Source: Panicum virgatum (lineage: Eukaryota > Streptophyta > Magnoliopsida > Poales > Poaceae). From it: a stretch of DNA of 64,000 nt. The notes beneath the pieces are model-generated. The model had not been told where the DNA came from, ran no database searches, and saw nothing but the letters and a program-made list of their open reading frames with translations. The stretch spans positions 7,368,797-7,432,796 of the forward strand of contig NC_053141.1 in NCBI RefSeq assembly GCF_016808335.1, in the 5' to 3' direction. Position numbers and translations under genes: made by a program. Of this stretch, positions 1-64,000 are shown piece after piece. The stretch's first letter is position 1; every line of letters begins with the position of its first letter.

Positions 1-904
1 TCGCTCGGTGAGCGGCGAGAACTCTGGCGGCTGGGGGTCCATCGGCGCAGCTCGCCTCGACGACGGGCAGGTGTTGTTGGTGGCTGGTGTGGCCAGATTC
101 GGTGCGGCAGGATTGGATCCGCAGCCTCTCGCGGCAGAGGTGCCGCGGTAGCGGCGCGTGGTGGGTGGCGAGGAGTGGGAGCAGCGGAATGGCGCACGCT
201 GTTGGGTAGAGTCTTGAGGCCGTCACGGAGCCCTGTGTTGTGATGCAGCCTCTGCAGGGGGCTTTGCGGAAGGACCATCGATGGCGTGGTGCTACGGCTG
301 GGTGGGGGGGGTGGACAGTGAGTGGCCCCACCGGCGCCACCATGGAGGCGCTGTTGGCGGCAACCTTTGCATGGTCATGCTAACGGCGCCATGGTTGACG
401 TCCGACGGCCAGGTTGACGTCGCAGCTGAGCACGGCGATGGACATGGAGGTGGAGCCGCTAATGCTGGCGGGCGCTGGTGCCGGCGGCTGTGGTCGGCAA
501 TGGCCCCTTGTGCTGCCTGGCCGGAGGGGGTGGCCAATGCAGTTGTGCGGCTGTCGCGTGCAGCCGGCGTGTCAATGTCATCTGAAGAGGCGGTCAGGCG
601 GTACCATGGCTACAACTCATGATGCTGCACCTTGCTACTCATGCGAATCACCGAGGATTCAAACAGCGGATGCAGCCTGAGCACGGAAATGAACAATGGT
701 GGTGTACATTGCTGCAACACGCGAGCCGCTAAGGGCTCAAGCAACGAGGTACATGGTTGGCGGAGTCGCTGGCGAAAGCCTTGCCGGAGTCTAGCCGGCC
801 TCGATTGTAACGAACATTGCACCATTTATGCCATTTCGAGTGATTTTGGTGATCGTATGACAACGCAATCAATGGGACTAATGGTTTTGTTAAGTGAATA
901 TTTC
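1..904. other. Non-genic left edge, GC-rich then AT-rich
   Basis: No coding region recognised. Bases 1-625 are GC-rich with short overlapping open frames in several phases, none longer than about 110 codons and none with a recognisable motif. This pattern fits transposon or captured-gene debris rather than a gene. No counterpart is evident elsewhere in the window, so it lies outside the duplicated block that begins near 2111. Confidence 0.35.
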
Positions 905-2063
905 TAGATCCCAGGGATGAAGTAAAAAGGCCATACAAAGCAAAACACGAAGACAAAACTCAAAGAAATGTTGAATTGGACGAGTTCTGCAGAAATCAGT
1001 AGCACCGGAAGAACCGGTGCCTTAGCATCGGTGCATCCGATGGTTGTCGGAAGATCTGACGCCCTGGCTTTGGCACAAGTCTGTGCGCCTTAGGAGATCA
1101 AGTGAAGAAAGAAGTGAAGCACCGAATGAACCGACGGTGTCAAGAGAGGCATAGGTGTATTTAATGTACTATGTTCCAGAGACGATGTCAAGCGCGCAGG
1201 AGCCACGCCTTCAGCACCGGTTGAACCGGTGGTGCATCGGAGCATAGCACCGGTGTAATGACGTTAGCAGGAGAGAAAGAGGTCCAACGGCTAGTTAAGT
1301 GCTGGGAGTGACCGGTTTAACCGACACCTAGTCATCAGTTAAACCGATGGTGCTGCAGACAGTGCGTCAGAAGCTCAACGGCTACTTCAGGTCTGAGAGT
1401 GACCGGATGAACCGACGCCACCCAATGCAGAGGCATCGGTTCATCCGATGGTATGCTGATTTCTGCTGACCGTTGGAGCAATGGCTACAAGACTTGGTGG
1501 CCTATATATACGCCACACCCGGCCATTATGAGTTCGCTGGAGTCCCAAGACATCACACACATCCAAGAACACCTCCAAGCCATCCAAGAGCACAGAGATC
1601 AAATCCAAGACCCCTCCTTCGTGGGCAATCTCCCTTAGTGAAGATTGGGATCGAGGTGACTGTGATTGTGTTCATGGAAGAGACTTGATTGTCGGGAAGC
1701 GATACTCTTCCTGAGTGCTTCAACAACGTGGACGTAGGGGCGCCTTTGTGGCAATCCGAACCATGGGATAAATCCTCGTGTCGAGAGTTCGCTTCCTCTC
1801 ATCCCTCTCTTTAAGCTTCCGCATTTTCATATTGTAATTTGTGTGACTTTACTTTCTTAGTATAGTATCTTGCTAGGATTGGCTATAGGTTGCAAAACTC
1901 TTTTGGGATGAGAGTTTCACACTAAAGTGAACCATAGTTGCACATCTAGATAGCTTATTTTAGTTTAAGTTTTGTGCAAACTAGTTGGAGCCATAGGCTA
2001 AGGTTTTAAGAGTGCCTAATTCACCCCCTCCTCCTCTTAGGCTAGAGCACCCGATCGCTTTCA
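905..2063 (+). mobile_element. Copia-type LTR fragment or solo LTR
   Basis: The stretch ends with the layout of a grass copia LTR: a C-run of the 'attcaccccctcctcctcttaggc' type near 2018-2042, then a terminal ...CTTTCA at about 2058-2063. It carries several near-palindromic ACCGGT/ATCCGATGGT motifs (1005-1450) and TATATATA at 1503. A TG start is possible at 969, but the five bases before it (agaaa) do not match those after 2063 (tcgat), so no target-site duplication supports the boundaries. It may be truncated or recombined. The left boundary is approximate. Confidence 0.5.
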
Positions 2064-2110
2064 TCGATGACGACGACGCCCTTGGTGCCGTTCACCTCCC
2101 ACACTTGGCC

Positions 2111-3005
2111 AGTAAAGTAATGATCCATGTGCAGCGAAAGTATCGCGCCTGGTGCAAGAGTTGCCATTTTCCAAATGTGATGTCTGCTGGCGTGAGTTGT
2201 AGTTTTTTTATCAGTGGTTATGCCACGATTGAGTCATTGAGCTAGGACATGTTATGTGTTATGCCACATTTCGCCTTATGCTAGGCAAATGGTGTAAAAC
2301 TTTATTTATCATGCGGGCCATTAGGGGCCCAATGAAATGAATCAGGTGGGGGATTCTCTCCGCTCCCATTGACCCTAAAAAAAACTTTTATGCTTATTTG
2401 TTGTGAAACTATGTATAAGTCGATGATTCTACATACATATTGATAATCAAAGTTTCAAATGTTTCTCTCTCTCTCTCTTTTATCTCTCAAGAAATTAAGT
2501 TCTAGAGAGTTTGTTCTCTTTAAATGTCATATTTTTTTTCTGATTTAAGGATTAACATGGCTCCTTTAAAAAAAATATTTATTGGCAATGTAACATCTAA
2601 ACTACTAAAAAAACGTGTCATTTTCTCTAGAACAAAAAATGAGAGAAACATTCGTATCAGTTCGCTGCAAGTTGACTCGTTGACTAGCTAAGCAGTATAT
2701 AGTATATGTTATTTGTCATTTTGTTCCCGAGAAATGAAAATCTGCACTATTCATTGATATGAATATAATAAAGATACTACGTCATATGGTTTTATTTTAT
2801 CATTTATCAGATTAGTTGACCTGCTGACTTTGACAACAACTTAATTTAGGTGCCTGTCGATCTGTATGAGCATGATTGGACTTGGACGTCTATGAAGAGA
2901 AGACTAATCCTCAGCCGGGCCCTGGATCTGACGCAACTCCTAAAAAAATATGAATCCTCTGTTCAAGGATAGCCTCAGTTTTGAACGAAACGCACGCGGC
3001 AGAAA
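2111..3005. other. Distal upstream region of A1, non-coding
   Basis: AT-rich sequence with no coding frame. Bases 2300-2390 end in an A-run after a 'gggggattctctcc' stretch, which resembles the 3' tail of a plant LINE (weak call). Bases 2440-2640 are related to the region downstream of C1' (30690-30820) and C2' (54000-54140 plus 55098-55170). This shows that C' and A were adjacent in the ancestral array unit. Confidence 0.4.
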
Positions 3006-3152
3006 CTTGACTTGACCTAATAGTACAACCAAAAGAGCTACGTACAATTTCTATGTGCCTGAAAAGTCTAACTGCGATGAGGTCAAAGCCAAACTCCGTA
3101 CGCGTGTGTGCATCCCCAGCCTCCACTTGGAGTCTTGGATTCATTTATAAGT
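3006..3152 (+). promoter_or_regulatory. A1 promoter: double W-box block and TATA box
   Basis: CTTGACTTGACCT at 3006-3018 contains two TTGAC W-box cores, the binding site of WRKY factors. A TACGTA core follows near 3041, then TTTCTATGTGCCTGAA. TATAAGTAG lies at 3146-3154, about 187 bp before the A1 ATG, with no other ATG between. The same order of elements precedes the B genes and, with one W-box altered, the C genes. WRKY control is inferred from the motif. Confidence 0.65.
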
Positions 3153-3332
3153 AGAGCTCCAGCAGCAAAGCATCCACACACCACCGATCGAGCCATCAAG
3201 CACGAGAAATCACAGTGCTTGATCGACCGATCAAACTGCGATCGGCATCTGAAAAACATCAAGAAATCACCGGCCAGTCTCTGATTCTTGAATCGAACCA
3301 AGCTCGAGAGCCTCATCTCGATCGCCACGGCC

Positions 3333-3812
3333 ATGGCGTCAGCGTCTACCTCGCCTTCCCTCTCGGGCCAGATCCTGCTGCAGTTGCCGTCGCCCCGCGA
3401 GGGCCGGCTGGGCGCCACGCGCCAACGTTCTTCTTCGCACTCCATGGCAGTGGGGGCTTCGCGTGGCCATCCGCCAGCGCAAGGCGGCGGTGGTGGCGGG
3501 CATGTTCATGTCGACACGCTGAAGGCGGCGGCGCTCAAGGCAGTGGGAGGACCAACGCTGCTTCGACATCTGCCGGCGGAAGGCACCGGCGGCGGTGGCG
3601 GGAAAGTTCATGCCGCGCCGACATGGACGCTCATGGCCACGGCTGGACAATCAACGCCGCATGGTCATCGGCCGGCAGAAGGCGGAGGCGGCGCTGGCGG
3701 AAAAATTCATGTGGCGCCGACATGGACGCTCTTGGCAGTTGGAAGAACAACACCACCTGATCATCCTCCGGCGGAAGGCGGCGGTGGAAAAATTCATGTC
3801 ATTGTTTCATGA
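3333..3812 (+). CDS. Multi-Pep PROPEP-like precursor A1, 159 aa, four Pep-like repeats
   Basis: Predicted role: precursor of plant elicitor-type defence peptides. The start is the first ATG after the TATA box, in GCCACGGCCATGGCG context; an in-frame upstream extension lacks an ATG. Residues 1-45 are Ser/Arg-rich and include SPREGRLGATRQR, echoing the RLGAL module of the B and C' proteins. Four repeat units follow at residues 46-78, 79-111, 112-143 and 144-159. Each opens with HxPA(E/Q)G, a glycine run and K/H-hydrophobic-His (for example HRPAEGGGGAGGKIHV). Units 2 and 3 are linked by the spacer APTWTL(M/L)A. The last unit ends the protein. There is no signal peptide or membrane segment. The EG-glycine-H core matches grass Pep C-termini only partly (K-V/I-H-A/V instead of xHN/xHH), so the family call rests on cluster context, shared promoter and N-terminal similarity. 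A glycine-rich protein of other function is the alternative. Confidence 0.65.
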   Translation: MASASTSPSLSGQILLQLPSPREGRLGATRQRSSSHSMAVGASRGHPPAQGGGGGGHVHVDTLKAAALKAVGGPTLLRHLPAEGTGGGGGKVHAAPTWTLMATAGQSTPHGHRPAEGGGGAGGKIHVAPTWTLLAVGRTTPPDHPPAEGGGGKIHVIVS

Positions 3813-3869
3813 AAGAGAGCTAGGGAAAGTAAGAGAAACAAACCATTGTTTCCATGGAGGAACGGTTTA

Positions 3870-4925
3870 AACTTTGTAATTTTACTCCTGTAACTTTGAA
3901 ACGAACAAGCCGTTTACCCCTGATTTGTAATGTCGTTAGATTTGCTCGGATTAAATAGGAGGAAAAAATGAAAAAAATGAAAAAATACTTATGGAAAAGA
4001 CAGTAGTACCCTTCACCTTATCTTCTTTCCCCTCCCCTGAATTGGAGCAGGCAGCGGCGGCGGTTTGGAGGGCAGGCTGCGGTGGCACCCCAGGCACGGC
4101 CGTCGCAGCTTCCCCTCTCCGTCCCCTCCCCACCTTCCACTCCCCGTGACTAGGTGTCGGTGCGGACCCGTGGCCCGCCCTCCGGCGCGGCGGCGCCCAG
4201 GCGAGCGCGCGGCCCCCCTCCAGCGCCCAGGCGCGCTCCCGGCCCGCTGCAGTGCCCCTCCAGCGAGCGGCCCACAGCACAGGTGAGCCGCAACTCTCCC
4301 GTGCGCTGGCCCCTTGCCCAAACCCTAGCCTTCACATCTCCTCATCTCCATTGTCGCCGCTGCGATTTGTCGCCTGCAGTGAGTCATCGCTCGATTCCTC
4401 GTGTGGGGAGCTTCTCCCCCTCCCCTCGGCTGATTCCTCCCCTTAACCGACCTCCTCCCTTGCTGTGCAGGAGCCCCGGCGAGCCCCTCCCGCCGGTGCC
4501 GCCAGCCTTCGCCGCGCGCGTCGTCCGCCGTTGTTCCTCGCCGTCCGCCGTCATGGTGAGCTTTGTCTCGCACTTGAACACGTCGTGCGCGCGCCTTCCT
4601 CCCTGCTCCGACCTCGCGGGGCCGCGCTGTCGCCGCAACGTCGCGTATCGCGCGCGGGACCGCGCCGGGGGTGCGTCCTCGCCCTGGGTCAGGCAGCGCG
4701 CTGACCCCTTGGGCCCACATGTCAGTGAAGGTAGAGAGAGGGAAGCAGCAAGGGTAGACTTGTCCTTTTGTATAAAAGTTAACACCATTAGGTATACTTA
4801 ACAGATAAGGGGTAGATTCTCCCTTCGTTTTGAAAAAAGTGAGAGTAAAAATGCAAAGTTAAAAAAATGGGGGTAAAATTACCATTAGAGCTAAAAACGA
4901 GGGTAGAAACACCAAAGCCCCTTTC
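3870..4925. mobile_element. Pack-MULE-like element with captured 5' gene region, downstream of A1
   Basis: AT-rich ends of one Mutator-like family flank a GC-rich core. The right terminal repeat (about 4795-4925) is related to the intact repeats of the element at 54148-55088. The left repeat starts abruptly at AAACTTTG and has lost its outer ~60 bases. A3 lacks this element at the same place. The core looks like the 5' end of a housekeeping gene: telo-box AAACCCTAG at 4319, a GTGAGT donor at 4379, a TGTGCAG acceptor ending 4470, and ATG immediately followed by GTGAGC at 4553, a layout common in ribosomal protein genes. No complete coding sequence is present. It predates the 30 kb duplication. 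Confidence 0.6.
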
Positions 4926-6540
4926 ATGAAAATCAGAATTCCATCTGTCCCGTGCACAAATTAATTAACGATTTGTGAAATTACTAGGAGACAATAACCG
5001 GTGTTCTCTCAATGTTACATGTCATTACACAAGTCTGTCGTTTGTTTTATAGGTGGTAAAAGGCCTTATAAATTTTAATATAAGAGCGGGGCTTTTGTCT
5101 GATATAATTTTAAGGTAAAAATATATAAGAGTCTAGTTGGATTGTGAAGAGAGCATCAGGTCATTTACACTTTTATCTGTAAGTCAGCACTCACCACTCA
5201 CCACTATAACGGGTTGCTATTTTTTTTGTTTATATGCAAGAAAATACTCTACTCTGGCAAGAATTAAAGGACATAATTATTCTACGCGGGTACCAAGCAA
5301 AGAGAGTTGTCTTGCATCGGCTGCATCAATCGTATACAAATGAACAGAAGCCAAGTCAGTCAAACTTTCCTAGCTATACAGAGGTATATATGCTTGGTTT
5401 GAAGCTTGATAAAACTGTCGCCTCCTGGAGGTATTTTCAGATCCATACATTTTCAAATGGGCAAGCAGTCTGAAAATGGCGGATTTATATATGTTGTGCT
5501 GATGACGTAATACCACTACCACGAAAACGGTTTTGAAGGTACGGGTAAAAACCACATGGAAAAATTCTATATCACCCTTGTTAGACTTCTAGGATCATCT
5601 AGCTCAAGATTAGAACCACACATAGATATAGAATTAGGCTCATAACTTGGTCTTCTGCTCATCCATCACCTTTGTTCTTCCTCCGTGCTTATTTTGCTCA
5701 TGTTTAGGGCACAGAGAAAAGGGTGGAGTGCCCTTCCTGTGGTTTCTATGTTGTGCTGGAATTGGGCAGCTAGGATTTTTTGGGGAGAGGTTCATTAGCT
5801 CAAGATTTCCATAAGGACTACTCCCCTGTATATATAGTCACAGCACCACAGGGGGACATCTCCTTTTTGGGGTCTTCTAGGGCTCTCCAATCAAGAGCCC
5901 AAGTCCAATTTGAACTTGTACATTAATAGTTTTAGTCAGCAAATTTTTATCTTAATTAATGATGATGTCACTGCCGACATGATCAACCCAACAACCCTCT
6001 CACCTATGGTGGTGGGCTATATAACCCGCAACCTATGAAACGGTCTATATTACCCCTGAACTTTTCAAAATCGGTCAAATTACCCCCTAAAGCAGTTTTG
6101 AAAAATCATAGTAAATTACATAAAAATTATAAAATAAAAAATTCAATTGTGTTAGACTCCAAATAACTAGATTTACACAGTGAATATATAATATTGTATG
6201 TTTTAGTATATTTTTTGTTGTAGCTTTAGATCTATATATTTCTTCATAGCTTTATTCGAAACAGTTATCCACTAGGTATCATGGGTGAAAAATTAAACCC
6301 GAGATCGAACCCGAAAACTATGGGTGAGAAATTAACCTCGAATTTGAACCCGCTATATCTTAAGCCCACGAATATCCGACCCAAACCCGCGCCGTTGGCA
6401 TCGATACTGCAGCTGATGATCGAGTGACTGGATCAACGAACGCGATACATACAGTCATCGAATCTCGTGGTTGACCCGTTCAAAATCCAGCCTGTGGTTT
6501 TGTCCTTTTGAGAAAACGAACTGTGCGAGACACGCACAAG
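4926..6540. other. A1-B1 intergenic DNA with MITE remnants
   Basis: No gene. Bases 5040-5480 are shared with the A2 and A3 downstream regions. Bases 5995-6140 contain ACCCC-rich lines resembling a terminal repeat. Bases 6290-6400 look like the right half of a MITE ending in ACCCAAACCCGCG; its relative is at 61590-61740 upstream of B3. Bases 6400-6540 are conserved upstream of all three B genes. Confidence 0.4.
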
Positions 6541-6677
6541 CTTGACTTGACCTCGTACGTAAACCATTTCTCTGTGTCTGAACGCTCGTGTGTAAGCGGC
6601 ACGCGAATGTCACGAGCCCAAGTGAAAAGCTGATGCGTCGATGTCGATCTGCAGCTAGCTGCCCGAGACTATAAATA
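6541..6677 (+). promoter_or_regulatory. B1 promoter: double W-box block and TATA box
   Basis: CTTGACTTGACCT at 6541-6553 (two TTGAC cores), CGTACGTA just after, TTTCTCTGTGTCTGAA, then TATAAATA at 6670-6677, 104 bp before the ATG. This is the same element order as in the A promoters. Confidence 0.65.
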
Positions 6678-6773
6678 AGCAGCGAGCCATCACACCATTC
6701 ACCAGCAGCTCACTGCATCGGCTCAGCTAGCAAGGAATAATCCATCCAAGCACAAGCACGAGAAGCCACGGCA

Positions 6774-7097
6774 ATGGCGGCGTATGCGCCTAGGCCCCTC
6801 CTTCTCCAACTCCGGCGCTACGCGTCCCCCCGCCTGGGCGCGCTCCAGCGACCGTCGCCTTCCGCTGCTCGCTTGTTGAAGCCGAAAGCCGCCGCGGCCG
6901 CCGCTCTGCACCACGAAGCAGCAGCGGCAGGCCTCCACCTCCACGGCGGCGCCGCTGCGGCGAGTGTGCAGCCGCGCGAGGCGGCGGGCCTGCGGGCGGC
7001 GCGGAGAGGCGCTCGTCCTCCTCCTAAGGGGCACGAAGACCCTGCCAAGAAGAAGCCCAAGGAAGGCGGCGGCGGCAATGGTGGGAAGCACAACTAA
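6774..7097 (+). CDS. PROPEP: Plant elicitor peptide precursor B1, 107 aa
   Basis: Predicted damage-peptide precursor. PROPEPs are cleaved by metacaspases on cell damage, releasing a C-terminal peptide of about 23 residues that binds the PEPR leucine-rich-repeat receptor kinases. The protein has a basic N-terminal module (LQLRRYASPRLGALQR, residues 11-26), an Ala/His-rich middle (38-65), a basic stretch (LRAARRGARPPPK, 73-85) that could hold the cleavage Arg, and the Pep motif KKKPKEGGGGNGGKHN ending exactly at the stop (92-107). That ending is the classical PROPEP layout, and GGNGGxHN matches grass Peps. There is no signal peptide, as usual for the family. The ATG is the first after the TATA box. 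AATAAA lies at 7207-7212. This is the cleanest family member in the window. The exact cleavage site cannot be fixed from sequence. Confidence 0.8.
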   Translation: MAAYAPRPLLLQLRRYASPRLGALQRPSPSAARLLKPKAAAAAALHHEAAAAGLHLHGGAAAASVQPREAAGLRAARRGARPPPKGHEDPAKKKPKEGGGGNGGKHN

Positions 7098-7879
7098 TGT
7101 CGGCGCTAGCTTCTTCTTCAACCTTCCACACTGTACCGTCGTAAAGTAGAGTAGCCATGGAAGAAAGCAAAGCGTCCAACAAATGGAGTTAGATTAGTCG
7201 GGACAAAATAAACAAAACGTTTGTTAGACACTAGGTGTAACTGCTACATATACTAGGCTACATGTGTGTACCATCAGTGATCAAAAGAAGCTTTATCTGA
7301 TCTGTAAAATAATGCAAGCGTCCTATCATTTTTGTCCTTCGACGTAGCTCAATGCAATCAAGCATTGTGTTTGTCTCTAGAATGGTCCTCCTCATGAAAG
7401 CACTTAATTTGACGACTAAGTATTGGTAAAAAAAAATTAAAATGTCCGATTCTTAATTTGTGTATGCAAGTCTTATATTTGGAGCTTGCAGCTCGGTGGT
7501 TGAGCTGGAGAGCTGAGAGCGTTAAAAAAAATTATTCCGTGTTAAAAAAAATATTCCACACAAAAAAAAACATTCAAGTGTGTTCTTGGTTTCAAGATTT
7601 TATTGCAAGGAATACAGTTGTATAGTCGGATTTTAATTACGATATATGATTTTGAAAATATAACTGTGTGGTACCTTGACTGATAGGTACACATGTGACT
7701 CCTAATAGTCCCCCATTTATCACCCCTACGCTTGATTGCCTCATGCATTCTTATGAAAAGACACGATATTGGCTTGACTGTGTGTACTAGGCAGGCAGAT
7801 GTGTGGCAGATCTTGAAGATATTTCAGTCACCTAATAAAATTGATCAAAATTTCAGTCACGTGATCAATCGCACGGCTA

Positions 7880-8225
7880 GGCCTTGTTCGGTTATATGCG
7901 ATTTATTCCGGGCAGGGAATAATAGGTATAACACAAGAAACTCATAATAGGTATAGTATGTGATTAGGATTTATTCCAGACCGAAAACTAATTGCAATAA
8001 AATAGACTCATGCTAAATTCAACAAAAGACCGGAAATCAATCCATGAGTCGAGGGGTGTGAAATCAATACCGATCTCTTATTGTACATATTATGAGTCTA
8101 TTTTGTTGCAATTCGTTCATGGTCCGGAATAAATTCAGATCTCTTGTTCATTGTACCTATCATGAGTCTCTTGGTATACCTATTATTTCCGGCCCGGAAT
8201 GAATCCAATATAATCAAACAAGGCC
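7880..8225. mobile_element. Tourist-like MITE, 346 bp
   Basis: Inverted ends GGCCTTGTTCGGTTATA at 7880 and TATAATCAAACAAGGCC ending 8225. The flanks are cta/tta; in copy 2 they are a clean TTA/TTA, the PIF/Harbinger-type 3 bp duplication. The related C1' upstream region (near 16758) is an empty site, so it inserted after the C/C' split but before the 30 kb duplication. Confidence 0.75.
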
Positions 8226-9125
8226 TTATTCTTCTGACCTAGTCAAGCTACTGACGAATAATTCATGCCATCTATGCAAAGTTCACCATCCAGAGTGGTT
8301 CCTCTGCGTAGACCTGGACCTGAATATGACAACTCAATTATTCATCGGAGTGGTTGCATTGCTTGCATGACTGCAACCTAGGAGTCAGCAAGAGTTGCTG
8401 AATAGACATATATAGTTTCAGTGGTACTGTTCAAAACAGCAAAGAGTTGCAACTAAGTTGAGCAATATAATTTTCACTACACTCTTCATCTCTACGCAAA
8501 ATCCCAAGGACATCGTTTGGTGTTTCCTAGTACGTATATGAGTTAGCAAACACGTACATGAAGAACCGCGACGTCGTCAATTATTAGAGCTGACGACAGC
8601 GTATATAGTTTGCTAATCTGATCTGTAGCTGTCAAGGCTTATGACGCGCATGATTGGACAAGTGGTTACGATGATGACTTGTAGTCCTTCAGTGAGGTCG
8701 TTCAACATGAATCGGTAAACACGTATTAGGTGGGGAAAACAGGAAGACTTAATCAAGTCCACACCGAGACCGAGTTCAGCTGTGCAGAGCACAGAGATCA
8801 TACCGATGCTCTTTACTGTCTGAACGTTGTGCTAGGTACAGTAATTCATATTGGTAAACAAACGTAAATGTAGTGACGATAGGTTGGTGTGTAAAAAGTT
8901 GTTCATCAAGAAGCTAGGAAGTAGTATTCACTGCTAGTATAGAACACCTCCTTCTTGCCGGGTCTTAACATCTCGTCTGTACGGTCAGATTAGTATGAGG
9001 TCACGGGTGTCCTTGATGACGATGAGATGGAACAAAATTTTATGAGTAGTAAATTCCAAAAAGCAAAACACTAATAATACTCGTAAATGCTCACCTGGAG
9101 TAGCTTTCAGCCAAGACACGTAAAG
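8226..9125. other. Distal C1 promoter region, non-coding
   Basis: No gene. Bases 8620-8830 (catgattggacaagtgg, gacttgtagtccttcagtgagg) are shared with the region at 17110-17290 upstream of C1' and with copy 2. Thus C and C' were duplicated together with at least 1.3 kb of upstream DNA. Copy 2 has about 250 bp more near 38370-38650, which copy 1 lacks. Confidence 0.55.
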
Positions 9126-9301
9126 CTGACTTGACCTTGTACAATACTCCAGTACGTAGAGCCAACAATTTAATTTCTATTTGTGTCGTCTGAAGTCTGA
9201 ACACAACGTACTAATTGGGAGCGATCAAGTTAAACAAAAGCACACTACTGACCAGCTAAGACACTCTCCCTGCTGCTGCCATCCATCGACAGATTATAAG
9301 T
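9126..9301 (+). promoter_or_regulatory. C1 promoter: W-box block and TATA box
   Basis: CTGACTTGACCT at 9126-9137 keeps one TTGACC W-box; the first core of the A/B pair is altered to CTGAC. TACGTA follows near 9153, then TTTCTATTTGTG. TATAAGTAG starts at 9295, 133 bp before the ATG. Confidence 0.6.
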
Positions 9302-9427
9302 AGAGCTCGACCAGTATCTGAAAGTTCATCAGCAGAGATCGATCCATCGATCACACAGTTACGTTCACAGAAGAAGCCAGCTAGCTTGTCGATATCCAGG
9401 CAAGCAAGAACGCCCCCAGCCACGGCC

Positions 9428-9862
9428 ATGGCGTCATCGTTGCCATCGCCCTCACTCCCGCGCAAGCTGCAGCCGAAGCCCGTCGCCGTCTCGGCCACGG
9501 TCGGCGCCGCTGCTGCCACCGCGGCGTACTACCAGGACCCTGCAGGAGGAAGGCACGGCGATGGCATCGCCACTGACGGCGACGCTGCTGCGCTTGTGCC
9601 AAGTGGGTCCAACGCCGGCCGCATGCTGCTGGTGGCGGAGAGGAGTGGCTCTCCGGCGGCGAAGGGGCGACCCGGCGACTTGACGGCGGAAATGGGTGCT
9701 CGTGGACGCAGTGCCGAGCCAGCGTTGGTGACCAGCATGGCAAAGAAGAAGACGCCCAAAGAAGGCAAGGGCGGCAGCGGTGGTGACCACAATGTGGTTA
9801 GCTCTCTTGCAGCTGCTGGTGCAGTGGTCCTGCTCCATGCCAGGAGATGGCTGGTGAAGTGA
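9428..9862 (+). CDS. PROPEP: PROPEP C1 with C-terminal hydrophobic tail, 144 aa
   Basis: Predicted elicitor-peptide precursor. The Pep motif KKKTPKEGKGGSGGDHN (residues 106-122) closely matches that of B, but 22 more residues follow: VVSSLAAAGAVVLL then HARRWLVK. This short hydrophobic run capped by basic residues looks like a tail-anchor signal. If translated as read, a cut at the tail side would be needed to free a classical Pep. The middle (35-100) is Gly/Asp/Arg-rich with several Arg sites. The N-terminus lacks the LRY-RLGAL module seen in C1' because of a clean in-frame loss of about 60 bases after PRKL. The start is the first ATG after the TATA box, in GCCACGGCCATGGCG context; the in-frame upstream extension has no ATG. 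AATAAA lies at 9958-9963. The predicted protein is identical to C2. Confidence 0.75.
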   Translation: MASSLPSPSLPRKLQPKPVAVSATVGAAAATAAYYQDPAGGRHGDGIATDGDAAALVPSGSNAGRMLLVAERSGSPAAKGRPGDLTAEMGARGRSAEPALVTSMAKKKTPKEGKGGSGGDHNVVSSLAAAGAVVLLHARRWLVK

Positions 9863-9963
9863 GGAACCCGGCTATCGCCTGGCACCATGGTCCGCCGGCG
9901 GCAGAACGCGCCGCCGGCCGTGGCGCACCTGATGTTTGATTGTATCTTGATGTCCAAAATAAA

Positions 9964-10517
9964 ATGATTATTAGGTATTGCCAAAGTACTTTTCGTGATG
10001 AATACATTTTTTTCTGATGAAATACATGATGAATATATGAGGCATCACTTCTATATATTGCTACTGATGGTCAAAGCTTCGATGTTTGTCTTTCTTTCTT
10101 TTCTCTCTCATTCTCTCAAGTAGGAGTAATTCATAAGTTTCAGAATATGTTCTCTATGAATATTGCTAGCAAATACGCCCATGCGTTTAGCAGGGTTTGG
10201 TTCATATTCATACGTTATATCACAATACGATCCTAATTACAAGATTGTCTATTTTAGTTTTTCTACATCATAAAAAATTGAGGAAGCTAAGTTTCTAAAA
10301 CTTCCAAGGCCTTTAACATACTCATTTTTTTTTCTGATTCGGCTTAGTTTAATATGGGGTATGATGGTCTGCACCTAGTGTTGAGATGATCCACATGTCC
10401 CTGTTTAATAAGAGTGAAATGATTGTGGACAGAAAAAGAGAGAGAATTAGAGAAGTCATGACTTGTATAATTCTCTTTATGGTTAAAACTTATTTAGTCT
10501 AAATATCGTTACAATAT
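9964..10517. other. C1 downstream region, non-coding
   Basis: AT-rich 3' flank. Bases 10020-10150 are related to 30659-30790 downstream of C1', which marks where the C1' 3' insertion entered. No coding frame. Confidence 0.5.
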
Positions 10518-10522
10518 TGAAG

Positions 10523-10802
10523 TGTGATATCCCGACCCAGAGCTTAATAAGATTAATAGGATACTCATACCAATAAGTTGCAACTTCTTTTCCAGAAGTC
10601 GATCTCTAAAGAACTCTGAGGTTAAGCGTGCATGGCCCGGAGAAATTTGGGGATGGGTGACCGACCGGGAAGTTCTTCCCAGGTGCGCACGAGTGAGGAC
10701 AAAGTATACAGAAAAGACTGGTGTTGGCCTGTGAGGGCAGTCTATGTCCTAGAAAGCTGCCAGATGTAAGCGGGCCCGGCCTCGGGGAGGCAGGAAGTTT
10801 CA
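10523..10802 (+). mobile_element. Cassandra solo LTR with 5S rRNA-like sequence
   Basis: 280 bp starting TGTGATATCCCGACCC and ending ...TTTCA, flanked by the perfect 5 bp duplication TGAAG (10518-10522 and 10803-10807). Bases ~10570-10690 align with plant 5S rRNA: CATACC, then AACTCTGAGGTTAAGCGTGC, GGATGGGTGACC and GGGAAGT, covering the internal polymerase III promoter region. Cassandra elements are small LTR retrotransposons known to carry 5S sequence in their LTRs. Only one LTR is present, so this is a solo LTR. It is not a functional 5S gene. Confidence 0.85.
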
Positions 10803-11033
10803 TGAAGTAACAAGAGCTTTGTTTTGTTTAAATAAATCAGACAGCATAATTCTTTATTTGAGTATGGGTATAACTCTTGGTGATGTAAATATGGTCAAAA
10901 TAGAACTATATAGAGAACTTTGGAGCCATTTAGCTAATTAAAACAGAAGAGAAGAATATAATTTGAAGTGAATTGGAAATTAAATCATAAAATATGAAAA
11001 ATATGTATTTGTCGGGAACGTAACATCTAATAA

Positions 11034-13325
11034 TGTAACGTCCTAAATTTCAAATTAGGTACCTAAATAAAATTTATTAGATTCATTGCACACTCGATAA
11101 GGTTTTATTTAATTTATCTTAATGTTAGAACATTAATTGCGAATTTGAATAAATTACTTAGCCGTAAAAGAAATATAAGGTTACATAGGACTTGTGTATT
11201 CATGCTGTTTGCATTATTTTATTGATTTGAGGTTCCGATTGAATTTGAATTCTTTGTATTTAAATTTAAATTAAATTTGTTTGCCTTTGTATAAAAAACT
11301 TTTCTTTTCCTTTTTCTCTTTCACATTTCCCTTTTGGCCCAGCCCAACACTTCCTTCCTTTTCTTCTTTTCCTCCCCGATCAGCCCAGCGCAGCCGGCCC
11401 ACCCTTCCTCTCCCGGCCCGTCACGCTCCCCTCTCCCGCTCCTGCACTCACCGACGGGTGGGACCCGCCAATCAGGTCTGTCCCCTTCCTCGAGCCCGGC
11501 TTAGACTCAAGCTCGAGTCTGGCCGTGGTACGCCTCCCCGCGCCTCGGCTCGCACGTACACCAAGGCCACCCTCGGCTGCCTCATAAATATCTCCGCGAC
11601 CCCCCTTGACCTTCATCGACCGCAACCGCCGCCGCCTCTACCCCTGCAAACCCTAGCTCATGCCACCATTGGAGCTTGGAAGCTTTGGTGCCACCGTGAA
11701 GCTGCCGCTCCGGTGCCTCCTCCCCATCGTCAAGCCGCCCTAGAGCTTCGCGTCGTGTTGAGGACCCTCACTGGCCCCTTCCTCCCTTCTATCCCTCCTT
11801 CCCTCGGCCGCAATTGCTCGTAGGAGCGGGCCGTTCGCTCGCCGCCACAATCTATTAATCAATCTCGTATTTATCTTGTCATGCCGAGCGTTTTACTTTC
11901 TCTATATTTTCAGGTGATTTTCGGATGATTTTTCTTTCATTGCATTTGGTTACGATTTGGGTCGGATTTCTTGATAGGATTTGTTGCTAGGATCTTTGTG
12001 ATCTACCTTGGTTCAATCACCTCTTAAATATCTCGCGAATCGGCTGGGATTTTGAATTTTCCCAAAATTGTGTTCTTGAGAGGGGTGTTCGGTTTTTCTC
12101 TAGATTCACAGCGAGTACCCAATCTTTCTGCAGTACTCTTCTTGTATCTATAAGGTCTTTTCATTGTGCATCAAGGTCTTTTGGTTTTTGCATCTAAGGC
12201 CGAAATTTCTCTTGAATTCATTAAAATTTAAGTGATTAATTTGCATTAGAAGCTTCAGTTTGCCTCTTGCTCTCCCCTTCGTTTTTCTTCTCTGTTCATC
12301 AAGTCAGGGGCGAAGTCAGCTAAGAACGCTGCCGGGATCAACTTTATTATGAAAACCGGCTCGGCCAGCGCAGCAGAGCGTGCTGCCAGGGGCCAGCAGG
12401 CCGCCCAGCCAAAAGCCTAGTGCGGGGGCGCGGCCCACCAAGCACGCAGGCTTGCGGCTTGGTAAGTGAAGTTTTGTTGGTAGCTTTGCTAATCATTATT
12501 AAACCATCACATGCTTGATCAAGTGAAGTTTTGTTGGTAGCTTTGCTCGAGTGATTCGCCTTATGTTTGCTTCCGCTTAGTGTTGAGCTTTTAGCATTTT
12601 AGTTAATCTTTACTTCTGCTTTGCGTCGACCTTTCCTAACCATTCTTAGAGTGACCCTGTCACTAGTTGGCTTGCATCACCATGATGGTTAGAATGGAGG
12701 TGTGTCAGGTGGTAATTAGGGCCTTGTTCTCGTTGAGGAGAATTTTTTAAAGGCTCCCATTCACTCCCCTCTCCCTGTTCCGGTATTCAATAGAAAAATT
12801 CTTTGGTCAAATCTTTGTTCTCATGAAACGAAATATGACTTTTGAAAAGGAGTAAAAGAAGAAAATGATAGATTTTTTTATAAAAAAACTTAGTATAGAA
12901 GAAACATTCGACAAGCGCACAGCAAACTTGGGCTTCTTCCTGTTACTAGTAGCACAATATTCTTTTCTCTTCTAGTTTAGGCCTTGTTTAGATGAAACAC
13001 AAATTTTTTTTGTGATGAAATCTTGCTAATTTGAAGTACTAAATGAAGTCTATTTATAAAACTTTTTACACAGATGGGTTGTAAATCCCGAGACGAATCT
13101 AATGATGCTAATTAATCCGTGATTAATTAATAATTAGCGATGGTATTGTAGCATCACTGTTGCAAATCATGGATTAAGTAGGTTCATTAGATTCGTCTCG
13201 CGATTTACAGCCCATCCATGCAAAAAGTTTTGTAAATAAACTTCATTTAGTACTTCAAATTAGTAAGATTCCTTCGCAAAATTTTGTGTTTTTGCGTTTA
13301 CAGGGTGTGAACTAAACAGGGCCCA
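11034..13325 (+). mobile_element. Probable gypsy-type solo LTR, 3' end replaced by a MITE
   Basis: Starts TGTAACGTCCTAAATTTC, typical of long grass gypsy LTRs, with a TTTGTATAAAAA promoter-like site near 11286, a C-rich leader and the telo-box AAACCCTAG at 11648. The five bases before it (AATAA, 11029-11033) recur after the last CA (13324-13325). The better preserved copy in the second unit spans 41290-44181 with the same AATAA on both sides. No internal retrotransposon genes are present. The lineage (Tekay-like, from LTR length) is a guess, and a 5 bp match in AT-rich DNA could be chance. Confidence 0.5.
12980..13324. mobile_element. Tourist-like MITE, private to copy 1
   Basis: Ends GGCCTTGTTTAG at 12980 and CTAAACAGGGCCC ending 13324, with inner inverted blocks GAGACGAATCTAATGATG / ATTAGATTCGTCTCG. 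At this place copy 2 has about 350 bp of unrelated sequence, so copy 1 gained the MITE and lost that sequence. Confidence 0.65.
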
Positions 13326-13854
13326 AATAACAGGTTGGGCTCAGACAAGCGTTAAGCGTAATAGCGTATCAACCATTAACAACATAAAAGCCAATCAAGA
13401 AATCTCTCTCTTTTATGAAAGAAGCCAAGAACCATGAATAAACAAATAAATTATTGGTAGCCAAGGAGATCGATCCAACCACATGGCAGTTCAGTAAAAA
13501 TCAACAGCAAAATCAATTATACAGAAAGTCGTTTATTTTTCTGAAAAAACAACAGCTCAGAGCAAAAAGTCATTTACCATGTTTTGATACACTGGCAGAA
13601 AGTCTCAAAGAACTATTAACATGTAGGTCCCACATATTGTTTATGATGTAGTTTTTACAGAAAGAGACAATTAATTGGAAAAAATCGGTTTGAAAAATCC
13701 TACAAACGCGCATAACATGCTGATCTGGCTAGTTCAGTAATGGGAGAGGCAATCCGCACATCCAAGAACCATTAAAATGCTACCACTCCTTCCAGTTAAA
13801 AATATAGACATGATTTAACTTAAATGGATTACACAAATGAATTTTGATAGTTTT
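13326..13854. other. Non-coding spacer
   Basis: AT-rich and nearly identical to 44182-44710 in copy 2. The only open frame (65 codons from 13454) lacks any recognisable feature. No gene seen. Confidence 0.4.
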
Positions 13855-14442
13855 AGGCAAAGCTTCGAATTACACCCTCAACTATAGCACCGGATAACAT
13901 ATATATATAGGCCATCCAACTGTTGAAACCGGACAAATTTGGCCCTTGTGGTGGTTTCCAATGTGGTTTTATATATTAAAAAATTAAAGAAATTCTAATT
14001 AGATCTAAAAAATGAAAACTAATTCATTTTAAATCAAAAAAATTTAAAACTACTATCAATTTTTTTTCTAAAAATGTAGTCTATCTATTATTGCTCTTTT
14101 TGAATCTTGATCGTTAAAAAATAATAGATATAACTACAAGCAACCAAATATTATGAAAATAAAAAATAGATCTGAATAACTGGAAATTATTGTGCCAGTA
14201 GATAGGTTACATTTTTAGGAAACTTTTGATACCCATTTTATATTTTTTGATTTAAAATGAATTGCTTATGACTTTTTAGTTTGAAATTGAATATTTTTAG
14301 TTCTCACAAAATGGAAAACCACCTACAGGGCTAAATTTGCCTAGTTTCAACAGTTGGATGGCTTTTATTATCCGATTTTGTAGTTGAAGGTTGAAAATCG
14401 GACTTTTGTGATAGTTCAAGGGTGTAAACTGAATTTTTCCCT
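13855..14442. mobile_element. Long-inverted-repeat (fold-back) element
   Basis: Left arm (about 13855-13965: caccctcaactatagcacc, ggccatccaactgttgaaa) and right arm (about 14325-14442: tttcaacagttggatgg, ttcaagggtgta) are inverted copies around an AT-rich core. Inverted repeats of over 100 bp suggest a Mutator-type MITE. A half-copy of the same family is at 55500-55850. No clear target-site duplication. Confidence 0.55.
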
Positions 14443-14449
14443 AAATTTT

Positions 14450-14715
14450 AGTACAACTCAGACACTCACAACCCATGCACACTCACACCCCTATGAAGCA
14501 TATACGCAAAGCCTACTCCTATGAATATCTTCAAAGAATAAGCTAGCAAATTCTTGGGATTCACGAAGTCACCGCAGGCGCTTTGCTGTCGACGGAAATG
14601 TCGCCTACCACTGAAAGCACAACGTCGTTAAATCTTAGAACATTCGATCTCACAGGGAGTCGAATCTAGGATTTGAGGTGCTACCAAGGCTCCTATAACC
14701 ACTAGGCTACATGCC
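14450..14715 (-). mobile_element. tRNA-derived SINE (Au-like)
   Basis: On the minus strand the 5' head reads GGCATGTAGCCTAGTGGTTA (box A) and later GATTCGACTCC (box B), the tRNA-type polymerase III promoter. The body ends in a GTGTGAGTGTGC-like region and TTGTACTAAAATTT, as in grass Au SINEs. The same element is at 45298-45571 in copy 2. Confidence 0.65.
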
Positions 14716-14830
14716 TTTGGCAAGTGCATTTTGATAGTTGATTTCACTTACAATATATTTTTCCTAGCAATGAAAGAATTAATAATCATGCCCAATAATC
14801 ATACAAAATTATTGGACGTTGACAACGTGG
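14696..14830 (+). repeat. Direct repeat left of D1
   Basis: About 135 bp (aaggctcctataaccactag ... gacaacgtgg) repeated at 15873-16019 on the other side of D1, 1,177 bp away. It overlaps the head of the SINE. Confidence 0.8.
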
Positions 14831-15310
14831 TATGTGTATTTGTCACCCTCTCCTCTCTCTCTCTCTAACACACACCATCAGACAGAAGGAAGAAAGGAAG
14901 AGAGAGGTAAGGGATGTTGAAAGACTGGTGTCGAAATAGTGAAAGGAAAGGATGACGCATCGCGTTTTAACTTAGAAACAACGTTAAACTCAGCCAAAAA
15001 ATGCACCATATAAGCTAACTACCACTTCTAAGTTCTAACCGACTTGTTGCATGAATTGAACAGGTCTTGATAGTAGTTGGTGATCAAAATTCGACACAGT
15101 TTTATTTGGTGCTGAAGGCAGAAGTTATTCTTTTCATACGACTCGTCCAGAGGTGCTATATTTATCATAAAACTGACGTACTGTTAGAAAATTTGTGGAT
15201 TAAAGATCATGATGTTTAAATCATCAAATGTCATTCCAACGTTATCGGCCAATAGCTTTGAACTACGACACTTCCAGGACAGTATAGTAGGGTCGGCTAG
15301 CTTATACTAT

Positions 15311-15466
15311 AGTTGACCTTACGTTGCTCTCTACGTCACAACACTATAGCTGGTGAAGGTCAAACAGCAACTACGTACCTGGCCAGCTAGGACTAGGTAG
15401 GCAGATACCTACTCCTGCTGCATGCACCCTCCCCTCCCATTCGATCCAGCCATTGTTAAGTAGCGC
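15311..15466 (+). promoter_or_regulatory. D1 promoter with degenerate TATA region
   Basis: AGTTGACCTTACG at 15311 gives one W-box followed by ACGT cores (15337, 15377). The block that reads TATAAGTAGAGCTCCAGCAG in A1 reads TGTTAAGTAGCGCTCCAGGATCAGCAG here (from 15454), so the TATA box is lost by substitution while its flanks survive. D is probably expressed from a weaker or TATA-less start; this is an inference. Confidence 0.5.
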
Positions 15467-15497
15467 TCCAGGATCAGCAGCTGCATCCATTCTTCAT

Positions 15498-15500
<3 letters not shown>

Positions 15501-15537
<37 letters not shown>
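15501..15537 (+). repeat. (GA)n microsatellite in the D1 leader
   Basis: About 37 bp of GA ending two bases before the D1 ATG. The copy 2 equivalent (46351-46437) is about 87 bp with two interruptions. GA-rich leaders bind BBR/BPC factors in plants, which could matter for expression (inference). Confidence 0.85.
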
Positions 15538-15539
<2 letters not shown>

Positions 15540-15540
<1 letters not shown>

Positions 15541-15770
15541 TGGCGTCGTCGCCTTGGAGCAGGGTACCCTGCTTGGGCATGCTCTGCTCCTGTTTCAGTG
15601 TCCATGAAGAAAAAGTTGAAGCTGGGCACGGGGAAGAGCCTGCTGCTGATGCAGGCGGAGATGAGTTCATGGCTCGGGGCTCCAGAGGTCTAGCTATAGC
15701 TGAAGGCAACGGCGGAAACGGCGGGATACATCATCTGGTTGCCGCCATGATGGTGTGGTTTTGCCGTTAG
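15540..15770 (+). CDS. PROPEP: PROPEP D1, short form with internal Pep motif, 76 aa
   Basis: Smallest member of the cluster. The N-terminus MASSPWSRVPCLGMLCSCF has three Cys within residues 11-18. An acidic segment follows (EEKVEAGHGEEPAADAGGDE, 23-42), then an Arg pair region (ARGSRG, 45-50) and the Pep motif LAIAEGNGGNGGIHH (51-65), whose EGNGGNGGIHH is the closest match in the window to maize Pep1 as I recall it. Eleven residues follow (LVAAMMVWFCR), mostly hydrophobic and ending in Arg, so like C the motif is not at the extreme C-terminus. The ATG directly follows a GA microsatellite; upstream in-frame sequence would encode Arg-Glu repeats but has no ATG. Expression is uncertain because the TATA box is degraded. 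Confidence 0.65.
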
Positions 15771-15872
15771 TTCTGCAACACTTCTTGAATCTTGATAATC
15801 TTGAGCTGTGTGTGGCTGCCAATACTACAAGATTGATAGGTTGAAGGGTACGGTATAAACCCAAAAATAATT

Positions 15873-16066
15873 AAGGCTCCTGTAACCACTAGGCTACATG
15901 CCTTTTGGCAAGTGCATTTTTGATAGTTGATTTCACTTACAATATATTTTTCCTAGCAATGAAAGAATTAATAATCATGCCCAATAATAACACAAAATTA
16001 TTGGACCTTGACAACGTGGGGTGTGTGTGTGTGTGTATATATATATATAGAGAGAGAGAGAGAGAA
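15873..16066 (+). repeat. Direct repeat right of D1 with GT/TA/GA microsatellite
   Basis: 15873-16019 repeats 14696-14830. It is followed by GT, TA and GA tracts up to 16066. In copy 2 the tract is a pure TA run (46917-46942). Confidence 0.8.
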
Positions 16067-16519
16067 TTATAGTGTTACGTTGTACACCTGTATTTTCCAT
16101 TTCAAACGGGTGTAGCGATTTGATCCGAAAATCAGATACTACTATATAATAATGTTATTGTTATGTTCCAAAAACAGTCGTGTTGACGTTGCCTTGTGTC
16201 AAGCTTAGAGCTCCCGTGCATTCCTCGTTTTTATGAACTCCCGCCGTCATCCAAGGCGCATTTTCAAAAATTCGGATCAGTACCGTAAGGACGAACCCTA
16301 GCTTATTATTCTATTCAACCTCAGCCTTTATCATTTTTTAGATCATCACAAACTTATTATAAAATTTCAGGATGACCCTTTTTAGCCAGGTTCTTAAAAT
16401 TACTATTCTAACTTTTTGGGCTATTTACCATCCCTATGCTAGATTGACTCATGCATTCTGACTTCTGAGAAGACACGATATTGGCTTGACTGGGTGGACT
16501 AGGCACCCATATGTGTGGC
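16067..16519. other. Non-coding spacer between D1 and the C1' upstream region
   Basis: No gene recognised. It is shared with copy 2 (46943-47396) apart from small indels. Confidence 0.4.
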
Positions 16520-16678
16520 TAGGGGTGGTAAAAAACCCAAAATTTTGAACTAGAAAAATCTAAGGGCCGGGTTTTAAAAGAGCTGGGCTCTAATCTTATA
16601 TAATTTTGAACTAAAATATTTAAGGGTCTTATTGGGCTGTGAAGAAGCCACTAGGCCCATGACTCATTACCACCCCTA
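16520..16678. mobile_element. hAT-type MITE, 159 bp
   Basis: Inverted ends TAGGGGTGGTAA / TTACCACCCCTA with a perfect 8 bp target-site duplication TGTGTGGC (16512-16519 and 16679-16686). The paralogous C1 upstream region (agatgtgtggcagatc, ~7796) is the empty site. It is also present in copy 2 (47397-47531). Confidence 0.85.
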
Positions 16679-17479
16679 TGTGTGGCAGATCTTGAAGATA
16701 TTTCAGTCACCTGATCACACTAGCTGATCAAAATTTCAGTAAACTGATCAATAGCACGGTTGCTTTTCTGACCTGGTCAAGCTACTAACGAATAATTCAT
16801 GCATGCAATCTATGCAAAGTTCGCCATCCAGAGTGGTTGCTCTGCATAGACCCGGCCGGACCTGAAGATGACAACTCAATTATTCGTCGGAGTGGTTGCA
16901 TTGCCTGCATGCATGACTGCAAGCTAGGGGTCAGCTCTGAAGTCTAAACCCAGTCCTGATGAGTTGAGGTCAATGTATATGCATGTAATTAAGCTGGGTG
17001 GAGACAGAATACCACTCCAAGTACACACCTACCGAGTGCTTCTGATCGACTGAAACCGCGACGTCAATTGACTAGAGCTGGACGACAGCGGAGTTTGGCA
17101 CTCTGATCTGTAGCTGTCAGGCTTACACACGCATGATTGGGCAAGTGGCTGCGAGGACTTGTAGTCCTTCAGTGAGGTCGGTCAACAAGAATCGGTAAAC
17201 ACGTTTTAGGTGGAAAATACCAAATAGGAACACTCAATCGATGTTCTCTACTGTCTACTGTCTCAACGTTGTGCCATGTAATTCATATTACTAAAAGATG
17301 TAACTGTAATGACGGTACATAGGTTGGTACATAAAGTTGCTCATCTTCAAGCTACGAAAGTTGCTCATATTCACTGCTACAGAACAACTCCGTGCCGGCT
17401 CCTAACATCTTGTCTATGCTGGGATTATTGGTAGTCATGCGCGTCCTTGATATATGGGACGGAATCAAAATGTAATGAG
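16679..17479 (+). promoter_or_regulatory. Distal C1' upstream region, cut off by the copia insertion
   Basis: This 0.8 kb matches the distal C1 promoter (about 7800-9050), including catgattgggcaagtgg and gacttgtagtccttcagtgagg. It continues after the retrotransposon at 28171. In C1' it is therefore now 10.7 kb farther from the gene than in the original arrangement. Confidence 0.7.
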
Positions 17480-19111
17480 TGTGGGACCGAAGCCGGTGAC
17501 CAGAGGGGGTGAATGGGAGCTGATCAAAATCTCTTCGAAATTCGAATCTTCGGCCTATGTCCCAAAATCGCCCAAACCCTCAAGCGTTCTGACCAAAGTT
17601 TGGAGTAGCTATTGAAAAGCAAAACCAACACAAAAAGCCTCGAACGAGCGAGCGAAACCACGAAGCAAATCGAAAGCAAAACCGAAAAAGTGCAGAACTA
17701 ATCTGTCTGGACCGGTCTTACCGGTGCGCTGGACCGGTCTGACCGGTGCGCTGGACCGGTCTAACCGGTGCGCTGGACCGGTTTGACCAGTCGTGCCTAC
17801 CGTTCTGACCGGTGGCACCCAGAAAACCCCCGAAAACTAAGATTCAAACGGTGAATCTCGATCAAACGACCACGAAAATCGATGAAACTTGGGGGATAGC
17901 TTCGCCCTACCCCGTGAACATATCCCCAAAAGATCTCGTCCTAAAGATCAACGAATCTTGAGAATTATGGAGGAGATCAAAAGGGATGGGGTTTTCTCTA
18001 GAACTCAAGAAATCGAATCTGAACGAACTAGTGATTCCAGAGGGTTTAGAACAGGACTAGAAGCACATGAATCACATCAAGGAACTCGTGGAACCATCGC
18101 AGTCGTGTGCACCAAAAACGAAATTCATCACAACCGGGCACAAAAACCAGAGAATTGAGTTGATTCAAAAGCCCAGAGGGCACAAGGAGGATAGGGCCTC
18201 CTTTCCCAATCAAATCCATTACAAGGTTTCAACAATCCATGGACAAAATCAACTCAAACGAGAGGAACAGAGGGAGGGAGACGCAGGGGCGGCGGCCTGG
18301 GGAAACAGAGAATTCACGGACAAGTTCTAAAAGCCGCACTTGACCTAACACAAGTGAAGGGGTATTTATACCCGCGGGACCGGTCAGACCGGTACGCTGG
18401 ACCGGTCAGACCGGTTGGTTAGACCGGTCAGACCGGTGCTAGGGACAGGTCAGACCGGTTGGCCTGCAGCACCCCCTGTACATGATCTCATCCGACGGTC
18501 GAGGTTCTTTCTTCGAAACAAAGTCTTCTCCGCGATGCCGCCGTCTTGATGAAGATCCAGTCCGCGGTTTTGGAGGGTCCGCGAAACCTAGGTAGGTGGC
18601 CGGTTTTGAGAAAACCACCAAAACCTCACGCGCGGGAAGATTCCCGCATCCGCGCCGTGGCCCTAGACGCCGTTCCCGCCTTGGCCTTCTGACGGCCCTA
18701 GACGCCGCCCGACGCCCGTCACCTCCCCGCCCACAGCGAGGCCCTAGACGCCGTCGACGCCCGTCGCCTCCGTCAGTCCCGAGACCGACGCCCGTGCCTC
18801 CACGACTTGGCGTCTTCAACCGCCGTCCGCCTCCTTGGTTTTGTGGCGCAAACCAAGAAACCCGCCTTCCGTCGCCGCTTGCGCCCTCGATCCAGGAGTG
18901 GACGCCACAGCTGCCGCCCGGTCCGTGCTCCGGTCCTGGCTGCCCTTCACCGCCGTCCACCGCACGGTCCATCGGCCACAGCACCTCCACGGCAGCTCCC
19001 CGTCGACACTCGACGCCCGTGTACCTACAATCCAAAGACCAAGCGCACGATCACACCGCACGGTTGATAATTCACTCATCACAAGCAGGATAGAGTACTC
19101 AACATTCCTCA
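17480..19111 (-). repeat. Copia 3' LTR (left), 1,632 bp
   Basis: TGTGGGACCGAAGCC ... CATTCCTCA. It contains ACCGGTCTGACCGGT-type units at 17713-17813 and inverted ACCGGTCAGACCGGT units at 18379-18462. By eye it differs from the other LTR at about 4% of positions (10 substitutions and one indel in the first ~230 bp). It is longer because of extra ACCGGT units. Confidence 0.95.
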
Positions 19112-20511
19112 ATCCCCCCCTTGATGAGTGCATTGTCAACACACCACAAACGAGCCAAGAGAAGTGAAATCAGAAAAGAACAAAGAAGCACAAGTAAGTG
19201 ACAAAAGGCTCAGAAAGGCAGGAACAGTCACTCACTCAAGAAAAATCGATCCCCTAAGACAAGGGCAAAGGCTCGACGCAATCGATCAAAAGCCAAAACA
19301 TGACTCCTCAAAGACAGAGGTAACGCTCGACGCAGTCATGCAGGAAGCAGAGGGAAAACGAGGAAAACCAGGAGCCAAGAACAAAGCAGAAACTCCCCAA
19401 GCAAAGTTTTTTCCTCTCAAAAGTGCGACTCTCCCAAAATGATGCACTCTCAAAGCCCTGTGCACAACAAGTTTTTCAAAAATCAAACAAGTCTCCCCCT
19501 TGTTCGATCACTTCTCTCAAAATTCTCCCCCTTGTTGGCACATGCACACATCAAGCCTAAAAAGACATAAAGCTCCCCCTGAAGCTGAAACTCCCCCTGA
19601 ACAGATGCTATGCAATGAATGCAATGCAGGAGGTGTAAGTGAAAGCATTCAGGGATACAATGATATGAGCAAGATCTAGTCACAAGCATGTGTGCATCTA
19701 TAAACCGGACCTGCATCTAGCTCAACAGGGTATATCAAATCAGTCTAAAGCTAGACAAGTTCAGTTTAGGAGAAATAAAAGCATCACCCATGATCTAGCA
19801 CTAACAAGTAGGAAATGGAAAGCAGTGCTACTCAAACTCATATAGGCGAGCCAAACCAGCCAAAAGCATATTGCACACATTCATTTTTCAACCAATTTTA
19901 TATCAATCAATTCTTAATGCCAGGGGTTGAAAGCTTGTCATGCTTTACTTAGCAACAAGGCCAAGCCAATGCCAAAAAACAATCAGAAGCTTAAAGCACT
20001 CGTTTCAGTCATGCACAGTCTTGCCCGGGTTCTCACAAGTGCAAAGTGAGCCATCCCGAAAGCTCGATCAGTGCGACAAATAATCCCACCTGGATCTTTT
20101 CAATCCATATCAAGAACAGTTCAAGCAATTTTAACAGATTTAGATCATTTCAAGTATGAATTGCTGAGCGTAAAGGCACACTAGCATGAATAAGATAGCA
20201 AAGCATATCAACACGCCCTAACATGCTAGTAGCCAAGACAGGGTGATCATGTTTTCAGATTTTCAAATCAAAATAGCTTAACTCAGATGATGTCATATAT
20301 ACAGTGGAGCAAGCTATACATGATCAAGTTTATCAACTCACACTAGCAGGCACTAGAAGATCATAGCAATGTATTCAAGAATGCTAGTGCAAGTGAGACA
20401 ATGCAAAATGCAAACATGTACAATGCATATGCACAATGCAACTACCAAACCTAGAAAACCAAGAGAAGCAAAACAAAGACCTACCAAGCTAACCAAAACA
20501 AAAGTCAGTGA
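19112..20511 (-). other. Copia 3' internal non-coding region
   Basis: 1.4 kb between the RNase H stop and the 3' LTR, with no long frame. Repeated CTCCCCCTTG/CTCCCCCTGA motifs (19490-19600) read as purine tracts on the element strand, as in SIRE-type elements. No envelope-like frame survives. Confidence 0.6.
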
Positions 20512-22686
20512 TCAAAAGGGGTAACAAACCCCAAGCTCCCCTCGCAAGCGAGCAAAGGTGTCCTGCTCTAGCGGTTTGGTGAGGATATCTGCGGTTTGCC
20601 TCTCAGAAGGGACATGGACCAGGTCTATGTGTCCTCTCTCATGGTTGTCTCGCAGGAAATGGAATCGGATGTCTATGTGCTTGGTTCTGGAGTGTAGGAC
20701 AGGGTTCTTTGCAATGCTAATGGCTGACATGTTGTCTACAAAGATGGGAACCCTACCGAAACTCAAGCCATAATCCTGCAAGGTTTGTTTCATCCAAAGT
20801 ATCTGGGAGCAGCAGCTAGCAGCGGCAACATACTCAGCTTCTGTGGAAGAAAGTGCTACACTATCCTGCTTGCAAGAGGACCAAGACACCAAAGATGTAC
20901 CGAGAAATTGACAAGTGCCAGATGTCGACTTGCGATCCAACCGACACCCACCGAAATCGGCATCAGAAAAGCCCACCAAAACCAGAGAAGAATCCGCAGA
21001 ATACCAAAGACCAAATTCAGGGGTGAATTTCAGATACCTGAAGATGCGTTTCACCACATGCCTGTGGGAGGTGCGCGGCGAAGCCTGATACCGCGCGCAG
21101 AGGCAGACGCCGAACTGGATGTCCGGTCGCGTCGCCGTCAGGTACAGGAGAGAGCTGTTCATGCTCCTGTACTCCTTCTGATCCACTGCCTCGCCGTCCA
21201 AGTCCTCATCAAGTGCCGTAGATGTGCTGATCGGAGTCGGCTGAGGAGACGAGTCACTCATGTCGAACTTCCGCAGCAAGTCTCTAGTGTACTTGGCTTG
21301 ATGGACAAAAGTGCCCTGAGGAGTTTGCTTGATCTGCAGCCAGAGAAAGAACTGCAACTCACCCATCATGCTCATCTCGAACTCCCTGGACATCTGCTCA
21401 GAAAACTTGGAGACAAGAGCGTGAGAAGAGCCACCAAAGATAATATTATCCACGTATATCTGAATTAAAAGAAAATCAGTGCCAGATCGCATGAGGAACA
21501 AAGTTTTATCAACACATCCCATTTTAAAGCCCTGAGTCAGCAAAAAGGTTTTCAATCTATCATACCAAGCTCTAGGTGCCTGTTTCAAACCGTAAAGAGC
21601 TTTCTGAAGTTTATAAACACGGTTTGGAAACTTGGAATTTTCGAAACCAGGGGGTTGCTTCACATAAACCTCTTCTTCAATAAAGCCATTCAAGAAGGCA
21701 GATTTAACGTCCATTTGAAAAACTTTAAAACCCTTGGAAGCAGCAAATGCAAGAAAGATCCGAATAGCTTCCAACCGAGCAATAGGGGCAAAAGTTTCCT
21801 CAAAATCAATACTCTCTTTTTGGCAAAACCCCTGGGCAACAAGACGAGCCTTGTTTCGAACAACCAAACCATCCTCACCCTGCTTGTTTTTGAAAACCCA
21901 CTTCGTTTCGATGGGATTACAAGCAGGTGGAGGCTCGACTAAAACCCAAACTTGGTTTCTTTCAAAATTTTCAAGTTCCTCATGCATGGCATTGACCCAA
22001 TTAGAATCAGAAAGAGCGTGTCCAATATTTTTGGGCTCAAAAGAGGCAACAAACGCTGAATGAGCAAAGCCAGCGATACTTGTTACCTTGGACCTGCTGA
22101 CTCGCTCGTTGAGATCACCTAGCATTTGTTGAGGTGGATGTCGACGCTGAATGTGTCGCGGTGCTTCCCGTGTCGAAGTCGCCTCCTCCTCAACCAAAGC
22201 TGGTGTCTCCTCAGGTGCAGCTGGTGTAGCCTGAGTCACCTCCTCGAACAGCCCCCGGGAAGTAGACGTAGTCGGATCGGGGCCGTCGTCATCGTCCGAG
22301 CTCGTGGCAGAGATAGCTGGGTCCACAGCACGCGTGGTAGCCTCAGCGTCGCCCTCTGCAGCTTCTTCCTCCTCATCTTCAAAGATGGAGGTGCCGAGCT
22401 CATCATCTCCTGCAACTTCAAAGACAGAAGAATTACACGGTGCAGTCTCGTCGAACGTGACTTCACAAGTCTCTCTGACGATGTTAGTATCAATAATCAG
22501 CACACGGTACGCTCTAGAGTGAGAAGCATAACCGAGAAAAATGCCATCAGACGAGCGAGACTCAAACTTATCAAGATTTCCATCTTTCAGCACAAAGCAC
22601 CGGCAACCGAAAACTCTGAGATGGTCAACACGGGGCTGGCGTCCAAACCGCAACTCATAAGAAGTCCTGTGCATGAAAGCACGCAA
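20512..22686 (-). CDS. Copia reverse transcriptase-RNase H, 724 aa open frame
   Basis: Retrotransposon polymerase region. The frame opens just after integrase (ending CxCFVLK-type), has an acidic linker (residues ~85-190), then the copia RT core: [69 protein letters not shown]. The catalytic box reads YVDN where copia RTs have YVDD, so the second catalytic Asp is replaced. RNase H motifs follow: [55 protein letters not shown], and the copia C-terminal region with TADILTKPL. The frame is long and otherwise intact, but the active-site change and an upstream frame shift argue that it is dead. Confidence 0.92.
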
Positions 22687-23207
22687 GAAATGCGGTTAGA
22701 CACATAACAAGCGGTGTTAACCGCCTCAGCCCAGTATTTGCGAGGAGTCCTATGCTCATCGAGCATCGTCCTCGCCATCTCAACCAGCGTTCGATTCTTC
22801 CGCTCTACAACTCCATTCTGCTGTGGAGTGTAGGGAGAAGAATACTGGTGTTCAAACCCTTGATCACTGCAAAAGGCATCAAAACGAGTGTTTTTGAATT
22901 CTGTGCCATTGTCACTGCGGATCGCTCTCATGGCCTGGGGTAACTCATTTTTCAACCTCAAGATCAAGTCTCGAACAAACTCGAAAGCCTCATCCTTGGT
23001 TCTCATGAAAAAGACCCAAAAATAGCGAGAAAAGTCGTCCACAATCACAAGCACGTACCACTTCCCACCAACAGACATCACCCGAGAAGGACCGACAGTG
23101 TCCATGTGTAGCAACTCTCCAGGGTGAGAGGTCATCACCTGATTAACAGGTGGATGTGAAGTGGCAATCATCTTCCCGACACGGATGGCAAACAAGATCC
23201 TTTTCAA
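22587..23207 (-). pseudogene. Copia integrase fragment
   Basis: Integrase core: HMDTVGPSRV, YVLVIVDDFSRY (first catalytic Asp region), IRSDNGTEFKN (second Asp), and SSPYTPQQNGVVERKNRTL (catalytic Glu). The frame differs from both the upstream protease segment and the downstream RT frame, which meets it near 22690. At least one frame shift therefore lies on each side, and the polyprotein cannot be read through. Confidence 0.88.
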
Positions 23208-23781
23208 ACTTCAATTTGGGCAATCCACGGATCAGGCCAAGTGAGCTCAGTCTCGACAACAAGTCAAAGCTCAAATGTCCAAGTCTCCTATGCCACTTCC
23301 ACAGATCAGAAAAAGGACCAGTCATCAAGCAATGAGAAGGGCCAAAAGGGGTTCCAGAGAAGTCAACCAAGAAAACTCGATCGCGAGGTGTGATCCGGCA
23401 AACCAAATCTCCCCTGGAATCAAGAACACGCGAACATCCCTCCTTAAAGCGAACCTCAAACCCTTCATCAAGAAGTTGCGAAACAGAGAACAAATTAAAA
23501 CCAAGGTTCGAAACCAAAGCAACTTCTCTCAGGGTAAAGCGATCAGAAACTTGAACAGCGCCAAGTCCACGTACCTTTCCTCTTCCATTATCCCCGAACA
23601 CAATGTATTCGTTTGAGCGCATCGGGGTGAGGCTGGAGAACCATTTGTCATTTTCGGTCATGTGGCGCGAACAACCGGAGTCCATGATCCACCTGTTCTC
23701 CAAGCCTCCGACCTGCACATCAGTAGTGAGACAAAGGGTGAGCAAATGTCTCAACACTGGGGTTAGCAAAGTGAGAAGCAA
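23143..23781 (-). pseudogene. Copia protease and GAG-pre-integrase segment
   Basis: WIMDSGCSRHMT is the aspartic protease site (DSG). Residues ~145-200 form the GAG-pre-integrase zinc region (WHRRLGHLSFDLL ... CHPCREDDC), with the paired His and Cys expected. It overlaps the integrase segment in another frame, showing a frame shift near 23150-23200. The sequence between 23782 and 24257 holds no long frame on this strand. Confidence 0.85.
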
Positions 23782-24259
23782 ACCAGTGTCGAGCCATTTG
23801 CTCTACAGAAGGGTTAGCAAAACCAGACAAAGCGTATCCCCCGTCCCGTCTACTGCGTGAATGACGAACACTACCGCGAGGAAAGCGTGGAGCCTCAAAA
23901 CCTCCTCCAAAGCCTCGGTCCCGTGGTCCATAGCCGTACTGAAAACGACCAGGAGCACGACCGGCAAAGCGACCACCCGCTGGAGCACGGTAACCACTAC
24001 CGTCTCCCTGACCTCCACCTACACGGCACGCCCTAGCATCTCACCTATCACCACGCCGAGAAGGACCATGCACCCGAGCAGAGTACATGTCCGCGTTCCG
24101 TCTCTCCTGCTCTCTCCTCACAGCCCGCTCCCTCCTGAAGCAAAACTCCTCCAGGTGACCTTCCCTGTCACAGAAGTCGCAGTGGTACCTCACCTCACGC
24201 TTGGGAGGTGGAGGCCTAGCCTGCGGACGGGGAGGAGCGGCCCTCTTCTTCTGGGCAAC

Positions 24260-26509
24260 CTAGGCTGTGGCAGCAGGAAGCGTGTCGAGGGGGTTCCTCA
24301 GCGCATTGGGCTTTGGAATCCAAACTTGCTTCTGCGGAGGTGCTTTCGGTGGTTCTTTAAGCACACCATCCGCGGGGTCAACAAGCGAAGGCTGCGTGCT
24401 TGTGCTAGCAGTGTTTCCAGCAGCCTTGCCAATCTTACCATACAACCTATCAAAGTCTGACTTCGTGTATGTGTAACCGACCCCAAACCCATCACCACGC
24501 TTGAACTGCTTAATCATCATGCCCAACTGCGGCTCACTACTAGAAACCCAACTCAGAATCGCCCTAAGGTATGTGTTCTCATTCTCCAAGTTGGCTTTCT
24601 CTACCGCAAGATTATCCAAATCAGAGATCAAACCAGGGCAAACAGAGTAGTCAATAGGTGGGCTAGACTCTACGATCTTAGTCTTTCCAAAAGACTTGAT
24701 CAAAGCGTTCTTCTCCTCTAGCTCCAACCTAAGCGTGGGACAAAGCTTACAAGCGCCAAGCAAAGCAGGCCTAGATCTAAACTCCTCTAGTTCATAAACA
24801 ACAGTAGCAAACTTGGACTGCAAAGAAGCTAGATCAGACTTGAATATAGGACACTCATCGCATTCAAGCACATCACTAACAATGGGAGCGTCCTTGACAA
24901 GTTCAAGCTCATGCTTGGCCTTGGCTAGCTCATGAGACACGTCAGAAAGCGAAGTCTTAGCAACATCTAAGTTCGCGACGTTCTCATCATGCTTGGCACG
25001 GAGAGCAACAAGATCATTCATGTGAGATATGCAGCCAGCGCACTCATCCTCACTAGATTTCTCTCAAGCACAAGCCAGCTCAGCACTAAGCTTTCTACGC
25101 TCTCTAGCTGCTTCCTTAAGCAGCCTCTTCTGGTTGTCGAGAGCGGCGTACAACTCCCTAACCTCTGTATCAAGCAGGTCGATCGTGGAGTTTACCTCTG
25201 AATCGCTCTCGGATCCAGGAGAAGAGCCGGAGTGCGTTGGTGTAGCATGTCCACCCGAAGACGCACGAGCACCATCGGCTTCGCCTGCCATGGTGCAGAA
25301 GCTCTTGCGCCGATCGGCCGCCAAGCAAAGGCCGATGAAGCCGGTGGCTTCCTTGTCCCGCTTCTTCTTCTTCTTGTCGTCGTCGTCGGAGGTCGGTGAA
25401 GAAGAGCGGTCGGTGTTGGAGCTCTTGTCGAGGTCGCTGAGCTGCGCCAGAAAGGCCATCTCCCGCTTCTTGGCCTTGTACTGGAAGCGCTTCTTGAGCG
25501 ACTCCTTGTCGAAGCGTCCTCCCCGGTCACGACTGCGGTGCTTGTGGCACCGACGCTCCTTGTTGGAGCCTCCCTCGTCGCGGTCACGGTGGCGGTAGTA
25601 GTCGAAGGAGTTGTTCTGGCCACCGCCGGACTTCTTGGGGCAATCGGCGATGAAGTGGTTCAGATCGCCACAATTGTAGCACCCGGGGTTCTTCTTCCTC
25701 TGCCTATTGTGGTAGACGCGCTGGAACTTGCTGATGAGGAGGCACAAGTCGTCGTCGCCCAGCGTCTCCAGCTGCTCATCTGAAACAGAAGGCAAAGAGG
25801 CAAGAGAAAAGCCAAGAGCAGAGTTAGCGTTAGAGCTCGATCCACCTAGGCCAGTCACAAGAGCGACGCTCTTGGAAGGAGGGGCACCATTGAGCTTGGC
25901 TCGTGTCTGGTTATCCACCTCCGTGGCCTTGAGCTTGCTGAAAAGCTCGTTCACGGTCAGAGTCTCATATCCTGCAGACTCAATGATCGTGTTCACCTTA
26001 AGATCCCACACAGAGTGGTCAATTGCGTAGAGCAACTTGAGATCCTTATCGTGCTCTGTGTACTCAAGAGCACCAGCAGATCTGTTCGCATTGACCTTGT
26101 TCACAATCGACTGAAAACGACTGAACATCAGGTCAATGCTCTCACCCGGCTCCTGTGTGAAGTTCTCGTACTCACGCCGGTGAGTCTCGAACAGTCTGGC
26201 CTTCACCTGAGGTGTACCCTCGTGGTAGTTCTCAAGGCACGCCCAAATTTTGTGGGCTTCCTAAAAATCCTAGATGCGTGAGAACTCTGCACGAGAAACG
26301 CCAGCGAACAAGTCATTGACGGCCTTGGCGTTAGCCTCGTGCTGGGTCACCTGAAGAGGCGTGGTCCGAACAGCCAGCACCTCGTAAAGCTGGTTCTTGG
26401 TAATCTCCCAGACCTCGGCTCCCATACTCTGCAAGAAGGCTCTCATGCGAACCTTCCAGTAGGCATAGTCCTCGCCGAAAAACACCGGGATCTTACCAAG
26501 ACTCGTCAT
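24260..26509 (-). pseudogene. Copia gag with in-frame stops
   Basis: The gag reading frame starts at an ATG at 26509 (MTSLGKIPVFFGEDYAYWKVRMRAF, residues before the first stop). It is broken by TAG codons at 26272-26270 and 26263-26261 and by TGA at 25066-25064, all in one frame, and ends at TAG near 24260. The zinc knuckle CYNCGDLNHFIADC is encoded near 25690-25645. A Lys/Asp/Ser-rich low-complexity region and a coiled-coil-like Leu/Glu-rich segment (25021-24700) follow, typical of the large SIRE gag. Stops without frame changes imply decay by point mutation. Confidence 0.88.
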
Positions 26510-26559
26510 GGTCGCCAAGTGGTTTTCGAACCGGTTAAGGTATTGAAAACCTCAACTAA

Positions 26560-26572
26560 GCTCTGATACCAA
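26560..26572 (-). other. Copia primer-binding site
   Basis: On the minus strand TTGGTATCAGAGC lies immediately inside the 5' LTR and is complementary to the 3' end of initiator tRNA-Met. It fixes the element orientation. Confidence 0.9.
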
Positions 26573-26573
26573 T

Positions 26574-28170
26574 TGTGGGACCGAAGCCGGCGACCAGAGG
26601 GGGGGTGAATGGGAGCCGATCAAAATCTCTTCGAAATTCGAATCGTCGGCCTATGTCCCAAAATCGCCCAAACCCTCAAGCGTTGTGACCAAAGTTTGGA
26701 GTAGCTATTGAAAAGCTAAACCAACACAAAAGGCCTCGAACGAGCGAGCGAAACCACGAAGCAAATCGGAAGCAAAACCGAAAAACTGCAGAACTGATCT
26801 GCCTGGACCGGTCTGACCGGTGCGTTGGACCGGTCTGACCGGTCGTGCCTACCGGTCTGACCGGTGGCACCCAGAAAACCCCCGAAAACTTAGATTCAAA
26901 CGGTGAATCTCGATCAAACGAAAACGAAAATCGATGAAACTTGGGGGATAGCTTCACCCCTACCCCGTGAACATATCCCCAAAAGATCTCGTCCTAAAGA
27001 TCAACGAATCTTGAGAATTATGGAGGAGATCAAAAGGGATGGGTTTTCTCTAGAACTCAAGAAATCGAATCTGAACGAACTAGTGATTCCAGAGGGTTTA
27101 GAATAGGACTAGAAGCACAGGAATCACATCAAGGAACTCGTGGAACCCTCGCAATCGTGTGCACCAAAAACGAAAACGAAATTCATCACAATCGGGCACA
27201 AAAACCAGAGAATTGAGTTGATTCAAAAGCCCAGAGGGCACAAGGAGGATAGGGCCTCCTTTCCCAATCAAATCCCTTACAAGTTTTCAACAATCCATGG
27301 ACAAAATCAACTCAAACGAGAGTAATAGAGGGAGGGAGACGCAGGGGCGGCGGCCTGGGGAAACAGAGAATTCACGGACAAGTTCTAAAAGCCGCACTTG
27401 ACCTACACACAAGTGAAGGGGTATTTATACCCGCGGGACCGGTCAGACCGGTATGCTGGACCGGTCAGACCGGTTGGTTAAACCGGTCAGACCGGTGCCA
27501 GGGACCGGTCAGACCGGTTGGCCTGCAGCACCCCCTGTACATGATCTCATCCGACGGCCGAGGTTCTTTCTTCGAAACGAAGTCTTCTCCGCGATGCCGC
27601 CGTCTTGATGAATATCCAGTCTGCGGTTTTGGATGGTCCGCGAAACCTGGGTAGGTGGCCGGTTTTGAGAAAACCGTCAAAACCTCACGCGCGGGAAGAT
27701 TCCCGCATCTGCGCCGTGGCCCTAGACGCCGTTCCCGCCTCGGCCTTCTGACGGCCCTAGACACCGCCAGACGCCCGTCACCTCCTCGCCCGCAGCGAGG
27801 CCCTAGACGCCGTTGACGCCCGTCGCCTCCATCAGTCCCGAGACCGACGCCCGTGCCCCCACGACTTGGCGTCTTCAACCGCCGTCCGCCTCCTTGGTTT
27901 TGTGGCGCAAACCAAGAAACCCGCCTTCCATCGCCGCTTGCGCCCTCGATCTAGGAGTGGACACCACAGCTGCCGCCCGGTCCGAGCTCCGGTCCCGGCT
28001 GCCCTTCACCGCTGTCCACCGCACGGTCCATCGGCCACAGCACCTCCACGGCAGCTCCCCGTCGACACTCGACGCCCGTGTACCTGCAATCCAAAGACCA
28101 AGCGCACGATCACACCGCACGGTTGACAATTCACTCATCACAAGCAGGATAGAGTACTCAACATTCCTCA
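26574..28170 (-). repeat. Copia 5' LTR (right), 1,597 bp
   Basis: Starts TGTGGGACCGAAGCC and ends ACATTCCTCA at 28170 on the plus strand. It has fewer ACCGGT units than the left LTR (26813-26872 and 27437-27519). Confidence 0.95.
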
Positions 28171-28252
28171 AATGAGTAAATTCCAAAAAGCAAAACACTA
28201 ATAATACTCGTAAAATGCGAGCCTGAAGTAGCTTTCAGCCAAGACACGTAAA

Positions 28253-28430
28253 ACTGACTTGACCTTGTACAATAACCCAGTACGTAGAGATAATTTAATT
28301 TCTATTTGTGTTGTCGTCTGAAGTCTGAACACAACGTACTAACTGAGAGCGGTCAAGTTAAACAAAAGCACACTACTGACCAGGTAAGACACTCTCCCTG
28401 CTGCTGCCATCCATCGACAGATTATAAGTA
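28253..28430 (+). promoter_or_regulatory. C1' proximal promoter
   Basis: CTGACTTGACCTTG at 28253 (one W-box), TACGTA near 28281, TTTCTATTTGTG and TATAAGTAG from 28423. It begins only 83 bp inside the retrotransposon junction, so the proximal block is intact but distal DNA has been replaced by LTR sequence. Confidence 0.6.
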
Positions 28431-28551
28431 GTGCTCGATCAGTATCTGAAAGTTCATCAGCAGAGATCGATCCATCTATCAGAGTTCACAGAAGAAGCCA
28501 GCTAGCTCGTCGATATCCAGCAGGCAAGCAAGAACGCCCCCAGCCACGGCC

Positions 28552-29037
28552 ATGGCGTCATCGTTGCCATCGCCCTCTCTCCCGCGCAAGCTGCTGCGTT
28601 ACATGTCGTCCCGCCTGGGCGCGCTCCACCGCTCTCAGCTCCTCGTGCAGCCGATGAAGCCCGTCGCCGTCTCGGCCACGGTCGCCGCCGCGGCGTACTA
28701 TCAGGAACCTGCAAGAGGAAGGCACGGTGACGGCATCGCCGCTGATGGCGACGCTGCTGCGCGTGTGCCAAGTGGGTTGAACGCGGCGGTGGCCGGCCGC
28801 ATGCTGCCGGTGTCGTCGGCGGAGGAGAGTGTGGTGAAGGGGCGACCCGGCGACGCGACGGCGGGAAGGGGTGCTGGTGGACGCAGTGCCGAGCTAGCGT
28901 TGGCGAGCATGGCAAAGATTAAGAAGACGCCCAAAGAAGGGAAGGGCGGCAGCGGTGGTGACCACTATGTTGCTAGCTCTCTTGTAGCTGCTGGTGCGGT
29001 GGTCCTGCTCATTGCAAAGAGATGGCTGGCGAAGTGA
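28552..29037 (+). CDS. PROPEP: PROPEP C1', long form with hydrophobic tail, 161 aa
   Basis: Sister of C1. Residues 1-36 keep the module LLRYMSSRLGALHR (14-27), homologous to RRYASPRLGALQR of B, so this is the ancestral N-terminus that C1 and C2 have lost. A Gly/Ala/Asp/Arg-rich middle follows, then the Pep motif KKTPKEGKGGSGGDHY (124-139), in which the final Asn of C1 is Tyr. The tail VASSLVAAGAVVLLIAKRWLAK (140-161) is slightly more hydrophobic than in C1, again with terminal basic residues. The ATG is the first after the TATA box. AATAAA lies at 29139-29144. The gene is intact, but a 10.7 kb copia element sits 381 bp upstream and a 1.45 kb insertion starts 168 bp downstream. Confidence 0.75.
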   Translation: MASSLPSPSLPRKLLRYMSSRLGALHRSQLLVQPMKPVAVSATVAAAAYYQEPARGRHGDGIAADGDAAARVPSGLNAAVAGRMLPVSSAEESVVKGRPGDATAGRGAGGRSAELALASMAKIKKTPKEGKGGSGGDHYVASSLVAAGAVVLLIAKRWLAK

Positions 29038-29204
29038 GGAACCCGGCTACCGCCTGGCGCCGTGCACGTGGTCCGCAGCCGGGAGAAAGCGCCACCGGCC
29101 GTGGCACAGCTGCTGCTTGATTGTATCTTTATGCCGAGAATAAAATGATTATTCTGTATTGATGAGAAAGTACTTCTCATGATGGATATATCTTTTTGAT
29201 GAAA

Positions 29205-30658
29205 CTAGCAAAGTGTACATGCGGCGCGCACGTATTTAGAAAAATATTAAATACATATTTTATATTCGTAGAACATACGACTACCAAATTTTCTATTCTT
29301 TACTTTTGAAAAATGACTCAATTTTAGATTCTAGACATAAATGACGGGACCCATATTGGGTGGGAGCCATGAAACAGATCTACTAACCTACAAGTTTAAT
29401 CAACTTACCGTGGAATACATATGCCCAGATAGATTGAAACTTTGGTTTAACCAGATCTCAGTTGCATAATAAAAACACATGAGTGCAACATTTCATTATC
29501 CCTCTTGTTGCCTTCAGCAAAGATGAAGTAATTAAGAACTATGAAACATTCAACATGCCAGCAAAGGAATATTAAAACTACAGTGAGAAAATGCCACCTA
29601 ATTTAATGCCCCAAAACTGCAAACTCCATCACACTAATAAAACCCCGAAAAAATGTAAGGGTCCAGGTCTCCAGGATCAGAGTGAGTGAGACAGATAGAA
29701 AGACAGACCATGCCGCTTCATCTTAAGACCAGCACAACCAAATCATTCCAATCAGTACTCCCAAATCAGCGAGCGAACGCCACCTGCTTCACCTCTCTTA
29801 TATCAAGCTCTAGTAACTCAATTCTTTCACGCCACTCTCTAGTCTGCTCTCTGTTTTTTTCCACGAGCGGAGAAAGCAAGGACGCCTGCACAACCGAGTA
29901 ATTGCGCATGAGGGCGCAGAGGTCAGGGTGGGAGATCGAGTGACCGCTTCGGTACAGATCAGGGACGCCGAGTGTGTGTAGGAAGGAGCCACGCCGCAGC
30001 GGGGACATGAGCAGGTGCAGCTTGTGGCGGAGCACGCGGGGAGGTCGGCCTCCAGGATGGCTGCCTCCTCTATCAGAATCCTCGATGTGGTGCGACAACG
30101 AGATAGACCGGGAAGCCAGCATCCAGCAGCCTCGACGCGGCGTCCGTGGCCAAAGGAGGAGCTGAGGAGGCGATGGTAGAGAACCTGTTGTACTAGAGCG
30201 AGAGTAGGCCACGGACCCTCGCGGGCCGGTGCCCATCGCCGCCGGGAGTATTGGCGATGAAGTCGGGGAAGTCCTTGGGGAAGACGCGGTCGGCCATATG
30301 TCGATACCGCGCGTGCTCCGACACCGGTCGAGGGGTGCGAGGAAGAGGACTTCGGTGGCCTTTCTCTTCTCGCCAGTCCCACGGGCCACCGCCAACAATC
30401 GAATCGAAAGTATGCTGGATGTGCTTGGGCCCGGCGGTCGTCGAGGGGCGATTGAGTGTGGCGGGCGAGTAGAAACACGGTCGGTGTGAAAAACAATTCG
30501 ATTTTGGCAGAAACAACCCTCAATCTACTATTTCTATGGGTCTCCACCCCCTCCCACCCCCCTCGATGCCGACACGTGGACCCAACATGAGGGGTACGGC
30601 GGGCCCGATTTGAATGAGAAAAATTTTCAATTATTTTTGATCTTTATAGTATAGATTT
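29205..30658. mobile_element. 1.45 kb insertion carrying a gene fragment, class unknown
   Basis: Compared with C1 (gatgaaatac|atgatgaatat, ~10016-10035), C1' reads gatgaaa then CTAGCAAAGTG ... TAGTATAGATTT then atgatgaatat. The segment is therefore an insertion shared with copy 2 (52508-53960). No inverted ends or target-site duplication are evident. It carries a minus-strand coding remnant. Confidence 0.6.
29766..30516 (-). pseudogene. Fragment of an unrecognised gene, frame-shifted
   Basis: Three successive minus-strand frames each hold protein-like sequence. First comes a segment with AGPKHIQHTFDSIVGGG and FPKDFPDFIA (from 30516), then one with VLYHRLL / ILIEEAAILEADLPACS, and last SGHSISHPDLCALMRNYSV ... 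REWRERIELLELDI (to 29766). The last is a convincing helical C-terminus. The order suggests one coding region broken by at least two frame shifts and now carried in a transposon-like insertion. I do not recognise the family. Copy 2 (53114-53849) is the same with an additional stop. It could also be multi-exon sequence with unrecognised introns. Confidence 0.4.
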
Positions 30659-30830
30659 ATGATGAATATATAAGGCATCAACTCTATATGTTGCCATTGA
30701 TTATCAAAGCATCAATGTTTGTCTCTTGTTCTTCCTTTTCTTTTATCTCTCAGGTAGGAGTAATTCATAAGTTTCAGAATATTTTAGATTTTATTGATTT
30801 AAGGATTAACATACCTCCTTTTATAAAATA

Positions 30831-31450
30831 GGGAAAAAGCGTTTCTGCCCCTATCCAAAGCTCAATGGTGATTTTACCCCTTCTTTTTAAACTTTGTGAT
30901 TTTACCCTTATCAATTTGAAACCAAGAAGCCGTTTGCCCCTGGTTTGTGACACTGTTAGGCTTGCTGGGATTTAATGGAAGAAAAAGATGAGAAAGAAAA
31001 AATATGTACAGAAATCCTTTCACCTGTGTTTGGAGGGCTGCCCCCTCCCCTTCCAGTCGCCCTTACCTGGCGACCTCGAGATGCAAATCGCGCCCCTCCG
31101 GCGGCACCCCGGCGGCCCTCCGCACGGCCATCCCTGCGCTCGAGGCGCAAGAGGGCGAGATTGCGGCAGGCATTCTGCGCCCCTCTGGCGGCATGTGACC
31201 GTTCGCCGGCGGCCGAGCCGGTAGCTGGGGGCTTCGCCCGCGCACCGTTGTGCCGGTGGCCATTGCACGCCGGCGCCCAGGGGCCGGGAGCCGGGCCGGG
31301 CTGCCGGTGGCCGGGGGCGCCGTTCCGCGCCGCCGCGCATGTGGCCGTGCACCAGCGGCCGGCGGCCAGGAGTCGGGCCGAGCTGCCTTCGCTGGCAGCC
31401 GGGGGCCAAGCCGCGCCGCAGCAATTGTGCCTGGGCCCATGGCTGGGGCG
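30831..31450. mobile_element. Pack-MULE-like element, right part missing
   Basis: The left terminal repeat starts GGGAAAAAGCGTTTCTG at 30831 after TATAAAATA (30822-30830). In copy 2 the same element is complete with TATAAAATA on both sides. Here its GC-rich core (31030-31450) stops exactly where the CACTA terminus begins. Confidence 0.8.
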
Positions 31451-32002
31451 CACTACTTAGAAAACGGGCCATCAGTCCTGGCAAAAGGTACCAGCTGCTA
31501 TTGCAGCCGGTACCGATGGTACCCATCGGTACCGGCTGCAACAGCAGTTGGTACCTTTAGCCATTGACGATCTAGTGGAGGGAAATTGGCACCGGGTGGT
31601 AGTACCAACCGGTTCCAATGCGTCACCATAGGAACCGGTCTGAACCACCACCCGGTACCAAATGAAGGCGGCGCTAAAGGCACCGGTTTATAGGAATAAC
31701 CGGTTCCTATGGAAATGAAACGTGGCAGCTGCCAGGAGCTCGGGCCTAAGACACCGGTTGGTGCCTTGACCCGGTTCTATTGAATTAATTTTAGCACCGG
31801 CTCATTGAAATCAACCGGTGCCTTTGGCCCGAGCCTATAAATACCCCAGCCCCTGCCCCTCTCAAGCTGCCGTGAACTCACTGTTCAAGGCAGCTGAGTG
31901 GGGTGAGGGGAGATGATTTTTTGCTTTTTTTTTGAAAAAAGATTTGTTATTTTTTTTATAACTTAGTAATTATTTTTAGAAACAGTTATTACTCACTGTT
32001 CA
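31451..32002. mobile_element. CACTA transposon end at the duplication junction
   Basis: Starts CACTACTTAGAAAACGGGCC at 31451, the En/Spm-type terminus, followed by subterminal ACCGGTT/GGTACC repeats in both orientations (31485-31825). No matching right end is found before copy 2 sequence begins at about 32003, so only one end is present. The element thus spans the join between the two 30 kb units. TATAAATA occurs at 31836. Confidence 0.7.
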
Positions 32003-32946
32003 GTAAAGTAATGATCCATGTGCAGCGAATGTATCGCGCCCGGTGCAAGAGGAGGTGCCCACCTCCGCACATAAAGTTACTACATGCTTGCCATTTTCCA
32101 AATGTGATGTCTGCTGGCGTGAGTTGTAGTTTTTTTTTTATCAGTGGTTAGCCATGATTGAGTCCTTGAGCTAGGAGTCTAGGACATGTTATGTGTTATG
32201 CCACATTTCGCCTTATGCTAGGCAAATGGTGTAAAATTTTGTTTATCATGCGGGCCGTTAGGGGCCCAATGAAATGAATCGGGTGGGGGATTCTCTCCCC
32301 TCCGGTTGACCCTAAAAAAAACTTTTATGCTTATTTGTTGTGAAACTATGTATATGTCGATGATTCTACATACATATTGATGATCAAAGTTTCAAATGTT
32401 TCTTTATCTCTCTCTTTCTTTTATCTCTCAAGAAATTAAGTTCCAGAGAGTTTGTTCTCTTTAAATGTCATATATTTTTTCTGATTTAAGGATTAACATG
32501 GCTCCTTTTAAAAAAATATTTATTGGCAATGTAACATCTAAACTACTAAAAAAACGTGTCATTTTCTCTAGCACAAAAAATGAGAGAAACATTCGTATCA
32601 GTTCGCTGCAAGTTGACTCGTTGACTAGCTAAGCAGTATATAGTATATGTTATTTGTCATTTTGTTCCCGAGAAATGAAAATCTGCACTATTCATTGATA
32701 TGAATATAATAATTATACTACGTCATATGGTTTTATTTTATAATTTATCAGATTAGTTGACCTGCTGACTTTGACAACAACTTAATTTAGGTGCCTGTCG
32801 ATCTGTATGAGCATGATTGGACTTGGACGTCTATGAAGAGAAGACTAATCCTCAGCCGGGCCCTGGATCTGACGCAACTCCTAAAAAAATATGAATCCTC
32901 TGTTCAAGGATAGCCTCAGTTTTGAACGAAACGCACGCGGCAGAAG
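32003..32946. other. Distal upstream region of A2, non-coding
   Basis: Near-identical to 2111-3005. No gene. Confidence 0.5.
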
Positions 32947-33093
32947 CTTGACTTGACCTAATAGTACAACCAAAAGAGCTACGTACAATTTCTATGTGCC
33001 TGAAAAGTCTAACTGCGATGAGGTCAAAGCCAAACTCCGTACGCGTGTGTGCATCCCCAGCCTCCACTTGGAATCTTTGATTCATTTATAAGT
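32947..33093 (+). promoter_or_regulatory. A2 promoter
   Basis: CTTGACTTGACCT at 32947-32959, the ACGT core and TTTCTATGTG as in A1; TATAAGTAG from 33087. Confidence 0.65.
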
Positions 33094-33281
33094 AGAGCTC
33101 CAGCAGCAAAGCATCCACACACCACCGAATCACCGATCGAGCCATCAAGCACGAGAAATCACAGTGCTTGATCGACCGATCAAACTGCGATCGGCATCTG
33201 AAAAACATCAAGAACTCACCGGCCAGTCCCTGATTCTTGAATCGAACCAAGCTCGAGAGCCTCATCTCGATTGCCACGGCC

Positions 33282-33764
33282 ATGGCGTCAGCGTCTACCT
33301 CGCCTTCCCTCTCGGGGCAGGTCCTGCTGCAGGTGCCGTCGCCCCGCGAGGGCCGGCTGGGCGCCACGCGCCAACGTTCTTCTTCGCACTCCATGGCAGT
33401 GGGGGCTTCGCGTGGCCATCCGCCAGCGCAAGGCGGCGGCGGCGGTGGCGGGCATGTTCATGTCGTCACGCCGAAGGCGGCGGCGCTCAAGGCAGTGGGA
33501 GGACCAACGCTGCTTCGACATCTGCCGGCGGAAGGCACCGGCGGCGGTGGCGGGAAAGTTCATGCCGCGCCGACATGGACGCTCATGGCCACGGCTGGAC
33601 GATCAACGCTGCATGGTCATCGGCCGGCAGAAGGCGGCGGCGGCGCCGGCGGAAAAATTCATGTGGCGCCGACATGGACGCTCTTGGCAGTTGGAAGAAC
33701 AATGCCGCCTGATCATCCTCCGGCGGAAGGCGGCGGTGGAAAAATTCATGCCATTGTTTCATGA
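33282..33764 (+). CDS. Multi-Pep PROPEP-like precursor A2, 160 aa
   Basis: Copy 2 ortholog of A1 with the same four-unit architecture (units start at residues 46, 80, 113 and 145). It has about ten residue differences: VLLQVP for ILLQLP, one extra Gly in the first glycine run, VVTPKAA for DTLKAA, GRSTLHG for GQSTPHG, RTMPPD for RTTPPD, and HAIVS for HVIVS at the end. Changes fall mostly between the repeat cores, while the HxPAEG-Gly-K-(V/I)-H cores of units 2-4 are unchanged, which hints at constraint on the repeats. The start is the first ATG after the TATA box. As for A1, the family assignment is less certain than for B. Confidence 0.65.
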   Translation: MASASTSPSLSGQVLLQVPSPREGRLGATRQRSSSHSMAVGASRGHPPAQGGGGGGGHVHVVTPKAAALKAVGGPTLLRHLPAEGTGGGGGKVHAAPTWTLMATAGRSTLHGHRPAEGGGGAGGKIHVAPTWTLLAVGRTMPPDHPPAEGGGGKIHAIVS

Positions 33765-33821
33765 AAGAGAGCTAGGGAAAGTAAGAGAAACAAACCATTG
33801 TTTCCATGGAGGAACGGTTTA

Positions 33822-34911
33822 AACTTTGTAATTTTACCCCTGTAACTTTGAAATGAACGAGCCGTTTACCCCTGATTTGTAACCTGATTTGTAACGTCGT
33901 TAGATTTGCTCGGATTAAATAGGAGGAAAAAATGAAAAAAAAGAAAAAAATACATATGGAAAAGACAATATCTTCTTTCACCTCCCCTGAATTGGAGCAG
34001 GCGGCGGCGGCGGTTTGGAGGGCAGGCCACGGTGGCACCCCAGGCACGGCCGTCGCGCCCCTCTGCCCCTCTCCAGGCGCCGTCGCGGCTTCCCCTCTCC
34101 GTCCCCCTGCTCACCTTCCACTCCCCGTGGCTAGGTGTCGGTGCGGACCCGCGGCCCGCCCTCCGGCGCGGCGGCGCCCAGGCGCGCGCCCGGCCCGCGG
34201 CAGTGCCCCTCCAGCGAGCGGCCCACAGCACAGGTGAGCCGCGGCTCTCCCGTGCGCTGGCCCCTTGCCCAAACCCTAGCCTTCACATCTCCTCATCTCC
34301 ATTGTCGCCGCCGCCTGGAGCTCCGTCGCCGCCGCGATTTGTCGCCTGCGGTGAGTCATCGCTCGATTCCTCGTGTGGGGAGCTTCTCCCCCCTCCCCTT
34401 GGCCGATTCCTCCCCTTAACCGACCTCCTCCCTTGTTGTGCAGGAGCCCCCGCGAGCCCCTCCCGCCGGCGTCGCCTGCCTTCGCCGCGCGCGTCGTCCG
34501 CCGCTATTCCTCGCCGTCCGCCGTCATGGTGAGCTTTGTCTCGCCCTGGAACACGTCGTGCGCGCGCCTCCCTCCCTGCTCCAACCTCGCGGGGCCGCGC
34601 CGCTGTTCGCCGCGCCGTCGCCGCCACGTCGCGCGTCGCGCGCGGGACCGCGCCGTGGGTGCGTCCTCGCCCTGGGTCAAGGCAGCGCGCTGACCCCCTG
34701 GGGCCACATGTCAGTGAAGGTAGAGAGAGGGAAGTAGCAAGGGTAGACTTGTCCTTTTGTATAAAAGTTAACACCATTAGGTATACTTAACAGACGAGGG
34801 GTAGACTCTCCTTTCGTTTTGGAAAAAGTGAGGGTAAAAATGCAAAGTTAAAAAAATTGGGGTAAAATTACTATTAAAGCTAAAAACGAGGGTAGAAACA
34901 CCAAAGCCCCT
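33822..34911. mobile_element. Pack-MULE-like element downstream of A2
   Basis: Copy of 3870-4925 with a slightly longer core. The captured 5' gene region keeps the telo-box (about 34270), a GGTGAGT donor near 34350, the TGTGCAG acceptor near 34442 and ATG|GTGAGC at 34525. The right end is ccaaagcccc at about 34911. Confidence 0.6.
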
Positions 34912-36527
34912 ATCATGAAAATCAGAATTCCATCTTCCCGTGCACAAATTAATTAACGATTTGTGAAATTACTAGGAGACAATAACCGGTGTTCTCTCAA
35001 TGTTACATGTCATTACACAAGTCTGTCGTTGGTTTTATAGGTGGTAAAAGGCCTTATAAATTTTAATATAAGAGCGGGGCTTTTGTCTAATATAATTTTA
35101 AGGTAAAAATATATAAGAGTCTAGTTGGATTATGAAGAGAGCATCAGGGCATTTACACTTTTATCTGTAAGTCAGCACTCACCACTCACCACTATAACGG
35201 GTTGCTATTTTTTTTTGTTTATATGCAAGAAAATACTCTACTCTGGCAAGAATTAAAGGACATAATTATTCTACGCGGGTACCAAGCAAAGAGAGTTGTC
35301 TTGCATCGGCTGCATCAATCGTATACAAATGAACAGAAGCCAAGTCAGTCAAACTTTCCTAGCTATACAGAGGTATATATGCTTGGTTTGAAGCTTGATA
35401 AAACTGTCGCCTCCTGGAGATATTTTCAGATCCATACATTTTCAAATGGGCAAGCAGTCTGAAAATGGCGGATTTATATATGTTGTGCTGATGACGTAAT
35501 ACCACTACCACGAAAACGGTTTTGAAGGTACGGGTAAAAACCACATGGAAAAAGTCTATATCACCCTTGTTAGACTTCTAGGATAATCGAGCTCAAGATT
35601 AGAACCACACATAGATATAGAATTAGGCTCATACCTTGGTCTTCTGCTCATCCATCACCTTTGTTCTTTCTCTGTGCTTATTCTGCTCATGTTTAGGGCA
35701 CAGAGAAAAGGGTGGAGTGCCCTTCATGTGGTTTTTGTGTTGTGCTGGAATTGGGCAGCTAGGATTTTTTGGGGAGAAGTTCATTAGCTCAAGATTTCCA
35801 TAAGGACTACTCCCCTGTATATATAGTCACAGCACCAAGGGGGACATCTCTTTTGGGGTCTTCTAGGGCTCTCCAATCAAGATCCCAAGTCCAATTTGAA
35901 CTTGTACATTAATAGCTTTAGTCAGCAAATTTTTATCTTAATTAATGATGAGGTCACTGCCGACATGATCAACCGAACAACCCTCTCACCTGTGGGGGTG
36001 GACTATATAATCCGCAACCTATGAAACGGTCTATATTACCCCCTGAACTTTTCAAAATCGGTCAAATTACCCCCTAAAGCAGTTTTGAAAAATCCTAGTA
36101 AATTACAGAAAAATTATAAAATAAAAAATTCAATTGTGTTAGACTCTAAATGACTAGATTTACACAGTGAACATATAATATGGTATGTTTTAGTATATTT
36201 TTTGTTGTAGCTTTAGATCTATACATTTCTTTATAGCTTTATTCGAAACGGTTATCCACTAGGTATCACAGGTGAAAAATTAAACCCGAGATCGAACACG
36301 AAAACTATGGGTGAGAAATTAACCTCGAATTTGAACCCGCTATATCTTAAGCCCACGAATATCCGACCCAAACCCGCGCCGTTGGCATCGATACTGCAGC
36401 TGATGATCGAGTGACTGGATCAACGAACGCGATACATACAGTCATCGAATCTCGTGGTTGACCCGTTCAAAATCCAGCCTGTGGTTTTGTCCTTTTGAGA
36501 AAACGAACTGTGCGAGACACGCACAAG
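34912..36527. other. A2-B2 intergenic DNA
   Basis: Near-identical to 4926-6540, including the half-MITE near 36280-36385. No gene. Confidence 0.45.
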
Positions 36528-36664
36528 CTTGACTTGACCTCGTACGTAAACCATTTCTCTGCGTCTGAACGCTCGTGTGTAAGCGGCACGCGAATGTCAC
36601 GAGCCCAAGTCAAAAGCTGATGCGTCGATGTCGATCTGCAGCTAGCTGCCCGAGACTATAAATA
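36528..36664 (+). promoter_or_regulatory. B2 promoter
   Basis: CTTGACTTGACCT at 36528-36540, then CGTACGTA and TTTCTCTGCGTCTGAA; TATAAATA at 36657-36664. Confidence 0.65.
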
Positions 36665-36760
36665 AGCAGCGAGCCATCACACCATTCACCAGCAGCTCAC
36701 TGCATCGGCTCAGCTAGCAAGGAATAATCCATCCAAGCACAAGCACGAGAAGCCACGGCA

Positions 36761-37084
36761 ATGGCGGCGTATGCGCCTAGGCCCCTCCTTCTCCAACTCC
36801 GGCGCTACGCGTCCCCCCGCCTGGGCGCGCTCCAGCGCCCGTCGCCTTCCGCTGCTCGCTTGTTGAAGCCGAAAGCCGCCGCGGCCGCCGCTCTGCACCA
36901 CGAAGCAGCAGCGGCAGGCCTCCACCTCCACGGCGGCGCCGCTGCGGCGAGTGTGCAGCCGCGCGAGGCGGCGGGCCTGCGGGCGGCGCGGAGAGGCGCT
37001 CGTCGTCCTCCTAAGGGGCACGAAGACCCTGCCAAGAAGAAGCCCAAGGAAGGCGGCGGCGGCAATGGTGGGAAGCACAACTAA
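36761..37084 (+). CDS. PROPEP: Plant elicitor peptide precursor B2, 107 aa
   Basis: Differs from B1 by one residue, Pro82 to Arg (GARRPPKG), in the basic stretch just before the Pep. This adds a potential metacaspase-type Arg site at the position where processing would be expected. The C-terminal KKKPKEGGGGNGGKHN is unchanged and ends the protein. The 5' leader and start context match B1. Same predicted role as B1: a cytosolic precursor of a PEPR ligand. Confidence 0.8.
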   Translation: MAAYAPRPLLLQLRRYASPRLGALQRPSPSAARLLKPKAAAAAALHHEAAAAGLHLHGGAAAASVQPREAAGLRAARRGARRPPKGHEDPAKKKPKEGGGGNGGKHN

Positions 37085-37871
37085 TGTCGGCGCTAGCTTC
37101 TTCTTCAACCTTCCACACTGTACCGTCGTAAAGTAGAGTAGCCATGGAAGAAAGCAAAGCGTCCAACAAATGGAGTTAGATTAGTCGGGACAAAATAAAC
37201 AAAACGTTTGTTAGACACTAGGTGTAACTGCTACATATACTAGGCTACATGTGTGTACCATCAGTGATCAAAAGAAGCTTTATCTGATCTGTAAAATAAT
37301 GCAAGCGTCCTATCATTTTTGTCCTTCGACGTAGCTCAATGCAATCAAGCATTGTGTTTGTCTCTAGAATGGTCCTCCTCATGAAAGCACTTAATTTGAC
37401 GACTAAGTATTGGTAAATGTTTTTTAAAATGTCCGATTCTTAATTTGTGTATGCAAGTCTTATATTTGGAGCTTGCAGCTCGGTGGTTGAGCTGGAGAGC
37501 TGAGAGCGTTAAAAAAAATTATTCCGTGTTAAAAAAAATATTCCACACAAAAAAAAAACATTCAAGTGCGTTCTTGGTTTCAAGATTTTATTGCAAGGAA
37601 TACAGTGGTACAGTCGGATTTTAATTACGATATATGATTTTGAAAATATAACTGTGTGGTACCTTGACTGATAGGTACACATGTGACTCCTAATAGTCCC
37701 CCATTTATCACCCCTACGCTTGATTGCCTCATGCATTCTTACTTATGAAAAGACACGATATTGGCTTGACTGTGTGTACTAGGCAGGCAGATGTGTGGCA
37801 GATCATGAAGATATTTCAGTCACCTAATAAAATTGATCAAAATTTCAGTCACGTGATCAATAGCACGGTTA

Positions 37872-38215
37872 GGCCTTGTTTGGTTATATGCGATTTATTC
37901 CGGGCAGGGAATAATAGGTATAACCAGAAACTCATAATAGGTATAATACGTGATCAGGATTTATTCCGGACCGAAAACTAATTGCAATAAAATAGACTCA
38001 TGCTAAATACAACAAAAAACCGGAAATCAATCCATGAGTCGAGGGGTGTGAAATCAATCCCGATCTCTTATTGTATATATTATGAGTCTATTTTGTTGCA
38101 ATTCGTTTCTTGTCCGGAATAAATCTAGATCTCTTGTTCGTTGTACCTATCATGAGTCTCTTGGTATACCTATTATTTCCGGCCCGGAATGAATCCAATA
38201 TAATCGAACAAGGCC
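37872..38215. mobile_element. Tourist-like MITE, copy 2
   Basis: GGCCTTGTTTGGTTATA ... TATAATCGAACAAGGCC with TTA duplicated on both sides. Counterpart of 7880-8225. Confidence 0.78.
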
Positions 38216-39381
38216 TTATTCTTCTGACCTAGTCAAGCTACTGACAAATAATTCATGCCATCTATGCAAAGTTCACCATCCAGAGTGGTTCCTCTGCGTA
38301 GACCCGGACCTGAATATGACAACTCAATTATTCCTCGGAGTGGTTGCATTTGCATGACTGCAAGCTAGGAGTCATCTCTGAAGTCTGAACCCAGTCCTGA
38401 GTTGAGGTCAATGTATATGCATGTTTGCCATTCCACAACGACTGCCTCTGACCGTCTGAAACTTCAATTATTCGGCCACCCAAGCAATGAATCGAACAAC
38501 CTCAGGGAACATAGATTTTGCCAGCTTGATCTCGGAATAGATGCATGACTGAGGGAGTGGTTCATCAAAGAATTGAAGTTGCAATTGGATGTCGACTATA
38601 ACTTTTAATCAGATACATAGATCATATTGCAAGTTCAGTTAGATTTTAGTTAAAAAAATTAATAGACATATATAGTTTCAGTGGGACTGTCCAAAACAAC
38701 AAAGAGTTGCAACTAGGTGGAGCAATATAATTTTCACTACACTTCATGTGTATGCAAAATCACAAGGGGTGTTTCCTAGTACGTATGAGTTAGCAACCAC
38801 TGTCCCTACATGAAGAACCGCGGCGTCGACGTCGTTGATTATTAGAGCTGACGACAGCGTATATAGTTTGCTAATCTGATCTGTAGCTGTCAAGGCTTAT
38901 GACGCGCATGATTGGACAAGTTGTTACGATGATGACTTGTAGTCCTTCAGTGAGGTCGGTCAACATGAATCGGTAAACACGTATTAGGTGGGGAAAACAG
39001 GAAGACTTAATCAAGTCCACACCGAGACCGAGTTCAGCTGTGCAGAGCACAGAGATCATACCGATGCTCTTTACTGTCTGAACGTTGTGCTAGGTACAGT
39101 AATTCATATTGGTAAACAAACGTAAATGTAGTGACGATAGGTGTTGGTGTGTAAAAAGTTGTTCATCAAGCTAGGAAGTAGTATTCACTACTATAGAACA
39201 CACCTCCTTCTTGCCGGGTCCTAACATCTCGTCTGTACGGTCAGATTAGTATGAGGTCACGGGTGTCCTTGATGACGATGAGATGGAACAAAATTTTATG
39301 AGTAGTAAATTCCAAAAAGCAAAACACTAATAATACTCGTAAATGCTCACCTGGAGTAGCTTTCAGCCAAGACACGTAAAG
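38216..39381. other. Distal C2 promoter region, non-coding
   Basis: Counterpart of 8226-9125. It retains about 250 bp (38370-38650) missing from copy 1. Part of this (ctctgaagtctgaacccagtcctgagttgaggtcaatgtatatgc) is also found upstream of C1' and C2', so copy 1 suffered the deletion. Confidence 0.5.
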
Positions 39382-39557
39382 CTGACTTGACCTTGTACAA
39401 TACTCCAGTACGTAGAGCCAACAATTTAATTTCTATTTGTGTCGTCTGAAGTCTGAACACAACGTACTAATTGGGAGCGATCAAGTTAAACAAAAGCACA
39501 CTACTGACCAGCTAAGACACTCTCCCTGCTGCTGCCATCCATCGACAGATTATAAGT
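39382..39557 (+). promoter_or_regulatory. C2 promoter
   Basis: CTGACTTGACCTTG at 39382, then the TACGTA core; TATAAGTAG from 39551. I see no difference from the C1 promoter. Confidence 0.6.
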
Positions 39558-39683
39558 AGAGCTCGACCAGTATCTGAAAGTTCATCAGCAGAGATCGATC
39601 CATCGATCACACAGTTACGTTCACAGAAGAAGCCAGCTAGCTTGTCGATATCCAGGCAAGCAAGAACGCCCCCAGCCACGGCC

Positions 39684-40118
39684 ATGGCGTCATCGTTGCC
39701 ATCGCCCTCACTCCCGCGCAAGCTGCAGCCGAAGCCCGTCGCCGTCTCGGCCACGGTCGGCGCCGCTGCTGCCACCGCGGCGTACTACCAGGACCCTGCA
39801 GGAGGAAGGCACGGCGATGGCATCGCCACTGACGGCGACGCTGCTGCGCTTGTGCCAAGTGGGTCCAACGCCGGCCGCATGCTGCTGGTGGCGGAGAGGA
39901 GTGGCTCTCCGGCGGCGAAGGGGCGACCCGGCGACTTGACGGCGGAAATGGGTGCTCGTGGACGCAGTGCCGAGCCAGCGTTGGTGACCAGCATGGCAAA
40001 GAAGAAGACGCCCAAAGAAGGCAAGGGCGGCAGCGGTGGTGACCACAATGTGGTTAGCTCTCTTGCAGCTGCTGGTGCAGTGGTCCTGCTCCATGCCAGG
40101 AGATGGCTGGTGAAGTGA
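39684..40118 (+). CDS. PROPEP: PROPEP C2 with hydrophobic tail, 144 aa
   Basis: Predicted protein identical to C1, including the shortened N-terminus, the Pep motif KEGKGGSGGDHN (111-122) and the tail ending RRWLVK. The surrounding DNA from about 39231 to 41758 also appears identical to copy 1, while neighbouring A, B and D genes differ. This suggests recent conversion or selection for sameness. The polyadenylation signal is at 40214-40219. Same predicted role and caveats as C1. Confidence 0.75.
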   Translation: MASSLPSPSLPRKLQPKPVAVSATVGAAAATAAYYQDPAGGRHGDGIATDGDAAALVPSGSNAGRMLLVAERSGSPAAKGRPGDLTAEMGARGRSAEPALVTSMAKKKTPKEGKGGSGGDHNVVSSLAAAGAVVLLHARRWLVK

Positions 40119-40778
40119 GGAACCCGGCTATCGCCTGGCACCATGGTCCGCCGGCGGCAGAACGCGCCGCCGGCCGTGGCGCACCTGATGTTTGATTGTA
40201 TCTTGATGTCCAAAATAAAATGATTATTAGGTATTGCCAAAGTACTTTTCGTGATGAATACATTTTTTTCTGATGAAATACATGATGAATATATGAGGCA
40301 TCACTTCTATATATTGCTACTGATGGTCAAAGCTTCGATGTTTGTCTTTCTTTCTTTTCTCTCTCATTCTCTCAAGTAGGAGTAATTCATAAGTTTCAGA
40401 ATATGTTCTCTATGAATATTGCTAGCAAATACGCCCATGCGTTTAGCAGGGTTTGGTTCATATTCATACGTTATATCACAATACGATCCTAATTACAAGA
40501 TTGTCTATTTTAGTTTTTCTACATCATAAAAAATTGAGGAAGCTAAGTTTCTAAAACTTCCAAGGCCTTTAACATACTCATTTTTTTTTCTGATTCGGCT
40601 TAGTTTAATATGGGGTATGATGGTCTGCACCTAGTGTTGAGATGATCCACATGTCCCTGTTTAATAAGAGTGAAATGATTGTGGACAGAAAAAGAGAGAG
40701 AATTAGAGAAGTCATGACTTGTATAATTCTCTTTATGGTTAAAACTTATTTAGTCTAAATATCGTTACAATATTGAAG

Positions 40779-41058
40779 TGTGATATCCCGACCCAGAGCT
40801 TAATAAGATTAATAGGATACTCATACCAATAAGTTGCAACTTCTTTTCCAGAAGTCGATCTCTAAAGAACTCTGAGGTTAAGCGTGCATGGCCCGGAGAA
40901 ATTTGGGGATGGGTGACCGACCGGGAAGTTCTTCCCAGGTGCGCACGAGTGAGGACAAAGTATACAGAAAAGACTGGTGTTGGCCTGTGAGGGCAGTCTA
41001 TGTCCTAGAAAGCTGCCAGATGTAAGCGGGCCCGGCCTCGGGGAGGCAGGAAGTTTCA
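40779..41058 (+). mobile_element. Cassandra solo LTR, copy 2
   Basis: Counterpart of 10523-10802 with the same TGAAG duplication (40774-40778 and 41059-41063) and 5S rRNA-like core. It inserted before the 30 kb duplication. Confidence 0.85.
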
Positions 41059-41289
41059 TGAAGTAACAAGAGCTTTGTTTTGTTTAAATAAATCAGACAG
41101 CATAATTCTTTATTTGAGTATGGGTATAACTCTTGGTGATGTAAATATGGTCAAAATAGAACTATATAGAGAACTTTGGAGCCATTTAGCTAATTAAAAC
41201 AGAAGAGAAGAATATAATTTGAAGTGAATTGGAAATTAAATCATAAAATATGAAAAATATGTATTTGTCGGGAACGTAACATCTAATAA

Positions 41290-44181
41290 TGTAACGTCCT
41301 AAATTTCAAATTAGGTACCTAAATAAAATTTATTAGATTCATTGCACACTCGATAAGGTTTTATTTAATTTATCTTAATGTTAGAACATTAATTGCGAAT
41401 TTGAATAAATTACTTAGCCGTAAAAGAAATATAAGGTTACATAGGACTTGTGTATTCATGCTGTTTGCATTATTTTATTGATTTGAGGTTCCGATTGAAT
41501 TTGAATTCTTTGTATTTAAATTTAAATTAAATTTGTTTGCCTTTGTATAAAAAACTTTTCTTTTCCTTTTTCTCTTTCACATTTCCCTTTTGGCCCAGCC
41601 CAACACTTCCTTCCTTTTCTTCTTTTCCTCCCCGATCAGCCCAGCGCAGCCGGCCCACCCTTCCTCTCCCGGCCCGTCACGCTCCCCTCTCCCGCTCCTG
41701 CACTCACCGACGGGTGGGACCCGCCAATCAGGTCTGTCCCCTTCCTCGAGCCCGGCTCAGACTCAAGCTCGAGTCTGGCTGTGGCACGGCTCCCCGCGCC
41801 TCGGCTCGCACGTACACCAAGGCCACCCTCGGCCGCCTCATAAATATCTCCGCGACCCCCTCTTGACCTTCATCGACCGCAACCGCCGCCGCCGCCTCTA
41901 CCCCTGCAAACCCTAGCTCATGCCACCATTGGAGCTTGGAAGCTTTGGTGCCACCATGAAGCTGCCGCTCCGGTGCCTCCTCCCCATCGTCAAGCCGCCC
42001 TGGAGCTTCGCGTCGTGGTGAGGACCCTCACTGGCCCCTTCCTCCCTTCTATCCCTCCTTCCCTCGGCCGCAATTGCTCGCAGGAGCGGGCTGTTCGCTC
42101 GCCGCCACAATCCATTAATCAATCTCGTATTTATCTTGTCATGCCGAGCGTTTTACTTTCTCTATATTTTCAGGTGATTTTCGGATGATTTTTCTTTCAT
42201 TGCATTTGGTTACGATTTGGCTCGGATTTCTTGACGGGATTTGTTGCTAGGATCTTTGTGATCTACCTTGGTTCAATCACCTCTTAAATATCTCGCGAAT
42301 CGGCTGGGATTTTGAATTTTCCCAAAATTGTGTTCTTGAGAGGGGTGTTCGGTTTTTCTCTAGATTCACAGCGAGTACCCAATCTTTCTGCAGTACCCTT
42401 CTTGGATCTATAAGGTCTTTTCATTGTGCATCAAGGTCTTTTGGTTTTTGCATCTAAGGCCGAAATTTCTCTTGAATTCATTAAAATTTAAGTGATTAAT
42501 TTGCATTAGAAGCTTCAGTTTGCCTCTTGCTCTCCCCTTTGTTTTTCTTCTCTGTTCATCAAGTCAGGGGCGAAGTCAGCTAAGAACGCTGCCAGGATCA
42601 ACTTTATTATGAAAACCGGCTCGGCCAGCCCAGCAGAGCGTGCTGCCAGGGGCCAGCAGGCTGCCCAGCCAAAAGCCTAGTGCGGGGGCGCGGCCCACCA
42701 AGCACGCAGGCTTGCAGCTTGGTCAAGTCAAGTTTTGTTGGTAGTTTTGCTAATCATTATTAAACAATCACATGCTTGACCAAGTGAAGTTTTGTTGGTA
42801 GCTTTGCTCGAGTGATTCGCCTTATGTTTGCTTCCGCTTAGTGTCGAGCTTTTAGTATTTTAGTTAATCTTTACTTCCGCTTTGCGTCGAGTTTTCCTAA
42901 CCATTCTTAGAGTGACCCTATCACTAGTTGGCTTGCATCGCCATGATGGTTAGAAGGGAGGTGTGTCCAAGGTTTTTTTATCCGACCGATTCCACCGAAC
43001 CGCCGGCCACCGGTTCCTGTTAACCGGTCCGGTTTGACCGGTTACCGGTAAAAACCGGTCAAACTCAAATTTGAATTCAAAATCCGCAATTATACCGGTT
43101 TCGAACGGCTAACCGTCCGGTTAGACCGGTTTACCGGTCCGGTTTGACCGGTTACCGGTCGGTTTAGGTTAAATTCAAATTTTTTTCTTTTTTAGTTTAA
43201 ATTCAAATGCCCGCAAAGTATACTAAATGAATGTTTGTATAATATGTTTTAGCCTAAATGAACCCTCCAACCCTTTTTTTACTACTTTTACATTGTATTT
43301 GTATACTTTTGTATGCACGTTTTTTTTGTTTAACTTCAAATGCTCGCAAAGTATACTAAATGAACGAATATTTGAAAAAATTTGACACCATTAGATTCAT
43401 CGCAATTTAAAGTATTTTTAAGAATTTTTTGGAATTTTTCCTTTTTTTGGAATTCAAATTTAAAATTTGAATTTGGCCCGGTTTGAAACCGGCCGGAACC
43501 GGAACCGGTCCGGGCCGGTTAGACCGGTAACCGCGGTAACCGGACCGGTGGTAATCATGGCATAGGCCTTGTTCTCATCGAGGAGAATTTTTTAAAGGCT
43601 CCTATTCACTCTCCCTCTCCTGTTCCGGTATTCAATAGAAAAATTCTTTGGTCAAATCTTTGTTCTCAGGAAACGAAATATGACTTAAAGGAGTAAAAGA
43701 AGAAAATGATAGATTTTTTTTGTAAAAAAACTTAGTATAGAAGAAACATTCGACAAGCGCACAGCAAACTTGGGCTTCTTCCTGTTACTAGTAGCACAGT
43801 ATTATTTTCTCTTCTAGTTCAGTACTCAGTCAGGCGCAGTCAAAGTTCACAGCCCGCTGGGTTCAGTCACAGCCGGTAGCCTCTGGTCATGTATGAACTC
43901 CAGGCACGCGTCCCCCGCATAGACCCATAGCTTGTCTTCATCGATCTGTATCTCAAAATCTATACAAAGAAAGACGACGCGAGCAACATCTACATCTCCG
44001 TGTGGCACTGCACCAAGCAAGTCCACTCATTGACTCAGTATTCAACTAACCTGCGTTCACGTGGCTGAGAGTGGTCGTTGCATGCCCTTCCGCTGACTTG
44101 TTAAGTTGGAAGTTCATTGGACAACAGCTTGATCATTAGGTATAGCTGGATTTTTTTTATCCCGGGCCAACTTACCGATCA
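41290..44181 (+). mobile_element. Probable gypsy-type solo LTR, 2.9 kb
   Basis: TGTAACGTCC ... CCGATCA with AATAA at 41285-41289 and 44182-44186. It is the more complete version of 11034-13325 and carries the private insertion at 42967-43551. No retrotransposon genes are inside. Confidence 0.5.
42967..43551. mobile_element. ACCGGT-rich insertion private to copy 2
   Basis: About 585 bp absent from copy 1. Both ends are dense in ACCGG(T/C) with an AT-rich middle. The left end is CCAAGGTTTTTTTATCCG; the right part reads GGTAACCGGACCGGTGGTAATCATGG, whose complement starts CCATGATTACC, weakly similar to the left end. Probably a non-autonomous DNA transposon. Exact borders are ambiguous because copy 1 retains a ggtggtaat that also occurs at the right end. 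Confidence 0.5.
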
Positions 44182-44710
44182 AATAACAGGTTGGGCTCAG
44201 ACAAGCGTTAAGCGTAATAGCGTATCAACCATTAACAACATAAATGCCAATCAAGGAATCTCTCTCTTTTATGAAAGAAGCCAAGAACCATGAATAAACA
44301 AATCAATTATTGGTAGCCAAGGAGATCGATCCAACCACATGGCAGTTCCGTAAAAATCAACAGCAAAATCAATTATACAGAAAGTCGTTTATTTTTCTGA
44401 AAAAACAACAGCTCAGAGCAAAAAGTCATTTACCATGTTTTGATACACTGGCAGAAAGTCTCAAAGAACTATTAACATGTAGGTCCCACATATTGTTTAT
44501 GATGTAGTTTTTACAGAAAGAGACAATTAATTGGAAAAAATCGGTTTGAAAAATCCTACAAACGCGCATAACATGCTGATCTGGCTAGTTCAGTAATGGG
44601 AGAGGCAATCCGCACATCCAAGAACCATTAAAATGCTACCACTCCTTCCAGTTAAAAATATAGACATGATTTAACTTAAATGGATTACACAAATGAATTT
44701 TGATATTTTT

Positions 44711-45296
44711 AGGGAAAAGTTTGAATTACACCCTCGAGCTATAGCACCGGATAACATATATAGGCCATCCAACTGTTGAAACCGGACAAATTTGGCCCTT
44801 GTTGTGGTTTCCAATGTGGTTTTATATATTAGAAAATTAAAGAAATTCTAATTAGATCTAAAAAATGAAAACTAATTCATTTTAAATCAAAAAAAATTAA
44901 AACTACTATCAAAAATTTTCTAAAAATGTAGTCTATCTATTATTGCTCTTTTTGAATCTTGATCGTTAAAAAATAATAGATATAACTACAAGCAACCAAA
45001 TATTATGAAAATAAAAAATAGATCTGAATAACTTGAAATTATTGTGCCACTAGATAGGTTACATTTTTAGGAAACTTTTGATACCCATTTTATATTTTTT
45101 GATTTAAAATGAATTGCTTATGACTTTTTAGTTTGAAATTGAATATTTTTAGTTCTCACAAAATGGAAAACCACCTAGAGGGCTAAATTTCGCCAGTTTC
45201 AACAGTTGGATGGCTTTTATTATCCGATTTTGTAGTTGAAGGTTGAAAATCAGACTTTTGTGATAGTTCAAGGGTGTAAACTGGATTTTTTTCCCT
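44711..45296. mobile_element. Long-inverted-repeat element, copy 2
   Basis: Counterpart of 13855-14442 with cleaner ends (AGGGAAAAG ... TTTTTTTCCCT). Confidence 0.55.
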
Positions 45297-45297
45297 A

Positions 45298-45571
45298 AAT
45301 TTTAGTACAACTCAGACACTCACAACCCATGCACACTCACACCCCTATGAAGCATATACGCAAACCCTACTCCTATGAATATCTTCAAAGACTAAGCTAG
45401 CAAATTCTTGGGATTCACGAAGTCACCGCAGGCGCTTTGCTGTCGACGGAAATACCGCCTACCACTGAAAGCACAAACGTCGTTAAATCCTAGAACATTC
45501 GCTCTCACAGTGAGTCGAATCTAGGATTTGAGGTGCTACCAAGGCTCCTGTAACCACTAGGCTACATGCCC
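45298..45571 (-). mobile_element. tRNA-derived SINE (Au-like), copy 2
   Basis: Counterpart of 14450-14715, with box A GTAGCCTAGTGGTTA and a box B-like GATTCGACTC on the minus strand. Confidence 0.65.
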
Positions 45572-45686
45572 TTTGGCAAGTGCATTTTGATAGTTAATTT
45601 CACTTACAATATATTTTTCCTAGCAATGAAAGAATTAATAATCATGCCCAATAATCATACAAAATTATTGGACGTTGACAACGTGG
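45541..45686 (+). repeat. Direct repeat left of D2
   Basis: Repeated at 46770-46916, 1,229 bp away. Same arrangement as around D1. Confidence 0.8.
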
Positions 45687-46160
45687 TATGTGTATTTGTC
45701 ACCCTCTCTCTCTCTAACACACACCATGAGACAGAAGGAAGAAAGGAAGAGAGAGGTAAGGGATGTTGGAAGACTGGTGTCGAAATAGTGAAAGGAAAGG
45801 ATGACGCATCGCGTTTTAACTTAGAAACAACGTTAAACTCAGCCAAAAAATGCACCATATAAGCCAACTACCACTTCTAAGTTCTAACCGACTTGTTGCA
45901 TGAATTGAACAGGTCTTGATAGTAGTTGGTGATCAAAATTCGACACAGTTTTATTTGGAGCTGAAGGCAGAAGTTATTCTTTTCATACGACTCGTCCAGT
46001 GGTGCTATATTTATCATAAAACTGAAGTACTGTTAGAAAATTTGTGGATTAAAGATCATGATGTTTAAATCATCAAATGTCATTCCAACGTTATCGGCCA
46101 ATAGCTTTGAACTACGACACTTCCAGGACAGTATAGTAGGGTCGGCTAGCTTATACTATA

Positions 46161-46315
46161 GTTGACCTTACGTTGCTCTCTACGTCACAACACTATAGCT
46201 GGTGAACGTCAAACAGCAACTACGTACCCGGCCAGCTAGGACTAGGTAGGCAGATACCTACTCCTGCTGCATGCACCCTCCCCTCCCATTCGATCCAGCC
46301 ATTGTTAAGTAGCGC
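46161..46315 (+). promoter_or_regulatory. D2 promoter with degenerate TATA region
   Basis: GTTGACCTTACG at 46161 (one W-box), ACGT cores, and TGTTAAGTAGCGCTCC in place of the TATA block, as in D1. Confidence 0.5.
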
Positions 46316-46350
46316 TCCAGGATCAGCAGCTGCATCCATTCTTCATCAAC

Positions 46351-46437
<87 letters not shown>
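46351..46437 (+). repeat. (GA)n microsatellite in the D2 leader, expanded
   Basis: About 87 bp of GA with two GG interruptions, versus 37 bp in D1, ending two bases before the ATG. Confidence 0.85.
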
Positions 46438-46438
<1 letters not shown>

Positions 46439-46439
<1 letters not shown>

Positions 46440-46669
46440 TGGCGTCGTTGCCTTGGAGCAGGGTACCCTGCTTGGGCATGCTCTGCTCCTGTTTCAGTGT
46501 CCATGAAGAAAAAGTTGAAGCTGGGCACGGGGAAGAGCCTGCTGCTGATGCAGGCGGAGATGAGTTCAGGGCTCGGGGCTCCAGAGGTCTAGCTATAGCT
46601 GAAGGCAACGGCGGAAACGGCGGGATACATCATCTGGTTGCCGCCATGATGGCGTGGTTTTCCCGTTAG
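46439..46669 (+). CDS. PROPEP: PROPEP D2, short form, 76 aa
   Basis: Counterpart of D1 with four substitutions: Ser4Leu, Met44Arg, Val72Ala and Cys75Ser. Met44Arg adds a basic residue (RARGSRG) just before the Pep motif LAIAEGNGGNGGIHH (51-65), which is unchanged. The tail LVAAMMAWFSR has lost the Cys. The N-terminal Cys cluster is kept. The start directly follows the GA tract. As for D1, expression is uncertain without a clear TATA box. Confidence 0.65.
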
Positions 46670-46769
46670 TTCTGCAACACTTTTTGAATCTTGATAATCT
46701 TGAGTTGTGTGTGGCTGCTGATACTACAAGATTGATAGGTTGAAGGGTACGGTATAAACCCAAAAAATT

Positions 46770-46916
46770 AAGGCTCCTGTAACCACTAGGCTACATGCCT
46801 TTTGGCAAGTGCATTTTTGATAGTTGATTTCACTTACAATATATTTTTCCTAGCAATGAAAGAATTAATAATCATGCCCAATAATAATACAAAATTATTG
46901 GACGTTGACAACGTGG

Positions 46917-46942
<26 letters not shown>
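46770..46942 (+). repeat. Direct repeat right of D2 with TA microsatellite
   Basis: 46770-46916 repeats 45541-45686, followed by a pure TA run (46917-46942). Confidence 0.8.
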
Positions 46943-46950
<8 letters not shown>

Positions 46951-47396
46951 ATTATAGTGTTACGTTGTACACCTGTATTTTCCATTTCAAACGGGTGTAG
47001 CGATTTGATCCGAAAATCAGATACTACTATATAATAATGTTATGTTCCAAAAACAGTCGTGTTGACGTTGCCTTGTGTCAAGCTTAGAGCTCCCGTGCAT
47101 TCCTCGTTTTTAAGAACTCCCGCCGTCATCCAAGGCGCCATTTTCAAAAATTCGGATCAGTACCGTAACGAACCCTAGCTTATTATTCTATTCAACCTCA
47201 GCCTTTATCATTTTTTAGATCATCACAAACTTATTATAAAATTTCAGGATGACCCTTTTTAGCCAGGTTCTTAAAATTTCTATTCTAACTTTTTGGGCTA
47301 TTTACCACCCCTATGCTAGATTGACTCATGCATTCTGACTTCTGAGAAGACACGATATTGGCTTGACTGGGTGGACTAGGCACACATATGTGTGGC

Positions 47397-47531
47397 TAGG
47401 GGCGGTAAAGAGCCTAAAATTTTGAACTAGAAAATCTAAGAACCGAGTCCTAAAAAGGCTGAAATCTAATATTTAAGGGTCTTGCTGGGCTGTGAAGAAG
47501 GCACTAGGCCCATGACTCATTACCACCCCTA
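47397..47531. mobile_element. hAT-type MITE, copy 2, 135 bp
   Basis: TAGGGGCGGTAA ... TTACCACCCCTA with TGTGTGGC on both sides. It is shorter than copy 1 by an internal deletion of about 24 bp. Confidence 0.82.
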
Positions 47532-48303
47532 TGTGTGGCAGATCTTGAAGATATTTCAGTCACCTGATCACACTAGCTGATCAAAATTTCAGTAAACTGA
47601 TCAATAGCACGGTTGCTTTTCTGACCTGGTCAAGCTACTAACGAATAATTCATGCATGCCATCTATGCAAAGTTCGCCATCCAGAGTGGTTGCTCTGCAT
47701 AGACCCGGCCGGACCTGAAGATGACAACTCAATTATTCCTCGGAGTGGTTGCATTGCCTGCATGCATGACTGCAAGCTAGGGGTCAGCTCTGAAGTCTAA
47801 ACCCAGTCCTGATGAGTTGAGGTCAATGTATATGCATGTAATTAAGCTGGGTGGAGACAGAATACCACTCCAAGTACACACCTACCGAGTGCTTCTGATC
47901 GACTGAAACCGCGACGTCAATTGACTAGAGCTGGACGACAGCGGAGTTTGGCACTCTGATCTGTAGCTGTCAGGCTTACACACGCATGATTGGGCAAGTG
48001 GCTGCGAGGACTTGTAGTCCTTCAGTAAGGTCGGTCAACAAGAATCGGTAAACACGTTTTAGGTGGAAAATACCAAATAGGAACACTCAATCGATGCTCT
48101 CTACTGTCTACTGTCTCAACGTTGTGCCATGTAATTCATATTACTAAAAGATGTAACTGTAATGACGGTACATAGGTTGGTACATAAAGTTGCTCATCTT
48201 CAAGCTACGAAAGTTGCTCATATTCACTGCTACAGAACAACTCCTTCGTGCCGGCTCCTAACATCTTGTCTATGCTGGGATTATTGGTAGTCATGCGCGT
48301 CCT
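47532..48303 (+). promoter_or_regulatory. Distal C2' upstream region
   Basis: Counterpart of 16679-17447, interrupted by a solo LTR at 48304. Confidence 0.65.
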
Positions 48304-49919
48304 TGAGGGACCGAAGCCGGCGACCAGAGGGGCGGTGAATGGGAGCCGATAAAATTTTTTTCGAAATTCAAATCGTCGGCCTATGTCCCAAAATCACCCA
48401 AACCCTCAAGCGTTCTGACCAAAGTTTGGAGTAGCTATTGAAAAGCTAAACCAACACAAAAGGGCCTCGAACGTGCGAGCGAACCCACGAAGCAAATTGG
48501 AAGTGAATCGAGAGAAACCACAGAACTGATCTGCCAGGACCGGTCTGACCGGTCGCGGCTGTTCAAAAACTAGCAGACCGGTCTGACCGGTCTTGCCTAC
48601 CGGTCTGACCGGTGACACCCAGAAAACCCCCGAAAACTTGGATTCAAACAATGAATCTCAACCAAACGACCACGAAAATCGTTGAGACTTGGGGGATAGC
48701 TTCGCGCCCTACCCCGTGAACATATCCCTAAGAGATCTCGTCCTAAAGATCAACAAATCTTGAGAATTCGAGGAAAGATCAAGAAGGATTGGGGTTTTCT
48801 CAAAAACTCAAGAACTCCAATTCTAAAGAGCTAGCGATTCCAGAAGGTTTGGCACGAGGCTAGAAGCAGAGGAACCACTACAAAGAGCTTATGGAACCGT
48901 CGCAATCGTGTGCACCAAAAACGAACCCAAAATCCATCACAAACGGGCACAAAAACGACGAGATTGGATCGATTCAAAAGCCCAGAGGGCACAAGGAGTA
49001 TGGGGCCTCCTTTCCCAATCAAATCCAATACAAAGTCTCACAAAACCATAATCAAATTCTACTCTAAAGAGAAGAACAGAGGGAGGTAGACACAGGGGCG
49101 GCGGCCTAGAGAACAGAAGAGTTCACGAACTGATTACAAAAGCCGCAACTAACCTAACACAAGTGAAGGGGTATTTATACCCGCGGGACCGGTCAGACCG
49201 GTACGCTGGACCGGTCAGACCGGTTGGTTAGACCGGTCAGACCGGTGCCAGGGACCGGTCAGACCGGTTGGCCTGCAGCACCCCCTGTACACGATCTCAT
49301 CCGACGGCCAAGGTTCTTTCTTCGAAATAAAGTCTTCTCCGCGATGCCGCCATCTTGATGAAGATCAGGTCCGCGGTTTTGGAGGGTCCGCGAAACCCGG
49401 GTAGGTGGCCGGTTTTGAGAAAACCGCATAAACCTCACGCGCGAGAAGATTCCCGCCTCCACGCCGTGGCCCTAGACGCCGTTCCCGCCTCGTCCTTCTG
49501 ACGGCCCTAGACGCCGCCCGATGCCCGTCACCTCCTCGCCCGCAGCGAGGCCCTAGACGCCGTCGACGCCCGTCGCCTCCGTCAGTCCCGAGACCGACGC
49601 CCGTGCCTCCACGACTTAGCGTCTTCAACCGCCGTCCGCCTCCTTGGTTTTGTGGCGCAAACCAAGAAACCCGCCTTCCATCGCCGTTTGCGCCCTCGAT
49701 CCAGGAGTGGACGCCACAGCTGCCGCCCGGTCCGAGCTCCTTTCCCGGCTGCCCTTCACCGCCATCCACCGCACGGTTCATCGGCCACAGCACCTCCACG
49801 GCAGCTCCCCGTCGACACTCGACGCCCGTGTACCTGCAATCCAAAGACCAAGCGCACGATCACACCGCACGGTTAACAATTCACTCATCACAGGTAGGAT
49901 AGAGTACTCTCGTTCCTCA
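48304..49919 (-). mobile_element. Solo LTR of the copia family, in the C2' promoter
   Basis: TGAGGGACCGAAGCC ... CGTTCCTCA, 1,616 bp, same family as 17480-28170, flanked by a perfect GTCCT duplication (48299-48303 and 49920-49924). The corresponding sequence in copy 1 (17443-17447) is uninterrupted. The site used by the full element in copy 1 is uninterrupted here (aaaatgtaatgagtaaattcc, ~49946-49966). The two insertions are therefore separate events 32 bp apart in homologous promoters. Confidence 0.92.
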
Positions 49920-50032
49920 GTCCTTGATATTTGGGACGGAATCAAAATGTAATGAGTAAATTCCAAAAAGCAAAACACTAATAATACTCGTAAAATGCGA
50001 GCCTGAAGTAGCTTTCAGCCAAGACACGTAAA

Positions 50033-50209
50033 ACTGACTTGACCTTGTACAATAACCCAGTACGTAGAGATAATTTAATTTCTATTTGTGTTGTCGTCTG
50101 AAGTCTGAACACAACGTACTAACTGAGAGCGGTCAAGTTAAACAAAAGCACACTACTGACCAGGTAAGACACTCTCCCTGCTGCTGCCATCCATCGACAG
50201 ATTATAAGT
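50033..50209 (+). promoter_or_regulatory. C2' proximal promoter
   Basis: CTGACTTGACCTTG at 50033, then the TACGTA core and TTTCTATTTGTG; TATAAGTAG from 50203. Essentially the same as C1'. Confidence 0.55.
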
Positions 50210-50687
50210 AGTGCTCGATCAGTATCTGAAAGTTCATCAGCAGAGATCGATCCATCTATCAGAGTTCACAGAAGAAGCCAGCTAGCTCGTCGATATCCAG
50301 CAGGCAAGCAAGAACGCCCCCAGCCACGGCCATGGCGTCATCGTTGCCATCGCCCTCTCTCCCGCGCAAGCTGCTGCGTTACATGTCGTCTCGCCTGGGC
50401 GCGCTCCACCGCTCTCAGCTCCTCGTGCAGCCGATGAAGCCCGTCGCCGTCTCGGCCACGGTCGCCGCCGCGGCGTACTATCAGGAACCTGCAGGAGGAA
50501 GGCACGGTGACGGCATCGCCGCTGATGGCGACGCTGCTGCGCGTGTGCCAAGTGGGTTGAACGCGGCGGTGGCCGGCCGCATGCTGCCGGTGTCGTCGGC
50601 GGAGGAGAGTGCGGTGAAGGGGCGACCCGGCGACGCGACGGCGGGAAGGGGTGCTGGTGGACGCAGTGCCGAGCTAGCGTTGGCGAG

Positions 50688-50969
50688 CAGTGGCGGAACC
50701 AGGATGAGTCGAACCCCGGGCCGAGTTTTAAGTATAGACGTCCACAAACTCACAGTTCAAAAGATACATGAAAATATAAACGGAAAGATAGATAACATAC
50801 AAAAAGCGCCATCGCGAAGTAATATATTTATTCTTCTTCAGCAATTGATCCAAGTCCTTCTTCGGCAATTGATCTAAATTCAGAGATAGAAGCTACTGCA
50901 AAATGAAAAAAAATTTGGGCCGAACCCCGGGCCATGGCCCGGGTGGCCCGGGGTGTGCATCCGCCCCTG
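50688..50969. mobile_element. hAT-type MITE inside C2', 282 bp
   Basis: Ends CAGTGGCGGAACC and ATCCGCCCCTG with a perfect 8 bp duplication TTGGCGAG (50680-50687 and 50970-50977). C1' is the empty site. Confidence 0.92.
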
Positions 50970-51017
50970 TTGGCGAGCATGGCAAAGATTAAGAAGACGC
51001 CCAAAGAAGGGAAGGGC

Positions 51018-52251
51018 CACTACCGGAAAACGCTTGTTTTTCGTGTGCTTTTTTTTTGCCGTGTGCAACATTTCGGGCACACGGTAAACACACTGTTTGC
51101 CGTGTGTCTACCAAAAAACACACGGCAAATACTAGACACATGGCAAACACAACATTTACTGTGTGCCAAAGTACAAAATACACGGTAAAATAAATAAACA
51201 CACGATAAAAAGAAGGTTTGCCATGTGCCCCAGATCTGGACACACGGCAAAAAACCTTTGCCGTGTACCCAGATCTGGGGCACACGGCAAACAGCCGCTG
51301 CACCCCCCGCTCCTTCATAAAGTCTCCTCCGCCTCGACTCTCCCGACGCAGCCCCATCCCCTCCGTCCCTCGCCCGGCGCCGCCCCCTCCCCTCCCTGTC
51401 CCGACGCCGCCCCATCCCCTCCCTCCCTCGCCCGGCGCTGCCCCTCCCCTCCCTCTCCCTGTGCTGTCCTCTCTCCCTGGCAGCCGGCGCCCTCTCCTCT
51501 TCCTCCACCTCCCTCTCGCGACTCCTCTCCTCCCACCTCGGCCAGCAGGAGCTCCAGCGCGGTTTGCGATGGCGCAGCTCAGATCCAGCGCGGCCAGTGG
51601 CGGCCCAGCTCAGATCTGGCGGCGGCGGCGGCTCCAGCTCAGCTCCGCCTCGCTGTCGTGGCCAGCCGCAGCCAGCAGGAGCTCGAGCTTAGATCCGGCG
51701 GTGGCTTGTCAGCAGGGCCACAGCGGCGAGCCACCGTCGGCGGGTGGCGGCAGCAGCGACAGCAGGCGGATGGCGGCAGCAGCGACAGCGGGCAGATGGC
51801 GGCAGCAGCGACGTCCAGCGGGTGGCAGTAGCGGCGCTGGCCAGTGGCCGGGGGCGGCGACGGCGCTGGGCAGCGGGTGTGCGGCAGCGGCGGGACGCCC
51901 CGTGCCGGCGCGGCGGCGGCAACCCCGGCGGCGGAGCTCGCCCGCGCGACTGGCCGAGGGCCCCGGCGGCAGCGCAGTGGCCGCTCCGACGGCGGCGACG
52001 ACTTGGTGCCACCATGCGGCAGCGGACTGGTGGGGCCGACGGATTTTTTTTGTTTTCGGAAAATATTTGCCGAGTGCTAGTTTTAACACACGGCAAAACT
52101 TTTGCCGAGTGCGCGAAGAAAAACACTCGGCAAAGGTGCCCTTTGCCGACGTTTGTTTGCCGTGTGTAGTTTGCCGTGAGCAACACACGGTTTGCCGTGG
52201 GGAAAATAGCCTTTGCCGTGTGCCCCTGGCACACGGCAAACGGCCTGTATC
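51018..52251. mobile_element. CACTA element inside C2', right terminus lost
   Basis: Starts CACTACCGGAAAACGC at 51018. Subterminal TTTGCCGTGTG repeats occur at the left (51040-51300) and inverted at the right (52070-52240). The GC-rich core (51300-52030) resembles the core of the CACTA element at 59504. The right side runs ...GGCCTGTATC and then directly into host ggcagcgg, without a TAGTG end or a target-site duplication. This implies a small deletion across the right junction. No transposase frame. Confidence 0.85.
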
Positions 52252-52507
52252 GGCAGCGGTGGTGACCACTATGTTGCTAGCTCTCTTGCAGCTGCTGGTG
52301 CGGTGGTCCTGCTCATTGCAAAGAGATGGCTGGCGAAGTGAGGAACCCGGCTACCGCCTGGCGCCGTGCACGTGGTCCGCAGCTGGGAGAAAGCGCCGCC
52401 GGCCGTGGCACAGCTGCTGCTTGATTGTATCTTTATGCCCAGAATAAAATGATTATTCTGTATTGATGAGAAAGTATTTCTCATGATGGATATATCTTTT
52501 TGATGAA

Positions 52508-53960
52508 ACTAGCAAAGTGTACGCGCGGCGCACACGTATTTAGAAAAAATATTAAATACATATTTTATATTCGTAGAACATACGACTACTAAATTTTCTA
52601 TTCTTTACTTTTGAAAAATGACTCAATTTTAGTTTCTAGACATAAATGATCGGACCCATTGGGTGGGAGCCATGAAACAGATCTACTAACCTACAAGTTT
52701 AATCAACTTACCGTGGAATACATATGCCCAGATAGATTGAAACTTTGGTTTAACTAGATCTCAGTTGCATAATAAAAACACATGAGTGCAACATTTCCTT
52801 ATCCCTCTTGTTGCCTTCAGCAAAGATGAAGTAATTAAGAACTATGAAACATTCAACATGCCAGCAAAGGAATATTAAAACTTCAGTGAGAAAATGACAC
52901 CTAATTTAATGCCCCAAAACTGCAAACTCCATCCAACTAATAAAACCCCGAACAAAATGTAAGGGTCCAGGTCTCCAGGATCAGAGTGAGTGAGAGAGAT
53001 AGAAAGACAGACCATGCCGCTTCATCTTAAGACCAGCACAACCAAATCATTCCAATCAGTACTCCCAAATCAGCGAGAGAACGCCACCTGCTTCACCTCT
53101 CTTATATCAAGCTCTAGTAACTCAATTCTTTCACGCCACTCTCTAGTCTGCTCTCTGTTTTTTCCACGAGCGGAGAAACCAAGCACGCCTGCACAACCGA
53201 GTAATTGCGCATGAGGGCGCAGAGGTCAGGGTGGGAGATCGAGTGACCGCTTCGGTACAGATCAGGGACGCCGAGCGCGCATAGGAAGGAACCGCGCCGC
53301 AGTGGGGACATGAGCAGGCGCAGCTAGTGGCGGAGCACGCGGGGAGGTCAGCCTCCAGGATGGCTGCCTCCTCTATCAGAAGCCTCGATGTGGTTCGACA
53401 GCGAGATAGACCGGGAAGCCTGCATCCAGCAGCCTCGACGCGGCGTCCGTGGCCATAGGAGGAGCCGAGGAGGCGATGGTAGAGAACCTGGTGTACGAGA
53501 GCGAGAGTAGGCCCCGGACCCTCGCGGGCCGGTGCCCATTGCCGCCGAGAGTCTCGGCAATGAAGTCGGGGAAGTCCTTGGGGAAGACGCGGTCGGCCAT
53601 ATGTCGACACCGCGCGTGCTCCGACACCGGTCGAGGGGTGCGAGGAAGAGGACTTCGGTGGCCTTTCTCTTCTCGCCAGTCCCACTGGCCACCGCCAGCA
53701 ATCGAATCGAAAGTATGCTGGATGTGCTTGGGCCCGGCGGTCGTCAAGGGGCGATTGAGCGTGGCAGGCGGGTAGAAACACGGTCGGTGTGAAAAACAAT
53801 TCGATTTTGGCAGAAACAACCCCAATCTATGATTTCTATGGGTCTCCACCCCCTCCCACCCCCCTCGATGCCGACATGTGGACCCAACATGAGGGGTACG
53901 GCGGGCCCGATTTGAATGAGAAAAATTTTCAATTATTTTTTATCTTTATAGTATAGATTT
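52508..53960. mobile_element. 1.45 kb insertion with gene fragment, copy 2
   Basis: Counterpart of 29205-30658; starts CTAGCAAAGTG and ends TAGTATAGATTT. Confidence 0.6.
53114..53849 (-). pseudogene. Unrecognised gene fragment, copy 2
   Basis: Same minus-strand remnant as 29766-30516. The upstream frame runs further here (…LLSLSYTRFSTIASS … RLLDAGFPVYLAVEPHRGF), suggesting the original reading before copy 1 decayed. The C-terminal segment (SGHSISHPDLCALMRNYSV) is cut off by a stop near 53325. No family recognised. Confidence 0.4.
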
Positions 53961-54147
53961 ATGATGAATATATAAGGCATCAACTCTATATATTGCCATT
54001 GATTATCAAAGGATCGATGTTTGTCTCTTGTTCTTCATTTTCTTTTATCTCTCAAGTAGGAGTAATTCATAAGTTTCAGAATATGTTCTCTTTGAATATT
54101 TTAGATTTTTCTGATTTAAGGATTAACATACCTCCTTTTATAAAATA

Positions 54148-55088
54148 GGGAAAAAGCGTTTCTGCCCTTATCCAAAGCTCAATGGTGATTTTACCCTTTC
54201 TTTTTAAACTTTGTGATTTTACCCTTCTCAATTTGAAACCAAGAAGCCGTGTGCCCCTGGTTTGTGACACTGTTAGGCTTGCTGGGATTTAATGGAAGAA
54301 AAAGATGAGAAAGAAAAAATATGTACAGAAATCCTTTCACCTGGGTTTGGAGGGCTGCCCCCTCCCCTTCCAGGCGCCCTTACCTGGCGACCTCGAGATG
54401 CAAATCGCGCCCCTCCGGCGGCACCCCGGCGGCCCTCCGCACGGCCATCCCTGCGCTCGAGGCACAAGAGGGCGAGATTGCGGCAGGCATTCTGCGCCCC
54501 TCTGGCGGCATGTGACCGTTCGCCGGCGGCCGGGCCGGTAGCTGTGGGCTTCGCCCGCGCACCGTTGTGCCGGTGGCCATTGCACGCCGGCGCCCAGTGG
54601 CCGGGAGCCGGGCCGGGCTGCCGGTGGCCGGGGGCGCCGCGCATGTGGCCGTGCACCGGCGGCCGGCGGCCAGGAGTCGGGCCGAGCTGCCTTCGCTGGC
54701 AGCCGGGGGCCAAGCCGCGCCGCAGCAATTGTGCCTGGGCCCATGGCTGGGGCGGGTGCGGCGGCGGCGGCTGTGCCGTTCGGGATGCCGGCCAGGCGTC
54801 GGGACTGGGGGGTTTCACCAGCGCAGCGAGGCCGGTGGCTGGGGGCGCCGGCGGCGGTGGCCCTTGCGCCCGAGCGGCGCAGCCTGCAGTCGAAATTTTT
54901 TACAACATAAGAAACATGGGTAAAAGTGTATGGGCAAAGTTGTCCATTTGTATAAAAATTAATACTGTTAGAGGAATTTAACGGACTTGGGGTAAAGTCT
55001 GCCTTCATTTTGAAGCCATAAAAGTAAAATCACAAAGTTAAAAAAAATGAGGGCAAACTCACCGTTTCGATGCAAACGTTTTTGCCTC
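54148..55088. mobile_element. Pack-MULE-like element, complete, 941 bp
   Basis: GGGAAAAAGCGTTTCTG ... CGTTTTTGCCTC with a perfect 9 bp duplication TATAAAATA (54139-54147 and 55089-55097), the Mutator signature. Inverted terminal repeats exceed 100 bp. The GC-rich core 54340-54890 looks like captured genic DNA (proline/arginine/alanine-rich in all frames) but holds no recognisable domain. Confidence 0.88.
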
Positions 55089-55097
55089 TATAAAATA

Positions 55098-56510
55098 TGT
55101 ATATATTTAGGAACGTAACATCTTACATAAAAATCGTGTCATTTTCTATAGCACAAGAAAATGAGAAACATTAATATCTGTTGCTTCAAGTTGACTCGTT
55201 GACTAAGTAGCAGTATGTACTTATTGTGGTGTCATTCATGAGCTGTATTAATCAAACTGCTTCGCTGATCTGCCGCCGTAACTGTCGACCCACTGATGGT
55301 ATGGAAAATTTAATATACTACATGAGCATTAAATGAGTTCACTTTTGGAATGTTTTCTTCTGATTAAAGTTCATATATTGAATGGATAACAGTAGAAGAG
55401 CAAAAGGCAGACATACCAAATCAGTATGTTTTATTCCTTCCGTCGCTGCTTAACCTCAGAAATAACTTTAATTACAGCTGGTAAACTAAGAGCTGTTGGA
55501 GAGTACGTACATTAGTTCGATTATCAAACTGGATAATGGAGGTCATCGAACTGTCAAAAGAGGATAAATTTGGCCCTTTGGTGGTTTCATATTTTCTAGA
55601 AAAAATCAGTAATTCTGGTTAGATCTAGAAATCAAAACCAATTTATTTTAAGCCAAAAATATGAAACTGCTACCAAAATGTTTCTAAAAATAACCCACCA
55701 AAATATGAAACTACTCTATACGAATCTTAATTATTCGAAAATAATATGCATAACAAGAAGAAAATTAGTACTAGGAGCAAGAAAAATTGGATCTAGATAA
55801 CAGATAAGTAGAGTGGTAATAGATATTTACATTTTTAGAAAAATATTTTACATTTGTTTTACAAACATATGTCATGCCATTATGTTTCTGCAATTTGTTC
55901 GGCAAAAACCAACAAAAAAAATCGCGGGCTATTGAAAATAGTGTTTGGCCTTTTCTGGTTTGAGCACCAAAGCGGGTGACAGATAGTGCTTTGGCAGTAA
56001 ATCCACTTAAAATGATGAGAGAAATTCATCATGTTTAACAGTAATAAACTAAAGATAGTTACCCAGAAAAAAATTAGTAACCCGACCCAAGCTGTACGTT
56101 TTTATCTAGTTTTTTTTCTTGGACGGATAGAATATTTAAAAATACGTAGTATGTATGTATTGGGCCAGCAAGAGCTAAACAAGAGAGGAACATCCGTATT
56201 GATTCATCATTGACTAAGTAGCAGAGTGTAGTGAATGTTTCTATTTGACATTTTGTTTCCGTGAAATGAAAAAAAAATCGTATAATTTCAACAATGAATA
56301 TAATAAATATAATAAGTAACATAGTTTTTTTTTGTCTTCTCTCAGAGTAGTTGCCCTGCTGACATTGACGACAGCTTAATTTTGGTACCTGTCGATCCCT
56401 ATGAGCATGATTGGATTGGGCTTTCTATGAAGACTAGTCCTCCTTTGCCCGGCCATCTGACGCTAGCATAGCCTCTAGTTTATATTTGAACGAAACACAC
56501 GCGGCAGAAG
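55098..56510. other. Upstream region of A3, non-coding
   Basis: 55100-55240 and 56200-56460 match the distal A1/A2 upstream regions at lower identity. 55500-55850 is a half-copy of the fold-back element at 13855. No gene. Confidence 0.5.
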
Positions 56511-56659
56511 CTTGACTTGACCTGGTAGTACAACCAAAAGAGCTACGTACGATTTCTATGTGCCTGAAAAGTCTAAAACTCGACACGCTGTGATGAGGTC
56601 AAAGCCAAACTCCGTACGTGTTTTCCCCAGCCTCCACTTGCATTGGATTCATTATAAGT
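56511..56659 (+). promoter_or_regulatory. A3 promoter
   Basis: CTTGACTTGACCTGG at 56511, then ACGTACG and TTTCTATGTGCCTGAA; TATAAGTAG from 56653. Conserved although the flanks have diverged. Confidence 0.62.
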
Positions 56660-56847
56660 AGAGCTCCAGCAGCAGCAAAGCATCCACACACCACCGATCG
56701 AGCCATCAAGCACGAGAAATCGTAGTGCTTTGATCGGCCATCAGACTTCGATCGGCATCTGAAAAACATCAAGAAATCACCGGCCATTCTTGAATCGAAT
56801 CAAGCCTAACTAGCTAGCTCGAGAGCTCTATTTCGATCGCCACGGCT

Positions 56848-57330
56848 ATGGCATCGGCGTCTACCTCGCTTTCCCTCTCGGGCCAGCTCCTGCTGCAGGT
56901 GGCGTCGCCCCGCGAGGGCCGGCTGGGCGCCACGCGCCAACGTTCTTTTTCGCGCTCCATGGCAGTGGGGGCTTCGCGTGGCCATCTGCCGGCGCAAGGC
57001 AGCGGCGGCAGCGGCGGGCATGTTCATGTCGTCACGCCGAAGGCGGCGGTGCTCAAGGCAGTGGGAGGGCCAACGCTGCTTGGTCATCTGCCAGCGGAAG
57101 GCACCGGCGGCGGTGGCGGGAAAGTTCATGCCGCGCTGACATGGACGCTCATGGCCACGGCAGGACGGCCAACACCGCGTGGTCGTCGGCCGGAAGAAGG
57201 CGGCGGCGGCGCCGGAGGAAAAATTCATGTGGCGCCGACATGGACGCTCTTGGCAGTGGGAGGAACAACGCCGCCTGATCAGCCTCCGGCAGAAGGCGGC
57301 GATGGAAAAATTCATGCCATTGTTTCTTGA
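56848..57330 (+). CDS. Multi-Pep PROPEP-like precursor A3, 160 aa
   Basis: Third and most diverged A gene, intact. The four-unit layout is kept, with changes that make the first unit more Pep-like (HLPAQGSGGSGGHVHV) and unit 3 begin RRPEEGGGGAGGKIHV. Unit 4 reads QPPAEGGDGKIHAIVS. Extra Arg residues appear before unit 3 (TPRGRRPEEG), a possible cleavage context. The N-terminal SPREGRLGATRQR is unchanged. Survival of the four units in the older paralog, with about 20 substitutions elsewhere, supports functional repeats. No Pack-MULE lies downstream here, which gives the pre-insertion sequence for A1 and A2. Confidence 0.65.
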   Translation: MASASTSLSLSGQLLLQVASPREGRLGATRQRSFSRSMAVGASRGHLPAQGSGGSGGHVHVVTPKAAVLKAVGGPTLLGHLPAEGTGGGGGKVHAALTWTLMATAGRPTPRGRRPEEGGGGAGGKIHVAPTWTLLAVGGTTPPDQPPAEGGDGKIHAIVS

Positions 57331-58100
57331 AAGAGAGAGATAGCTAGGGAAGTGAGAGAAACAGATCATTGTTTCATGAAGGAACGGTCTTATAGGCTAA
57401 AATTTTAGGATCTTCTGATTGAATTTACTCATTCACCATCATACAAGTCGTTGTTATATTATATTATCATGAAAATCAGAATTCCGTCTGTCGCATGCAC
57501 AAATTAATTAACGTTTTGTGAAATTATTATGAGACAACCGCTGCTGTCTCAATGTTACATGTCATTACATAAGTCTCCCGTCTGTATTAGAGGTGATAAA
57601 GGGTCTTAAAATTTAATCTAGATAATCTAAAGAACAGATTTTTGTCTGATATAATTTTAAGCTAAAAATATATAAAGGTCAAATTGGATTGTAAAAAAAG
57701 CACCAGCACCTCGTATGTTACCATCACTCTTATCTGTAAGTCAGCACTCACCACTACAGATGGAGAGGGGAAATTAGAAACAATGGGTTGCTATTTTTTT
57801 GTTATATGCAAGAGAAATTTACTCTACTCTGGCAAGAATTAAGGGACATAATTACTCTACGCGGGTACCGAGCAAAGAGAGTCGTCTTGCAGTGGCTCCA
57901 TCAATCTCAAACAAATGAACCGAAGCCAAGTCAGTCAAACTTTCCTAGCTATACAGAGGTATATATGCTTGGTTTGAGGCTTGAGAAAACTGTCGCCTGG
58001 AGGTATTTTGAGATCCATACATTTTTCATATGGGCAAGCAGTCTGAAAATGGCGGGTAAAAACGCATTTCTAGAGACAAATACAGTACCCGCTCTAGCTT
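57331..58100. other. A3 downstream region
   Basis: 57480-58045 matches 4925-5480 downstream of A1. No gene. Confidence 0.45.
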
Positions 58101-59109
58101 TTCGCAGCTACAAATGCTGTTTGCAGGGGCGGATAGCGTGCCTGCTTCTGGAAATGGATTTCTAAGGGTTGGTGAGGGCCCTAGATACCGATTTAAAAAA
58201 CAGTGCTCCACCTGCTGCTCCTCGCTGGCGACCACCTCGTGGTCCGGTACGTCTACTGGAGCACTAGGCCACCTCCGGTGATGCGAGGCTCCAGACGCCG
58301 TCGTTGCCGAGGCGCAGCTCCAGATAGGAGCTGCTGCACTTCATCCGACAGATTCCTGCCGCATGGTTGGCGTGGGGCAGGCTAGCGTAGATGCTGGCGA
58401 AGGAGACGTAGCCGGATGTAGCCACCCGCTACCCCATCCCATGGCCGCGGGAGGCTGCGCCCCGCCGACCGCCGCCAGAGGAGACGGACTTTCTCGGGGC
58501 CACGACGCAAAGCACGAAGCCGCACCCCTTTAGCCACGGACCGGACGTGCACCGCCGTGGGAAGCTAGACTCCCACTGGCCACCACGCAGGAGGCCAGGA
58601 CCGCCTGACGCCACAGCCACGCTGCACGCGGCCGCGCTGCCCCATGCTGCCGGCTGCTCTGGAAGAAAGAGCGATAGGGAGAGAGAAGAAGAGGTGGCCA
58701 CCAAGAAGAGATGAGAGAGGAAAGAGATAGAGGGTAAGAGAGGCTGGGAGCTGGCCCATGCCGCCGTAGCCATGTGAATGTTTTTAACCCTGTTTGCTAC
58801 GTTCAGTTTAGGGGTGGGTGACGGGATGATCCACCCCTAGAAATGGAAATGGTATCTTTTTTAGGGGCAGATGGTGGCGTCACCTGCCCTAGAAATGGTG
58901 TCTATTTTTAAGGGCGGGTGGTGGCGTCGCCTTCCCCTAAAAAAGGTATGCATTTTTAGAGGCGGGTGATGATGTCTTTACCTCTAAAAATATATTTTCA
59001 GGAACGGATCTGCTGCTACAGTAACCTCGTTTCCTTTATAGGAGCGGGTTGTTTTTTGACCGACCTCTGTAAAAAAGACATTCGTACAAATCATTTTTGT
59101 AATGGTGTA
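58101..59109. mobile_element. CACTA-like non-autonomous element, GC-rich core
   Basis: Subterminal repeats of the form TTAGGGGCGGGTGGTGGCGTC (58810-58970) alternate with TTTTTAGAGGCGGGTGA and end near 59109 in TTTTTGTAATG, close to the CACTA end TTTTTGTAGTG. The core (58200-58780) is GC-rich without a convincing gene. The left end is unclear and the boundaries are approximate. It is absent from the equivalent B1 and B2 upstream regions. Confidence 0.45.
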
Positions 59110-59335
59110 ATAAGCTCTAACACTCTCTATGTGCATGAGAGCTAGGGAATCATTGCACGCTGCAGAGTATAGAAACACTCGATCAAAATCCTACGCTGCA
59201 GAGTATGAACCACACAGCCATGTATGTGTGAGTGTGAGTGCGTGCGATCATGAGAAACGAATCTGTCAATCAGGCAGCAGGAAAGGACTTCCTAGAACTC
59301 GTACGATCAATCTAGGATGCTGCAGATGGAAAAAG

Positions 59336-61740
59336 GTCGGGTTTGGGTCAGATTCGGGTTAAATGGAGTGTCTCGACACTAAAAACCGAAACCTAAACAT
59401 AAAATGCGAACTTGCCCCGAGGATCGATTCGGGTGAAAAATCGATCCCCAAAACGCGGATATCCGAAACCTATTTTATATAACAATATAGTAAAAGCAAT
59501 AAGCACTACGGGAAATTGCTAGTTTGCCGTGTGCTTAGGTCTTTGCCGTGTGCTTTTTGTCGGGCACACGGCAAAGAGATACTTTGCCGTGTGCCACGAC
59601 GAAAATGCACGGCAAAAAAAAACACACGGCAAAATCCATGCTTTGCCGTGTGCATTTTTTTTACACACGGTAAACTCAATAGTTTGCCGTGTGTTATTTT
59701 TGGCACACGGCAAAGTCATAATTTTTTTCGCTTCTCACCTCGAAACTTTTTCTACTCTCTACATACAACATTTAGTACTCCATGTTAAAATTTGATATAT
59801 TTTTAAATTATTTTACTATATTTAACTAATTTATTGCTTTTCAAACAATTTTTTAATCAAGTCAAATTTGAACCGCAAGTGACTCAAATAATAGAATAAA
59901 ATTAGTGAAAAAATTATATTCATGTTATTTAGTCCAATTTGAGGCCTTACACATGAAATAAAAAGAAATTTTTAACATCTTGTCCAGAAAAAAGGCCCAC
60001 GAATGTGTGTCCAAATGATTTTAAAATTCTAAAAATAGCAAATGAAGTCTGAAAATCATGTGATTTGTCAATACCTTATTATATAATATGTGGAGGCAGT
60101 GGTAAAAAATTGAGTAGGTTTCTTAATTTTTTCACGTACGATGCTTACAAACAAAAACATCTCACAAGAAGTATAAGTGATTGTATGTTAGAGAGTTAGT
60201 GGATGTATTTTTAAATACAAACTTGTTTATATGATCTCATATGAAAAAAAAACTTTATACCAAAGTCATACAACTCGACGAAATATAAAACTTTTTAGTT
60301 TTCAACTTTTATATTTAAGATTGTTTAATACTTCAAAATATCATTATAAGTTATTTAATTTGAAATTATAAATTTTAAAACTTGCAAATGACTTCGGATG
60401 TAAATAAGTTCTATACCAAAGTTGTAGAGCTCGACGAGATCTACAACTTTGCAGTTTATAACTTTTTCATCTGAACTCATTTGCCTGTATTAAAATGCAT
60501 CGAAAGACCGTTAAAGAAACACAGTTGCCACGTCATCAATCCAAATTTTTAAAACGGAGCTCTCCCATTGGTCCAAAGATAAAGAGCCGGATCCCTCTCC
60601 CAAGTCAAAGCCGCCAGCTCATCCTTTTCTCTCCGTCATCTCACTCTCTCTCTCTCTCTCGGCCTCCTCCTCAAGACCTCAACAACGGCGATATGGCCGG
60701 CGGTGCCAGGCCCAAGCCGGCCAGAGCTCCTCCCAGCCCTCTCCCTCCACCTCCCTCTCGCGGCTCCTCTCCTCCCCCCTCCGCTCACCCCTCACCGGAA
60801 TAGATCGACCGGTGAGGAGGGGCGGCGGGGCGAGGAGCGCAGCCGCGGCTAGCAGCGCCGCCGCTTTGGCCCCGGCATCGAGCTTTTCCGCGCGCTGGAG
60901 ACACGGCGGCATGCATGCCGTGCCGCTCCGCCATCGAGCTCCTCCACATCATCCGTGCGTGCAAGGTGCGCGGGCGCCAGGCCATGAGGTCGAGGCGCAC
61001 GGTCTCGCCGCCGCACCCAGTTCCATCGTCTCCGCCGCCGGAAACACGGCGGCGATGGCTCTAGCCAGGACGGGCCGCCTCCACGGCAGGCCAGGGAGCT
61101 GGAGGGCGTCTATACGGGGTCATGCGGCGGCGGGCTGGTGGCGGCACCGGCGGCCGGCCAGTGGGGGCACCGGCGGCCCATTGGTGGGGTTGCCGGATTT
61201 CTTTTTTTATATGTTTTTCAAAAATGTTCGCCGAGTGTCGCTTTCACCCACGGCAAACTCTTTGCCGAGTGCCCGTGAACTGGCTCACGGCAAAGAAGCT
61301 CTTTGCCGGCCGTTGGTTGCCGTGAGTGTTTTGCCGTGTGTTACACACGGCAAAGTGTTTGCCGTGAGTGAACCGGCTTTTGTCGTGTGCCTTTGGCACA
61401 CGGCAAATGGGCAGTCTCCCGTAGTGAAGTACTTTCTATAAACATATACATGATATATATAACAATGAAACGTATAAACAAGAGGTAATAAATAGTAAAT
61501 AATTTTTTAAGTCAACTTAGAATAAATTTAATACTTTAAATAAACAAAATTATTATTAAGTATACTATAAGATACGAATTTTTATTCGAAATAGTTATCT
61601 ACTGGGTATGCACGAGTGAAAAACCGAACATGATAGGTTTCAGGACTCCGAACTCGAAAACCGTAGATGAAAAATTAACCTCGAATCTGAACCCACTATA
61701 CCTGAAACCCGCGAATATTGGATCCGAACCCGCCCCGTTG
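59336..61740. mobile_element. MITE split by a CACTA insertion
   Basis: Left part GGTCGGGTTTGGGTCAG (59336) and right part ending GGATCCGAACCCGCCCCG (61735) look like the two inverted ends of a MITE. The right half is also seen upstream of B1 and B2 (6290-6400, 36280-36385). The CACTA element at 59504-61426 lies between. Confidence 0.4.
59504..61426. mobile_element. CACTA element, complete ends, 1.9 kb
   Basis: CACTACGGGAAATTGC ... CAGTCTCCCGTAGTG with the 3 bp duplication AAG (59501-59503 and 61427-61429). TTTGCCGTGTG repeats near the left end and their complements near the right end are the subterminal transposase-binding type. The GC-rich core at 60590-61190 is related to that of the CACTA in C2'. 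No transposase, so non-autonomous. Confidence 0.92.
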
Positions 61741-61885
61741 TCATTGGTACCGCGGCTGATGATCGAGTGATGACTGGATCAACGAACGCGATACATACAG
61801 TCGTCGAATCTCGTGGTTGACCCGTTCAAAGTCCAGCCTGTGATTTTGTCCTTTTGAGAAACGAACTGTGCGAGACACGCCCAAG

Positions 61886-62014
61886 CTTGACTTGACCTCG
61901 TACGTATACCATTTCTCTGCGTCTGAACGCTCGTGTGTAAGCGGCACACGCGAATGTCACGAGCCCAAGTCAAAAGCTGATGCGTCGATCAGCAGCTGCT
62001 CGAGACTATAAATA
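61886..62014 (+). promoter_or_regulatory. B3 promoter
   Basis: CTTGACTTGACCT at 61886-61898, CGTACGTA, TTTCTCTGCGTCTGAA; TATAAATA at 62007-62014. Confidence 0.65.
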
Positions 62015-62120
62015 AGCAGCGAGCCATCACCAGCTCTGCATCGATCGGTCGCCCATCGGGAGTCAGCTCAGCTAGCACAAGGAATAATCCATCCAAGCAC
62101 AAGCACGAGCAGCCACGGCC

Positions 62121-62441
62121 ATGGCGGCGTATGCGCCTAGACCGCCCCTCCTGCTCCAACTCCGGCGCTACGCGCCCCCCCGCCTGGGCGCGCTCCAGCG
62201 CCCGTCGCCTTCCGCTGCTCGCTTGTTGAAGCCGAAAGCCGCCGCTCTGCACCACGAAGCAGCAGCGGCAGCAGGCCTCCACCTCCACAGCGGCGCCGCT
62301 GCGGCGAGTGTGCGGAGGCGCGAGGCGGCGGAGCTGCTGGCGGCGCGGAGAGGCGCTCGTCCTCCTCCTAAGGGGCACGACGACCCTGCCAAGAAGAAGC
62401 CCAAGGAAGGCGGCGGCGGCAATGGTGGGAAGCACAACTAA
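62121..62441 (+). CDS. PROPEP: Plant elicitor peptide precursor B3, 106 aa
   Basis: More diverged B gene, intact. The N-terminal module LQLRRYAPPRLGALQR is kept. The Ala-rich middle has small length changes. Val-Arg-Arg-Arg-Glu replaces VQPRE, and HDDP replaces HEDP in the predicted peptide. The final KKKPKEGGGGNGGKHN is identical to B1 and B2, so the Pep core is the most conserved part of the protein, as expected for a receptor ligand. The start has the GCCACGGCCATGGCG context. The 3' flank matches B1 for several hundred bases. Confidence 0.8.
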   Translation: MAAYAPRPPLLLQLRRYAPPRLGALQRPSPSAARLLKPKAAALHHEAAAAAGLHLHSGAAAASVRRREAAELLAARRGARPPPKGHDDPAKKKPKEGGGGNGGKHN

Positions 62442-62817
62442 TGTTGGCGCTAGCTTCTTCTTCAACCTTCAACACTGTACCGTCGTAAAGTAGAGTAGCC
62501 ATGGAAGAAAGCAAAGCGTCCAACAAATGGAGTTAGATTAGTCGGGACAAAATAAACAAAACGTTTGTTAGACACTAGGTGTAACTACTACATATACTAG
62601 ACTATATATGTCAGTGATCAAAAGAAGCTTTATTTGATCTGTAAAATAATGTAAGCATCCTATCATTTTTGTCCTTGTATGTAGCTCAATGCAATCAAGC
62701 ATCGTTTTTGTCTCTAGAATGGTCCTCCTCATGAAAGCACTTAATTTGACGACTAAGTATTGGTAAAATTTTTTTAAAAAATGTCCGATTCTTAATTTGT
62801 GTTCAAGTCTTATATTT

Positions 62818-62892
62818 TGAGCTTGCAGCTTGGTGGTTGAGCTCGAGAGCTGAGAGCTAGCTGGCCGGGGCTCGAACCCTGGTCCTGCATGC
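62818..62892 (+). other. tRNA-like SINE head remnant
   Basis: CAGCTTGGTGGTTGAGC (box A-like) and GGGGCTCGAACCCTGG (box B-like) are spaced as in tRNA-derived SINEs. The equivalents downstream of B1 and B2 (~7490, ~37480) keep box A only. It cannot be folded as a complete tRNA from what I see. Confidence 0.35.
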
Positions 62893-62944
62893 CTTCAAGC
62901 GGGCCCTTTTCTCTAAAAGGGTTTTATATTTTGAGAAGATGAGG

Positions 62945-64000
62945 TGCTATATATCATGGTTGAATGAATATACAGTAAAAATAAGTGCGCAAAGTTGGTT
63001 ATTACGGGAAATTAGGAGCCACACGTGTGACCAGCAGTCAAGGTGTCACACACTCATATTTTTCAAAACCGTATATCTAAATCAAAATCCGACAGCAATA
63101 TTGTGTTCCTTGCGATGAGATCTTCAAAACAAAATCACATTTAGATTCTTTTTTTGGAACATTTCTTGAAAGTGGAATAGTTTTTTTGAAGCTAGAACAA
63201 TTGTTTCACTAATATAAAAAATATTTAGTCTTATGCGATAGTTTGACTGTCAATCACGCATAATATTTACGACCTCAACCCACTAAGCGTTGAGAAACTT
63301 TGATGTTGGGCCATCCGTTCCTTTTGCACCTCTTTGCGGCCCACTCTCACTCAGTTCATCCTTTAGGCTTGCTAATTTATTGAGACTAGGGTGTCAAGAT
63401 CCTGATCCAAATCATAGAATCTTGCGATACAACGATCCAATCATGATGATAGGAAAAATCTAACCGAACGAGTCGCGCTACAGCGCTACCACGCGACTCA
63501 TCAGCCCAGCAGGCCGCCGACCTTTTTCCACCCATGCATGCCGTGAGTTATCCTGGTCCTACACGGGGTGACACAATATAGACTGTGCATGCGGCCCACG
63601 CCTCGCGTCCTCCCTCTCTCCTTGCACATTTTTATTGAACGATGCTTGTACATAAAATATTTTATCTTCTTCATATTACTTTCGTTTTGAGAACCGATTA
63701 CACCATTGTATTCTACGCGACGAGACGAATAAAACTAGACCCCACTTGTATATGTTTTCACGATCTTTGTGAACTGGTAGCAACTTATGTGACGATTTGT
63801 TCTCTTTCTATAGCAATTTATGCGTATATCAGCTTACGGTAGTAACAACTTATGTGAATAACAACTTTTATTTTGTGTCAACTTATATGTATAAGTGTAT
63901 TGATAGAATTTGTCTATAGTAACTTATATCTTATGTGTGGCAACTCATGTGTACAATAGATAGATTTTGTTTTTTGCAACTTTTATTTAAATGGATGACA
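62945..64000. other. Non-coding right edge
   Basis: AT-rich with no recognisable gene. 63640-64000 contains loosely repeated 'caacttatgtg' phrases. No match to the array units is evident beyond about 62840. Confidence 0.35.

What the first reader, a model, noticed from the sequence alone, without database searches (positions are those of the whole stretch)
3333..3812. A genes encode a multi-Pep precursor with four tandem Pep-like units
Seen: residues 46-159 of A1 consist of four units of ~33 residues, each with HxPA(E/Q)G, a Gly run and K/H-hydrophobic-His, two joined by APTWTL spacers. The layout is kept in A2 and A3. Classical PROPEPs hold one Pep at the C-terminus. A precursor with several Pep-like repeats would resemble polyprotein peptide hormones, and I do not know it as described for this family.
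Basis: partly seen in the sequence, partly recalled or inferred. Interest (0 to 1): 0.9.

Follow-up and report, generated by a model that had tools for sequence, protein, structure and literature searches.

The report
Switchgrass gene with four Pep-like repeats
A gene in what is very likely switchgrass, lying in a predicted cluster of plant-alarm-peptide genes, encodes one protein with four segments in a row that resemble known grass alarm peptides, so it would likely release several signals at once when tissue is damaged, a layout that I recall as already reported for maize and other grasses.

Summary
A1 (3333-3812, 159 aa) carries four Pep-like units closing at His59, 93, 126 and 155. A matrix made only from five published grass Peps finds all four; 0 of 900 shuffles of A1-A3 gave two. 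A2 and A3 keep the layout, with unit 4 weak in A3.

The window is very likely switchgrass chromosome 6K, inside a PROPEP cluster that also holds classical single-Pep genes (B), tailed ones (C, D) and, just outside, two-unit genes. A shares a promoter box with C and a weak N-terminal similarity with other PROPEPs.

Of 64 related grass proteins, 55 have two or more units. An Oryza relative ends in a unit matching the active OsPep3 at 21 of 23 residues, with another unit before it.

Novelty is limited: I recall, but could not open, Poretsky et al. 2020, whose abstract says maize and other grass precursors contain multiple active Peps. The A type, with up to four full-length units and none ending the protein, is a Paniceae subtype. 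Release and activity are untested.

The parts
3333..3812 (+). A1, precursor of 159 aa with four Pep-like units
3444..3509 (+). A1 unit 1 (residues 38-59, ends HVH; one Gly short of a published Pep core)
   Evidence: 14.4 bits
3543..3611 (+). A1 unit 2 (residues 71-93, ends KVH; full-length core)
   Evidence: 11.0 bits
3642..3710 (+). A1 unit 3 (residues 104-126, ends KIH; full-length core)
   Evidence: 18.3 bits
3735..3797 (+). A1 unit 4 (residues 135-155, ends KIH; core 2-3 residues short; four residues follow before the stop)
   Evidence: 12.9 bits
3147..3160 (+). TATA-like box TTATAAGTAGAGCT upstream of A1; the same box in A2, A3, the 6N copy and C1, one base different in C2, absent from the aligned B1 stretch
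33282..33764 (+). A2, 160 aa, four units
56848..57330 (+). A3, 160 aa, three strong units and a weak fourth
6774..7097 (+). B1, classical PROPEP, one Pep ending the protein (KKKPKEGGGGNGGKHN)
36761..37084 (+). B2, as B1
62121..62441 (+). B3, as B1
9428..9862 (+). C1, Pep KTPKEGKGGSGGDHN followed by a 22-residue tail
28552..29037 (+). C2, as C1 (ends DHY before the tail)
39684..40118 (+). C3, protein identical to C1
50332..50877 (+). C4, frame leaves the C sequence before the Pep; no Pep in it
15540..15770 (+). D1, 76 aa, Pep-like EGNGGNGGIHH with an 11-residue tail
46439..46669 (+). D2, as D1

Best explanation
A1 encodes a likely PROPEP-family precursor with four tandem Pep-like units, and it is predicted to work as a damage-triggered polyprotein: metacaspases would likely cut after basic residues ahead of the units, a trimming step would remove the residues after each closing His, and the freed Peps would activate PEPR receptors. 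Shown here: the four units, their match to published grass Peps, the cluster of Pep-bearing genes around them, purifying selection on the cores against near-neutral spacers, and 2-5 units in 55 of 64 related grass proteins. Inferred: cleavage, trimming, release and receptor activation. Units 2 and 3, and unit 1 of A2 and A3, have the full-length core (E/Q)GxGGxGGxxH and are the likeliest active peptides; unit 4, short by 2-3 residues, is the likeliest to be weak or inactive.
For: Match to published Peps beyond chance. Cluster with single-Pep, tailed and two-unit genes in and right of the window. Promoter box shared with C1 and, one base off, C2; GCCACGGC-N-ATGGC start context shared by the seven aligned stretches. 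N-terminal match to other PROPEPs, HHalign score 19.4, above 200 of 200 column shuffles, best of which 16.8. dN/dS 0.27 in cores, 0.92 in spacers, permutation p 0.0035; the order holds in 5 of 5 leave-one-out runs, p 0.001-0.0425. Multi-unit relatives in many grasses. P0061 of Oryza glumipatula ends in a unit 21 of 23 identical to the active OsPep3, behind another full-length unit. A tailed PROPEP with a bioactive Pep is published, OsPROPEP7. The model is unstructured, mean pLDDT 39, as reported for Propep1.
Against: No expression, peptide or activity data. All 41 A-type units counted are followed by more residues, so an extra C-terminal cut is needed. Basic residues ahead of the unit are rarer in A-type (31 of 41) than in other precursors (70 of 71 internal, 49 of 49 last), and A1 has Gln106 where A2 and A3 have Arg. 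Unit 4 alone shows dN 0.104 and dS 0.104, no sign of constraint. Part of the core-spacer contrast lies in dS, 0.25 against 0.12, and the bootstrap ranges touch, 0.14-0.63 against 0.59-1.65. The frame of one 6N copy departs from the family in unit 3, and P0003 departs in unit 4. The N-terminal match has an HHalign probability of only 32%.
Confidence: 0.66

Rival explanations
1. Only one or two units of A are active Peps; the others are weak, inactive or act as competitive antagonists, so A tunes rather than multiplies the signal.
For: Unit 4 is short and shows no constraint on its own. Unit scores differ from 10.6 to 21.6 bits. I recall a maize antagonist, ZmPep5a, from the abstract of Poretsky et al. 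2020 (not seen in a call). A fungal Pep mimic that binds ScPEPR1 without activating it is published (PMC9298926, passages).
Against: Cores as a group are constrained. Units 1-3 carry the residues of active OsPep3 in P-A-(E/Q)-G, the Gly pairs and hydrophobic-His.
Confidence: 0.2
2. The units are glycine-run repeats that arose by slippage and drift, without a function of their own.
For: GC-rich Gly codons, a 99-nt tandem period, unit number and Gly-run length that vary among copies, and frame departures inside units in two relatives.
Against: 0 of 900 shuffles gave two units; cores are more constrained than spacers; closing His kept in 40 of 41 A-type units, Tyr in the other.
Confidence: 0.08
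3. A is a glycine- and histidine-rich protein of another role, such as metal binding or cell-wall association, that resembles Peps by convergence.
For: Regular K/H-x-His endings and Gly runs; no Pfam family.
Against: Cluster, shared promoter box, PROPEP-like N-terminus, and an OsPep3-like unit in an Oryza protein of the same design. B1 and D1 of the cluster also hit no Pfam family, and C1 only one below its cut-off.
Confidence: 0.04

Closest known systems
Multi-Pep PROPEPs of maize and other Poaceae (Poretsky et al. 2020; recalled abstract, paper not seen)
   Same: Several Pep units in one grass precursor without a signal peptide.
   Different: A-type holds up to four full-length cores (four in P0013 of Urochloa, three in A2, A3 and other Urochloa copies), while the maize and sorghum proteins seen here have short internal cores and one full-length last unit (P0030 sssL, P0025 ssL). 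Whether A-type genes are treated in that paper I could not check.
OsPROPEP3 / OsPep3 of rice
   Same: Unit core PAEGxGGxGGxVH; a tandem PROPEP locus on rice chromosome 8; an Oryza glumipatula relative also has a second unit.
   Different: Rice work assigns it one Pep (passages and section 6 of PMC9055822); the O. sativa protein itself was not in hand.
AtPROPEP1 of Arabidopsis
   Same: Precursor described as lacking a signal peptide, Gly-rich peptide, metacaspase release.
   Different: One Pep of 23 aa at the end of a 92-aa precursor; Brassicaceae motif ends in Asn.
HypSys precursors of Solanaceae
   Same: One defence precursor yielding three peptide signals (PMC11371470, passages).
   Different: Carries a signal peptide, hydroxyproline-rich, unrelated sequence.

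Membership tests
Grass PROPEP family | Poaceae Pep core, glycine-rich with terminal His | tested here: met
   Matrix of published grass Peps finds four, four and three units in A1, A2, A3
Grass PROPEP family | Location in a PROPEP gene cluster | tested here: met
   B, C, D genes in the window and further Pep-bearing genes to its right
Grass PROPEP family | N-terminal part like other PROPEPs | tested here: met
   HHalign score 19.4 against a best of 16.8 in 200 shuffles; weak, probability 32%
Grass PROPEP family | No signal peptide | not tested
   No predictor was run; by eye the first 40 residues show no hydrophobic run longer than five residues
Grass PROPEP family | Basic residue ahead of the Pep for metacaspase | tested here: inconclusive
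   31 of 41 A-type units have R/K at -15 to -5; 70 of 71 and 49 of 49 in other precursors
Grass PROPEP family | PEPR-dependent elicitor activity | not testable with these tools
   Needs synthetic peptides and pepr mutants
Classical single-Pep PROPEP (Arabidopsis layout) | One Pep that ends the protein | tested here: not met
   Four units, and four residues after the last closing His in A1-A3; B1-B3 do meet it
Multi-Pep grass PROPEPs | Two or more Pep units in one precursor | tested here: met
   Sequence and matrix; the family itself is recalled, its paper not seen
Multi-Pep grass PROPEPs | More than one unit active | not testable with these tools
   Needs peptide assays

The most novel reading that the evidence does not exclude
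A-type genes are a Paniceae polyprotein branch of the PROPEP family in which up to four full-length Peps are strung together and none is made by the protein's own C-terminus, so that release needs a second, C-terminal processing step not yet described in the Pep pathway, and one cut precursor delivers a mixed dose of several Peps.
Probability: 0.3. Interest if true: 0.62.

Novelty: new member of a known kind. Interest (0 to 1): 0.42.

Why it matters
If several units of one precursor are active, gene number understates the Pep repertoire of grasses, and knockouts or screens that assume one peptide per PROPEP misjudge redundancy. The rice section read here pairs one Pep with each precursor, while an OsPep3-like Oryza protein has a second full-length unit. 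The switchgrass cluster puts precursors with one, two and four units side by side on one chromosome, which would make dose and tuning by unit number directly testable in a perennial grass crop.

Tried and rejected
Chance glycine-rich low complexity was rejected by the shuffles and by the core-spacer contrast. A CEP- or PIP-type peptide was considered from memory because of the His end and rejected: units 2 and 3 of A1 align with OsPep2 and OsPep3 without gaps. A Pfam identity was sought for A1 and six other proteins: none reached a cut-off. The structure model gave nothing usable (mean pLDDT 39.0, pTM 0.13, no DSSP elements), so no fold search was run. Literature: ten searches; no listing or passage that I saw describes several Peps in one PROPEP, but I read few papers and the most relevant one is not held, so I make no claim that it is absent from print.

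Limits of the counts: the 64 relatives (P0002-P0065, all that searches returned) came from searches seeded with A1 and then with multi-unit proteins, and include weak hits (cut E 1, E 10); two of the three searches scored only the roughly 8,000 candidates sharing most words. So 55 of 64 is not an unbiased share of grass PROPEPs. The unit patterns miss some units that can be seen by eye (A3 unit 4, the first unit of P0041, the last two of P0004), so unit counts are lower bounds. The dN/dS counts pool related pairs and are not a codon-model test. In one search the last residues of the 6N copy N2 were misaligned; one search repeated the test with that copy cut earlier.

Full report
What is there. 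A1 is an open frame of 159 aa at 3333-3812. Four stretches of P-A-(E/Q)-G, a glycine run and x-hydrophobic-His close at His59, 93, 126 and 155. A matrix built only from five published grass Peps scores them at 14.4, 11.0, 18.3 and 12.9 bits. In 900 shuffles of A1-A3, 14 gave one such unit of 10 bits or more and none gave two. A2 has four units; A3 has three strong ones and a weak fourth.

Where it is. The window is G000:C6:7368797-7432796. C6 is 48,487,553 bases, exactly the contig length given for the Panicum virgatum protein PVAP13_6KG074500 (P0035). That protein's two pieces lie at C6:7472960 and 7473864 with 95% and 100% identity. So the window is very likely switchgrass chromosome 6K. Two more A copies lie on C15, very likely 6N: one of them gives the same protein as PVAP13_6NG077600 (P0006), although the C15 length, 53,460,749, differs from the 53,464,807 listed for that record.

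The neighbourhood is a PROPEP cluster. B1-B3 are classical and end in KEGGGGNGGKHN. C1-C3 hold KEGKGGSGGDH(N/Y) followed by a 22-residue tail; C4 has lost its Pep. D1-D2 hold EGNGGNGGIHH with an 11-residue tail. In 70 kb to the right of the window lie three two-unit genes ending in GGKVH, PVAP13_6KG074500 and a second stretch like its end with stops upstream, a stretch ending RPKEGSGGGGGVHH, and a B-like end with a stop in frame; nothing was found by the same search in 50 kb to the left. Rice has a tandem locus OsPROPEP2/6/5/3/7/4 on chromosome 8 (PMC10600118, passages). That panicoid chromosome 6 corresponds to rice 8 is recalled. A1-A3, the 6N copy and C1 share the box TTATAAGTAGAGCT, C2 differs in one base, and the aligned B1 stretch lacks it; all seven aligned stretches share GCCACGGC-N-ATGGC at the start. 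The A N-terminus matches other PROPEP N-termini weakly (HHalign score 19.4, probability 32%), but above all of 200 column-shuffled controls.

Selection. With A1-A3 and the two 6N copies, pooled Nei-Gojobori counts give dN/dS 0.27 in unit cores and 0.92 in spacers, and 0.82 in the N-terminal part. Shuffling codon columns between core and spacer gives p 0.0035. Leaving out any one copy keeps the order in 5 of 5 runs (core 0.22-0.39, spacer 0.76-1.15, p 0.001-0.0425). The difference in dN alone has p 0.015. Against this: dS is higher in cores (0.25 against 0.12), so part of the contrast is in dS; bootstrap ranges touch (0.14-0.63 and 0.59-1.65); five related copies are few; and unit 4 alone shows dN 0.104 and dS 0.104.

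Relatives. Three searches returned 64 proteins besides A1. By pattern, 55 of 64 have two or more units, 25 three or more, 31 at least two full-length ones and 7 at least three full-length ones. Proteins with two or more countable units come from Panicum, Urochloa, Digitaria, Paspalum, Setaria, Dichanthelium, Sorghum, Miscanthus, Zea, Stipagrostis (Aristidoideae), Lolium, Festuca, Puccinellia, Avena, Hordeum, Aegilops and Oryza; the one Brachypodium protein has a single countable unit. In the A type, three or four full-length cores are counted in A2, A3 and four Urochloa humidicola proteins (P0007, P0009, P0010, P0013), two in A1 and in P. hallii P0005, and one in Digitaria P0014, where two further units look altered; all named species of the A type are Paniceae, of which three were looked up. 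The 6N copy in L004 has a further, N-terminal short unit, KEGGGGEVH. In Oryza glumipatula P0061 (E 4e-5) the last unit is ADSAPQRPGAPAEGAGGNGGDVH, 21 of 23 identical to the active OsPep3, and a full-length unit PREGSGGRGGVIH stands before it. The Oryza sativa protein itself was not in hand.

How it would work. PROPEP1 lacks a signal peptide and is cut by Ca2+-activated type II metacaspases after Arg69; wheat Peps are likewise cut at a conserved Arg (PMC8591736 and PMC13157962, passages). A1 has R44, K69 and R138 ahead of units 1, 2 and 4, and Q106 ahead of unit 3 where A2 and A3 have Arg. Across A-type units 31 of 41 have a basic residue at -15 to -5, fewer than in other precursors (70 of 71 internal, 49 of 49 last). 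All 41 A-type units are followed by more residues, Ala or Val in 35 of 41, so a trimming step after His is needed. OsPROPEP7 shows that an accepted rice PROPEP can carry residues beyond its Pep, and its synthetic Pep is active. Cutting, trimming, release and perception of A units are inferred.

What is known. A 2024 review lists one mature peptide for pro-PEP1 and three for HypSys (PMC11371470, passages). A 2026 review describes Propep1 as releasing Pep1 and notes in general that some phytocytokine precursors give multiple peptide forms (PMC13157962, passages). A commentary on Dong et al. 2025 speaks of 10 wheat PROPEPs giving 7 Peps (PMC12366547, whole text; the paper itself is not held). A rice paper names one Pep for each of seven OsPROPEPs (PMC9055822, section 6). 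A 2015 survey of PROPEPs places the Pep at the C-terminal end (PMC4526913, first part of the results and passages). But I recall the abstract of Poretsky et al. 2020 as stating that ZmPROPEP and other poaceous precursors contain multiple active Peps, and that ZmPep5a may be an antagonist. That paper is not held; only its title was seen in reference lists. On that recollection the layout is known, and A is a new member, or at most a Paniceae subtype, of a known kind. I scored interest accordingly.

Noticed in passing
window 2161-19115 and 32088-49923: A block of about 30 kb holding A, B, C and D is duplicated in tandem, in pieces of 88-98% identity; partial further copies of A and B lie at 56485-57392 and 61649-62857.
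   Followed up: partly
window 50332-50877: C4 is 99% like C2 over its first part (28171-28913 against 49951-50694) and then leaves the C sequence, so its frame has no Pep; a piece KIKKTPKEGKG lies in another frame near 50964.
   Followed up: no
window 9428-9862, 28552-29037, 39684-40118: C1-C3 carry a 22-residue tail after the Pep that looks hydrophobic with basic residues at its end, possibly a membrane anchor (by eye).
   Followed up: no
window 20515-26260, minus strand: Long open frames that look like a Ty1/copia-type retrotransposon (integrase- and gag-like, by eye), beside the second C gene.
   Followed up: no
L005 1501-1929 (G000:C15): The frame of this 6N copy departs from the family inside unit 3, while the near-identical P0008 (111 aa, ena) keeps the unit; real variation or a sequencing error in a G run.
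   Followed up: partly
L004 1363-1962 (G000:C15): The other 6N copy reads from an upstream ATG and has an extra N-terminal short unit, KDLKEGGGGEVH.
   Followed up: no
L011, L012, L014, L015 (G000:C6:7432797-7482796): The PROPEP cluster goes on for about 41 kb right of the window, with three two-unit genes (two of them in opposite orientation) and PVAP13_6KG074500 split in two pieces about 0.7 kb apart, perhaps by an intron.
   Followed up: partly
P0036, P0044, P0041, P0045: Public records name such precursors 'PH domain leucine-rich repeat-containing protein phosphatase 1-like' (Panicum miliaceum) or 'translation initiation factor IF-2-like' (Lolium rigidum); both names look wrong.
   Followed up: no
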